From Lampris incognitus (Eukaryota > Chordata > Actinopteri > Lampriformes > Lampridae): a stretch of 64,000 nt of DNA. Positions 1 through 64,000 of this stretch are shown here, in pieces; position 1 is the first letter of the stretch; every line of letters starts with the position of its first letter. Position numbers and translations under genes: made by a program. The notes beneath the pieces were generated by a model. The model saw nothing but the letters and a program-made list of their open reading frames with translations, made no database searches and was not told where the DNA came from. The DNA lies in the NCBI RefSeq assembly GCF_029633865.1, contig NC_079230.1, positions 28,894,009 through 28,958,008 of the forward strand. The letters are read 5' to 3'.

Positions 1-654
1 GAAAACCGATGCTGCAGACCTCCGTTCTTAAACAAAGCCCGTCTCAAGGTCCTGCTGACGGTGTGAATAGCGATGTAGACCTCGATTGTTTGCCTTAAGG
101 TCGAGGCTCAGGGAAGAATATGACGAGTTTTACATTTCAGACACATGCACGGGCCCAAATAGGCCTCTTGGGGTTTTCCCCCTCCAGTCCGGGGGGGGGG
201 GCTCATTAATTAGATTAGTATAATTTCTGACAGGCCATGATAACAGATTAGTGTACGGTAGAGTCACGGTTTGAAATGACCTCAAACAAAATAAGCACGG
301 GGCTGGTTTTGTGAAGGAAGCCCTCTCTGAAGTTCAGGTTGCAACAGTTGGATGCTTTATTCGCGTGTGGTTGGACGGGCCCCCTGATGGCTCCTAAACA
401 ACCTTATCTGGGTCCCTTCGGTTCTTGTTGCTCTCGCGGAGAAAGCAAAGAGACCAGGGAACCAGAGACATACAGAGACCGTTTGACTACAAACGGCGTA
501 GGTAGTAGTACCAACTCACCTCTCTGACCGGCTAAAGAGTGACTCAGTTTTTCCACAACAGGAGTCTTATTTAGTTTGTGCCGTTCTTCATGTCGGTTGT
601 GATATCCTTTTACACATCGGCTTTGTTTTGGAGACTTGGGGTTAAGAGTCTGCA
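1..654. other. No gene recognised
   Basis: I see no conserved coding frame, RNA gene or named repeat here. There is a short poly-G run near 190-200. Short open frames on both strands look like chance. Confidence 0.5.
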
Positions 655-1293
655 TGGGCTAGCTAGTCTCTTAAGCTAACTGCTAGCCCATGTAGACTCT
701 TAAGCGAACTGCTAGATACTTAAGCTAACTATTAGCCCATGCAGACTCTTAAGCTAACTGTTAGGCCATGCAGACTCTTAAGCTAACTGTTAGGCCATGC
801 AGACTCTTAAGCTAACTGTTAGGCCTTGCAGACTCTTAAGCTAACTGTTAGGCCTTGCAGACTCTTAAGCTAACTGTTAGGCCTTGCAGACTCTTAAGCT
901 AACTGTTAGGCCATGCAGACTCTTAAGCTAACTGTTAGGCCTTGCAGACTCTTACGCTAACTGTTAGGCCTTGCAGACTCTTAAGCTAACTGTTAGGCCT
1001 TGCAGACTCTTAAGCTAACTGTTAGGCCTTGCAGACTTAAGCTAACTGTTAGGCCTTGCAGACTCTTAAGCTAACTGTTAGGCCTTGCAGACTCTTACGC
1101 TAACTGTTAGGCCATGCAGACTCTTAAGCTAAGTATTAGCCCATGCAGACTCTTAAGCTAACTGTTAGGCCATGCAGACTCTTAAGCTAACTGTTAGGCC
1201 TTGCAGACTCTTAAGCTAACTGTTAGGCCTTGCAGACTCTTAAGCTAACTGTTAGGCCTTGCAGACTCTTAAGCTAACTGTTAGGCCATGCAG
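655..1293 (+). repeat. 29-bp minisatellite, about 22 copies
   Basis: The unit reads approximately CTTAAGCTAACTGTTAGGCC followed by WTGCAGACT, repeating every 29 bp (starts at 722 and 751, for example). The earliest units read CTAACTGCTAGCCCATG. That is the exact wording of a segment in the dispersed retroposon copies at about 11073 and 18213. The array runs straight into the downstream part of that retroposon at 1292, so it appears to be an internal expansion of one piece of the element. Confidence 0.9.
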
Positions 1294-1545
1294 ACCAGCA
1301 GTTCCGACAGTCATCCTGTCTGGTGGCGTTCGTTCCCCTGGACGGTGGAGTTTTTGGGCTGTGTTGCCTTGAGTGGACTGTGTTGTTAACTGTTTTCGTT
1401 TTTTTTTTTTTTTGCTTTGTTCTCTCTGTTTTGTATGTATTTGGTGGTGTCGTTTTCGTTTTTGGGGAATTTGGGACGTGTGTTTTTGTCTTTTGTGTCG
1501 CACTGCCGCACGTGGGCTGGGGGAACGGACTTTCACAAAAGAAAT
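1292..1545 (+). mobile_element. Dispersed retroposon, copy A (3' part)
   Basis: This stretch aligns by eye with 11090-11330 and, over its first part, with 18237-18295. Shared blocks include TTCCGACAGTCATCCTG, GTTCGTTCYCCTGG and TTTTGGTGGTGTCGTTTT. Its upstream part has been replaced by the 29-bp minisatellite. The family is non-autonomous as far as I can see; the other copies end in TCCTGAT-type tails, typical of L2/CR1-mobilised retroposons. I cannot give a database name. Confidence 0.65.
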
Positions 1546-1584
1546 TGCTCATTGAGGTAATTGGACACGGGCATCAGTCATGTT

Positions 1585-1717
1585 CCATCCATCCATCCAT
1601 TATCTGAACATCATCTTATCCTGCTCTCAGGGTCGCGGGGAGGCTGGAGCCTATCCCAGCAGTCATTGGGCAGCAGGCGAGGAGACACCCTGGACAGGCC
1701 GCCATGCCATCACAAGG

Positions 1718-1778
<61 letters not shown>

Positions 1779-2003
1779 CTAGGGACAGTGTAGTACGGCT
1801 GATTCACCTGACCTACATGTGTTTGGACTGTGGGAGGAAACCGGAGCCCCCGGAGGAAACCCACACAGACACGGGGAGAACATGCAAACTCCACACAGAG
1901 GACGACCCGGGACGACCCCCAAGGTTGGACTACCCTGGAGCTCGAACCCAGAACCTTCTTGCTGTGAGACGACCACGCTAACCACTGCGCCACCGTGCCG
2001 CCA
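1585..2003 (-). mobile_element. tRNA-derived SINE with internal CA repeat
   Basis: Read on the minus strand, the element starts GGCGGCACGG, followed by a pol III A box TGGCGCAGTGG (1982-1992) and a B box GGTTCGAGCTCC (1937-1948). These are spaced as in a tRNA. A body of about 300 bp contains a pure CA/GT run (1720-1777), and the 3' end is a GGATG-type tail (1585-1600), as used by RTE-clade LINEs. Related copies lie at 12271-12595 and 14735-14910. The A/B boxes are seen directly; mobilisation by an RTE LINE is inferred from the tail. Confidence 0.75.
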
Positions 2004-2713
2004 GTCATGTTTCAACAAGCACAATTTAACTCATTTATATAAACCATGTATATTGGGGGGGAGTTAAAAGGTATTTCAGATATGATCAGATATGATCATA
2101 TGATCATATATCTGATCATGTATGATCAGGTATGTCAGATATGATCCATTCTTAACCCCGGAGCTTCTCTGGTTCAGTGTGCAGCGGTGAGCAGCCTGCA
2201 GTTAAAGTGGGTGGCAGTAATCATGGATAGACTACCCAGGCAGGACAACAGAAAAGTCACAGGTGATGTAAAACCACGCACACAGCCTCACCGAGGCTCT
2301 GGGGGGTTGGTTGTTGTTGTTGAGACACACACAGGTGAATCTTTCTCTGAAACCTCGGGACTCAGACTCAGCACGGCTCAGAGACATGAAGTACTGGAGC
2401 TCATACAAATCATCCCCATCTGAAGGAAGATAGTTCAGCTTGTGTTATCCAAAACCTTTACATGATAAAAAAACAACAACACACTGTTCCGCTGTTTCCA
2501 TCCTACTTCTTCTCTTCATCGTCTTGTGTTACGTTCATTAATGTTATTTTCATGCTTGCTTTCATTTGATTGAGTGATTTGTAAGCTCATTTCTCTTCAT
2601 TAAACCGTTGCGCAATTAGTCACTTTTTTCCCTGTTCTTATTCACAACCTCGTTAGTGCTACAATTACAGTGAGGCTCATCTCGGCACCTGTCACCTACT
2701 TGTGTGTTTTTTT
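2004..2713. other. No gene; GATC-rich palindromic patch
   Basis: No coding or RNA gene was recognised. Around 2080-2150 the sequence is a run of ATATGATCA-type words forming near-perfect inverted repeats, for example CAGATATGATCATATGATC followed by ATATATCTG. This patch could fold as a hairpin. The rest looks unique. Confidence 0.5.
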
Positions 2714-3645
2714 ACAATATGTACTGCAACATGCAACATGTACTGCAATATATACTGCAACAAGCAACACGTACTGCAACATGCAACATGTACTGCAATA
2801 TGTACTGCAACAAGCAACATACGCAATATGTACTGCAACATGCAACATGTACTGCAATATGCAACATGTACTGCAACATGCAACATGTACTGCAATATGT
2901 ACTGCAACATGCAACATGTGCTGCAACATGTACTGCAAGATGTACTGCAACATGCAACACGTGCTGCAACATGCAACACGTACTGCAACATGCAATATGT
3001 ACTGCAACATGCAATATGTACTGCAACATGCAACACCTACTGCAACATGCAATACGTACTGCAACATGCAATATGTACTGCAACATGCAACACGTACTGC
3101 AACATGCAACATGTACTGCAATATGTAAGGCAACAAGCAACATACGCAATATGTACTGCAACATGCAACATGTACTGCAATATGCAACATGTACTGCAAC
3201 ATGCAACATGTACTGCAATATGTACTGCAACATGCAACATGTGCTGCAACATGTACTGCAAGATGTACTGCAACATGCAATATGTACTGCAATGTGTACT
3301 GCAACATGCAACATGCACTGCAATATGTACTGCAACGTGCAATATGTTCTGCAACATGCGATATGTACTGCAATATGTACTGCAACATGCAACATGTACT
3401 GCAATATGTACTGCAACATGCAACATGCACTGCAATATGTACTGCAACGTGCAATATGTTCTGCAACATGCACTATGTACTGCAATATGTACTGCAACAT
3501 GCAACATGTACTGCAATATGTACTGCAACATGCAACATGCACTGCAATATGTACTGCAACGTGCAATATGTTCTGCAACATGCAATATGTACTGCAATAT
3601 GTACTGCAACATGCAACCTGTACTGCAACATGCAATATGTAAGCA
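2714..3645. repeat. Satellite of TACTGCAACATG-type words with higher-order periods
   Basis: About 930 bp are built from 12-bp (TACTGCAATATG) and 7-bp (CAACATG) words. None of these words contains a stop codon in any of the six frames, so long open frames of up to about 317 codons occur on both strands. They encode only Cys/Asn/Met/Gln or Val/Ala/Cys repeats. Higher-order structure is visible: a block at about 2811 recurs at about 3134 (323 bp), and CGTGCAATATGTTCTGC recurs at 3336, 3448 and 3560 (112 bp). This is not a protein gene. Confidence 0.9.
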
Positions 3646-4290
3646 ACTATTGTAGATTGAAACTGTAGTGTTTTGACAGCATGAATCAGTGGAGGTCATC
3701 CAGTTTGAAGCCTGCGCCTCCTTTCTGTCTGAGGGAGGACCGGGTGGCCTGCACCTCCTGTCTGTCCGAGGACCGGTCAGCCTGCACAGCCGCGCTGCTT
3801 CGCTGACTCGTTTGTTAGTGTACGGATGACTTTTACTCGGGGAGCTTCGAGCCACAAGCTAAGAAAGGATGACAGTGTTAAACATGTTAAATATGGGTCA
3901 GAGGGAGAGAGGAGACCCCTTCTGAGCACCGGCTGCTGAGCCACAGCCTGGTTTTGATCAGCACATTCCATTAGTCATTATAATCTCAACGCTCGCCTCC
4001 TGCCAGAGCCGAGCCCCACGCAACCCCTGGCTACACGGAGACTCGAACACAAAGAGAGAAGCCTCTCTGGATTATGTTCATTTTAGAAAATTACACCATC
4101 CTCTCTATACATACCCCCCCCCCCCCCACCCCCGCTCCTTTTATCTCCCCCCGAGCTGAGGAGGCGAGTCTGCAGCTTGGTTCGGTTTGCCCGGTCCGGG
4201 CTCTGACTGGGTGTCTAACTACCCTGACAAGCTTCAAGCACTCGGCGCCCACGTCTTTTGCAAGCACAACAACCAATAAATCACGGAGCG
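3646..4290. other. No gene recognised
   Basis: Apparently unique sequence with a poly-C run near 4112-4135. No conserved frame or RNA is visible. It lies beyond the probable polyadenylation site of cd248. Confidence 0.45.
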
Positions 4291-4320
4291 TCTACAGATC
4301 TCTTATCGTGGCCTTTTATT
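4258..4320 (-). terminator. Probable cd248 polyadenylation signal
   Basis: On the minus strand an AATAAA hexamer lies at 4315-4320. A GT-rich stretch (TTGGTTGTTGTGCTTG) follows some 45 nt downstream (about 4258-4273), which is the layout of a cleavage/polyadenylation site. It would give cd248 a 3' UTR of about 1.3 kb (roughly 4295-5598). No nearer AATAAA was noticed on that strand. The UTR contains mononucleotide runs, such as the C runs at 5170-5183 and 5340-5348. This is inferred from motifs only. Confidence 0.4.
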
Positions 4321-5598
4321 CGCAATTACCTACACATGAAAAAAGAAACAAAAAAACAACAACAATTGGAAAAGCATCAAATACTTCATCACGCTTTGAC
4401 AACAAGAAGACACATTTCATGTCTGACTCTCGGGAGTCTTTGAAACGCTCGCAGTTACCCGTCTAGCTGCCAGGGGGCGCACTGACAGCGGTTCAGAACA
4501 GCAGGAGCCGGTTCCTCTCGGCCAAAGGCCGTAAAATGTTTCAGGGCTGGTCTGCGAAGCGGGATCCCCCCGGATCCGGGGCGTGCCGTTGACTCATGTG
4601 GTCCAGTAGGTTGAAGGACGGCGGCTCTACCAACCAGGTGGACGCTGACGTCAGCCGGCGGGGCCCTGACCTCCCGGCGCTCTCCACGCACACACGAACA
4701 TCTGCACTTTGACCTCCTCTGAGCAACGTCGAGCAGAGGAGCGCTCTTAAATTAGACCGGAGCAGATGAAAATATTCCCAGGGGCAGGCCGGCATTCCTC
4801 GGCATATCACAAGGTTTACGAGCTCCAACAAAAAGGCACTTCATTACATCTTTGCCGTCACATTTGCTAGAGACATGGGCGACACATGTGATATGTATGA
4901 CACGAAACACACAACGCAACACATATATACATCAGTACGCCAAGCTTTCCGGTGCGGGGTGTTCACCGTCCAACACAAACACAGTGATTTAAAAAAAAAA
5001 AATTTTTTTCAAACAGTTGCTCTCCCGGCATTATTTGACAGATGTGCAAGACTTAGCCATTTTTTTGGGGGGGGATTTACAGTTTCTCAGGATATGTGTT
5101 TGTCCTCTCTGAAGCGAACTTTGCACGCCGTCCCCACGGCAGATGCACAAACACGGCCTCGAACGCTCTCCCCCCCCCCCCCCACGGTCGACATTAGGTG
5201 TAATTTGGAGCGACGGGGTCTTAGAGTCGTGCCCCAGCTGGGCCCCAGGCCCGATGCTCGGTACATCCCCAACGCAGTAACGAAGCGGCCGGGCCTGATG
5301 CTGCGTAGTCAGTGTATGCAAAATCAAAGCAAACAGCAGCCCCCCCCCCTTCCAAAATAATAATAAAAAAAAGATCTTTGGATTCTGAGGGCCTGCATTC
5401 CCTCGTTGCGTTCGGCTGAAATTCCACAGCGGCATCCAAAAGTGTTCCTAGAGAGGTCGATTGCAAAGGGACATCGGGTGCTTCTGGGAAATGTAAGCCA
5501 CAACTCCAGGTCCTCTCTCACCTGGCTCATCACTCACTCGTCGTTATCTCCTGACACAGAGTCTGCTTATGGGTACGTCACTTCCTCCCCCATCCTGT

Positions 5599-8004
5599 TT
5601 AGACGTTGGTCTTAACCCCCGCGGGGGGGTTGGGGGCACCCTGTTTGTCGTGTGCCCCGGAGATCCAGTGGTAGCAGTCCGTGGCATTTTTGCTGCGTGG
5701 CTGAACAGCACAGCGGGTGCAGTACACGATGCCCAGCACCACCATCACCACGATGACTATGCAGAGGGGCACCAGGAGGCCCACCAGGAGCCAGCTGCTG
5801 CCCTGCTTCTGCTCTCCGTCGCCCTCCGTCAGGTCCACGCAGTTAACTCCCTCCCCGCTCGGGCTCGGGGGTAACGTGGGAGAGGTTCTCTGGGAAAGAA
5901 CAGTCGGATTTGCAGGTTTTACGGTTTCCTGGTAGTCCTCGCCCCCTTCCCCCACCCCCACCACCTCTACTGGGATCTGAGGGGAACCCGGAGAGGTGTA
6001 GTGGTCACTATCCTCCTCGCCGTCTTTGTGATGACTGGACTCGGGAGTGATAAAGCCGTCTATGCCCGGCTCCACGGTGGCTGCATTTCCTGTCTCCTGG
6101 CTGGCAGGGGTGCTGCCCGACCAGAGCCAGTTCCAGGCCCCTTCTGTGATGGTGGAGGTGGGGAGGGTGGAGAGACCGGTGGTGGTCTCCTCTTCCTGGT
6201 TGTCATAGTCATAGTCATAGTCTGGTGTCAGAGTAGGGCTAGCAGCGGGTTGGGTTGTGGTGGAGACTGGTACATCTGTCCACCCTGACAGACCTTTACC
6301 CTCCCACTCATATATGTCTGCATGTGGCCTGACGTCTCCCCTCGCTGCCCCATCCTCATTTTCCTCCTCCTCCTCCTTTGCCTCCTTCTCCTCAGGTTCA
6401 GGCGGTTTTAGGTTGTCTAGCAGATCCTCCTGAGGGGCTGCGGTGACCCAAATAACATCTGGAGCCATGACGCTGGGTGAGTCGGTCAGCCAGTCCAGGG
6501 CGTCTTCATCCTCCAGAGGCCAGTCAGTGTGGCTCTGCTGAGGGTTCCATTGGTAGACGGGGTCCTCTGGATCCCACACGGTTTCCGGATTGTGAGTCCC
6601 CCAAGGAAAAGGGGTGACGGCGAGTTGGTCACCCTCCCCAATCTTCTGACAGGAGTAGTTATCCGACATGAGTTCGTAGCCCACCTCGCAGTGGCACTCA
6701 AAGCCGCTATCATAGTTCACGCACATCTGGTCACAGGTTCCAGGGATCTGGCACTCGTCGATGTCCTGGCATCGGCTCGGGTCCTCGGGCGCCGGAAAGT
6801 AGCCCAGGTGGCAGTGGCAGAGATGAGAGCCCAGCGTGTTCTCGCAGGCGTGCTCGCACAGGTTGAAACCGCACTCGTCCACGTCCTCACACTCGCCCAC
6901 CTCGTCGAGATGATAACCCTGCCGGCACTGGCACTTGAAGGTCCCGACCGTATTCACGCAGAGTTGCGCGCACGGGCTCTGGAGGCACTCGTCCACGTCC
7001 ACGCAGCCGACGTCGTCTGGTGCCAGCATGTAGCCGTCGGGGCAGGCGCAACGATAGGTGTCCGAGAGGGGCAGGCACTCGAACTCGCAGGGCGCCCCTC
7101 GGCACACGTCGGCCACGCAGCTGTGCCTGTCGTCGCTCAGCTGAAACCCGTCGGAGCACTCGCAGTAGTACTGGGCGCCGGCCTCCCGACAGAAGTGCTG
7201 ACACCCGCCGTTATTCTGCTCGCACCAGTTCTCCGACATGGCGGCGTCGATGCAGAAGGGGGGGTCTTGGGACCAGCCCGCTGTACCGTCCTCCCTCAGC
7301 AGACACAGAACCACCTGCTCATCCTTGTCGCCCGCCGGGCAGGGCAAGGTGGCGACCGATCCGATGGGCACGTGGGTGAGCAGGGTACTGAGAAGGTCAA
7401 AGGGTGTGGTGTAGAGGGCATTCCCGCCCCCTTCGCTCCACAAGGCGGGACACATTCCTTTGTAGCCGTAGTGGCACAGGTACCCGTCCACAGGGACGGA
7501 GCAGGAACCATCCAGCCATTTGAAGTTGTCGTGCTGTTCGTGGGCGAACGTGCTGTAGCCCATAACAACACAGCGTGGGGCCGAGCACAAACTGGGAGAG
7601 TCCTCCCTCAGCCAGTTGGTATACTGGGTATCCTGGTCCCCGGTAGTCCAGGAGTAACCGCGGAGCGGCCGCGAAGCCGTGCACTGGCGAGGCTGGCGTT
7701 GAAGCCCAATCCACACATTGACCTTGGTGCGCGAGTGACGCAGGTCCGCGTCGGCCAGGAGTGTCGCGATGGTGTCGGCCTCCTCCCGGCGTTTGATGGT
7801 GGCCAGGTTGCCCCCTTTCTTCCTGCAGGCTCTCCAGGAGGCCAGAAACGTCTTGCGTTGAAAGTAGACCACAAAGCAGCCGTCTTCGTGACACAAGGCA
7901 TCCGTCTCTCTAAGGTCCTGGGCGAGGACAGGGGACACGCCACAGAAGCAGCTCAGCAGGGAGAAAGAGAGGACGGCGGCGGCACAGATCTGCAGGGAGC
8001 CCAT
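5599..8004 (-). CDS. cd248: Endosialin (CD248), single-exon type I membrane glycoprotein
   Basis: This is an intact 801-residue frame in one exon, as is usual for the CD248/CD93/thrombomodulin/CLEC14A family. A signal peptide covers about 1-28. A C-type lectin-like domain follows (about 38-178; WIGL at 98-101, WLDGSC at 163-168) and lacks an EPN sugar-binding motif. A sushi-like module covers about 185-252. Five six-cysteine EGF modules lie at 261-297, 301-334, 340-372, 378-412 and 418-452; the last three begin VDEC/IDEC and so are probably calcium-binding. Next comes an acidic, Thr/Pro-rich stalk (455-735) with a Glu run near 537-550. The membrane helix is at 738-761. The tail has LGIVYCTRC and TDCYHW, which match human endosialin closely and separate it from CD93 and thrombomodulin. 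The C-terminus TNV fits a class I PDZ ligand. In mammals CD248 marks pericytes and stromal fibroblasts and binds matrix proteins. Which teleost paralogue this is cannot be told. Confidence 0.93.
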   Translation of the reverse strand: MGSLQICAAAVLSFSLLSCFCGVSPVLAQDLRETDALCHEDGCFVVYFQRKTFLASWRACRKKGGNLATIKRREEADTIATLLADADLRHSRTKVNVWIGLQRQPRQCTASRPLRGYSWTTGDQDTQYTNWLREDSPSLCSAPRCVVMGYSTFAHEQHDNFKWLDGSCSVPVDGYLCHYGYKGMCPALWSEGGGNALYTTPFDLLSTLLTHVPIGSVATLPCPAGDKDEQVVLCLLREDGTAGWSQDPPFCIDAAMSENWCEQNNGGCQHFCREAGAQYYCECSDGFQLSDDRHSCVADVCRGAPCEFECLPLSDTYRCACPDGYMLAPDDVGCVDVDECLQSPCAQLCVNTVGTFKCQCRQGYHLDEVGECEDVDECGFNLCEHACENTLGSHLCHCHLGYFPAPEDPSRCQDIDECQIPGTCDQMCVNYDSGFECHCEVGYELMSDNYSCQKIGEGDQLAVTPFPWGTHNPETVWDPEDPVYQWNPQQSHTDWPLEDEDALDWLTDSPSVMAPDVIWVTAAPQEDLLDNLKPPEPEEKEAKEEEEENEDGAARGDVRPHADIYEWEGKGLSGWTDVPVSTTTQPAASPTLTPDYDYDYDNQEEETTTGLSTLPTSTITEGAWNWLWSGSTPASQETGNAATVEPGIDGFITPESSHHKDGEEDSDHYTSPGSPQIPVEVVGVGEGGEDYQETVKPANPTVLSQRTSPTLPPSPSGEGVNCVDLTEGDGEQKQGSSWLLVGLLVPLCIVIVVMVVLGIVYCTRCAVQPRSKNATDCYHWISGAHDKQGAPNPPAGVKTNV

Positions 8005-8400
8005 TCTGTATTCACCGCCCGTCTTCTCAAACTTGACGACTCTCTCTCTCTCCCTCTCTCTCCCTCTCTCTCCCTCTCTCTCCCTCCCTCTCTCTCTGTT
8101 GACACTTTTATCTCTGCCTTTGAAACACTTTTTTCCCTGCTGTAGATTTTTCTCTCGCTGTATTTTTCTTTAATCTGAAATTTTTCTCTCTCGTTTTGAC
8201 CTCTGGCTCTCTTCCTTTTCCCCCGTCTCTCTCGCTCGCTCTCTCTCTCCACTCTGCTCTTCACTCCAGCCCGCTGAAAAGAGTTCTGCGCTGGACTCAA
8301 GTACTTGCAGATCATCCCCCAGACTTCAGAAGGGGAGGGAGGTAGAGTGAGGAGGAGGAGGAGGAGGAGGAGGGTGGACAGAATGGGAGGGAGGGAGCCG
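8005..8400 (-). other. cd248 5' leader/promoter region, purine-rich on the coding strand
   Basis: Immediately upstream of the cd248 ATG the coding strand is a long GA-rich run (CT-rich on plus, 8038-8098), with more at 8189-8254. A GGA-type triplet run lies at about 8349-8372. No TATA box stands out. GA-rich tracts are often nucleosome-poor and bind GAGA-type factors, but no specific site can be claimed. Confidence 0.4.
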
Positions 8401-8580
8401 AAGCAGAGAAATGTATGTGTTTGGTGGAGGCAGGGAGGGTTTTTGTGTGCATGTGTGTGATTTATGGGGGCTGGGAGAGGTGCAGCGATCTGTGCATGTC
8501 TTTCTTTTTCAGTGTGTCTCGTATGGTTTTAATAAAGCCATTCATGGGGATGATTTGGGACTCTGCCAACTACCCCTTCA

Positions 8581-8612
<32 letters not shown>
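8581..8612. repeat. CA microsatellite
   Basis: An uninterrupted dinucleotide run of about 16 CA units in sequence with no gene. Confidence 0.9.
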
Positions 8613-8616
<4 letters not shown>

Positions 8617-9267
8617 AATTGCATTACGTCATTTAAAAATGTTTTGTTAATGCAAATAATTAGAAAAAGACAACATGCAAACAAGCCAACGTCTTTGTTT
8701 CAAGAAGCCACCATTTATCTTCCTCTTCTTCCCTTCCAAAGCCTTGAGAGTCTTTTAGCTTTCCTCCCTTGCAGAATGCCGTCTATGCAATTCTACTTTC
8801 ACGAGCCTATATGGGCCCCATGGATAAGATCTTACCTTGAACATTTATCCGCGTCTTCAATTGTTTCTTTAGGAAATGATGGAACTCAAGGAACTTTAGA
8901 TGACGGCTTTCAAGGCTCGTTATACCCGAGGCCAAAAGAAGATGTTCCCAAGGTTCTTCGCTTGTCCCGGTGGACATGTTTGATATATATGTGTGTACAT
9001 GTAAGGATGAGTGTCTCGTTTGTGCAACTGGGTGTGCATCTTTAGTCAGTTAATTACATTCGAAGATGTCCGGTTTCTCTTTTCATCCTCCTCAAAACAG
9101 AACAAAGAAGAGAATCGTACGAAGAACCAATAACTGGCTTCCCTTCAGACAGCCTTCAACCTCCACATATCCTGATATGTCAGTGTCCCCCTCAACTACA
9201 GCTCCAGGCCCAGAAGAAAACAGTAATCCGTGGTGCTCAGAAAGGCCTAAAACAATGCTAGCCTGCA
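8613..9267. other. No gene recognised
   Basis: The open frames in this stretch show no recognisable domain or conserved motif. I see nothing else to annotate. Confidence 0.45.
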
Positions 9268-9556
9268 TGCTAACAATACTCATACTGCGCTAACAATATA
9301 GCTAACCATACTAGCTAACAATACTCATATTGAGCTAACAATATAGCTAACCATACTAGCTAACAATACTCATATTGAGCTAACAATATAGCTAACCATA
9401 CTAGCTAACAATACTTATATTAAGCTAACAATATAGCTAACAATACTAGCTAACAATACTCATTGAGCTAACAATATAGATAACAATACTTATATTGAGC
9501 TAAAAATTACCTAACAACATTCATCTTGAGCTAACAGTGCAGCTAACAATACTAGC
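9268..9556. repeat. 45-bp AT-rich minisatellite
   Basis: The unit is CTAGCTAACAATACTCATAT followed by TGAGCTAACAATATAGCTAACCATA, with starts at 9311, 9356 and 9401. Each unit is itself made of three shorter GCTAACAATA-type words. Flanking units are degraded and shortened. About six copies are recognisable. Confidence 0.85.
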
Positions 9557-10800
9557 TTACAATCCTGACACTGAGATGGGGGAGTAGAGAGAGCTGCCGG
9601 GGTCACCGGTGCGGACAGCAGGGCCCCAGGGTTTGCAATGAAAACAAAGCTGGGCCGGTGAAATTGAGACTTGTGTGTCTAAACGGGGGGAGGGGGAGGG
9701 GGAGGGGGGGTTTGTCTACAGAGGAAGTAGCAGAAGTTCTGCCCACTTATAATAAATCCAACCGGCTCAGCCATCGCGGATCCCCAACGCTATGCGCCTC
9801 GCTGTTAAAGGATCCGTTACCCAAAAGCGTTAATGCGCTGCAGGAGCTCGATCAGATGCAGGAGCTCGGGGTTAGGGGGGTGTTGGCGTTAGTGAACAAG
9901 TCCGTGGATGGGAGTATAAATATAGGGTTGTAATGTGGGTGTGTGTTTATGTGTTTGAGTGCGATGGCAGTTTGGCGACCCGGCTCCACACACACCCACA
10001 CTTCAGCTCAGCGAGAGCGAAGCCAGAGAGGTGGGGTAGGTCATTTGTCCCCCCGCCGTGGCAGCAGTCAAACCAGGGAGCTGTTAAGGGCCAGGTAGCG
10101 TTTTTACGACACGCCAGTGTTTTGGGGTTAAATGGTTTCTAATGATGACAGCTGTCCTCTCTAACACATGTACCCTACAAACCTTTAACAGCTCTCCGCC
10201 GCCGTCACACCATCCATCGACGGTCCACAGGCCTGAACATGGCAACGTGATTAGCGCAAGACTGGTGGCACGTTACCGCATGACTGACGCTTCATGTTAA
10301 CCCCGAAGTGGACAGCAACGAGCAACATATGAGGAGTCGTCCACGCATCAATCTAGAACTCTAAACAGTGCGAACAAGGACGTTATCCAGACCAGAAAAA
10401 CTGACCTCACGTCGTCGTACAGAAAAATCAGTCATGTAGTACCATTCACTTGTGCATTTATGCATAATTTCCTCTTGGCGTCGCTCTAGATTTGAGCCGG
10501 GTTGTGCTCGATGTGTAGCTAAAGCGTTTGTAAATGATCAGGTAAGAAGTGCTGTGCCACAGGCAGCACTTCATCTGTAAATCATGAGGTCCCTGAACGC
10601 CGGGGGTGGTTGGGGGGTGGGGGGGTGATCCAGTGACTCGTCCTGCAAGAGAAGTCCTGGAATACATCATTACAGAGGTGCAGCAAACATGTGTTAGGTA
10701 CTGCATTATACTGCCGCAATAAAGGCATATAATTAACATTATCACGCCACTATGTGTAATAGGCCTTTGGAAATTCTGTGAATTTCATTTCACACCTTTT
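9557..10800. other. No gene recognised
   Basis: About 1.2 kb with G-rich runs (near 9681-9708 and 10600-10626) but no coding frame, RNA gene or dispersed repeat that I recognise. Confidence 0.45.
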
Positions 10801-11378
10801 CCTCCGGTGTGGGAAGATGGCGGCGCGGACTCAGGTTTGCAGCGGCTTCACCCAGTCCCGACCATGCAGCGTCTTCGTCCACGTGTACGTCTAAGTTTGT
10901 GTCGTCGTGTGAAGTTTTTATTTTGATCTTCGGTTGTTTTTTGTTCTTTAATGGCCGAGAGAGCTTGGTCTGCTGCGTCCTGTAGGCCCAGGGACCGCGG
11001 CCTTGCCTGGAGCTGCACCCGAAGAGGAAGCACCGAGGGCGGTCTGACAGGACGCGGAAGCGGGGCAGGCTAAGCTAACTGCTAGCCCATGCAGCCTGGC
11101 AGCTCCGACAGTCCTCCTGGCTGGCGGTCGTTCTCCTGGGCAGTGGGAGTTTTGGACTGTGTTGCACTGAGCAGACGGTGTTGGTAACTGTTTGTGGGTG
11201 GGGTTTTTTTCCCCTTTCTCTCTGTTCTTGTATGTTTTTGGTGGTGTCGTTTTTGGAAATTTTGGATGTGTTTTTATATTTTGTGTTGCACTGCTGAGGG
11301 CTGGGTGAAATGAAATTCCGTTTCTTTTGTGCACATAACTACATGATAGAAATGACAATAAGTGGTTCCTGATTACTG
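10801..11378 (+). mobile_element. Dispersed retroposon, copy B (fullest copy)
   Basis: The element begins near AAGATGGCGGCGCGGAC, a LINE-5'-UTR-like start. It shares GCGTCCTGTRGGCCCAGGGA, GAGGGCGGTCTGACAGGACG and the CTAACTGCTAGCCCATG segment with copy C at 18085. It ends with GAAATGACAATAAGTGG and TTCCTGATTACTGATT, a TCCTGAT-style tail like those of L2/CR1-clade retroposons. At about 580 bp with no coding capacity, it looks like a non-autonomous element or an internally deleted LINE. Confidence 0.65.
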
Positions 11379-11604
11379 ATTTCTGGAGCCTTCAGACACA
11401 ATCAGCCAATCACAAGGACTCAGCACACTTACCCAGATGCCTGACATGCCACACCTGAAAAATCACAGCGTAGCGTCGACCAGCCGCTGATTAGAAGGGG
11501 GCACCACATAAGTATTCAGACATGAATAAAACCAGTAGGGTCAACAATTACACTCACACGCTCACTATGACAGAAGAAGTTAGCCACAGAAGTGTGCTAC
11601 ATTA
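11379..11604. other. No gene recognised
   Basis: A short unique stretch between the retroposon and the CRE-bearing minisatellite. It contains ATGAATAAAAC but no gene to which that could belong. Confidence 0.4.
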
Positions 11605-11900
11605 TTTATGATGTCATCACCAGGCTACATTATCCATGACGTCATCACCCGCTACATTATCCATGACGTCATCACCCGCTACATTATCCATGACGTCATC
11701 ACCCGCTACATTATCCATGACGTCATCACCCGCTACATTATCCATGATGTCATCACCCGCTACATTATTCATTATGTCATCACTTGCTACATTATCCATG
11801 ATGTCATCACCCGCTACATTATCCATGACGTCATCACCCGCTACATTATCCATGACGTCATCACCCGCTACATTATCCATAACGTCATCACCCGCCGTCA
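11605..11900. repeat. 27-bp minisatellite carrying CRE palindromes
   Basis: Eleven units of about 27 bp (ATTATCCATGACGTCATCAC plus CCGCTAC). Six contain the perfect cAMP-response element TGACGTCA; the first four start at 11637, 11664, 11691 and 11718, at exact 27-bp spacing. The other units have one- or two-base variants (TGATGTCA, TTATGTCA, TAACGTCA). TGACGTCA is the consensus site for CREB/ATF dimers. Whether it acts as an enhancer here is unknown. Confidence 0.9.
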
Positions 11901-12270
11901 CAGGGGTGAGCCCGGCAAAAGGCCGGGAAAAAGAAAGAAAAAAATTTTGCAATTGTTTTGTGGTTTGTGTATCGGCTGAAGACGGTGAACCTGAAACTGA
12001 GCAGCACACCTGCAGGGGGTTAACAGAAGATCTCTATTAGATCTCTGTAGTTACAGGTACAGTTAGAGAGGATTTAGACCACCTGTTTTCCAGAACCCTT
12101 TTTTTTTTAAGGATGCCACACTACTTGTGGCACGTCAAGTTAAATGTTGTATGCTATTTTTCCAATATTGTGCAGAAGATAAAGATGTGTAACACTGAAT
12201 TCAGCTGAATGAACCAGTTTTATTGAACCCAACGTACCATAGATTTTAAGTATTCACAGTCAACCATAAT
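11901..12270. other. No gene recognised
   Basis: Includes short A and T runs (11930-11946 and 12100-12110). No coding frame or RNA gene was seen. Confidence 0.4.
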
Positions 12271-12595
12271 CCCTCCATCCCTTATCCAGGCCGCTTATCC
12301 TGCTCTCAGGGTCGCGGGGTTGCTGGAGCCTATCCCGGCAGTCATTGGGCGGCAGGCGGGGAGAGACACCCTGGACAGGCCGCCAGTCCATCACAGGGCT
12401 GACACACTCACCTGACCTACATGTCTTTGGACTGTGGGAGGAAACCGGAGCCCCCGGACGAAACCCACGCAGACACGGGGAGAAGATGCAAACTCCACAC
12501 AGAGGACGAGCCCCAAGGTTGGACTAACCTGGGGCTCGAACCCAGAACCTTCTTGCTGTGAGGCGACTGGGCTAACCACTGCGCCACCGTGTCGC
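12271..12595 (-). mobile_element. tRNA-derived SINE, second copy (no CA run)
   Basis: Same family as 1585-2003. On the minus strand it has A box TGGCGCAGTGG (12576-12586), B box GGTTCGAGCCCC (12531-12542), the same body and a short GGATGGAGGG-type 3' end. It lacks the long CA expansion of the other two copies and so shows the unexpanded form. Confidence 0.75.
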
Positions 12596-12705
12596 CGACA
12601 ACCATAATTACACTGTGAAATACAACTAAAAAGGACTTAATTCCTCTCTTCTCCAACATGGAAGTGTGTCTCAGATCCTGAGCACCCAGCGTATGTCAGG
12701 TGCCA

Positions 12706-14315
12706 GTAAAGATGGATACTGACTGGTGCCATCAATACTCCCCTTAAATCAAGTTCAACAGGAAAGATGGATACTGACCGTGGTACCATCAATACTCCCC
12801 TTAAATCAAGTTCAACAGTGAAGATGGATACTGACTGGTGCCATCAATACCCCCCTTAAATCAAGTTCAACAGTAAAGATGGATACTGACTGGTGCCATC
12901 AATACCCCCCTTAAATCAAGTTCAACAGTAAAGATGGATACTGACTGTGCTGCCATCAATACTCCCCTTAAATCAAGTTCAACAGTAAAGATGGATACTG
13001 ACTGGTGCCATCAGTACTCCCCTTAAATCAAGTTCAACAGTAAAGATGGATACTGACTGGTGCCATCAATACCCCCCTTAAATCAAGTTCAACAGTAAAG
13101 ATGGATACTGACTGTGCTGCCATCAATACTCCCCTTAAATCAAGTTCAACAGTAAAGATGGATACTGACTGGTGCCATCAGTACTCCCCTTAAATCAAGT
13201 TCAACAGTAAAGATGGATACTGACTGGTGCCATCAATATTCCCCTTAAATTCAAGTTCAACAGTAAAGATGGATACTGACTGGTGCCATCAGTACTCCCC
13301 CTAAATCAAGTTCAACAGGAAAGATGGATACTGACTGGTGCCATCAGTACTCCCCCTAAATCAAGTTCAACAGTAAAGATGGATACTGACTGGTGCCATC
13401 AATACCCCCCTTAAATCAAGTTCAACAGGAAAGATGGATACTGACTGGTGCCATCAATACCCCCCTTAAATCAAGTTCAACAGTAAAGATGGATACTGAC
13501 TGCTGCCATCAATACTCCCCTTAAATCAAGTTCAACAGTAAAGATGGATACCGACTGTGCTGCCATCAATACTCCCCTTAAATCAAGTTCAACAGTAAAG
13601 ATGGATACTGACTGGTGCCATCAATACCCCCCTTAAATCAAGTTCAACAGTAAAGATGGATACTGACTGGTGCCATCAATATTCCCCTTAAATTCAAGTT
13701 CAACAGTAAAGATGGATACTGACTGGTGCCATCAGTACTCCCCTTAAATCAAGTTCAACAGTAAAGTTGGATACTGACTGGTGCCATCAATACTCCCTTT
13801 AAATTCAAGTTCAACAGTAAAGATGGATACTGACTGGTGCCATCAATACCCCCCTTAAATCAAGTTCAACAGTAAAGATTGATTACTGACTGGTGCCATC
13901 AATAATCCCCTTAAATCAAGTTCAACAGTAAAGATGGATACTGACTGGTGCCATCAATACCCCCCTTAAATCAAGTTCAACAGTAAAGATGGATACTGAC
14001 TGGTGCCATCAATACCCCCCTTAAATCAAGTTCAACAGTAAAGATTGATTACTGACTGGTGCCATCAATACTCCCTTTAAATTCAAGTTCAACAGTAAAG
14101 ATGGATACTGACTGGTGCCATCAATACCCCCCTTAAATCAAGATCAACAGTAAAGATGGATACTGACTGCTGCCATCAATACCCCCCTTAAATCAAGATC
14201 AACAGTAAAGATGGATACTGACTGCTGCCATCAATACCCCCCTTAAATCAAGATCAACAGTAAAGATGGATACTGACTGCTGCCATCAATACCCCCCTTA
14301 AATCAAGTTCAACAG
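12706..14315. repeat. 55-bp minisatellite, about 29 copies
   Basis: The unit is AAGATGGATACTGACTGGTG, CCATCAATACTCCCCTTAAA, TCAAGTTCAACAGTA. Successive GATGG words fall 55-57 bp apart (12711, 12766, 12823, 12878). Variant units (TGTGCTGCC, AAATTCAAG, AAGATCAAC) recur in patches, consistent with local duplication of multi-unit blocks. The last four units share the AAGATCAAC variant. Confidence 0.9.
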
Positions 14316-14734
14316 ATAATTACTAACTACGATACAAACATTTAAGAATACTAGTGTTTGGTACAACGTGGTTTAGGAATTGATCCCATACAGTATTTGA
14401 TGAAGGCTCATACCACCTGACTCTGGGCCGGATCCGCCCACAGTCCAGCAGATCCACATAGGAATCCCATCCACCCATAGACCGCCCCCCTGCCTCTGTG
14501 CCGATTCCAGCAGATCATTATAGCAATCACATCTGCTCCTAGACCACCCCGCGCCTCTGGCCAGAGTGTGGCCTCCTAAATTCAAAAAGTCACCGGGGCA
14601 AAAAGACACTGGGGCAAAAAGACACTGGGGCAAAAAGACACTAGGGCAGATCCATTTTTGCAGGTCCGCACCAGTTGCAGTGATACATCCGGCCCGGATC
14701 TGGCCCAGGTTATTTTTGCTGTCTGGGGTGCAGC
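14316..14734. repeat. Unclassified repeat-like stretch with a 16-bp tandem
   Basis: Contains a short tandem ACTGGGGCAAAAAGAC (about 3.5 copies, 14587-14650) within GC-richer sequence that has no coding frame I recognise. The part after 14656 (ATCCGGCCCGGATCTGGCCC) resembles dispersed repeat sequence, but I cannot name it. Confidence 0.4.
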
Positions 14735-14807
14735 AGCACTTTATGCCAGCAGTCATTGGGCGGCAGGCGGGGAGACACCTTGGACAGGCCGCCAGGCCAT
14801 CACAGTG

Positions 14808-14882
<75 letters not shown>

Positions 14883-14910
14883 ATACCTAGGGACAATTTA
14901 GTAATGCCTA
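14735..14910 (-). mobile_element. SINE fragment (third copy) with CA microsatellite
   Basis: This is the 3' body of the SINE family at 1585-2003 (CAGTCATTGGGCGGCAGGCG, then GCCATCACAG), followed by a pure CA run at about 14810-14881 and the conserved CCTAGGGACA segment. It then stops where an RTE LINE begins. Its tRNA-like head is absent. Confidence 0.7.
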
Positions 14911-16515
14911 CTACTACTTTTGGCTGCTCCCGTTAGGGGGCGCCACAGCGGAGCATCCGTTTCCATCTCTTCCTGTCCTCTGCATCTTCCTCTGTCACAC
15001 CAGCCACCTGCATGTCCTCCTTCACCACATCCATAAACCTCCTCTTTGGCCTTCCTCTTCTCCTCTTCCCTGGCAGCTCCATATTCAGCATCCTTCTCCC
15101 AGTATACCCAGCATCTCTCCTCCACACATGTCCAAACCATCTCAATCTTGTCTCTCTTGCTTTGTCTCCAAACCGTCCAACCTGAGCTGTCCCTCTAATA
15201 TACTCCTTCCTAATCCTGTCCTCCTTCATCACTCCCAATGAAAATCTTATCATCTTCATCTCTGCCACCTCCACCTCCTGCTCCTCCTGTCTTTTCGTCA
15301 GTACCACTGTCTCCAAACCATATAACATAGCTGGTCTCACTACCATCCTGTAAACCTTCCCTTTAACTCTTACTGGTACCCTTCTGTCACACATCACTCC
15401 TGATGCTCTTCTCCACCCACTCCACCCTGCCTGCACTCTCTTCTTCACCTCTCTTCTGCACTCCCCGTTACTTTGGACAGTTGACCCCAAGTATTTAAAC
15501 TCATCCACCTTCGTCACCTCCACTCCTTGCATCCTCACCATTCCACTGTCCTCCCTCTCATTCACACATATGTATTCCATCTTGCTCCTACTGACTTTCA
15601 TTCCTCTTCTCTCCAGTGCATACCTCCACCTCTCCAGGGTCTTCTCCACCTGCACCCTACTCTCACTACAGATCACAATGTCATCCACAAACATCATAGT
15701 CCACAGAGACTCCTGCCTGATCTCGTCCGTCAACCTGTCCATCACCACTGCAAACAAGAAAGGGCTCAGAGCCGATCCTTGATGTAATCCCACCTCCACC
15801 TTGAACCCATCTGTCATTCCAACCACACACCTCACCACTGTCACACTTCCCTCATACATATCCTGCACCACTCCTACATACTTCTCTGCAACCACCGACT
15901 TCCTCATACAATACCACACCTCCTCTCTCGGCACCCTGTCGTATGCTTTCTCTAAATCCACAAAGACACAATGTACCTCCTTCTGGCCTCCTCTATACTT
16001 CTCCATCAACATTCTCAAAGCAAACATCACATCTGTGGTGCTCTTTCATGACATGAAACCATACTGCTGCTTGCTAACCATCACCTCTCCTCCTCTTAAC
16101 CTAGCTTCTATTACTCTTTCTCATATCTTCATGTTGAGGCTGATCAACTTTATACCTCTGTAGTTGCTACAGTTCTGCACATCACCCTTGTTCTTGAAAA
16201 TCAGTACCAGTATGCTTCTTCTCCACTCCTCAGGCATCCTCTCACTTTCCAAGATTGTGTTAAACAATCTGGTTAAAAACCCCACTGCCATCTCTCCTAA
16301 ACACCTCCATACCTCCACAGGTATGTCATCAGGACCAACTGCCTTTCCACTCTTCATCCTCTTCATAGCTGCTCTCACTTCCTCCTTGCTAACCCACCAC
16401 ACTTCCTGATTCACTATCCCCACATCATCCAACCCCCCCCTCTCTCATTTTCTTCATTCATCAGCCACTCAAAGTACTCCTTCCACCTTCTCAGCTTCTT
16501 CTTAATAATGTCGAT
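14911..16515 (-). mobile_element. 5'-truncated RTE-clade LINE (reverse transcriptase)
   Basis: Minus-strand reverse transcriptase. The 5' remnant reads KKLRRWKEYFEWLMNEEN near 16441-16500. Then come SGKAVGPDDIPVEVWRCLG and NYRGIKLIS (16121-16432), FVDLEKAYDRVPR, LHQGSALSPFLF, and the catalytic box FVDD (15680-15691) in place of the usual YADD. The C-terminal RLRWFGHVWRR region ends at a stop at 14933. Two in-frame TGA codons interrupt the frame at 16121-16123 and 16046-16048. The endonuclease domain is missing. The 3' end abuts the CA run of a SINE, so the LINE probably inserted there. Dead copy, moderately old. Confidence 0.88.
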
Positions 16516-18084
16516 TAGCATGTTCATCCTAAATATAAGCAATGATAACGCCAATACTTGCTGTTGAGTGTGAACTGGCTAAACAGGTGGACTTTAACGA
16601 CACTGTGAAGGACTTTGCATCCAGTAAGATAAGGACGATGGCTGTATAAGAGGTGAGGATGAAGCCATAAGTTAAGAAATTGCGTTTTCGACTGAGAAAT
16701 GTGTGGTGTCAGTGTAGCAGATCTTTGTTCAATTTGTTGTGTTTAAGTGTGTCAAAGAGTTGTATTGTGGTGTGTGTGTGTGTGGGGGGGGCGTTACTGA
16801 CTAACTCTATCCAGTTTACATGCACGTGTTTAATAGGAGAGCGATTGATATGAGTAAAGCAGATTTTATTGGGGGGGGGGCATTCACTGGACCTTTTCAG
16901 GGGGCCCAGCCATTTCTCTGGGCGGGCCTGGTGTGGAGAAGCAGACGAGAGCAGATAAGGGCAAGATAGTTTAATGATTTAGTAATCTAAACTCTGTTCA
17001 GCCAAATACAGTTCAAATAAACAGCTCACACGTCAGGATGTGTCAGAATCTGCACTCTCAATCAAAGTGCACACTTTTCCATGAGCCCTGCGCGTCTGGT
17101 ACTGATGGTAACGCTCAAGAAGCACAAAATACCTTTGGGTTGCACAAAAGCAAGATGGAAAGACAAGATGGAAAGACTAGCAGGATGCAGCCACGGTGCA
17201 GGGAGCACAACTCATGTCATCGCAGCGAGCTTCAAACAGGAAGTACGCTTTTCTGAAACGCCGAACTGTTTCGAGCTAGTGGTTCTGCAGAGAAATTCAA
17301 GGCTGAAGCTGGGCAGTTCTCCTGCCGATGTGTTTGCTGATGTGTCGGCCCTCTAATGGGATTTGTTAGTTTAGGAAACTGCGGATCCCTCAGATTCCCA
17401 TCAAGGACCTGCGGGATTTGAGGAGGGTCGACGTGGAGTCCAGCACTCCAGGCTGACCAACAAAATGTCAGGCCTTGGGTCAGCGAGAGATGTGCCGAGT
17501 AATCTTTTGGCTATGCACACATGCATGCAATCGCACATCTGCCTGCGTGCAGATGTGTGATTGGCACGTGATTACTTTCTTAAAACTGTCATTAGACATG
17601 TAGTCACTTTGCTTAACTGCATCTGAGCAACACACCCGGATAACCTCATGTTAATATTTGACCTCTTTCTAAAATATACGTTTTAAAAATGAGCACACAG
17701 AGCAAGCATGCCGTGGCATGTAAATCAGTTTAGCCACATTAACTAAATAATAGCAGTTTGTTTTGCTTGGCTTTGGCTGGCGTTTAAATATTCCACCAAA
17801 TCAGACATGGAGATCAAATCAGAAAATAAGAATATCCCAGACGATGATGCTGTTTTCAGCAGGCATGTCTGTATTACCGCGCACAGGTCTGTTCTTCCCC
17901 ATTTCATGTTTGAAAGCGAAGAGTTCACTGAATTTCTGGGAGAGCTTTTCCGTCCGATGACGTGCGTCCTCGTGGCTGTCAATTAGCTTATCAGCACAGC
18001 GTAGCGCTTTCATACACCCCCTTTTAATTTTCATTACCTTAACAAGAGGTTCAGATATGTGTGTCAAAGGTGTGTGGCTGGGAG
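16516..18084. other. No gene recognised
   Basis: About 1.6 kb with a GT run near 16768-16783 and G runs near 16785 and 16871. Open frames around 17040-17360 show no known domain. I see no RNA gene. Confidence 0.45.
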
Positions 18085-18385
18085 AGCTGGTGCTGGATCG
18101 GCTGGGGAAGCCCGGTCTGCTGCGTCCTGTGGGCCCAGGGACCACGGCCCTGGCCGGAGCTGCGCCTGAAGAGGTAACACCGAGGGCGGTCTGACAGGAC
18201 GCAGAAGCGGGGCAGGCTAAGCTAACTGCTAGCCCATGCAGACCGGCAGTTCCGACAGTCATCCTGGCTGGCGTTCGTTCTCCTGGACAGCAGGGGGAAA
18301 CCATATTTCGCTTCATTTCATGTGCGGAAGTGCATGAAATGAAATGACAAATGGAGTGTTCCTGATTCCTGATTGCTGATAGCGA
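18085..18385 (+). mobile_element. Dispersed retroposon, copy C
   Basis: Aligns with 10960-11170 of copy B over the GCGTCCTGTGGGCCCAGGGA and GGGCGGTCTGACAGGACGC blocks and the CTAACTGCTAGCCCATG segment. It then jumps to the element's tail (GAAATGAAATGACAAATGGA, then TTCCTGATTCCTGATTGCTG). The middle third seen in copies A and B is missing, so this copy is internally deleted. Confidence 0.65.
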
Positions 18386-18865
18386 ATGAACGCTGGGCAT
18401 GAGTGAAAATGCGCCATTTTAGTTTTGAAGATTCTTGGAAATGACCTTTCAGTGTTTGCAATTTACTGTAAATCTTAAGGATTGCAGTTGCTATTTTCTG
18501 TGATTGATCTATCGGGTGTTGTGAGATGTATCTCATTACTTGCTAACCTGGGGTATAAGGCATATTGATGATAGATGCACAGATAAGTGTGTCTATTTGT
18601 TATTTAAAGTGTGTGTGATCATCCTAACATGCTTCATGTATGTCATCGGTACGAGAAACTATGGCGAGTCTTGAGAACAAACTCAACCCTATGAAATGTT
18701 ATGTTCTTTACCATTGAAAGAGGACATTTTCCCATCAACCACTCAGCCGCAAGTAGGCAGAGTATGGGGTTGTGTTTGGCATTAGAACCAACACTGAGAT
18801 TCAGGGATGTCTTATTTTCTTCCAGTTATGTATAACAACTTAACAGAGCTAAAAGATCTGGTGAC
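18386..18865. other. No gene recognised
   Basis: AT-rich, apparently unique sequence between the retroposon and the 19-bp minisatellite. Confidence 0.4.
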
Positions 18866-19742
18866 GGTCTTGGGGAACAGAGACGGTCTCGGGGAACAGG
18901 GACGGTCTCGGGGAACAGGGACGGTCTCGGGGAACAGGGACGGTCTTGGGGAACAGGGACAGTCTTGGGGAACAGGGATGGCCTCGGGGAACAGGGACGG
19001 CCTCGGGGAACAGGGATGGTCTCGGGGAACAGGGACGGCCTCGGGGAACAGGGACGGCCTCGGGGAACAGGGATGGTCTCGGGGAACAGGGACGGCCTCG
19101 GGGAACACAGACGGCCTTGAGGAACAGGGATGGCCTTGGGGAACAGGGACAGCCTCGGGAACAGGGATGGTCTCGGGGAACAGGGATGGTGATGGTCTCG
19201 GGGAACAGGGACGGCCTCGAGGAACAGGGATGGTGACGGTCTCGGGGAACAGGGACGGTGACGGTCTCAGGGAACAGGGACAGTGACGGTCTCGGGTAAC
19301 AGGGATGGTGATGGTCTCGGGGAACAGGGACAACCTCGAGGAACAGGGATGGTGACGGTCTCGGGGAACAGGGACGGTGACGGTCTCGGGTAACAGGGAT
19401 GGTGACGGTCTCGGGGAACAGGGACGGTGATGGTCTCGGGTAACAGGGATGGTGACGGTCTCAGGGAACAGGGACGGCCTTGGGGAACAGGGACGGCCTC
19501 GGGGAACAGGGACGGCCTCGGGGAACAGGGACGGCCTCGAGGAACAGGGATGGCCTCGGGGAACAGGGACGGCCTCGAGGAACAGGGACGGCCTTGGGGA
19601 ACAGGGACAGCCTCGGGAACAGGGATGGTCTCGAGGAACAGGGACGGCCTCGGGGAACAGGGACGGCCTCGGGGAACAGGGACGGTCTCGGGAAACAGGG
19701 ATGGCCTCGGGGAACAGGGACGGCCTCGGGGAACAGGGATGC
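18866..19742 (+). repeat. 19-bp G-rich minisatellite, about 45 copies
   Basis: The unit is CCTCGGGGAACAGGGACGG (starts at 18982 and 19001), with variant units carrying an extra GTGACG or GTGATG. Each unit has a GGGG and a GGG run on the plus strand, so the array could form G-quadruplexes. Because 19 is not a multiple of three, the array gives a 57-nt, 19-residue translated period (GNRDGLGEQGRPRGTGTAS). This explains the long frames on both strands, which are not proteins. Confidence 0.9.
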
Positions 19743-20930
19743 AGTGGATGATTTGGACCCAGGTGTTAGTGGACACTGACCATGAATGGCCAAAATAACT
19801 GTTGTGCCACATGTTCTTTCCAATTGTCACTGAAGACTCCTGCTAGATCAAACCTTTCCCCTCTTAGGAGACTAAATGGGGAGTGATGGGAGGAGGCGTA
19901 GGGATGAGAGGAGAACCGAGCGGGGCTTCAGAGGGTTGTGTGTTCTCCCTGGGGATCTGGATGTTTGGTATGCTGGCCGGCTACGGAAAACAAAATTCGG
20001 TTCCAAGGCCAAAATCCCCCCGCAGTCCCCAAACCTGCTATGCTACACAGCTTCTTGTCGTCTCTGCGATGAACGGAAAATCTCAGTTATGACGAACATG
20101 GAATGTATTTGTTTCTTCCGGCTAAACGCCTCATTTGTGAAATGTCCCGCGCATAATTGCGGGGTCATGTGTACTACACTAGGCAATGGGGCATCACAGC
20201 TGGGAAGACTTTGATTTTTATTTATTTCTTTTTTTCAGAGACCTGCAATCTTCTATGCTGGGTCCTTGCCAAGTTAAATTATAAGCACTGGAACTAAAAA
20301 TGTCCATTTGAATAAAGACTGCTAATTGTGTGCTTCAATCTCAAATGCCGCCATTTAGTTGTTTTGGCTGATTTCCAGCCCTTCTTTCCATTTACTCACA
20401 AATTTGAGAAATTATTAGCTGGACTAATTATGAGTTGAATTCTTCTACTCTGTACTATCAACAGACATTATGAGCATTATTTATGGCTCATCGGTTCCCA
20501 AAAGACTGAAATTATGAAGGTCCCTAGAGAACTGCAGCACTCGCACTGAGATAGGACTCCTAGCACTGCCCCCAGAGGGGTTTCCAGCACTGCATGCACC
20601 GCATTCCTCTCCTCTGGCCTGGGCGTAAAACCTCTCTATACAGTCAGGACAAAATGGGGGGGAAAGTCCTCCACTGTGGAAAAAAAAATCCTAAAAATGA
20701 GTCATTTAGCCAATCCATCGTTCTCTGCTTTGCTCTCTGTGTGTCCCTCTGCAGTTGACATGGAGTTGTTGGACTCCTCACATCGGAGCGGAAGTGATCG
20801 AGGTCATCGGTTGGGTTTCTTTTTTCAGTTTCTCTTAATTACGCTGTCTTTTTCTCTCCTTCCCTTTTCTTGTCTTTCTCTAGTGCTCTCATTTGTCAAG
20901 GGCTAATTTATTGGCAGTTGTTGAAAAACC
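19743..20930. other. No gene recognised
   Basis: About 1.2 kb without a coding frame, repeat family or RNA gene that I can support. Confidence 0.45.
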
Positions 20931-20931
20931 A

Positions 20932-20997
<66 letters not shown>

Positions 20998-21018
20998 TCT
21001 CGCTCTCTCTCTCTCTGC
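20931..21018. repeat. CT microsatellite
   Basis: A run of CT dinucleotides with a few interruptions near its right end, just upstream of the Tx1 LINE. Confidence 0.95.
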
Positions 21019-21109
21019 TAGGAGTTTGGGTGCACGAGCATCAGTGAGGGTGCTGAATGAGCCCGAGTGTTTTGGGGGATTTCACTTTTCTTTCTACATG
21101 GTGAGGTGA

Positions 21110-24100
21110 GAGGAGTTCACTTCTACTTCGTTGCTGGTTGTTGGGAAGTGACTGGAGTAGCTGGTCGGAGTTCGGCGGTGTGCAGTATGGCGTCCCTCCC
21201 TGGCGAGGGCTCGCCTCCTCCGTCCATCAGACACGGGGTTAGAGTCGTGGTTGACTCGGGGTACTCTGTCGAACGGGTTCTTCTGGCTGCAGGAGCACGG
21301 CTCGGCTATGAGAACATCACATACGGGTCTCTCACCCGTTGGTCGAGAGAGGCCTGGTGCTGGACGATCTGTTGGTAGCCGTCTCGCCATTGTTTGTGCC
21401 GTCGACACGCGTTACCGTGTCAGGCGTAGCTCCGCTTATCCCGAACGAGCTCCTCTGAGTCTTTTCGGAAAGTTTGCTCGTGGGTTCAGGGTAGTTCTTC
21501 TGGGTTGTGACCACGCCAGACTGCGGCATGTTGACTCCCTGCGGAGGCAGGCGTCCGTGTGTTTAAATGACCCCTCAGAACATCTACAAGCGCCATTCAG
21601 AGTCAAACATGACAACGGTTTCCACAGTTCTGGCAGTACGACATGTTTCGAGTGTGGCGATGTCGGCCACAAACGTCCATCATGCCCGCGCGGGGAGCCC
21701 ACAGTGAGCAGCGGTTCAGGTGAGCCGCCGCCTGGAGGCGCTGCTGAGAGCGGTAACCCGCAAATGGTGCAGTAGGAAGCGGGAGATACTGCAACCGGTG
21801 AGACACAACCTGGTTTATAGAGAGATGAAACACCCGAGCAGCACAGCTATAATGAAAGTAACAGTAAAGTCAGTGATACTGAAGCACAGGGTACGGATGC
21901 ATGCAGAGACGGAGGACAGAACCAGTGAGAGACAGCCACCCGGCTGAGGCTGAGGGTCGGGTCTCTGCAACAGGTGGGTCACACTGAAAAGGCTGAAAAT
22001 GAACACGAGGACATGTTAGAGGAGGATAGCCTAGCACGGTTTACTGTTGTCCTGTCACAGGGTGGTCAGCAGTCATATCAGCACGTCCATTAAAGGAGAC
22101 TGTTGAGTTCCTCGGTGAAACTTATGGCGGACAGTCTGTGGAGATAACAGATTTCCTGTGGACAGGTTTGTTAATTCGCTTATGAAGATTAGAAGAACGG
22201 TTGGCTATGACGAGCCCAGTAAACAGAAGAGGTTTCATCTGAACAAGATTCTGGCTAAACTTGGGGGGGGGGGGAAGCGGCGAAATGTTCCTTTAAATGC
22301 AAAATAAATAAATAAATAAAATGGCTGAAGCACGAAAGGGTTTTTCCCTCTTGGAAAGGCCCCACTGTTTTCTCTAATTTCTTTTCTTGCCTCTTTCACG
22401 GGAAGATTGCGGGTAGGTAAGGGGTTTGAATATAAAGGGAGGATGGGATGGGGACGAGCGAGGTATGGTAGCTGAGCTGTGCAGAGTTAAATACACAGAT
22501 GTGACACACTCCTCTGTAGACAGTAAGGCAGAGTGGGGAACGGGGTCGGACAGGCCAGGTTGTTTCAGCCGTGGTACCAACTTTAGTGCAGGTGCAGCCG
22601 TTCTCCTCTCGCAGCGCCTCCGCTTCACCAGTGGTTTGACATGTGAAGTGGAGCAGGGCAGAATCCAAACAGCTCAGGCAACAATCCGAGAAATACCTTG
22701 TGTGTTCATAAACGTGTATGCTTATAACGTTGGCACTGCTCGTGTGAGGTTGTTTAACGAACTGAACGACAAACAAACGGTTCAATAGCGGCTCAATACG
22801 AGCAGTGGGGGGAGACTGGGATCAGCCGACAGCAGCTCGGGAGAGCCTCATCCGTCGTCAGCCTGCTTTCTGTCCGGTGTGGTCGAAGAAAGGCCCTCAC
22901 AGATGTTTGGAGGAAGCGTAACGCAGCAGTTAGGCAGTACACATGGGTAAATGCTGTCGAGGGCAGCCAAGTTGGATAGATTTATCTAAATCAAACACAT
23001 AACAATAATTAACTTCACAATATCGCCTGCTGGGTTTCGAGAACACCATTTAGCTGTGGCGGATTTTTCCTCGCTTGCACAACTTCGACACCGTCCCTGC
23101 TGACACGTCGGTGTACGGTTAACACGTGATAAAGCGTCCTGTCAGTTCTTCTCCGACTTCTGGGGTCAGTGGAGGCTGAGAAAGAAAGAATTTGAAAACT
23201 TTTCTGTCAATACGTAAGGCACACGTTAGCTATAGAGAAAACCTGTCTTGAAGAATGAAAGAAAGAAATTAGGATATTAGAAGATGACGTGATTATTGGG
23301 AATGGTGGCAATAGCAGGACCCAGGAGAGTAGGAGAAAGGCTTTATGTAGGTTTTTATACAGGTAAGCAAAGGGTGCTTTAATGAGAACTCTAAACCAAA
23401 AGACATGCATGTTAGGGTTAATGCTCCTGCCTGTGCCCCTGAGCAAGGCAGTGGAAAGAGGAACCGGAGTTAGTCCCCGGGCGCTGCAGCTGCCCACTGC
23501 TCCTACACAATAAGATGCAGAGAACAAAGTCGTTGTAAGAATACGGTGACAAAATAAAATGGCTTAAAAACTCGAACCTATTCCATTAAAGATGTAGATG
23601 CTCCAACTTCTTGTTTCTTTAAGCTTGAGAGAAAAATTAGAAAAGATAATGTGATGATGTATCTCAATCTTCCAAATGGGGCAATAACAACTGATCCATC
23701 AGAGATGAGGACTCTGGCCATAGACGTTTACAGTGCTCTGTTCAGTGTGGAGAGCTGTGGCTGTGGCTGTGTGGAGAAGATGCTGGGGGGACTGCCTCAG
23801 CTGGCTGAAACACAGGTAGCCTCACTGGAATCCCCCACCTCCTTTGAGGACATGTTTGTGGCAGTTTAGCAGCTCAGCTGTGGCAAAGCCTCTGGAGTTG
23901 ATGGACTTGCTTCAGAGTTTTACAAGAGATTCTGGACTCTGATTGGAAAAGACTTACATGAAGTATTTAAAGACTGTTTAGATTCTGGGATTTTACCTTT
24001 GAATGTAGAAGGGCTGTCCTCACACTCTTATCTAAAAATGGAGATCGTGGCTTACTGAAAAGAAGACCAGTTTCATTGTTATATACAGACTATAAAATAA

Positions 24101-24157
24101 CAGCAAAACGTTTTTCAAATGGACTCAAAGAGTGTATGAATACTGTTGTACGTTGTA
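21110..24157 (+). mobile_element. Decayed Tx1-clade LINE: ORF1 and first part of ORF2
   Basis: ORF1-like sequence (about 21180-22190) holds SLFGKFARGFRVVLLGCDHA, FRVKHDNGF and a CCHC knuckle CFECGDVGHKRPSC (21644-21685), followed by VEFLGETYGGQSVEITDF. ORF2 begins with endonuclease-like sequence (22430-22790: GTNFSAGAAVLLSQRLRF, FINVYAYN). The pre-RT and RT fingers follow (23600-24120: LNLPNGAITTDPSEMR, CGKASGVDGLASEFYKRFW). This order fits Tx1-type LINEs of fish. The frame changes many times and holds numerous stops, so the copy is dead. An unrelated segment interrupts it at 24158. Confidence 0.8.
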
Positions 24158-24640
24158 GCTAGATGTCATCATCATCACTGGCGGTCACTCGGGGTCGATT
24201 ATGACCGTCCTCCCTCTGGGTCCTCAGGTGGACATAAAAGGCTGATCCTGGAGTCGCATAATGGAAGGAGGCCTGCGCGTGACAGCTTTTTATGTGGAGA
24301 GGCTGATGTGCCTGCAGCCACCACACAGTCCTTAGCAGGGGGTGGCCAGAGTCCAATGGCATGAAGAACCAAGACGATTGGGGACCACCCTCTGTTGCAG
24401 CCTTCATCCGCCTTCACTCCCATTGTGACCTGGAGACATCTTCCGCCAGTTCGGCCGTTGAGGTCTTTATTGGATGATGCTTTGTCTGGAACCTCCCCCT
24501 TGACCTTTCCGCCTTGGGTGACCCTACCAGAAGCCAAGCTCCAGATGACATAGCTCTTGGGCTCATTGCTACACACAAGCTTCTCCACCACAGTAAGGCG
24601 GCAATGCAAGACACACAGATGTATTGTGTTCATGAGTGTA
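24158..24640. mobile_element. Unclassified insert inside the Tx1 LINE
   Basis: LINE similarity stops after TGTACGTTGTAGCTAGATGT and resumes near 24641. The intervening 480 bp contain no LINE-like sequence. On the minus strand the wording (AGCTATGTCATCTGGAGC, GGTAGGGTCACCCAAGGCGG) resembles a dispersed fish repeat that I recognise only vaguely and cannot assign to a family. Confidence 0.5.
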
Positions 24641-25023
24641 CAACCAAGGATAATCTGGTTTTGAGCTGGACATTGGCGTTCTTTCTATAGGTCAAGAGAA
24701 GGCTTTCGATAGGGTTGATCATTGTTATTTGTTTTAAAATATTGAACGTTTTGGTTTTTGAGAAAATTGTATTTCATGGATGAAGTTGTTGTACTCTGAA
24801 GCCAGTGTTCTGTTAAAGGTAGGTAGTGCACTCAGCTGACCTATCTCAGTTCAGAGAGGTATAAGACAGAGTCATCCCTTATCTGGAATGCTGTACTCCC
24901 TGGCTCTAGGGCCACTTTTAAATCAACTCAGGCAGGGTCTCTCAGGGCTAACCTTTTCAGACAACGTCACTAATTCAGTTGGTTTGTCAGCATACGCTGA
25001 TAATGTCACAGTTTTCATAACAT
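24641..25023 (+). mobile_element. Tx1-clade LINE, reverse transcriptase core (continues)
   Basis: The RT palm resumes after the insert. It shows GMLYSLALGPLLNQLRQGLS, TFSDNVTNSVGLSAYADN and VTVFIT, running into the assembly gap. The catalytic YADD box reads YADN here, so the second aspartate is lost. Upstream residues also contain stops. The rest of the LINE is either in the gap or absent. Confidence 0.8.
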
Positions 25024-25223
25024 NNNNNNNNNNNNNNNNNNNNNNNNNNNNNNNNNNNNNNNNNNNNNNNNNNNNNNNNNNNNNNNNNNNNNNNNNNNNN
25101 NNNNNNNNNNNNNNNNNNNNNNNNNNNNNNNNNNNNNNNNNNNNNNNNNNNNNNNNNNNNNNNNNNNNNNNNNNNNNNNNNNNNNNNNNNNNNNNNNNNN
25201 NNNNNNNNNNNNNNNNNNNNNNN
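25024..25223. other. Assembly gap of 200 N
   Basis: Exactly 200 unknown bases, a common placeholder for a gap of unknown size. The right flank is simple repeat (CACAAACA, then ACAG units), which probably caused the break. Confidence 0.98.
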
Positions 25224-25244
25224 CACACACAAACAAACAAACAC

Positions 25245-25303
<59 letters not shown>

Positions 25304-25591
25304 TATATTAATGAAGTGGTTTCAGTCCCTCATTGCCCCTCACTTTGCTGCAGCATGGCCACCGGGTAGGGGCTTCCTGGGCAGAGGCAACATGTATTTG
25401 TGTTTTTGTTATTTTTGTGAATTTGAGGTGGTCTTCTTTTCTTATATGTTTGTTTACGTTTCTCCCTCCCTCTCTCCCTCTCTCCCCCCAGTGTGTTTTG
25501 AATCTCTTGGTTGGAAGCAGACACCATTACAATCACTCACAGACACTTTACCTTCGGTGTTTCCACTGCTTTCTCCTTTATTTCTAGCTCC

Positions 25592-25662
<71 letters not shown>
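25224..25662. repeat. ACAG tandem run and CT microsatellite
   Basis: ACAG tetranucleotides (on the other strand CTGT) run from about 25249 to 25302, and a pure CT run covers 25589-25661. The roughly 290 bp between them show no gene. Confidence 0.9.
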
Positions 25663-25664
<2 letters not shown>

Positions 25665-25969
25665 GGTAAATAACTTGTTCATCCCACCTTAAAAATGTAC
25701 CATGCTCCCCAAATCACTGTCCTCCCTCCGACTGCTGCTTGCAGCTGATATGAGAGATCAGTCAAGTGGGGACTCATTTCCTGCATGGTGTCCAGACGCA
25801 GCCTCTCTGGGGGCTTTATCTGGGTAGCCGACTCCATGGATGGAGTTGGATGTTGGGTCGAGACTGCTGCGTAGCTGTGGCTGGGCCTAGGTGGGCCTGG
25901 GCCCACCTAGTTGGCACTCAGGCCCACCCAATCACAAGGCTTCCTTTTTTTGGGGGGGGGGTTCCCTCT

Positions 25970-26092
25970 TTTCTCCCCAATTGTACTTGGCCAATTACCG
26001 AACTCTTTCGAGCCGTCCCGGTCACTGCTCCTCCCCCTCTGCCGATCCGGGGAGGGCTGCAGACTACCACATGCCTCCTCCCATACAGCCCA
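25970..26092 (-). mobile_element. SINE fragment, same family as the SINE inside the U1 array
   Basis: Contains CTCCCCAATTGTACTTGGCC, then CCCCTCTGCCGATCCGGGGA and GCTGCAGACTACCACATGCC. This is the reverse complement of the SINE tail present in every 2,373-bp unit (for example 43940-44060). Only the 3' portion is present. On its left, 25881-25920 holds a GTGGGCCTGGGCCCAC palindrome of unknown origin. Confidence 0.7.
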
Positions 26093-26945
26093 TTCTCACT
26101 CCCAACTCGTCACATATGACGCTTGCTGAGGACGACCTCCTCGCCACTGTTCAGCGCTCTAGGTACCCCTTTAACGTCACCCTTCACCGTGGAGGCACTG
26201 AGATCACTCATAGGCACACACACACACAGTGACTGCGCCTCTTGTGAGCAGGGACTGATTTGCATCAGAGCTCTTGAACTGGCGGGGGATTGCACACTTG
26301 CCTTGTCGTGGGACAATCTTCTGCACTTCACTGGGTCGCTCCCACAACACACCAAGCGCAGCACCGTACGCAGGCCCGCCAGAGTCTCGGGTTTTACATT
26401 ACAGTAAAGAGCTCCGGTTTATTTTATTTCAGAGTGCACTCCTTCTTTGGAATTACTGGTTGATGTTTTAAAGTAAGGTAAATAATATTCAAGGAAGGGG
26501 TCAACGTTTAAAGCGTTTAAAAGTTAAGAGAGTTAACATGAATTGGTTTTTTTTTTCCTTTTCTTTGGCAGTGATTTGAGTTGAACTTACTCTAGACCAA
26601 TTCGTTGTCTTGTAAAGGTAAACATCTCTCTAATTGCAAGAGTCGTGGGATTATTATTTTACTGTATTACAGCACATTTTGTAAATCACTATACATGTTA
26701 GTTTTGAGTAACCTAATTCTTTTGCGTTTGAATTCTACGAGTCAGGTGGTTTGTCTAAAACATACACCTTGTTGGGTTTCACAAGATGTATTCCTGTCAC
26801 ACTTTTATATCCTGGGAGACAGTTAGACACGTAGTAGTGTGCCTAGTCATTCCAGGTGGAGGCACCGCGCTAAGCATCATTGAGGGCAACACTCTGTCCT
26901 CTCAGATTAGAAGGGGCATTGGAAGGGGGTTACATGAATAAGTGT
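26093..26945. other. No gene recognised
   Basis: The part up to about 26400 reads like dispersed repeat sequence (TCCCAACTCGTCACATATGA), but I cannot name the family. The rest appears unique and AT-rich. Confidence 0.35.
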
Positions 26946-26949
26946 CTCT

Positions 26950-28311
26950 ATGTGTTATGAACACTGGTAGGTGGGGATCCAAGCGCAGGACACACACAAT
27001 AGTGGTGGTTTGACAGTGGTAACAGTACCCCCCCCCCCCCCCAACGGACGCCTCCAGGCAGTCCACCAGGCCAGTAGAAGTCCCGGATCAGGGACGCATC
27101 CAAAATGTCCCGATGAGGCACCCAGCACCGTTCCTCAGGCCCATACCCCTCCCAGCCCACCAAAAATTGATAGCCCCAGCCCCGACGGCGCACATCCAGC
27201 AGGTCATCGATGATAAGGTGGCCGGAGGAGAGAGGACTGGTGGAGACAGGTTTGAGCTGAGTAACATGAAACGTGCGGTAAATCTTCATATGAGCAGGCA
27301 GTTTAAGTTTCACAACAGTGGGGTTGACTATGGACTCAATCACATTTAGCCCAATATAGTGGGGAGAGAATTTCCTGGAATCAGTCCTTAAGGGGAGATG
27401 TATGGAAGAAAGCCAAACTTCCTAACCTGACTGATAGTTGGGGGCTGGTGTCTGATGGCGGTTAGCAAGGCGCTTTTTGCGGTCAGTGGAGCAGAACAGG
27501 GCCGTGCGGGCATCCTTCCCCACCTTACTGCAGCGACAAAAATGGGCCTGAACCCAGGGAATGGCGACCTCTTCCTCTAAAGCTGGAAACAAGGGTGGCT
27601 GATAACCCATGGAAGACTCAAATGGTGACATACCTGTAGCAGCGCTGGACAGGGAGTTGTGTGCATACTCGACTGAAGACAGATGAGTACTCCAGGAAGA
27701 GGGGTTCTTGAATGCAATACAATGGAGCACTGCTTCCAGGTCCTGATTGGCTCGCTCCGTCTGGCCATTGGTCTGTGGGTGATAACCAGAGGACAGACTT
27801 ACCGTTGCTCCAAGGGCTTGACAGAGCGCCTTCCAGACTCGGGATATGAACTGGGGCCCACGATCGGACACAGTGTCAAGGGGAATTCCATGGAGGCAGA
27901 AGACGTGGGACATGAGGAGATCAGCAGTCTCTAGAGCTGTGGGGAGCTTGGGGAGAGGCACAAAATGAGCAGCCTTGGAAAATCAGTCCACAGTGATGAG
28001 TATGGTGGTTTTACCTTGGTACAAAGGGAGTCTGGTGACAAAGTCCAAGGCTATGTGGGACCAGGGACGACCAGGAACTGGCAGTGGGCGGAGAAGTTCA
28101 GGAGATGGGTGATGGGAAGCTTTGGCATGCACACAGACCATACAGGCAGCAACAAACGCCAGGGTGCCAGCAATGATGGAGGTCCACCAGAACCTCTACC
28201 TCATGAGGGTCAGAGTCTGGTTGACGTCAGGGTGACAGGCCAACCGTGAGGTGTGTGCCCACTGCAGGACCTGGGAGCGGACAGACTCACGGACAAAAAG
28301 GTGGTTAGCAT
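26950..28311 (-). mobile_element. Ty3/gypsy chromovirus fossil: integrase and chromodomain end
   Basis: A minus-strand fossil of a chromodomain-bearing Ty3/gypsy element. Visible parts are the integrase core ([38 protein letters not shown]) at about 27422-28300, the C-terminal part with HVTQLKPV and a chromodomain ([19 protein letters not shown]) at 26950-27343, a polypurine tract at about 27027-27042 and a short 3' LTR remnant to its left. Gag, protease and reverse transcriptase are absent. It is broken in several places and looks old. Confidence 0.85.
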
Positions 28312-28719
28312 GTCACGGACAGGAGCAGGAGGGGACCCAAAAGCAGACAACAAGGATAGGCTGGGTTTGAACACAGCATTAATCACCAAAAAAAAAAAAA
28401 CATAGACAAAAGCAGCAACAGACAGCAGGTACAGACAGCGGGAAAGCACACAAACTGACAAGGTACTCTAGTGACCAAGAGTCTCTGTGTGTGTCTCAGT
28501 GAGAGTGTGAGAATCTGAGATGAACCGACCATGCGCCAGAGCAACCAAGGGACTAGGGGAGGCCAGAGATTGGGTGCAGGTGCGCAGGAACCGTACAGCC
28601 AATCAGAGTCAGGGGAGGTGAGTGAAGCCGAGCAATCCGGGTCATACAAGCACACGGGCACAGGTGAATTAAAGCACCAATCACGGGATGGGAGCGCACA
28701 GATCACAGACCATGACAGG
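28312..28719 (-). mobile_element. LTR of a second gypsy-type fossil
   Basis: Read on the minus strand, it starts TGTCATGGTCTGTGATC and ends CTGTCCGTGACA, i.e. TG...CA, about 408 bp. A purine-rich tract lies just outside its start (28728-28747). It abuts the integrase fragment on the left. A diverged relative lies in the opposite orientation at 29588-29890. Confidence 0.65.
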
Positions 28720-29410
28720 ACAGGACAGGACCCCGCCCCCCCCCCCCATCAAGGGACAGATTCCAGATGTCCCAAAACCAAAGGACCCAGAGCACCCAGC
28801 AGGACGGACAGAGGGGCACAGGGGGAGGACGAATGGGGCCAGGGATTTCAAGCGGACGGCCCAAGGGCTGGGACCATTTGGGAGGGTGACCAAGACGCAG
28901 GAGGCAGAGCATCTCTAGTGGACTGGCAGATGGATGACGCGGAGGCCAGCGACACTGACAGTACCACCGTGGCTGGAGGGCCGCTGGGGAACCGGACTCC
29001 GGAGGTGGCTGGAGAGTTGCTGGGGAACCAGAAGTTGGAGGCGGCTGGAGAGCCACTGCGGCAAACAGACCTCGGAGGCGGCTGGACGGCTGCTGGGGCA
29101 AACAGACCTCGGAGGCAGCTGAACAGCCGCTGGGGCAAACAGACCTTGAAAGTGGCAGGACAGCCGCTAGGGCAAACAGACCTTGAAAGTGGCAGGACAG
29201 CCGCTGGGGTAAACAGACCTTGGAGGCGGTGGGACAGCCACGGGGCAAACAGACCTCGGATGTGGCGTGGCGGCTGCAGGGCAAACAGAATTCGGAGGCG
29301 GCGGGCCGTCCGTGGGGCAAACAGAACTTGGAGGCGGCGTGGCAGCTGTGGGGCATGGGAGAGCGCAGATCACATACCATGACACGATCCCCCCTCTCAA
29401 GGGACGGGGG
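28720..29410 (-). repeat. 37-bp tandem repeat in the 3' region next to the LTR
   Basis: About ten diverged copies of a unit of roughly 37 bp (GGGCAAACAGACCTTGAAAG, then TGGCAGGACAGCCGCTG) between about 28975 and 29360. Starts at 29136 and 29173 show the spacing. They sit between two homopolymer tracts (28735-28747 and 29406-29420). The position next to an LTR suggests that the array belongs to the untranslated 3' part of the same fossil. Confidence 0.6.
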
Positions 29411-29587
29411 GGGGGGGGGTTGACATAGCAGGTCCATTACCTGGATCAGACTGGGCTCGTTGGGCTTCCCTCACCAGTGATTCAATCCACCACGTAACCG
29501 CAGCCACTATGCGGGAAGAGTTCCAGACTGGAAGGGGCCTCGTCTAGAGAGAACTGGCAAGAGAGAGCGTCAGGTTTAATGTTAAGT
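29411..29587. other. Unassigned stretch between LTR fossils
   Basis: About 180 bp of probable LTR-element sequence that I cannot place. Confidence 0.3.
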
Positions 29588-29890
29588 GAGCATGTCATAG
29601 TCTGTGATCTGGGCTCTCCCATCCCCTGATTGGTGCTTTAATTCACCATGTGCCTGAATGGCCCGAAGTGCTCGGCTTCACTCACCTCCCCTGTCTCCGA
29701 TTGGCTGGCCGGTCCCTGCGCCCAATCTCCCTGATTTGTCTTCCCTGGGTATATATATCCCTTGGTTGCTCTGGCACTTTGTCGATTCGTCTCACACTCT
29801 CACTGAGACACACACTGAGACTCAGAGACTTTTGGTCGCTAGAGTGCCTCGTCTGTTTTGAGCTTTCCCCGTTGTCCATTCCTGCCGTTA
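29588..29890 (+). mobile_element. Partial LTR in opposite orientation
   Basis: Matches the LTR at 28312-28719 when read in the other direction (TGATTGGTGCTTTAATTCACC, CTCACACTCTCACTGAGACA, TTTTGGTCGCTAGAGT) but with many differences and without its last part. The two are relatives of one family rather than a recent pair, and the divergence suggests considerable age. Confidence 0.6.
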
Positions 29891-29894
29891 GTAC

Positions 29895-30213
29895 TGTTGT
29901 AAAACAGTAATTTGACAATGGGTATCGCTAATGTGCTGTACTGCCCTCTAGTGTCTGCTTGTAGTTCCGGTTTGACTTTTCTAAATAAACACGTGAAAGA
30001 GCAATAGGTTATGGGCCCAGAGCGTCGCTAAAAGCCTGTTTTACACCGAGTTTTGTGTGAGTTAAACGGTGTTGTGGAATTCACAATGGAAGATAAGCTG
30101 TTTATTGACAAGCTGAGTGGACCAGAGAACTTGGCAACGTGGAAATTTCAGATGGAACACTTGCTGAAAGTGAAAGGACTATGGGGCATGCTAATGGAGA
30201 TGGATATCCGGGG
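29895..30213 (+). mobile_element. Ty1/copia (GalEa-like) fossil: LTR, primer site and start of gag
   Basis: A probable short LTR (29895-30003, TG...CA) is followed by GGTTATGGGCCCAG (30007-30020). That sequence is complementary to the anticodon-arm region of initiator tRNA-Met, the internal primer site typical of copia elements and especially of the animal GalEa group. A gag start follows at 30086 (MEDKLFIDKLSGPENLATWK), as in copia gag proteins. Only this 5' end is present, and it is cut off by gypsy sequence at about 30214. Confidence 0.7.
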
Positions 30214-30530
30214 TACCCTCAAGGACGACCGCTGGGTCGACAAACTGCCTTGGGTCATGCTTGGGCTCAGGACGGCCCCCAAGGAGGACCTCCAGTCCTC
30301 CTCCGCCGAACTGGTCTACGGACAGCCACTTCGGGTCCCGGGGGATTTCCTTCCCACCGCCACAGCTCCCTAGTCCGCCAGCTGCCAAAGGACTGCGCTG
30401 CAGGAGGAAGCCAGGGCTTTTGCACCAGTCCCCACTTCTCAGCATGGCGGCTCTCAGTCGTCCTATGTCCCCACGGAGCTGCGGTCGGCAGAGTATGTTT
30501 TCATCCGATGGAACCTCTCGACCAATCCAT
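30214..30530 (+). mobile_element. Gypsy integrase fragment, plus strand
   Basis: Contains WVDKLPWVMLGLRTAPKEDL and LVYGQPLRVPGDFLP, from the C-terminal part of integrase of the same gypsy lineage as the neighbouring minus-strand fossil. It lies in the opposite orientation to that fossil. Fragment only. Confidence 0.75.
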
Positions 30531-33500
30531 TCGCTTGAGGGTGATACGCTGTGGTGCGATGGAGCCTCACCCCTAAACCCGCGGCGATCGCCTCCCAGAA
30601 CGCTGACGTGAATTGCGGCCCTCTGTCCGAGGAGAGGTCAGATGGGGTGCCAAAGCGGGCGACCCAGGTTCCGATGAACGCTCCGGCAACCTCAGGCGCT
30701 GTCGTGGACGAAAGCGGGACGGCCTCTGGCCATCGCGTGGTCCTGTCGACCATGGTGAGCAGGTATGTGAAACCACGGGAGGGGGGTAGGGGGCCTACTA
30801 GGTCCATATTCACGTGGTCGAACCTCCTCTCGGGTACCGTGAAAGGTATCAGGGGCGCTTTGACGTGCCAGAGCACCTTGGAGCGTTGGCACTCCACACA
30901 GGTGTCAGCCCAGTCCCTCACATCCTTTTTGAGTCCATGCCAGACAAACTTTGCCGCCACCAACCTCTGTGAAGGCTTTCTGCCAGTGTGAGACAGCCCA
31001 TGGACTGCGTCGAAGACCCGCCGCCTCCAAGCAGTCGGAAAGACGGGGCGGGGCTGACCCGTAGAGACGTCGCACAGGAGCGTGGCGCCGGCGTCGTCGA
31101 AAGCCACAGCCTCCAACTGCAGCCCTGTGACGGCGGTCCTGCATGCCTGCACTCCTGGGTCGGCGGCCTGGTCAGCCGCCATCTGACTGTAGTCGAGTCC
31201 CAAATGGGCGGCCCCGGCGATGGCCCGGGAGAGACAGTCGGCGACCGGGTTGGACTTCCCAGCGACATGCCTCACGTCGGTGGTAAACTCTGAGATGTGG
31301 GCCAACTGTCGCTGCTGGCGGGCTGACCACGGCTCTGCCACCTTGGCCATCGCGAACACCAGCGGTTTGTGATCGACGAAAGCCGTGAACTGGCGGCCCT
31401 CCAGTAGGAAACGAAAGTGCCTAACAGCGAGGAAAAGGCCAAGCAGCTCACGATCAAAGGTGCTGTATTTGCGCTCTCTCAGGTTCAACTGCCGGCTGAA
31501 GAAGGCAAGCGGCTGCCACGCGCCACTCACCCACTGCTCGTAAACCGCGCCAACAGAGTAGTCCGAAGCATCCGTCGTGATGGCGATGGGCGCTCCAGAC
31601 ACAGGGTGTGTCAGCATCGCCGCGTCAGGCAGGGCGGCCTTCACATCCTTAAAAGCCGTGTCCCTCTCTGCAGACCAGTCCACAGCATGTTTGGGGGCTG
31701 TGCCCTTCAGAGCCTCATACTATAGGGGGCGGAGGAGATCAGCATGGATGAACCGGTGGTAGAAGGACACCATGCCAATGAACTCCCGAAGGGACTGGGC
31801 CGTGTGTGGGCGTGGAAAGTCTGCGACGGCCTCCACCTTAGATGGAAGGGGGCCGCCCCATCCTTGGTGACCCGGTGGCCCAGGAAGTCGATGGTGCTCA
31901 GACCAAACTGGCATTTGGCCGGGTTAACTATCAACCCGTGCAGGCTGAGCCTCTCGAAAAGGGCTCTGAGGTGGGACAAGTGCTCGGACACGGAGGCGCT
32001 AGCGACCAGGATGTCATCCAGGTACACAAAGAGGAAAGGCAGGTCCCGCAACACTGAGTCCATGAGGCGTTGGAAGGACTGCGCGGCGTTCTTGAGCCCA
32101 AACGGCCAGCGCAGGAACTCGAACAATCAGAACGGAGTTGTCACAGCCGTTTTGGGGACATCAGCGGGATGGACGGGCACCTGGTGGTATCCACGGACGA
32201 GGTCCACCTTGGAAAAGATCACTTTCCCAGCCAGGTGGGCGGAGAAATCTTGGATGTGAGGAACCGGGTAGCGGTCCGGTGTTGTTGCGTCATTGAGCCG
32301 ACGGTAGTCACCACATGGACGCCACCCACCGCCAGGCTTAGGCACGTTATGGAGGGGTGCTGGAGCGGCGGATGAGGCCGAGGCGCTCCATGTTCTCAAA
32401 CTCCGCCTTGGCGACAGAGAACTTGGTCGGGTCGAGGCGCCGAGCTCGGGCGTGCACCGGCGGGCCAGTGGTGACGATGTGGTGCTCAACCCCATGTTTG
32501 ATCGTAGATGACGAGAATGTGGGCTGAGTGAGGGAGTCAGGGAACTCAGAGAGAAGATGGAGAAACACGTCCTCGTTGGAGAGCATGCTGGACAGCCTGA
32601 CGGAGCCTGTATCACTGAGTGTACACGCGTGTGAAGCGAAGGTGACGGCGTCAATCAGGCGTCGATTCCTGACGTCCACCAGCAGCCCATGAGCACAAAG
32701 GAAATCTGCACCGAGGAGGGGAAATGCCACGTCGGCGGTGACAAAATCCCAGCTGAACCGCTGTCCGTTAAAACACATGTCAATGTGCCTCGTGCTGTAC
32801 GTACGGATAGAGCTGCCGTTAGCAGCGTCCATGGAAGGGCCGTGAGCGCCCGACAGGGCGTCCACGCAGGTACGACACTCCTCTGCGCCCCAGTGTCGCA
32901 TAGGAAACGCCACCCCGAGATGGAGTCTTGCAGGAAAAGTAGCCTGTTGTCCTCCACGCCGACGCCCATGGCCCCTAGTGAGCGCCGGCCTTGGCGTTTC
33001 CCGACGAGCTGAAATTGCACGGGGAGTTGCACTTTTTCGCCTTGGCCCCGGAACTTTGCATGGTAAAGGCACAGGCCGGGCTCCTGTCGCCGACCGGGGG
33101 TTGCCGCGGCGACCACCATGGAGTCACCAGGTGGTGGCGTGTGGGGGTGGGCAGGGGTGAGCGCGGACGCGCAGTGCTGCTGTTGGCTGGCCAGGAAGAA
33201 CTTGTCAGCTTCTTCAGCTAGCTTGCGGCAATCGGTAATGCGGGTGTTAGCAAAAGCGGCACGCACCTGAGCAGGCAGTTGTCGCAGAAACAGTTGGACA
33301 AAGAGGAAATCAGGTGTGTGCGCCGGTCCCAGCAGATTCAGCATTGTGTCCATGAGCTCGGATGGCTTGCTGTCACCCAAGCCTTGCAGAGAAAAGAGAC
33401 GGTGGGCCCTCTCGGCGTCGGAAAGTTCAAAAATCTTCAAGAGGTGGTCTTTGAGCCCCTTGTATTTGTCTGCCGCCGGAGGATTCGTAAGGAGACTCAC

Positions 33501-33960
33501 CACTCTAGTTGCAGTCGAACACCCGAGCGCCGATACCACGTAGTAGCATTTAGTAGCATCATCTGTTATTTTGTGGATAGCAAACCGCGCTTCCGCCTGG
33601 GCGAACCATGTCGTTGCCGATCACTCCCAGAACTCTGGCAATTTGAGAGAAACCGCGTTGATTTCGTCAACCATGTTCGTTTGAAAGATTGTCTCTGATA
33701 ACTACCAAGAGACAAACCTCGGGGTGACCAGTGTAGAGGAGCTCAATCAGGAGTCGTGACAACTTTCTCTTTCGGCTACACAACGTGCACCATTTATTCC
33801 TTCACCATAACAACAACAGCAAAAACCCGCGCAGCGGAAGTGTGTCACTGTAAACACGAACCGAGACAACAGCAGCTGTAAACAAACGTTCCTACTAGCT
33901 CAATAAGGGGAATTATGTATCCCTATAACCACTATACATGTCCATTTCCATTACCAACAC
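30531..33960 (-). mobile_element. Ty3/gypsy fossil without chromodomain: gag to integrase plus 5' LTR
   Basis: Minus-strand order: a probable 5' LTR (about 33740-33960, starting TGTTGGTAATGG); gag (about 32900-33675, FFLASQQ, LRQLPAQVRAAFANTR); aspartic protease (FLCDTGAQRSVVPA, near 32880); reverse transcriptase ([31 protein letters not shown]; about 31740-32450); RNase H (TTDASDYSVGAV; 31200-31600); integrase (CVECQRSK, SSDRGPQFTSAFW; 30540-31100). Gag shows no CCHC knuckle that I can find. The 3' end and 3' LTR are missing here. It is broken at several points (about five or more) and is of intermediate age. Confidence 0.85.
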
Positions 33961-34017
33961 CTCCCAGCCTGAGCCCACCCCTCCCTCCCTACAAAACCTT
34001 CTCTCTTGATCCAGGAG

Positions 34018-34272
34018 AGGGATGTTAACAGGCTGCTCAAAAGACAAAATCCCCGCAAGGCAGCTGGACCTGATGCTGTCTCCCCCTCAACCCTTAAACA
34101 CTGCAGACCAGCTGTATCCAGTGTTCACAGATATTTCTAAAAACTCCCAGGATGACTACAGGGTGCCAGCCTTCCTCAAAGCCTCCACCATTATCCTTGT
34201 TTCCCCAAAGCCACCGACTACAAGCCTAAATGACTACAAACCTGTCGGGCTGACCTCTGTGGTCATGGAGAA
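34018..34272 (+). mobile_element. CR1/L2-type LINE fragment (RT fingers)
   Basis: One frame reads LLKRQNPRKAAGPDAVSPST, then DISKNSQDDYRVPAFLKAST and LNDYKPVGLTSVVME. This is the start of the reverse transcriptase of CR1/L2-superfamily LINEs common in fish. It is cut off abruptly on the right by the poly-T start of an L1 fragment. Confidence 0.75.
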
Positions 34273-35960
34273 TTTTTTTCGTTTTTGGAATATTTTATTG
34301 TTCATTTTCAAACCCATTTTAACAACCATAGAACACAAAACACAAACAACAACAACAAAAAACAACAATTCCCTACCCTTCCTAAAGTCAGCACATAGCA
34401 TGAAATACAGAGACACTGTGCTAACACGGTGTTATGTCCTTAAAAGAGTCCTTCTGGCTAACCAGAAATGATCACATCTCTATGGTGACGTTAGTGATGT
34501 GTTATGTACTCTAGGTAAGGCAGCCACATTTTCAGAAAGGTGTTGTATCCTTTTCTAAGACTATGTGTGATCTTTCCAAGAGGAATACAACTGTTCATTT
34601 CCCAAAACCATCTTCCAAGGAGGAGAGGGGGATCAGATTTCCATGTCACTTTTGTAATGTTTCTTATTATAAATGAAGAAACTTGGGTTCAGCAATTACA
34701 AATATTTATTAAGGTACTGTGACAACTCAGCTAACATGTGCATCAAGTATCGTGTGGCGTCTTCTTCTGCCGGACTCCTACAGACTACTAAAGTCAGTAC
34801 TGGTATAGCTTACAGGTAGGTATGTTTGTGCCTACTGCCCTCAGGTGGTAAGTATTGGTGAGTATATTAGTATTAACTCCTATCACCACATCCCCTTTCC
34901 TTTAGATGTAGCTATACACAAACAAACTATTCATCTCGCCTTAGTAGCAACTTCAAACTAATAAAAACATTCTTGTCACCCACAAACATGAACATTTTTC
35001 CAGCAGCATAAACAAATGTATATATGTAAGAATATTAGTATTAACTCCTATCACCACAACTTTTATGCATTTCCTGACCACACATAAAGCGGTTTCCATA
35101 AATGTAATTTGGGAATTGGTTGAGGATCTACTGACACTTGTGAAATTCCTCAGTAATCAAACCTCAGGATCTAATGGGAAGGTAACTCCTGTGATCTTCA
35201 TCAAGGTGTCACAGATGTCGTACCAAAAGGGCCTCACCTTGGTACAAAGCCAAGTACAGTTCAGGAAGGAGCCGGCCTCTATACTACACCTGAAGCACAT
35301 TTCTGACAATTCAGGTTTGGATTTATGTAGTTTATGTGGGGTGAGGTCCAGTTAATGGAGGAAATGGTAGTGATCCAGTCTGCACCGGGCATTAATGGTA
35401 GCTGACAAACTGCCTTGATATGAATCTGACCAGAGTTGTTCATCAGTTGCTATGTTCACATCTGCTTTCCATCTCACTCTAGAGTTGTGCAGACCTGGCT
35501 TTGGGCCCTCATTCAGCAGTAAGGAGTACATTTTAGAAGTAAATGTGTGTACATTTCCCTCATGAAGCAGTTTCTTCACATTAGTACATGTGAAGTCATT
35601 CCAGGGCCCAGGTTGGTTCAAAGAAAAGATCTTAAGCGAAGACAGCAGAAGAATGTCTTGTTGGACAAGTTGTATTTCCTCTTCAATATTTCAGAGGACA
35701 CGAGAAGTCCTTTTTCATAGCCGTCTTCTAAATGCAGGATCCTCTTATGATGCCAAGTCTCCAGAATCCTCTTGTTTAGAGTCATGGGTATGAGTTCACG
35801 TTGTCTGAGGTGTTTTTGGTGACGGTCCCATTTTCAGTCCAAGACTTCGCACCATATTTTAATCAAATGCTTTAAAATAGGATTGTCTGTCCTGCTGGAT
35901 ATAATTCTGCTGTTCCACTTGTGAATAAAATCACTGGATACCTTTTCTTTCAGGTAGTGC
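34273..35960 (-). mobile_element. L1-clade LINE fragment (3' end of ORF2)
   Basis: On the minus strand the distal ORF2 region of fish L1 elements is readable: NARCRLDHYHFLH, LTPHKLHKSKPELSEMCFRC, GSFLNCTWLCTKVRPFWYDI, ETALCVVRKCIK (about 35060-35620). Further unaligned ORF2/3' sequence leads to a poly-T run at 34275, i.e. the poly(A) end on the coding strand. There are several stops and frame changes. The RT core is absent. Confidence 0.75.
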
Positions 35961-36589
35961 AATCCAATTTGTATCCAGGAGGAGACGCTGTCACCCTCAA
36001 AAAAGGATTACATAAAATCACATTTGAGCTGCCAAATAATAATGTTTAAAACTGGGTAACCGAAGGCCCCCTAATCTATACTGCCATGTTAATTTTTCTA
36101 CAGAAGTCCTGGACTCTTTACAATTCCTTTTTTATTTTAAGTTTTTACTGAGTTTCTTTGAGCAACATACGAATGATAAAGTACAAAAGACCAAAAGAGG
36201 AAGAAAAACGTAGAAAAACAAAACAAACATAAACAAGAAGTAAACCAGCAACGAGTCAACAGAAGCACCGCGCCATCTCTGCAGCACGTGCCACATTAAT
36301 GACGGTAACGTGCGTCAGCACGTGATCAGTCCTGGACGGAGTCAGCACGTGAGCCATTCTACAGCTCAAACCTGCGAACCAAAGAGACGTCCTTACATGA
36401 AGCATCCTGCTACACCAGCTGGACATGCAGAATCACTTTCATACTGTGGCACAACACTGCATCCACACAGCCTCCATGACACGCCCCCATCAGGCTGCTC
36501 TGACACATTACACACATGTGAATATTCTTTACCCGCTTCATTTAAGAAAGCATTTCCGGGAACGTCTTTGCTCGATATGCTGGTGCTTT
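35961..36589. other. No gene recognised
   Basis: Includes T-rich starts near 36127 that could be another retroposon tail. The 36250-36590 stretch looks unique. No coding domain was seen. Confidence 0.4.
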
Positions 36590-37265
36590 TTTTAATTTAT
36601 AAAAAACATTTTTTTATCCACTTATGGAAAAGAAAGAACAGAGCACAGGAAATAAAAACATGTACAAGTAGGGAGTGATTTGTTCTTTACAGCATAATCA
36701 TTGGTTTGTGAAAATAAAATCAGCTCTATGGGATGCTACGTAGTCAAACCATGTTTTCCAGTATAAGGCTAATTGTTCCAGTGTATGATTGACAGATGCT
36801 GTTCTCCTCTCCATGTTATAAATGCTCATTGTAATTTCCATCCATGTGTTAAAGTTGGGCTCTGCTGTGAGAACCATTTCCTAGTAAGAGTCTTTTTACC
36901 AGCCACCAGCAGTATACTCATTAAAGATGTATCTCCTTTCAACCATTCTTGGGGTATACACCAAAAATACATGGTCTTACTATGTAGGAGTATTTCACAT
37001 TTAAACATGTCTTGTAGGGCATTATGTACTGCTCTCCAATAGTCTTTGATAACAGGAAAGTCCCAGAAAATGTGGTGGCGGTCTGCATTCTGGTTTCCAC
37101 AGTTTCCCCAGCAAACAGGGAGGTTACAATCATCATGTGATTTCTGAGAGGCTGTAATAAAATACCTTATCAGGTTTTTCCAGCCAAACTCCCCCCATTT
37201 CTGCCAACTAGTACACTTCCATTGATACCTCCATATTGTTGCCCATTCTTCCTCAGATATAACTG
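36590..37265 (-). mobile_element. Second L1-clade LINE fragment (3' end of ORF2)
   Basis: Minus-strand translation shows WATIWRYQWKC, WGEFGWKNLIRYFITASQKS, CWGNCGNQNADRHHIFWDFP and SILLVAGKKTLTRKWFSQQS, the Cys/His-rich C-terminus of fish L1 ORF2. It differs from the neighbour at 34273-35960, so this is a separate insertion. T-rich sequence at 36588-36615 is the tail end. Frame is broken. Confidence 0.75.
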
Positions 37266-37359
37266 TAAGAGTCTTGTTTTTAAAACAAGTGTTTCTTTTT
37301 AAACATTTTAAAATTAAACAGTGTTTTTTCTTTCATTATATTGCAGCGAATTCGTGGAG

Positions 37360-37460
37360 TAGCTCGGGAACCGCCACAGCCGGGACGCAAACCCGCATCT
37401 CTCGCTCCGCAAGCGATAACGTTAACCAGTCGACTAAAGGCTCCGATCCGTTAGTGAAGG
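37360..37460 (-). mobile_element. tRNA-like sequence, probable SINE head or tRNA pseudogene
   Basis: On the minus strand an A-box-like TAGTCGACTGGTTAACG (37420-37436) and a B-box-like GGGTTTGCGTCCC (37382-37394) are spaced as in a tRNA, with a plausible anticodon-arm hairpin (ATCGC, loop TTGCGGA, GCGAG) between them. Mismatches in the stems argue against a working tRNA. No SINE body is recognised downstream. Confidence 0.45.
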
Positions 37461-37736
37461 ACCAACGTGTCTACTTATCCATGCACGTTACAATATAGAG
37501 CTGTTACTCCTTCAGCTGCCCAGTTCTTAAATCTAGTATCGAGCTTATTTGGTGTAAAATCTGAGTCATGTGCACACCGAAAACGCAACTCCAGCGTCGC
37601 CGTGTGAACTAGCAAAACCGGTTCCTGTGAAAACGGTGACGTCAAGGCTCCACTTCGCACGTGTATTACGTTATCAGTCAAATAGCCATGCGCGAGTGAG
37701 AAGCAGCGGAGACGCATTATTGTTTACAGTGGTGCT

Positions 37737-38139
37737 GGAAAGTTTGTGAACCCTTTACAATTTTCTGCATACACGTATGACCTGAAACAGCATCGGATTA
37801 TCACACAAGTCCAAAAAGTAGATAAAGAGAACCCAATTAAACAAATGAGACAAAAATATTATACTTGGTCATTTATTCATTGAGGATAATGATCCAATAT
37901 TACATTATCTGTGAGTGGCACAAGTGTGTGAACCGCTAGGATTAGCAGTTAATTTGAAGGTGAAATTAAGAGTCAGGCGTTTTCAATCATTGGGATGACA
38001 ATCAGGTGCGAGTGGGCGCCCTGTTTTATTTAAAGAACAGGGATCTATCAAAGTCTGATCTTCACAACACATGTTTGTGGAAGTGTATCATGGCAAGAAC
38101 AAAGGAGGTTTCTGAGGACCTCAGAAAAAAAGCGTTGTT
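37737..38139 (+). mobile_element. Tc1/mariner-like transposon, left end and transposase start
   Basis: A TA target dinucleotide (37735-37736) is followed by CAGTGGTGCTGGAAAGTTTG, the terminal inverted repeat of a common fish Tc1-like family. About 360 bp of 5' sequence precede the start of the transposase (MARTKEVSEDLRKK, near 38090). The element is cut at 38140 by the LTR of a gypsy fossil. Its matching right end (reverse-complement of 37806-37935) appears at 43545-43683 and in every unit of the downstream array. Confidence 0.85.
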
Positions 38140-41100
38140 TGTTACGGCTCGCCCACCCCGCGCCGTGGCCCGCCCACCCCGCGCCGGCAGCCAATCAGCT
38201 CGTCAGGGCCGGGTTTAGTCGTCAGGGCTGGACTTAAGTTTGCTGGTCTCCCAGCGCCCGTTGTCAGTTCGTGCCGTAACCCCCTCGCAGTAGTGGTTAC
38301 TCTTCCCTCCTGGTGTTTCTCTCCGAGTTTATCTCAGCCCTTGGTTTATGGTTTTCTTTGTAAAGTTTCCCTGTGGAAGTATCCTGCCGTGTTCCCAGTT
38401 TGGATTACCCGAGAGTTTTTTTCCTTGGACTTCCCGTTTTCTTGTCGCTCATTGCCCTCCTGTGTTTTACCGTTGTACGAGCAAGTAATAAAGTACGCCA
38501 GCTTCGGCTAACCCCATCTCTGCCTGGTGTCGTGCGCTTGGGGTCTTCCACAAACCCTAACAGTACGAACTGACCATGACGACCCCAGCCGGCACGGAGA
38601 GCGTACCGACCAGTCCGGTTCAAGCAGCTCGCATCAGACAGATCCAACTGACCAACTCCCACACCCAGCAGCTAGAGGCGGCCTCTGCTGCGGTGAGGGA
38701 TCTTCAGACTCAGATCCAGCCCCTCCAGGCCTCTGTGGGTAACCTAACGAGCCAGCAGGCGGCGTTGGCGAGCCAACAAGCAGAGATCCTGCGGCAGTTG
38801 CAAACCATCACGGCGGCTCTCACCATCCAGCCGCCGGGCCAGCCTGCCCCTGGAGTCGTGGGTAACCCGCCCCCTGGGACCGCTACCCCAGTTAACCCTG
38901 TGGGGCTCAACCCAGTTCCCCGGGAGCCCTGCCTATCCAGCCCACGACCATTTGTGGCGAATTTGAGACCTGTGCCACGTTCATCATGTAGTGTGAGCTG
39001 GTCTTCCTGCACCAACCCAGCATGTTCACATCTGATGCTGCCTGTGTCGCTTATGTGACCAACCTGCTCACAGGCCGAGCAGCTCAGTGGGCCAATGCTT
39101 CCTGGTCCATGGAGGCCAGTTTCTGCCTCACCTACGAGGACTTTGTGGCGGAACTACAGAAGGTTTTCCACCATCCAGTCGGTGGCCAGGACCCTGGTGC
39201 TCGGCTGAGCAGTATGCAGCAGGGCAGTGGCAGTGACATAGACTACTCGGTGGAGTTCAGGCTGGCTGCAGCTGAGAGCGTCTGGAACGACCAGTCACTT
39301 CGGGTCACCTTCCGGAGAGGTCTCAACGAGGCTGTCAAGGACCAGCTAGCCACCCGGGAGGAGCCCACCTCCCTCGATGACGTGATCAAACTCGCCATCC
39401 GCATCGATGGACGCCTCCGGGAGAGGAGGCGCGAGCGAGCCCTGCGTGGATCCCCGTCCATTCCCCAGTCGTCCAGCACTCCTGACAGGACCCCTACTCC
39501 TGCTCGCCCCACTTTCCCTGTGGCCGTTTCTCCCTCCGCGCCCCAGACCACGACGGGGGAGGAACCTATGCAGCTGGGGCGCACGCGCCTTAGTCCGGCC
39601 GAACGGGAGGCCCGGTTCAAGGCAGGTAAATGCCTCTACTGTGGCCAGAAGGGACATCTGATCAGCGGTTGCCCCACTCGGCCAAAAGACTAGGCTCACT
39701 GGGGCCCCGGGAGATCCTAGTGAGCCGACTTTCCTGTTCCCGCCGTCCTGCCCCACAGAACCATCTGGTTAGCGTTACCCTGGCCTGGGCTGACCAGCGG
39801 CTCATGGTGGGTGCAATCCTCGACTCGGGAGCTGATGAGTGTTTCCTGGACTCAGAGTTTCCTGCCCAGGCTAACATCCCGCTAGAGACGCTGGAGAAGC
39901 CCATGGAGGCCTTCGCGCTGGACGAGCACTGCCTGGCCAGCGTCACCCAACGCACCCACCCTGTCTCTCTCACCATAGCAGGGAACCATGTGGAGAGACT
40001 TCGGTTCTTCATCATCCAGTCCCCGTTAGTCCCTGTGATCCTAGGGCGCCCCTGGTTCGTGCAGCATGAGCCACACATCGCCTGGGCCTCCGGTAACATC
40101 ATGGAGTGGAGCTCCTCCTGTCGTGCCCAATGTCTCTAGGCTGCTCCCGGCACATCCCCCCGACGTGCCCCTAGTGCCCTGCCTCCCGACCTCTCCTCCG
40201 TTCCGCCTGAGTACCATGAGTTAGGTGAGGTTTTCAGCAAGACCCGGGCCCAATCTCTTCCTCCTCATCGGCCTTATGACTGTGCTATCGACCTCCACTC
40301 TGGGGCACCCCTTCCCAGCAGTCGTCTGTACAGTCTGACCATCCCCGAGAAGGCTGCGATGGACGAGTACATCTCCGAGTCCTTGGCAGCGGGGCTCATT
40401 CGGCCCTCGTCCTCCCAGGTGGCAGCTGGATTCTTTTTCGTGAAGAAGAAGGACGGGGGCCTCCGACCCTGCATTGACTATCGCCAACTCAATGAGATAA
40501 CCATCAAGAACAAGTACCCACTTCCTCTCATGAGTTCCACCCTTGAGCCCCTCACCCAGACTATTGTCTTCAATAAGCTGGACCTCCGGTGTGCCTATCA
40601 TCTGGTCCGGATCCGGAAGGGGGACGAGTGGAAGACAGCCTTTAAGAAGCCCCGGGGTCATTATGAGTACCTGGTCATGCCGTTCGGCCTCACCAACGCC
40701 CCGGCGGTATTCCAGGCTCTCATGAATGACATTCTCCGCGACATGCTCGACGAGTTTGTGGTGGTCTACCTCGATGACATCTTCATCTTCTCCAGGACCC
40801 TCGAGGAACATGTCTAGCATGTCCTCGAACGTCTCCTCCGGAACCGGCTCTTCGTCAAGGCAGAGAAGTGCCGGCTCCATTCCCCTTCCGTTGACTAACT
40901 GGGCTTCGTTATTGAGAGGGGACAGACCCGGGCCGTCCCCCGCAAGAGCAGGCTGTGGTGGACTGGCCCGATCCCACATCCCAGAAGGAATTACAGAGCT
41001 TCCTCGGGTTTGCGAACTTCTATAGGAGGTTCATCAGGAACTACAGCCGCGTGGCAGAACCTCTCACCAGGCTGCGTTCCAGTCCCTCAAGGAGAGGTTC

Positions 41101-42957
41101 ACCAGCGCCCCTGTCTTGCTCCACCCCGACCCCAAGAGGCAGTTCATCGTGGAGGTGGCCGCTTCGGACACCGGGTTTGGGGCTGTCCTCTCCCAGCGGT
41201 CAGCGTCTGACCAGAAGGTCCATCCATGCGCCTTCTTCTCTCGTCGGTTCCTCCCCGCCGAGGAGAACTACGATGTCGGGAACCGGGAGCTGCTGGCAGT
41301 GGTGGCTGCTCTGAAGGAGTGGCGCCATTGGCTGGAGGGGGCGGAACAGCCGTTCACCATCTGGACTGATCATAAGAACTTGACGTTCATTCGAGGAACC
41401 AAGCGTCTCAATGGTCGGCAGGCACGGTGGACCAGCTTCCTCAGTCGGTTTGACTTCACGCTGACTTATCGCCCCGGGTCCCGCAACACGAAGGCAGACT
41501 CCAGATACAGAGGAGACGACTCCCATCCTTCCTGAGGCCAGGGTGGTTGGCGTGGTTACCTGGGGCATCGAGACCGTGGTCAGGCAGGCGTTGCGCTCCC
41601 ATCCCGCCCCGAGCCACGTACCTCCACGCCGCCTGTTCGTCCCGGACTCAGTCCGGTCCTGGGTTCTTCAGTGGGGCCATGCCAGTCAGTTTGCTTGCCA
41701 CCCGGGTGTCCACCGCACCCTCACCTTCCTGGCTCGGCGTTTCTGGTGGCCCACCATGAGGAACGACGTCAGGGACTTCGTAAAGGCCTTTCACCAGGCA
41801 CCCGCGGGTCTGCTGCAGCCCCTCCCAACTCCAAGCCGGCCCTGGTCCCATGTGGCGTTGGATTTTGTCTCCGGACTGCCTCCCCCCCAGGGTAACACTG
41901 TGATCCTGACAGTGGTGGACCGTTTCAGTAAGGGAGTGCACCTGGTGGCCCTCCACAAACTCCCTTCGGCTTCTGAAATGGCGGACGTCCTGACGAGCCA
42001 TGTGTTCCGTCTCCACGGCCTTTCCCTGAACGTCGTCTCGGACCGAGGGCCCCAGTTCGTCTCCCAGGTATGGCGGGCTTTTTGTAAGGGGTTGGGTGCC
42101 TCTGTTAGTCTCTCCTCTGGATATCACCCACAGACTAACGGGCAGACGGAGCGGATGAACCAGAGCGTGGAGTCTGCCCTCCGGTGCGTGGCCGCCAAGA
42201 AGCCCAGCTCCTGGAGTCGGTTCCTCCCCTGGGTCGAGTATGCCATCAACTCCCTGGTCAGCTCTGCCACCGGTCTCTCACCTTTTGAGGTGTCCCTGGG
42301 CTACCAGCTGCCTCTCTTTGCTGCACATGAGTCGGAAGTGGCAGTTCCCTCCGTGCAGGCCCATCTGAACCGGTGTCGTCGCGTCTGGGAGGTGACCAGA
42401 GCTGCTCTGCTCCGGGCAGCCGAGCGCGCCAGTCGGGGAGCCAACCGACGCCGGTCCCCAGCGCCTACGTACCAACCAGGCCAAAGGGTGTGGCTGTCCT
42501 CGAAGGACCTCCCGCTTCAGTCCACCGCGAAGAAGCTGAACCCCCGGTTTGTCGGGCCCTTTGAGATCAGGAAGGTGCTCAGTCCCGCGGCGGTGAGTCT
42601 GAAGCTTCCGGCTTCCTTGAAGATCCATCCTGTTTTTCATGTGTCTCGGGTTAAGCCTGTCTCCCACAGTCCTCTGATGCCCCAGCTCCGCCTGCCACTG
42701 AGATCGTGGATGGGTACCCCCAGTGGAAGGTCCGCCGGCTGCTGGACGTCCGGCGCCGAAGACGGGGGTTCCAGTATTAGGTGGACTGGGAATGCTACGG
42801 TCCGGAGGAACGTAGCTGGGTCTCCCGCCAGCTCATCCTGGACCCTGGGCTGCTCACTGAGTTTCATAATTCCCATACCGACAAGCCGGGCAAGTCGCCT
42901 AGTGGCTCCCGTGGAGGGGAGGGGTACTGTTGCGGCTCGCTCACACCGCGCTGTGGC
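38140..42957 (+). mobile_element. Chromodomain Ty3/gypsy element, nearly full length but broken
   Basis: A 5' LTR covers 38140-38562 (TGTTACGGCTCG...CCCTAACA). Gag covers about 38576-39693 and ends with a CCHC knuckle CLYCGQKGHLISGC. Aspartic protease lies around 39815-39850 (ILDSGADECF), reverse transcriptase at about 40360-40820 (YLDDIFIFS), RNase H at about 41115-41535 and integrase at about 41640-42660. A chromodomain-like end lies at 42690-42870, a purine tract at 42911-42927, and only a 30-bp stub of the 3' LTR remains (42928-42957), cut by the U1 array. The sushi-like chromovirus group fits this layout. About five interruptions are visible. The long readable stretches suggest a fairly young insertion, but there is no LTR pair to date it. 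It sits inside the Tc1-like transposon. Confidence 0.87.
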
Positions 42958-42968
42958 CCTCTCGAGTG

Positions 42969-43496
42969 TCGTGTTTCCATAGCGACGTAGGAACCGCCGG
43001 GATCATGAGTTGACGTCAACATTTTGCGACAGCTTTCACCGCGACGTAATTATCCCATCCAGGTGGCGGGAAATGTCGAGGTAAATCGTCTCGTTTCTCC
43101 TGGAGGACTCGAGCCCCCGCTGAACCTCGTCGGTGGCGTAGTCAGCCAACAAAGCCTGCACCTCCTCGTCTGTCCGTTTCTCGGCTGATTTCTCCATTTC
43201 GCTTGATCGAAATTAAGTTTGCTACCACACAGCTTGGTTGCTGGCTTATACAATTGCGCTTGTTGAACACCGAAGTAGAAGGCTGGTTGCTTCCGACGTT
43301 CAACCAATCGGCGTCGAGCCCCTCCCAGCAGGTTTTCAGGGCCGCTCAGAAGTACCGACCCCAGAGCAGGGACTAGAGACGCTCCCTTAAAAGTCCCAGT
43401 AAGAGTTCCGGTCAGGGGTAGTTCCTCTAGTGGAAACACCAGCAAAGCTGCCGGCCCCCTAAAAGGTTCGGGTAGCTCCGCTGGTGGAAAATGGCC
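42969..43496 (-). mobile_element. PIF/Harbinger-type transposon end (in every unit)
   Basis: The element's terminus GGCCATTTTCCACCAGCGG ends at 43496 and is followed by TTA (43497-43499), the 3-bp target typical of PIF/Harbinger. About 300 bp inside, a Myb/SANT-like protein begins. The other end is missing at the unit boundary. It appears to have inserted into the Tc1-like element, whose sequence continues to the right of 43497. The same segment recurs every 2,373 bp. Confidence 0.55.
43036..43197 (-). pseudogene. Truncated Myb/SANT-like domain start, 53 codons
   Basis: The minus-strand frame starts MEKSAEKRTDEEVQALLADY and continues through TIYLDISRHLDG before a stop. The W-less RTDEEVQALL...DEVQ...RNETIYLDISRHL pattern is the first half of the Myb/SANT-like domain found in the DNA-binding partner protein of PIF/Harbinger transposons and related vertebrate proteins. 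The second half of the domain is missing, so this is a fragment, repeated in all units. A 131-codon frame overlapping it in another phase (43050-43445) is not the meaningful one. Confidence 0.5.
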
Positions 43497-43499
43497 TTA

Positions 43500-43683
43500 T
43501 GAGTTGTGTTGACAGGTTGCTTCACAAGGGGCGTCACTCCAGATACTGAAAGCAAAGGTTCACCTACTTTTGCCACTCACAGATGTGAAATATTGGATCA
43601 TTTTGCTCAATAAATGAATGAGCAAGTATCATATTTTTGTCTCATTTGTTTAATTGGGTTTTCTTCATCTACTTTTAGGACTC
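43500..43683 (+). mobile_element. Tc1-like transposon right end (in every unit)
   Basis: TTCACAAGGGGCGTCACTCC, then GATACTGAAAGCAAAGGTTC, is the end of the transposase gene, and the following 130 bp are the reverse complement of the left inverted repeat at 37806-37935 (AACCCAATTAAACAAATGAG read backwards). The outermost part of the repeat is missing because a SINE begins at about 43684. It is probably the other end of the element starting at 37737. Confidence 0.8.
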
Positions 43684-44065
43684 GTCGCCGGACCGAATCC
43701 CCGTGTTACGCCCGCCTTGATTGGTGTCGCTAAAGCCACAATTGGCCGTGTGTGCGGGTGTGAAGCCGGATGTGAGTATGTGTCGAGGTGGCTGCAGTAG
43801 CGCCTCCTCTGATCGGTCGGGGCGCCTGTTCGGGGGAGAGGGAGAACTGGAGGAATAGCGTGATCCTGCCACGCGCTACGTCGCCCTGGCGAAACGCCTC
43901 ACTGTCAGGGGAACGAAGCGGCTGGCGACTCCACATGCGTCGGAGGAGGCATGTGGTAGTCTGCAGCCCTCCCCGCAATGGCAGAGGGGATGGAGCAGAA
44001 ACCGGGAGGGATCGGAAGAGTGGGGTAATTGGTCCCATATAATTGGGGAGACAAAGAGGAACGAA
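43684..44065 (+). mobile_element. tRNA-derived SINE (in every unit)
   Basis: Begins at a B-box-like GGACCGAATCC (43690-43700), so most of the tRNA head is missing. The well-preserved body follows (GCCTCCTCTGATCGGTCGGG, GCGTGATCCTGCCACGCGCT, GGCATGTGGTAGTCTGCAGC) and ends AATTGGGGAGACAAAGAGG. A fragment of the same family lies at 25970-26092. The copy is dead, as its promoter is incomplete. Confidence 0.75.
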
Positions 44066-44154
44066 ACCCCGATGATGAATTAAGGGACGCAAGATCATTA
44101 ACACGCCGAATGTCGTAAAGTTTGTGTTTTCCTGCCTTAACGGGAACCATATTG

Positions 44155-44167
44155 TTTTTCTTTTGAC
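44155..44167 (-). terminator. snRNA 3' box of U1 (unit 1)
   Basis: GTCAAAAGAAAAA on the minus strand begins 7 nt after the RNA 3' end. It resembles the vertebrate snRNA 3' box GTTTN(0-3)AAARNNAGA, which directs Integrator-dependent 3' processing. The same box lies at the same position in the other units. Confidence 0.6.
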
Positions 44168-44174
44168 ATTTAAT

Positions 44175-44338
44175 CAGGGGAGAGCGCGAACGCAGTCCCC
44201 CACTACCAGAAATTATGCAGTCGAGATTCCCACGTTTGGGGAATTCGCACAGGTCAGCACAACCGGAGTGCAATGGTCAAGCCTCGCCGTGGGTGAACCA
44301 CCTTCTTGATCATGGTGTCTCCCCTGCCAGGTAAGTAT
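44175..44338 (-). ncRNA. U1 spliceosomal snRNA, unit 1
   Basis: The minus-strand RNA is 164 nt, the standard vertebrate length. It begins AUACUUACCUG, the intact 5' splice-site recognition sequence. Stem-loop I carries GAUCAAGAAG (human GAUCACGAAG) for U1-70K. Stem-loop II has the U1A loop AUUGCACUCC intact. The Sm site AAUUUCUGG matches the form I recall from Xenopus. Stem-loop IV (GGGGGACUGCGUUCGCGCUC) is intact. Stem III shows a paired change relative to human (AUUCCC/GGGAAU instead of UUUCCC/GGGAAA). Helix H pairing (GCAGG with human CCUGC) is weakened, as the partner reads UGUGC here. U1 pairs with 5' splice sites and, by blocking early polyadenylation, protects long transcripts. A PSE-like element and a 3' box flank the gene, as expected for a pol II snRNA gene. 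Confidence 0.93.
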
Positions 44339-44380
44339 GAACCCCAGCCATCGCACAGAGGATCTGATTCTGACACACAT

Positions 44381-44397
44381 CTATCTGTATGACGGTG
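44381..44397 (-). promoter_or_regulatory. PSE-like promoter element of U1 (unit 1)
   Basis: CACCGTCATACAGATAG on the minus strand, at -59 to -43 from the RNA start, fits the place and wording of the vertebrate proximal sequence element (TCACCNTNAC...AANAG class) bound by SNAPc. No TATA box follows, as expected for a pol II U1 gene. It is present in all units. No clear octamer was found further upstream. Confidence 0.6.
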
Positions 44398-44466
44398 CCA
44401 CGGCATCAAGGAAAGCGACTGCTTTGTCCTCACAGAAATCAAGGTTTGTTTCTTTTAACATGTAAA

Positions 44467-44605
44467 CGGGGGAGAGCGCGAACGCAGTCCCCCACTACCG
44501 GAAATGATGCAGTCCAGAGTCTATAACATTTGGGGAATTGACCTTTCGCAAAGTCAGTTACCGTTGCTATGACCGTCAAGCCTTTCAGAACTATCCAGGA
44601 AGTAG
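44467..44605 (-). pseudogene. Decayed U1 snRNA copy (in every unit)
   Basis: The minus strand keeps the U1 3' third nearly unchanged (GGUAGUGGGGGACUGCGUUC, then GCGCUCUCCCC), recognisable middle parts (GGCUUGAC, UUUGCGAAAG, AAUUCCCCAAAUG) and a 5' end like ACUUCCUGG. Stem-loop I is missing, the U1A loop is lost and the Sm site reads CAUUUCCGG. It is 139 nt against 164. A 3' box (GTTAAAAGAAACAAA, 44445-44459) follows its 3' end after the same 7-nt spacing as in the intact gene. This shows that it was duplicated as a gene, not retroposed. It recurs every 2,373 bp. Confidence 0.75.
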
Positions 44606-44674
44606 CCGGAAAACACCAAAACATGAAGGAAGAAATCAGCGCATTGTGTGGTTAAAAGTAACAGTAGTAATACA

Positions 44675-44962
44675 TTAGCTATCAATAATAGCTAGTAGCA
44701 AGCTTAGCTTGGAGCAGACAGGTATTTTTGTTGATTTTGGATGGATTAAGCTGGCCATGGGGTCTGCTATACTGTGACATCTATTGACGACATTGCGCTT
44801 CTTGCGTTCTGGGTTTCGGGAAGGGAAAGAAAATGACACCCCCTCCAAACTTTTCACATATCTAGTATCCGATCTGCAGATCCCATAGGCACACCGTTTC
44901 AGCATTTTGTTGTGCGTTTGAAAGCTTGACGGACCGTTGCTAAGGTCGGATTGGACAAGCAC
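44675..44962 (-). pseudogene. THAP-like zinc-finger fragment (in every unit)
   Basis: A 95-codon frame contains MLKRCAYGICRSDTRYVKSL and IHPKSTKIPVCSK, the layout of the N-terminal THAP domain in fish transposon-derived proteins. The C2CH cysteines are at residues 24, 29 and 83, but the final histidine is replaced by leucine (residue 86) and the conserved tryptophan is absent. No downstream domain is visible. Probably a DNA-transposon remnant rather than a working gene. Confidence 0.5.
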
Positions 44963-45341
44963 CGTTCTGGGGAGGTACTTTGCGAAAGCTCAATTGAACT
45001 CGAGGCGTTCTAGAGGAGTGTAAAGTCTACCTCGACTGTACACAGTTACGGCTCCTGATCGGTCAAAAGTCTACGGTGAGTGAACGCTCTAGACTAATCG
45101 GAAGCCGAAAGAGCCGATTGGAGCGTACCAGTCATAGGTCCCATATGAGACGAGCATCAAAGCTTATCAAGAGGGAGAAGAGTGGTTTTCAAAGTTTACG
45201 GCGATGTTTGTTCTTCGATGATTCGTTTGAAGGAAAGGTGTTAGCTATAGCTATTAGCGATTTTCCATAGGAACAACTACACGAACTCACAGGCTGGCGC
45301 GAATTACAAGTGGAACTACCCCGTAGGCGCCCTGTCGAGAG
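44963..45341. other. Spacer of the array unit
   Basis: No gene recognised. Part of it (44920-45003) resembles the decayed U1 copy read in the opposite direction (GCTTGACGG, then TACTTTGCGAAAG and TCAATT). Small frames here show no known domain. Confidence 0.4.
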
Positions 45342-46547
45342 TCGTGTTTCCATAGCGACGTAGGAACCGCCGGGATCATGAGTTGACGTCAACATTTTGC
45401 GACAGCTTTCACCGCGACGTAATTATCCCATCCAGGTGGCGGGAAATGTCGAGGTAAATCGTCTCGTTTCTCCTGGAGGACTCGAGCCCCCGCTGAACCT
45501 CGTCGGTGGCGTAGTCAGCCAACAAAGCCTGCACCTCCTCGTCTGTCCGTTTCTCGGCTGATTTCTCCATTTCGCTTGATCGAAATTAAGTTTGCTACCA
45601 CACAGCTTGGTTGCTGGCTTATACAATTGCGCTTGTTGAACACCGAAGTAGAAGGCTGGTTGCTTCCGACGTTCAACCAATCGGCGTCGAGCCCCTCCCA
45701 GCAGGTTTTCAGGGCCGCTCAGAAGTACCGACCCCAGAGCAGGGACTAGAGACGCTCCCTTAAAAGTCCCAGTAAGAGTTCCGGTCAGGGGTAGTTCCTC
45801 TAGTGGAAACACCAGCAAAGCTGCCGGCCCCCTAAAAGGTTCGGGTAGCTCCGCTGGTGGAAAATGGCCTTATGAGTTGTGTTGACAGGTTGCTTCACAA
45901 GGGGCGTCACTCCAGATACTGAAAGCAAAGGTTCACCTACTTTTGCCACTCACAGATGTGAAATATTGGATCATTTTGCTCAATAAATGAATGAGCAAGT
46001 ATCATATTTTTGTCTCATTTGTTTAATTGGGTTTTCTTCATCTACTTTTAGGACTCGTCGCCGGACCGAATCCCCGTGTTACGCCCGCCTTGATTGGTGT
46101 CGCTAAAGCCACAATTGGCCGTGTGTGCGGGTGTGAAGCCGGATGTGAGTATGTGTCGAGGTGGCTGCAGTAGCGCCTCCTCTGATCGGTCGGGGCGCCT
46201 GTTCGGGGGAGAGGGAGAACTGGAGGAATAGCGTGATCCTGCCACGCGCTACGTCGCCCTGGCGAAACGCCTCACTGTCAGGGGAACGAAGCGGCTGGCG
46301 ACTCCACATGCGTCGGAGGAGGCATGTGGTAGTCTGCAGCCCTCCCCGCAATGGCAGAGGGGATGGAGCAGAAACCGGGAGGGATCGGAAGAGTGGGGTA
46401 ATTGGTCCCATATAATTGGGGAGACAAAGAGGAACGAAACCCCGATGATGAATTAAGGGACGCAAGATCATTAACACGCCGAATGTCGTAAAGTTTGTGT
46501 TTTCCTGCCTTAACGGGAACCATATTGTTTTTCTTTTGACATTTAAT

Positions 46548-46711
46548 CAGGGGAGAGCGCGAACGCAGTCCCCCACTACCAGAAATTATACAGTCGAGAT
46601 TCCCACGTTTGGGGAATTCGCACAGGTCAGCACAACCGGAGTGCAATGGTCAAGCCTCGCCGTGGGTGAACCACCTTCTTGATCATGGTGTCTCCCCTGC
46701 CAGGTAAGTAT
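46548..46711 (-). ncRNA. U1 snRNA, unit 2
   Basis: As unit 1, with one private change: RNA position 122 C to U, just before the Sm site. Promoter element and 3' box are unchanged. Confidence 0.92.
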
Positions 46712-48920
46712 GAACCCCAGCCATCGCACAGAGGATCTGATTCTGACACACATCTATCTGTATGACGGTGCCACGGCATCAAGTAAAGCGACTGCTTTGT
46801 CCTCACAGAAATCAAGGTTTGTTTCTTTTAACATGTAAACGGGGGAGAGCGCGAACGCAGTCCCCCACTACCGGAAATGATGCAGTCCAGAGTCTATAAC
46901 ATTTGGGGAATTGACCTTTCGCAAAGTCAGTTACCGTTGCTATGACCGTCAAGCCTTTCAGAACTATCCAGGAAGTAGCCGGAAAACACCAAAACATGAA
47001 GGAAGAAATCAGCGCATTGTGTGGTTAAAAGTAACAGTAGTAATACATTAGCTATCAATAATAGCTAGTAGCAAGCTTAGCTTGGAGCAGACAGGTATTT
47101 TTGTTGATTTTGGATGGATTAAGCTGGCCATGGGGTCTGCTATACTGTGACATCTATTGACGACATTGCGCTTCTTGCGTTCTGGGTTTCGGGAAGGGAA
47201 AGAAAATGACACCCCCTCCAAACTTTTCACATATCTAGTATCCGATCTGCAGATCCCATAGGCACACCGTTTCAGCATTTTGTTGTGCGTTTGAAAGCTT
47301 GACGGACCGTTGCTAAGGTCGGATTGGACAAGCACCGTTCTGGGGAGGTACTTTGCGAAAGCTCAATTGAACTCGAGGCGTTCTAGAGGAGTGTAAAGTC
47401 TACCTCGACTGTACACAGTTACGGCTCCTGATCGGTCAAAAGTCTACGGTGAGTGAACGCTCTAGACTAATCGGAAGCCGAAAGAGCCGATTGGAGCGTA
47501 CCAGTCATAGGTCCCATATGAGACGAGCATCAAAGCTTATCAAGAGGGAGAAGAGTGGTTTTCAAAGTTTACGGCGATGTTTGTTCTTCGATGATTCGTT
47601 TGAAGGAAAGGTGTTAGCTATAGCTATTAGCGATTTTCCATAGGAACAACTACACGAACTCACAGGCTGGCGCGAATTACAAGTGGAACTACCCCGTAGG
47701 CGCCCTGTCGAGAGTCGTGTTTCCATAGCGACGTAGGAACCGCCGGGATCATGAGTTGACGTCAACATTTTGCGACAGCTTTCACCGCGACGTAATTATC
47801 CCATCCAGGTGGCGGGAAATGTCGAGGTAAATCGTCTCGTTTCTCCTGGAGGACTCGAGCCCCCGCTGAACCTCGTCGGTGGCGTAGTCAGCCAACAAAG
47901 CCTGCACCTCCTCGTCTGTCCGTTTCTCGGCTGATTTCTCCATTTCGCTTGATCGAAATTAAGTTTGCTACCACACAGCTTGGTTGCTGGCTTATACAAT
48001 TGCGCTTGTTGAACACCGAAGTAGAAGGCTGGTTGCTTCCGACGTTCAACCAATCGGCGTCGAGCCCCTCCCAGCAGGTTTTCAGGGCCGCTCAGAAGTA
48101 CCGACCCCAGAGCAGGGACTAGAGACGCTCCCTTAAAAGTCCCAGTAAGAGTTCCGGTCAGGGGTAGTTCCTCTAGTGGAAACACCAGCAAAGCTGCCGG
48201 CCCCCTAAAAGGTTCGGGTAGCTCCGCTGGTGGAAAATGGCCTTATGAGTTGTGTTGACAGGTTGCTTCACAAGGGGCGTCACTCCAGATACTGAAAGCA
48301 AAGGTTCACCTACTTTTGCCACTCACAGATGTGAAATATTGGATCATTTTGCTCAATAAATGAATGAGCAAGTATCATATTTTTGTCTCATTTGTTTAAT
48401 TGGGTTTTCTTCATCTACTTTTAGGACTCGTCGCCGGACCGAATCCCCGTGTTACGCCCGCCTTGATTGGTGTCGCTAAAGCCACAATTGGCCGTGTGTG
48501 CGGGTGTGAAGCCGGATGTGAGTATGTGTCGAGGTGGCTGCAGTAGCGCCTCCTCTGATCGGTCGGGGCGCCTGTTCGGGGGAGAGGGAGAACTGGAGGA
48601 ATAGCGTGATCCTGCCACGCGCTACGTCGCCCTGGCGAAACGCCTCACTGTCAGGGGAACGAAGCGGCTGGCGACTCCACATGCGTCGGAGGAGGCATGT
48701 GGTAGTCTGCAGCCCTCCCCGCAATGGCAGAGGGGATGGAGCAGAAACCGGGAGGGATCGGAAGAGTGGGGTAATTGGTCCCATATAATTGGGGAGACAA
48801 AGAGGAACGAAACCCCGATGATGAATTAAGGGACGCAAGATCATTAACACGCCGAATGTCGTAAAGTTTGTGTTTTCCTGCCTTAACGGGAACCATATTG
48901 TTTTTCTTTTGACATTTAAT

Positions 48921-49084
48921 CAGGGGAGAGCGCGAACGCAGTCCCCCACTACCAGAAATTATGCAGTCGAGATTCCCACGTTTGGGGAATTCGCACCGGT
49001 CAGCACAACCGGAGTGCAATGGTCAAGCCTCGCCGTGGGTGAACCACCTTCTTGATCATGGTGTCTCCCCTGCCAGGTAAGTAT
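48921..49084 (-). ncRNA. U1 snRNA, unit 3
   Basis: As unit 1, with one private change: RNA position 88 U to G, between stem-loop II and helix H. Confidence 0.92.
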
Positions 49085-51293
49085 GAACCCCAGCCATCGC
49101 ACAGAGGATCTGATTCTGACACACATCTATCTGTATGACGGTGCCACGGCATCAAGTAAAGCGACTGCTTTGTCCTCACAGAAATCAAGGTTTGTTTCTT
49201 TTAACATGTAAACGGGGGAGAGCGCGAACGCAGTCCCCCACTACCGGAAATGATGCAGTCCAGAGTCTATAACATTTGGGGAATTGACCTTTCGCAAAGT
49301 CAGTTACCGTTGCTATGACCGTCAAGCCTTTCAGAACTATCCAGGAAGTAGCCGGAAAACACCAAAACATGAAGGAAGAAATCAGCGCATTGTGTGGTTA
49401 AAAGTAACAGTAGTAATACATTAGCTATCAATAATAGCTAGTAGCAAGCTTAGCTTGGAGCAGACAGGTATTTTTGTTGATTTTGGATGGATTAAGCTGG
49501 CCATGGGGTCTGCTATACTGTGACATCTATTGACGACATTGCGCTTCTTGCGTTCTGGGTTTCGGGAAGGGAAAGAAAATGACACCCCCTCCAAACTTTT
49601 CACATATCTAGTATCCGATCTGCAGATCCCATAGGCACACCGTTTCAGCATTTTGTTGTGCGTTTGAAAGCTTGACGGACCGTTGCTAAGGTCGGATTGG
49701 ACAAGCACCGTTCTGGGGAGGTACTTTGCGAAAGCTCAATTGAACTCGAGGCGTTCTAGAGGAGTGTAAAGTCTACCTCGACTGTACACAGTTACGGCTC
49801 CTGATCGGTCAAAAGTCTACGGTGAGTGAACGCTCTAGACTAATCGGAAGCCGAAAGAGCCGATTGGAGCGTACCAGTCATAGGTCCCATATGAGACGAG
49901 CATCAAAGCTTATCAAGAGGAAGAAGAGTGGTTTTCAAAGTTTACGGCGATGTTTGTTCTTCGATGATTCGTTTGAAGGAAAGGTGTTAGCTATAGCTAT
50001 TAGCGATTTTCCATAGGAACAACTACACGAACTCACAGGCTGGCGCGAATTACAAGTGGAACTACCCCGTAGTCGCCCTGTCGAGAGTCGTGTTTCCATA
50101 GCGACGTAGGAACCGCCGGGATCATGAGTTGACGTCAACATTTTGCGACAGCTTTCACCGCGACGTAATTATCCCATCCAGGTGGCGGGAAATGTCGAGG
50201 TAAATCGTCTCGTTTCTCCTGGAGGACTCGAGCCCCCGCTGAACCTCGTCGGTGGCGTAGTCAGCCAACAAAGCCTGCACCTCCTCGTCTGTCCGTTTCT
50301 CGGCTGATTTCTCCATTTCGCTTGATCGAAATTAAGTTTGCTACCACACAGCTTGGTTGCTGGCTTATACAATTGCGCTTGTTGAACACCGAAGTAGAAG
50401 GCTGGTTGCTTCCGACGTTCAACCAATCGGCGTCGAGCCCCTCCCAGCAGGTTTTCAGGGCCGCTCAGAAGTACCGACCCCAGAGCAGGGACTAGAGACG
50501 CTCCCTTAAAAGTCCCAGTAAGAGTTCCGGTCAGGGGTAGTTCCTCTAGTGGAAACACCAGCAAAGCTGCCGGCCCCCTAAAAGGTTCGGGTAGCTCCGC
50601 TGGTGGAAAATGGCCTTATGAGTTGTGTTGACAGGTTGCTTCACAAGGGGCGTCACTCCAGATACTGAAAGCAAAGGTTCACCTACTTTTGCCACTCACA
50701 GATGTGAAATATTGGATCATTTTGCTCAATAAATGAATGAGCAAGTATCATATTTTTGTCTCATTTGTTTAATTGGGTTTTCTTCATCTACTTTTAGGAC
50801 TCGTCGCCGGACCGAATCCCCGTGTTACCCCCGCCTTGATTGGTGTCGCTAAAGCCACAATTGGCCGTGTGTGCGGGTGTGAAGCCGGATGTGAGTATGT
50901 GTCGAGGTGGCTGCAGTAGCGCCTCCTCTGATCGGTCGGGGCGCCTGTTCGGGGGAGAGGGAGAACTGGAGGAATAGCGTGATCCTGCCACGCGCTACGT
51001 CGCCCTGGCGAAACGCCTCACTGTCAGGGGAACGAAGCGGCTGGCGACTCCACATGCGTCGGAGGAGGCATGTGGTAGTCTGCAGCCCTCCCCGCAATGG
51101 CAGAGGGGATGGAGCAGAAACCGGGAGGGATCGGAAGAGTGGGGTAATTGGTCCCATATAATTGGGGAGACAAAGAGGAACGAAACCCCGATGATGAATT
51201 AAGGGACGCAAGATTATTAACACGCCGAATGTCGTAAAGTTTGTGTTTTCCTGCCTTAACGGGAACCATATTGTTTTTCTTTTGACATTTAAT

Positions 51294-51457
51294 CAGGGGA
51301 GAGCGCGAACGCAGTCCCCCGCTACCAGAAATTATGCAGTCGAGATTCCCACGTTTGGGGAATTCGCACAGGTCAGCACAACCGGAGTGCAATGGTCAAG
51401 CCTCGCCGTGGGTGAACCACCTTCTTGATCATGGTGTCTCCCCTGCCAGGTAAGTAT
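51294..51457 (-). ncRNA. U1 snRNA, unit 4
   Basis: As unit 1 except RNA position 137 U to C, just after the Sm site. The change is shared with units 5 and 6. Confidence 0.92.
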
Positions 51458-53666
51458 GAACCCCAGCCATCGCACAGAGGAGCTGATTCTGACACACATC
51501 TATCTGTATGACGGTGCCACGGCATCAAGTAAAGCGACTGCTTTGTCCTCACAGAAATCAAGGTTTGTTTCTTTTAACATGTAAACGGGGGAGAGCGCGA
51601 ACGCAGTCCCCCACTACCGGAAATGATGCAGTCCAGAGTCTATAACATTTGGGGAATTGACCTTTCGCAAAGTCAGTTACCGTTGCTATGACCGTCAAGC
51701 CTTTCAGAACTATCCAGGAAGTAGCCGGAAAACACCAAAACATGAAGGAAGAAATCAGCGCATTGTGTGGTTAAAAGTAACAGTAGTAATACATTAGCTA
51801 TCAATAATAGCTAGTAGCAAGCTTAGCTTGGAGCAGACAGGTATTTTTGTTGATTTTGGATGGATTAAGCTGGCCATGGGGTCTGCTATACTGTGACATC
51901 TATTGACGACATTGCGCTTCTTGCGTTCTGGCTTTCGGGAAGGGAAAGAAAATGACACCCCCTCCAAACTTTTCACATATCTAGTATCCGATCTGCAGAT
52001 CCCATAGGCACACCGTTTCAGCATTTTGTTGTGTGTTTGAAAGCTTGACGGACCGTTGCTAAGGTCGGATTGGACAAGCACCGTTCTGGGGAGGTACTTT
52101 GCGAAAGCTCAATTGAACTCGAGGCGTTCTAGAGGAGTGTAAAGTCTACCTCGGCTGTACACAGTTACGGCTCCTGATCGGTCTAAAGTCTACGGTGAGT
52201 GAACGCTCTAGACTAATCGGAAGCCGAAAGAGCCGATTGGAGCGTACCAGTCATAGGTCCCAGATGAGACGAGCATCAAAGCTTATCAAGAGGAAGAAGA
52301 GTGGTTTTCAAAGTTTACGGCGATGTTTGTTCTTCGATGATTCGTTTGAAGGAAAAGTGTTAGCTATAGCTATTAGCTATTTTCCATAGGAACAACTACA
52401 CGAACTCACAGGCTGGCGCGAATTACAAGTGGAACTACCCCGTAGTCGCCCTGTCGAGAGTCGTGTTTCCATAGCGACGTAGGAACCGCCGGGATCATGA
52501 GTTGACGTCAACATTTTGCGACAGCTTTCACCGCGACGTAATTATCCCATCCAAGTGGCGGGAAATGTCGAGGTAAATCGTCTCGTTTCTCCTGGAGGAC
52601 TCGAGCCCCCGCTGAACCTCGTCGGTGGCGTAGTCAGCCAACAAAGCCTGCACCTCCTCGTCTGTCCGTTTCTCGGCTGATTTCTCCATTTCGCTTGATC
52701 GAAATTAAGTTTGCTACCACACAGCTTGGTTGCTGGCTTATACAATTGCGCTTGTTGAACACCGAAGTAGAAGGCTGGTTGCTTCCGACGTTCAACCAAT
52801 CGGCGTCGAGCCCCTCCCAGCAGGTTTTCAGGGCCGCTCAGAAGTACCGACCCCAGAGCAGGGACTAGAGACGCTCCCTTAAAAGTCCCAGTAAGAGTTC
52901 CGGTCAGGGGTAGTTCCTCTAGTGGAAACACCAGCAAAGCTGCCGGCCCCCTAAAAGGTTCGGGTAGCTCCGCTGGTGGAAAATGGCCTTATGAGTTGTG
53001 TTGACAGGTTGCTTCACAAGGGGCGTCACTCCAGATACTGAAAGCAAAGGTTCACCTACTTTTGCCACTCACAGATGTGAAATATTGGATCATTTTGCTC
53101 AATAAATGAATGAGCAAGTATCATATTTTTGTCTCATTTGTTTAATTGGGTTTTCTTCATCTACTTTTAGGACTCGTCGCCGGACCGAATCCCCGTGTTA
53201 CCCCCGCCTTGATTGGTGTCGCTAAAGCCACAATTGGCCGTGTGTGCGGGTGTGAAGCCGGATGTGAGTATGTGTCGAGGTGGCTGCAGTAGCGCCTCCT
53301 CTGATCGGTCGGGGCGCCTGTTCGGGGGAGAGGGAGAACTGGAGGAATAGCGTGATCCTGCCACGCGCTACGTCGCCCTGGCGAAACGCCTCACTGTCAG
53401 GGGAACGAAGCGGCTGGCGACTCCACATGCGTCGGAGGAGGCATGTGGTAGTCTGCAGCCCTCCCCGCAATGGCAGAGGGGATGGAGCAGAAACCGGGAG
53501 GGATCGGAAGAGTGGGGTAATTGGTCCCATATAATTGGGGAGACAAAGAGGAACGAAACCCCGATGATGAATTAAGGGACGCAAGATTATTAACACGCCG
53601 AATGTCGTAAAGTTTGTGTTTTCCTGCCTTAACGGGAACCATATTGTTTTTCTTTTGACATTTAAT

Positions 53667-53830
53667 CAGGGGAGAGCGCGAACGCAGTCCCCCGCTACCA
53701 GAAATTATGCAGTCGAGATTCCCACGTTTGGGGAATTCGCACAGGTCAGCACAACCGGAGTGCAATGGTCAAGCCTCGCCGTGGGTGAACCACCTTCTTG
53801 ATCATGGTGTCTCCCCTGCCAGGTAAGTAT
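53667..53830 (-). ncRNA. U1 snRNA, unit 5
   Basis: Same U1 sequence as unit 4 (U137C). The surrounding unit also shares most variants with unit 4. Confidence 0.92.
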
Positions 53831-56039
53831 GAACCCCAGCCATCGCACAGAGGAGCTGATTCTGACACACATCTATCTGTATGACGGTGCCACGGCATCA
53901 AGTAAAGCGACTGCTTTGTCCTCACAGAAATCAAGGTTTGTTTCTTTTAACATGTAAACGGGGGAGAGCGCGAACGCAGTCCCCCACTACCGGAAATGAT
54001 GCAGTCCAGAGTCTATAACATTTGGGGAATTGACCTTTCGCAAAGTCAGTTACCGTTGCTATGACCGTCAAGCCTTTCAGAACTATCCAGGAAGTAGCCG
54101 GAAAACACCAAAACATGAAGGAAGAAATCAGCGCATTGTGTGGTTAAAAGTAACAGTAGTAATACATTAGCTATCAATAATAGCTAGTAGCAAGCTTAGC
54201 TTGGAGCAGACAGGTATTTTTGTTGATTTTGGATGGATTAAGCTGGCCATGGGGTCTGCTATACTGTGACATCTATTGACGACATTGCGCTTCTTGCGTT
54301 CTGGCTTTCGGGAAGGGAAAGAAAATGACACCCCCTCCAAACTTTTCACATATCTAGTATCCGATCTGCAGATCCCATAGGCACACCGTTTCAGCATTTT
54401 GTTGTGTGTTTGAAAGCTTGACGGACCGTTGCTAAGGTCGGATTGGACAAGCACCGTTCTGGGGAGGTACTTTGCGAAAGCTCAATTGAACTCGAGGCGT
54501 TCTAGAGGAGTGTAAAGTCTACCTCGGCTGTACACAGTTACGGCTCCTGATCGGTCTAAAGTCTACGGTGAGTGAACGCTCTAGACTAATCGGAAGCCGA
54601 AAGAGCCGATTGGAGCGTACCAGTCATAGGTCCCAGATGAGACGAGCATCAAAGCTTATCAAGAGGAAGAAGAGTGGTTTTCAAAGTTTACGGCGATGTT
54701 TGTTCTTCGATGATTCGTTTGAAGGAAAAGTGTTAGCTATAGCTATTAGCTATTTTCCATAGGAACAACTACACGAACTCACAGGCTGGCGCGAATTACA
54801 AGTGGAACTACCCCGTAGTCGCCCTGTCGAGAGTCGTGTTTCCATAGCGACGTAGGAACCGCCGGGATCATGAGTTGACGTCAACATTTTGCGACAGCTT
54901 TCACCGCGACGTAATTATCCCATCCAAGAGGCGGGAAATGTCGAGGTAAATCGTCTCGTTTCTCCTGGAGGACTCGAGCCCCCGCTGAACCTCGTCGGTG
55001 GCGTAGTCAGCCAACAAAGCCTGCACCTCCTCGTCTGTCCGTTTCTCGGCTGATTTCTCCATTTCGCTTGATCGAAATTAAGTTTGCTACCACACAGCTT
55101 GGTTGCTGGCTTATACAATTGCGCTTGTTGAACACCGAAGTAGAAGGCTGGTTGCTTCCGACGTTCAACCAATCGGCGTCGAGCCCCTCCCAGCAGGTTT
55201 TCAGGGCCGCTCAGAAGTACCGACCCCAGAGCAGGGACTAGAGACGCTCCCTTAAAAGTCCCAGTAAGAGTTCCGGTCAGGGGTAGTTCCTCTAGTGGAA
55301 ACACCAGCAAAGCTGCCGGCCCCCTAAAAGGTTCGGGTAGCTCCGCTGGTGGAAAATGGCCTTATGAGTTGTGTTGACAGGTTGCTTCACAAGGGGCGTC
55401 ACTCCAGATACTGAAAGCAAAGGTTCACCTACTTTTGCCACTCACAGATGTGAAATATTGGATCATTTTGCTCAATAAATGAATGAGCAAGTATCATATT
55501 TTTGTCTCATTTGTTTAATTGGGTTTTCTTCATCTACTTTTAGGACTCGTCGCCGGACCGAATCCCCGTGTTACCCCCGCCTTGATTGGTGTCGCTAAAG
55601 CCACAATTGGCCGTGTGTGCGGGTGTGAAGCCGGATGTGAGTATGTGTCGAGGTGGCTGCAGTAGCGCCTCCTCTGATCGGTCGGGGCGCCTGTTCGGGG
55701 GAGAGGGAGAACTGGAGGAATAGCGTGATCCTGCCACGCGCTACGTCGCCCTGGCGAAACGCCTCACTGTCAGGGGAACGAAGCGGCTGGCGACTCCACA
55801 TGCGTCGGAGGAGGCATGTGGTAGTCTGCAGCCCTCCCCGCAATGGCAGAGGGGATGGAGCAGAAACCGGGAGGGATCGGAAGAGTGGGGTAATTGGTCC
55901 CATATAATTGGGGAGACAAAGAGGAACGAAACCCCGATGATGAATTAAGGGACGCAAGATCATTAACACGCCGAATGTCGTAAAGTTTGTGTTTTCCTGC
56001 CTTAACGGGAACCATATTGTTTTTCTTTTGACATTTAAT

Positions 56040-56203
56040 CAGGGGAGAGCGCGAACGCAGTCCCCCGCTACCAGAAATTATGCAGTCGAGATTCCCACGT
56101 TTGGGGAATTCGCACAGGTCAGCACAACCGGAGTGCAATGGTCAAGCCTCGCCGTGGGTGAACCACCTTCTTGATCATGGTGTCTCCCCTGCCAGGTAAG
56201 TAT
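56040..56203 (-). ncRNA. U1 snRNA, unit 6
   Basis: Same U1 sequence as units 4 and 5 (U137C), but the downstream half of the unit carries the common variants. Confidence 0.92.
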
Positions 56204-58412
56204 GAACCCCAGCCATCGCACAGAGGAGCTGATTCTGACACACATCTATCTGTATGACGGTGCCACGGCATCAAGTAAAGCGACTGCTTTGTCCTCACAG
56301 AAATCAAGGTTTGTTTCTTTTAACATGTAAACGGGGGAGAGCGCGAACGCAGTCCCCCACTACCGGAAATGATGCAGTCCAGAGTCTATAACATTTGGGG
56401 AATTGACCTTTCGCAAAGTCAGTTACCGTTGCTATGACCGTCAAGCCTTTCAGAACTATCCAGGAAGTAGCCGGAAAACACCAAAACATGAAGGAAGAAA
56501 TCAGCGCATTGTGTGGTTAAAAGTAACAGTAGTAATACATTAGCTATCAATAATAGCTAGTAGCAAGCTTAGCTTGGAGCAGACAGGTATTTTTGTTGAT
56601 TTTGGATGGATTAAGCTGGCCATGGGGTCTGCTATACTGTGACATCTATTGACGACATTGCGCTTCTTGCGTTCTGGGTTTCGGGAAGGGAAAGAAAATG
56701 ACACCCCCTCCAAACTTTTCACATATCTAGTATCCGATCTGCAGATCCCATAGGCACACCGTTTCAGCATTTTGTTGTGCGTTTGAAAGCTTGACGGACC
56801 GTTGCTAAGGTCGGATTGGACAAGCACCGTTCTGGGGAGGTACTTTGCGAAAGCTCAATTGAACTCGAGGCGTTCTAGAGGAGTGTAAAGTCTACCTCGA
56901 CTGTACACAGTTACGGCTCCTGATCGGTCAAAAGTCTACGGTGAGTGAACGCTCTAGACTAATCGGAAGCCGAAAGAGCCGATTGGAGCGTACCAGTCAT
57001 AGGTCCCATATGAGACGAGCATCAAAGCTTATCAAGAGGGAGAAGAGTGGTTTTCAAAGTTTACGGCGATGTTTGTTCTTCGATGATTCGTTTGAAGGAA
57101 AGGTGTTAGCTATAGCTATTAGCGATTTTCCATAGGAACAACTACACGAACTCACAGGCTGGCGCGAATTACAAGTGGAACTACCCCGTAGGCGCCCTGT
57201 CGAGAGTCGTGTTTCCATAGCGACGTAGGAACCGCCGGGATCATGAGTTGACGTCAACATTTTGCGACAGCTTTCACCGCGACGTAATTATCCCATCCAG
57301 GTGGCGGGAAATGTCGAGGTAAATCGTCTCGTTTCTCCTGGAGGACTCGAGCCCCCGCTGAACCTCGTCGGTGGCGTAGTCAGCCAACAAAGCCTGCACC
57401 TCCTCGTCTGTCCGTTTCTCGGCTGATTTCTCCATTTCGCTTGATCGAAATTAAGTTTGCTACCACACAGCTTGGTTGCTGGCTTATACAATTGCGCTTG
57501 TTGAACACCGAAGTAGAAGGCTGGTTGCTTCCGACGTTCAACCAATCGGCGTCGAGCCCCTCCCAGCAGGTTTTCAGGGCCGCTCAGAAGTACCGACCCC
57601 AGAGCAGGGACTAGAGACGCTCCCTTAAAAGTCCCAGTAAGAGTTCCGGTCAGGGGTAGTTCCTCTAGTGGAAACACCAGCAAAGCTGCCGGCCCCCTAA
57701 AAGGTTCGGGTAGCTCCGCTGGTGGAAAATGGCCTTATGAGTTGTGTTGACAGGTTGCTTCACAAGGGGCGTCACTCCAGATACTGAAAGCAAAGGTTCA
57801 CCTACTTTTGCCACTCACAGATGTGAAATATTGGATCATTTTGCTCAATAAATGAATGAGCAAGTATCATATTTTTGTCTCATTTGTTTAATTGGGTTTT
57901 CTTCATCTACTTTTAGGACTCGTCGCCGGACCGAATCCCCGTGTTACCCCCGCCTTGATTGGTGTCGCTAAAGCCACAATTGGCCGTGTGTGCGGGTGTG
58001 AAGCCGGATGTGAGTATGTGTCGAGGTGGCTGCAGTAGCGCCTCCTCTGATCGGTCGGGGCGCCTGTTCGGGGGAGAGGGAGAACTGGAGGAATAGCGTG
58101 ATCCTGCCACGCGCTACGTCGCCCTGGCGAAACGCCTCACTGTCAGGGGAACGAAGCGGCTGGCGACTCCACATGCGTCGGAGGAGGCATGTGGTAGTCT
58201 GCAGCCCTCCCCGCAATGGCAGAGGGGATGGAGCAGAAACCGGGAGGGATCGGAAGAGTGGGGTAATTGGTCCCATATAATTGGGGAGACAAAGAGGAAC
58301 GAAACCCCGATGATGAATTAAGGGACGCAAGATTATTAACACGCCGAATGTCGTAAAGTTTGTGTTTTCCTGCCTTAACGGGAACCATATTGTTTTTCTT
58401 TTGACATTTAAT

Positions 58413-58576
58413 CAGGGGAGAGCGCGAACGCAGTCCCCCACTACCAGAAATTATGCAGTCGAGATTCCCACGTTTGGGGAATTCGCACAGGTCAGCACAA
58501 CCGGAGTGCAATGGTCAAGCCTCGCCGTGGGTGAACCACCTTCTTGATCATGGTGTCTCCCCTGCCAGGTAAGTAT
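58413..58576 (-). ncRNA. U1 snRNA, unit 7
   Basis: By eye identical to the U1 of unit 1, although parts of the surrounding unit carry the unit 4-6 variants. Confidence 0.92.
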
Positions 58577-60785
58577 GAACCCCAGCCATCGCACAGAGGA
58601 GCTGATTCTGACACACATCTATCTGTATGACGGTGCCACGGCATCAAGTAAAGCGACTGCTTTGTCCTCACAGAAATCAAGGTTTGTTTCTTTTAACATG
58701 TAAACGGGGGAGAGCGCGAACGCAGTCCCCCACTACCGGAAATGATGCAGTCCAGAGTCTATAACATTTGGGGAATTGACCTTTCGCAAAGTCAGTTACC
58801 GTTGCTATGACCGTCAAGCCTTTCAGAACTATCCAGGAAGTAGCCGGAAAACACCAAAACATGAAGGAAGAAATCAGCGCATTGTGTGGTTAAAAGTAAC
58901 AGTAGTAATACATTAGCTATCAATAATAGCTAGTAGCAAGCTTAGCTTGGAGCAGACAGGTATTTTTGTTGATTTTGGATGGATTAAGCTGGCCATGGGG
59001 TCTGCTATACTGTGACATCTATTGACGACATTGCGCTTCTTGCGTTCTGGGTTTCGGGAAGGGAAAGAAAATGACACCCCCTCCAAACTTTTCACATATC
59101 TAGTATCCGATCTGCAGATCCCATAGGCACACCGTTTCAGCATTTTGTTGTGCGTTTGAAAGCTTGACGGACCGTTGCTAAGGTCGGATTGGACAAGCAC
59201 CGTTCTGGGGAGGTACTTTGCGAAAGCTCAATTGAACTCGAGGCGTTCTAGAGGAGTGTAAAGTCTACCTCGACTGTACACAGTTACGGCTCCTGATCGG
59301 TCAAAAGTCTACGGTGAGTGAACGCTCTAGACTAATCGGAAGCCGAAAGAGCCGATTGGAGCGTACCAGTCATAGGTCCCATATGAGACGAGCATCAAAG
59401 CTTATCAAGAGGGAGAAGAGTGGTTTTCAAAGTTTACGGCGATGTTTGTTCTTCGATGATTCGTTTGAAGGAAAGGTGTTAGCTATAGCTATTAGCGATT
59501 TTCCATAGGAACAACTACACGAACTCACAGGCTGGCGCGAATTACAAGTGGAACTACCCCGTAGGCGCCCTGTCGAGAGTCGTGTTTCCATAGCGACGTA
59601 GGAACCGCCGGGATCATGAGTTGACGTCAACATTTTGCGACAGCTTTCACCGCGACGTAATTATCCCATCCAGGTGGCGGGAAATGTCGAGGTAAATCGT
59701 CTCGTTTCTCCTGGAGGACTCGAGCCCCCGCTGAACCTCGTCGGTGGCGTAGTCAGCCAACAAAGCCTGCACCTCCTCGTCTGTCCGTTTCTCGGCTGAT
59801 TTCTCCATTTCGCTTGATCGAAATTAAGTTTGCTACCACACAGCTTGGTTGCTGGCTTATACAATTGCGCTTGTTGAACACCGAAGTAGAAGGCTGGTTG
59901 CTTCCGACGTTCAACCAATCGGCGTCGAGCCCCTCCCAGCAGGTTTTCAGGGCCGCTCAGAAGTACCGACCCCAGAGCAGGGACTAGAGACGCTCCCTTA
60001 AAAGTCCCAGTAAGAGTTCCGGTCAGGGGTAGTTCCTCTAGTGGAAACACCAGCAAAGCTGCCGGCCCCCTAAAAGGTTCGGGTAGCTCCGCTGGTGGAA
60101 AATGGCCTTATGAGTTGTGTTGACAGGTTGCTTCACAAGGGGCGTCACTCCAGATACTGAAAGCAAAGGTTCACCTACTTTTGCCACTCACAGATGTGAA
60201 ATATTGGATCATTTTGCTCAATAAATGAATGAGCAAGTATCATATTTTTGTCTCATTTGTTTAATTGGGTTTTCTTCATCTACTTTTAGGACTCGTCGCC
60301 GGACCGAATCCCCGTGTTACGCCCGCCTTGATTGGTGTCGCTAAAGCCACAATTGGCCGTGTGTGCGGGTGTGAAGCCGGATGTGAGTATGTGTCGAGGT
60401 GGCTGCAGTAGCGCCTCCTCTGATCGGTCGGGGCGCCTGTTCGGGGGAGAGGGAGAACTGGAGGAATAGCGTGATCCTGCCACGCGCTACGTCGCCCTGG
60501 CGAAACGCCTCACTGTCAGGGGAACGAAGCGGCTGGCGACTCCACATGCGTCGGAGGAGGCATGTGGTAGTCTGCAGCCCTCCCCGCAATGGCAGAGGGG
60601 ATGGAGCAGAAACCGGGAGGGATCGGAAGAGTGGGGTAATTGGTCCCATATAATTGGGGAGACAAAGAGGAACGAAACCCCGATGATGAATTAAGGGACG
60701 CAAGATCATTAACACGCCGAATGTCGTAAAGTTTGTGTTTTCCTGCCTTAACGGGAACCATATTGTTTTTCTTTTGACATTTAAT

Positions 60786-60949
60786 CAGGGGAGAGCGCGA
60801 ACGCAGTCCCCCACTACCAGAAATTATGCAGTCGAGATTCCCACGTTTGGGGAATTCGCACAGGTCAGCACAACCGGAGTGCAATGGTCAAGCCTCGCCG
60901 TGGGTGAACCACCTTCTTGATCGTGGTGTCTCCCCTGCCAGGTAAGTAT
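60786..60949 (-). ncRNA. U1 snRNA, unit 8
   Basis: As unit 1 with one private change: RNA position 27 U to C, in the upper part of stem-loop I next to the U1-70K loop. Confidence 0.92.
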
Positions 60950-63158
60950 GAACCCCAGCCATCGCACAGAGGAGCTGATTCTGACACACATCTATCTGTA
61001 TGACGGTGCCACGGCATCAAGTAAAGCGACTGCTTTGTCCTCACAGAAATCAAGGTTTGTTTCTTTTAACATGTAAACGGGGGAGAGCGCGAACGCAGTC
61101 CCCCACTACCGGAAATGATGCAGTCCAGAGTCTATAACATTTGGGGAATTGACCTTTCGCAAAGTCAGTTACCGTTGCTATGACCGTCAAGCCTTTCAGA
61201 ACTATCCAGGAAGTAGCCGGAAAACACCAAAACATGAAGGAAGAAATCAGCGCATTGTGTGGTTAAAAGTAACAGTAGTAATACATTAGCTATCAATAAT
61301 AGCTAGTAGCAAGCTTAGCTTGGAGCAGACAGGTATTTTTGTTGATTTTGGATGGATTAAGCTGGCCATGGGGTCTGCTATACTGTGACATCTATTGACG
61401 ACATTGCGCTTCTTGCGTTCTGGGTTTCGGGAAGGGAAAGAAAATGACACCCCCTCCAAACTTTTCACATATCTAGTATCCGATCTGCAGATCCCATAGG
61501 CACACCGTTTCAGCATTTTGTTGTGCGTTTGAAAGCTTGACGGACCGTTGCTAAGGTCGGATTGGACAAGCACCGTTCTGGGGAGGTACTTTGCGAAAGC
61601 TCAATTGAACTCGAGGCGTTCTAGAGGAGTGTAAAGTCTACCTCGACTGTACACAGTTACGGCTCCTGATCGGTCAAAAGTCTACGGTGAGTGAACGCTC
61701 TAGACTAATCGGAAGCCGAAAGAGCCGATTGGAGCGTACCAGTCATAGGTCCCATATGAGACGAGCATCAAAGCTTATCAAGAGGGAGAAGAGTGGTTTT
61801 CAAAGTTTACGGCGATGTTTGTTCTTCGATGATTCGTTTGAAGGAAAGGTGTTAGCTATAGCTATTAGCGATTTTCCATAGGAACAACTACACGAACTCA
61901 CAGGCTGGCGCGAATTACAAGTGGAACTACCCCGTAGGCGCCCTGTCGAGAGTCGTGTTTCCATAGCGACGTAGGAACCGCCGGGATCATGAGTTGACGT
62001 CAACATTTTGCGACAGCTTTCACCGCGACGTAATTATCCCATCCAGGTGGCGGGAAATGTCGAGGTAAATCGTCTCGTTTCTCCTGGAGGACTCGAGCCC
62101 CCGCTGAACCTCGTCGGTGGCGTAGTCAGCCAACAAAGCCTGCACCTCCTCGTCTGTCCGTTTCTCGGCTGATTTCTCCATTTCGCTTGATCGAAATTAA
62201 GTTTGCTACCACACAGCTTGGTTGCTGGCTTATACAATTGCGCTTGTTGAACACCGAAGTAGAAGGCTGGTTGCTTCCGACGTTCAACCAATCGGCGTCG
62301 AGCCCCTCCCAGCAGGTTTTCAGGGCCGCTCAGAAGTACCGACCCCAGAGCAGGGACTAGAGACGCTCCCTTAAAAGTCCCAGTAAGAGTTCCGGTCAGG
62401 GGTAGTTCCTCTAGTGGAAACACCAGCAAAGCTGCCGGCCCCCTAAAAGGTTCGGGTAGCTCCGCTGGTGGAAAATGGCCTTATGAGTTGTGTTGACAGG
62501 TTGCTTCACAAGGGGCGTCACTCCAGATACTGAAAGCAAAGGTTCACCTACTTTTGCCACTCACAGATGTGAAATATTGGATCATTTTGCTCAATAAATG
62601 AATGAGCAAGTATCATATTTTTGTCTCATTTGTTTAATTGGGTTTTCTTCATCTACTTTTAGGACTCGTCGCCGGACCGAATCCCCGTGTTACGCCCGCC
62701 TTGATTGGTGTCGCTAAAGCCACAATTGGCCGTGTGTGCGGGTGTGAAGCCGGATGTGAGTATGTGTCGAGGTGGCTGCAGTAGCGCCTCCTCTGATCGG
62801 TCGGGGCGCCTGTTCGGGGGAGAGGGAGAACTGGAGGAATAGCGTGATCCTGCCACGCGCTACGTCGCCCTGGCGAAACGCCTCACTGTCAGGGGAACGA
62901 AGCGGCTGGCGACTCCACATGCGTCGGAGGAGGCATGTGGTAGTCTGCAGCCCTCCCCGCAATGGCAGAGGGGATGGAGCAGAAACCGGGAGGGATCGGA
63001 AGAGTGGGGTAATTGGTCCCATATAATTGGGGAGACAAAGAGGAACGAAACCCCGATGATGAATTAAGGGACGCAAGATCATTAACACGCCGAATGTCGT
63101 AAAGTTTGTGTTTTCCTGCCTTAACGGGAACCATATTGTTTTTCTTTTGACATTTAAT

Positions 63159-63322
63159 CAGGGGAGAGCGCGAACGCAGTCCCCCACTACCAGAAATTAT
63201 GCAGTCGAGATTCCCACGTTTGGGGAATTCGCACAGGTCAGCACAACCGGAGTGCAATGGTCAAGCCTCGCCGTGGGTGAACCACCTTCTTGATCATGGT
63301 GTCTTCCCTGCCAGGTAAGTAT
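63159..63322 (-). ncRNA. U1 snRNA, unit 9
   Basis: As unit 1 with one private change: RNA position 18 G to A, at the base of stem-loop I. The unit itself is cut by the end of the window, but the RNA, PSE-like element and 3' box are complete. Confidence 0.92.
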
Positions 63323-64000
63323 GAACCCCAGCCATCGCACAGAGGATCTGATTCTGACACACATCTATCTGTATGACGGTGCCACGGCATCAAGTAAAGC
63401 GACTGCTTTGTCCTCACAGAAATCAAGGTTTGTTTCTTTTAACATGTAAACGGGGGAGAGCGCGAACGCAGTCCCCCACTACCGGAAATGATGCAGTCCA
63501 GAGTCTATAACATTTGGGGAATTGACCTTTCGCAAAGTCAGTTACCGTTGCTATGACCGTCAAGCCTTTCAGAACTATCCAGGAAGTAGCCGGAAAACAC
63601 CAAAACATGAAGGAAGAAATCAGCGCATTGTGTGGTTAAAAGTAACAGTAGTAATACATTAGCTATCAATAATAGCTAGTAGCAAGCTTAGCTTGGAGCA
63701 GACAGGTATTTTTGTTGATTTTGGATGGATTAAGCTGGCCATGGGGTCTGCTATACTGTGACATCTATTGACGACATTGCGCTTCTTGCGTTCTGGGTTT
63801 CGGGAAGGGAAAGAAAATGACACCCCCTCCAAACTTTTCACATATCTAGTATCCGATCTGCAGATCCCATAGGCACACCGTTTCAGCATTTTGTTGTGCG
63901 TTTGAAAGCTTGACGGACCGTTGCTAAGGTCGGATTGGACAAGCACCGTTCTGGGGAGGTACTTTGCGAAAGCTCAATTGAACTCGAGGCGTTCTAGAGG

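Follow-up and report, generated by a model that had tools for sequence, protein, structure and literature searches.

The window, which is the whole stretch of 64,000 nucleotides analysed here, ends within a tandem array of U1 snRNA genes, very probably functional ones, of a teleost fish. Each 2,373-bp unit holds one complete U1 gene that, like others of its class, would be transcribed by RNA polymerase II from an snRNA-type promoter, with a 3' box that would direct 3'-end formation. U1 uses its ACUUACCUG end to pair with 5' splice sites, its loops I and II are bound by U1-70K and U1A, and the Sm ring sits at AAUUUCUGG. An array of such genes would supply the U1 snRNP in bulk, and unequal exchange together with gene conversion would keep its units alike. 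The locus is ordinary in kind, clustered U1 genes being already known in fishes and frogs, and it matters because a vertebrate U1 array is here sequenced in full over many units, free of indels and with its chromosomal edge included. Three useful details are added here: a U1 relic in each unit, an array edge that cuts into an LTR element, and sequence variants that can be used as tags of individual units in studies of homogenisation and of copy-specific expression.

Nine U1 genes at a fixed interval

All nine genes lie on the minus strand and are 164 nt long, with starts at 44175 + 2373n (n = 0 to 8), as located by Rfam cmscan and by the self-identity of the sequence at this period. Units are numbered from 0, and positions are those of the window.

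42956..64000, minus strand: tandem array of 2,373-bp U1 units (period self-identity, column table, edge alignment)
44175..44338, minus strand: U1 gene of unit 0 (RF00003, 162.4 bits)
46548..46711, minus strand: U1 gene of unit 1, nt 122 C to U (RF00003, 160.1 bits)
48921..49084, minus strand: U1 gene of unit 2, nt 88 U to G (RF00003, 158.5 bits)
51294..51457, minus strand: U1 gene of unit 3, nt 137 U to C (RF00003, 161.4 bits)
53667..53830, minus strand: U1 gene of unit 4, nt 137 U to C (RF00003, 161.4 bits)
56040..56203, minus strand: U1 gene of unit 5, nt 137 U to C (RF00003, 161.4 bits)
58413..58576, minus strand: U1 gene of unit 6 (RF00003, 162.4 bits)
60786..60949, minus strand: U1 gene of unit 7, nt 27 U to C (RF00003, 162.8 bits)
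63159..63322, minus strand: U1 gene of unit 8, nt 18 G to A (RF00003, 156.9 bits)

Firstly, every copy is complete. When the whole window was searched with cmscan, all nine matched the U1 family RF00003 over model positions 1-166 of 166, none being truncated, with scores of 156.9-162.8 bits (E 4.6e-42 to 2.2e-40) that place each 164-nt segment far above the gathering score of 69.5 bits. The same search returned no other RNA family at its Rfam gathering score, and ARAGORN detected no tRNA genes in the window. A 41-base U1 pattern had no matches in collections of prokaryote and virus contigs, as expected for such collections.

Secondly, the spacing is constant. Eight full units, counted from 42,958, and 2,059 bp of a ninth align with zero indels. 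Measured in 250-bp bins, self-identity at an offset of 2,373 was 0.22-0.30 across bins 38,001 to 42,501 and 0.36 in the edge-containing bin (42,751), then 0.98-1.0 in those from 43,001 to 61,501, the last testable. The left boundary of the array is at about 42,956, and on its right side it extends past the end of the window. The preliminary description, which had proposed nine 164-nt U1 genes in one orientation at 2,373-bp spacing within an array running off the window, and had staked this in part on how a U1 covariance model would score the segments, is borne out on each of these points. It gave no strand for the genes and mentioned neither the relic in each unit nor the LTR cut at the edge, both described below.

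Thirdly, the parts of the RNA that make the known contacts are the same throughout. The 12-nt end that pairs with the 5' splice site, the loop I decamer, the U1A site of loop II and the Sm site are identical in 9/9 copies, as are 30 nt of the 3' flank. The Sm site in the array reads AAUUUCUGG; that of human U1 is AAUUUGUGG.

Fourthly, the differences from human U1, for which a working reference sequence was used, follow the structure of the RNA. Over 164 positions the array consensus differs from this sequence at 15, six of which form three two-sided compensatory pairs (50/89, 62/77 and 95/113). Against the same reference, one-sided changes at nt 44, 61 and 88 keep a standard pair, those at nt 22, 33, 105, 130 and 157 have no partner in the model, and nt 45 is the sole pair-breaking difference. 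Standard pairs are found at 44 of the 46 model pairs for which the consensus has both bases, the exceptions being 19-45 (A-A) and 145-156 (U-U). Such a compensatory pattern is a mark of selection on RNA structure. Hence the array most likely descends from a U1 gene that worked, in a line under RNA-level selection.

The U1 relic and the flanking signals

A second, decayed U1 sequence accompanies the gene in each unit, in the same orientation, and the sequences beside the gene include stretches resembling the signals of snRNA genes.

46840..46956, minus strand: degenerate U1 relic, approximately nt 54-164, upstream of the unit-1 gene (Rfam, alignment, column table)
46753..46771, minus strand: weak candidate PSE, -60 to -42 of the unit-1 gene (position fits; five mismatches)
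44153..44167, minus strand: 3' box-like stretch, +8 to +22 of the unit-0 gene (identical in 9/9; judged by eye)

When one unit was searched permissively, with E values up to 5 allowed, the relic matched the Rfam model at 46,840-46,933 with 35.5 bits (E 9.2e-7), which falls short of the gathering score, and nothing in that unit beyond the gene and the relic matched any Rfam family. Alignment to the gene stretches the relic to about 46,956, covering gene nt 54-164, and continues into the 3' flank, where 16 of the first 20 nt match in unit 1; the alignment score was 131.6, against a best of 26.2 among 200 shuffles. The relic recurs at multiples of 2373 in either direction in every unit, contains no variable columns, and has its 3' end about 130 bp upstream of the start of the live gene. 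Its preservation is uneven. Stem-loop IV is nearly intact (30 matches, one mismatch), nt 94-133 have 32 matches, eight mismatches and two gap positions (Fisher P 0.019 for the comparison of these two parts, which was made post hoc), and nt 54-93 are the least preserved, with 29 matches, six mismatches and 15 gap positions. The simplest history, and a probable one, is that two U1 genes lay close together, one decayed into the relic, and the pair was then amplified as a unit. The 3' end of the relic may have been preserved through local conversion by the live gene. Conversion in the opposite direction was considered as a source of the variants among the units. It does not account for those at nt 122 and nt 137, where the relic has the consensus base of the array and not the variant, and nt 18 and 27 both lie outside the relic.

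In snRNA genes transcribed by RNA polymerase II, a PSE is expected near -55, and a DSE comprising an octamer and a Staf site near -200. The relic presumably sits where the distal element would be expected. With the motifs used for both distal sites, which divergent fish elements could escape, the 450 bp upstream of the gene yielded no octamer with at most one mismatch in any of the eight units searched (units 0-7), and no Staf-type site with at most three mismatches was found upstream of the unit-1 gene. Both a 3' box and a PSE-like element had been ascribed to each gene, and the two have fared differently. The 3' box stands, as GTCAAAAGAAAAACA occurs at +8 to +22 in 9/9 copies and resembles the consensus, as judged by eye. 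The PSE has weaker support from the sequence: the unit-1 candidate has five mismatches to the consensus, a match equalled by 7 of the 21 other sites listed in the 450 bp upstream of that gene. The 3' box-like stretch is the better-supported putative signal in comparison with the candidate promoter elements.

Possible role and origin of the array

Tandem organisation is familiar among snRNA genes. The embryonic U1 genes of Xenopus laevis form a 1.8-kb unit, and primate RNU2 is a tandem array with a unit of about 6 kb, concerted evolution and a remodelled junction to the flanking DNA. RNU2 encodes U2, whereas the genes described here encode U1, and what the two have in common is a tandem array in concerted evolution whose junction with the flanking DNA has been remodelled.

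Fornaini et al. 2023 report BLAST counts of about 20 U1 copies on X. tropicalis chromosome 1, and of 11 on 1L and about 35 on 1S in X. laevis (PMC10361878), resembling the present locus in having multi-copy U1 at one chromosomal site. In studies of hake and Plectorhinchus, U1, U2 and U5 genes are described as clustered in these and other fishes (PMC4696792, PMC3464664). This is likewise a clustering of snRNA genes, although the linkage in those fishes is of U1 with U2 and of U2 with U5, whereas this unit contains only U1 and a U1 relic as far as Rfam families go. As a further likeness, an incomplete U6 and a degenerate U2 lie within the U2-U1 spacer of hake (PMC4696792). The subject of a toadfish paper is U2 (PMC3544641). 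According to Wilson and Postlethwait 2024, who cite a preprint, maternal-specific U1 and U6 genes occupy in large numbers a heterochromatic block on zebrafish chromosome 4 (PMC11075544), and the likeness lies in the presence of many U1 genes at one place in a teleost genome. The zebrafish block is reported to show oocyte expression and heterochromatin, with U6, 5S and tRNA genes also in the region, whereas in this window U1 is the only family that Rfam finds at its gathering scores.

It is possible, if some way from probable, that the array is itself a maternal locus, active in the oocyte and early embryo, with somatic U1 coming from genes elsewhere. Eggs would then be loaded with U1 from the array, which would later be shut off, making this a special case of a functional array rather than an exclusive alternative to it. 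Three observations favour such a role: the many maternal-specific U1 and U6 genes on zebrafish chromosome 4, as cited above; the developmental switch in Xenopus U1 isoforms, by which oocytes and embryos differ from adults, as reported in PMC4291461; and the divergence of the array U1 from human U1 at 15/164 positions. However, these 15 differences may be ordinary divergence, the comparison being with human U1. Were the array maternal, it would extend the oocyte-type U1 arrangement of zebrafish to another major teleost branch, and oocyte-type identity is the one question that would raise the array's interest. A more detailed form of the idea is speculative and rather unlikely as a whole. It posits that an early acanthomorph teleost has a U1 locus dedicated to the oocyte. 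The copies at this locus, differing at pairing positions in stem-loops I and II and in the junction helix, would give the egg a mix of isoforms, and the relic, its near-perfect stem-loop IV kept by conversion from the live gene, would fill the usual position of the distal promoter element.

Variation among the genes bears on whether the copies are used at all. U1 contains five of the 22 variable columns, against 1.5 expected by length (the gene being 6.9% of the unit), an excess with a binomial P of 0.015, or 0.010 minus two edge columns, in a test made post hoc. This excess was given no weight, because a scan that looked for clusters over all stretches of 215 bp was non-significant (P 0.063). 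The safe statement is that single U1 copies are conserved no better than the spacer, as expected for redundant copies. Among the five variants, nt 18 G to A and nt 88 U to G each break a pair, and these two count against the reading of the array as functional genes; nt 27 U to C turns a U-G pair into C-G, nt 122 C to U turns G-C into G-U, and nt 137 U to C, in units 3-5, affects an unpaired position. A U1-derived satellite, its copies mostly silent and passively multiplied by unequal crossing over, would fit variation in U1 that is not below that of the spacer, octamer and Staf sites that were not found, a PSE candidate unexceptional among upstream sites, and a relic that is dead U1 sequence carried along in each unit. 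However, the contact sites examined are intact in 9/9 copies, and the compensatory changes place the founder in a line under selection at the RNA level, making a satellite improbable.

The units are arranged head-to-tail and are highly similar, with only 22 of 2,373 columns variable over the nine (the ninth being partial), two of which (42,961 and 42,967) are edge positions in the first unit. With the first 12 columns excluded as belonging to the edge, any two of the eight full units differ at 1 to 15 positions, and any two of all nine at 1 to 8 when only the stretch common to them is compared. No two units are identical, the smallest difference being the single one between units 3 and 4. These two also share a block of variants, and units 0, 1, 2, 5, 7 and 8 each have private variants. 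The absence of indels, the small number of variable columns, the block shared by units 3 and 4 and the lack of identical units together make up the pattern expected under concerted evolution. That the assembler repeated one or two real units is highly improbable: homogeneity and a 200-N gap elsewhere in the assembly (25,024-25,223, outside the array) might suggest it, but all the units differ in the private and shared ways just described, and there are no N runs inside the array.

The left edge and the surrounding sequence

The array adjoins an LTR element on its left, and pieces of repeats lie within its unit.

38140..42959, plus strand: Ty3/gypsy-type LTR element adjoining the array (LTR alignment, Pfam matches)
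43557..43685, no strand assigned: repeat piece in the unit, 87.7% identical to 37934-37805
43942..44059, no strand assigned: repeat piece in the unit, 84.7% identical to 26081-25965

The 5' LTR runs from 38140 to about 38562, an end read by eye, and what remains of the 3' LTR is 32 bp at 42928-42959, identical to the 5' LTR at 28 of 32 positions, after which the array begins. Matches to the Pfam integrase core, H2C2 (zinc-binding) and SH3 domains in 41465-42982 are the basis on which the element is read as Ty3/gypsy-type. Array-like sequence begins at 42,956, overlapping the 3' LTR by four bases, GCCC. That the array cuts the LTR suggests a junction of the end-joining type.

Both repeat pieces, of which we take that at 43942..44059 to be SINE-like, match sequence elsewhere in the window, and hence at least those pieces are not peculiar to the array. 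The view that this was a tandem U1 array of a known kind, made distinctive by its load of repeats, holds in its first part and is weakened in its second, at least two of the repeat pieces having matches outside the array. A 53-aa stretch of reading frame in the unit, considered as a transposon-associated DNA-binding domain, was rejected, having no Pfam match up to E 5.

Further to the left, an unbroken reading frame for endosialin (CD248a), whose relationships suggest that the host is a teleost close to the acanthomorph base, lies within 5,599-8,169 on the minus strand. Among the best 120 of 744 matches, the best named are those of Polymixia lowei (68% identity), Centroberyx gerrardi (69%) and Myripristis murdjan (67%). 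A tree built from 18 of these 120 places the protein beside Polymixia, with modest support (84/76, short of the level that the tool stars), and next to both lies a salmonid-Osmerus group.

The U1 relic

Each 2,373-bp unit of the U1 array carries, upstream of its live gene (the complete 164-nt copy), a degenerate U1 relic covering about nt 54-164, with stem-loop IV better preserved than the remainder. The relic is invariant across the nine units, whereas the live gene varies among them.

46840-46956: U1 relic, recurring every 2373 bp

Retrotransposon-like coding pieces

Several retrotransposon-like coding pieces lie on the minus strand, the first two of those listed being recognised partly by Pfam or self-match, and for the remainder by eye. 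Within the window, 27542-28087 matches 42364-41819 of the Ty3/gypsy-type LTR element adjoining the array at 66.7% identity.

26948-28087, minus: coding piece
30463-33620, minus: coding piece, with a Pfam RVT_1 match at 31707-32126
14933-16045, minus: reverse transcriptase fragment of 370 codons (Pfam RVT_1), which we take to be LINE-type

Other features left of the array

Several minisatellites occupy parts of the first 20 kb, which also contain an endosialin gene in an unbroken frame. This gene served to place the host close to early acanthomorph teleosts. The run of exactly 200 Ns, which precedes the array by some 18 kb, is presumably a scaffolding gap.

719-1295: minisatellite, 29-bp unit
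2715-3641: minisatellite, 19/31/50-bp units
5599-8169, minus: endosialin (CD248a); domains: C-type lectin, EGF
11596-11895: minisatellite, 27-bp unit
12704-14315: minisatellite, 55-bp unit
18863-19739: minisatellite, 19-bp unit
25024-25223: N run
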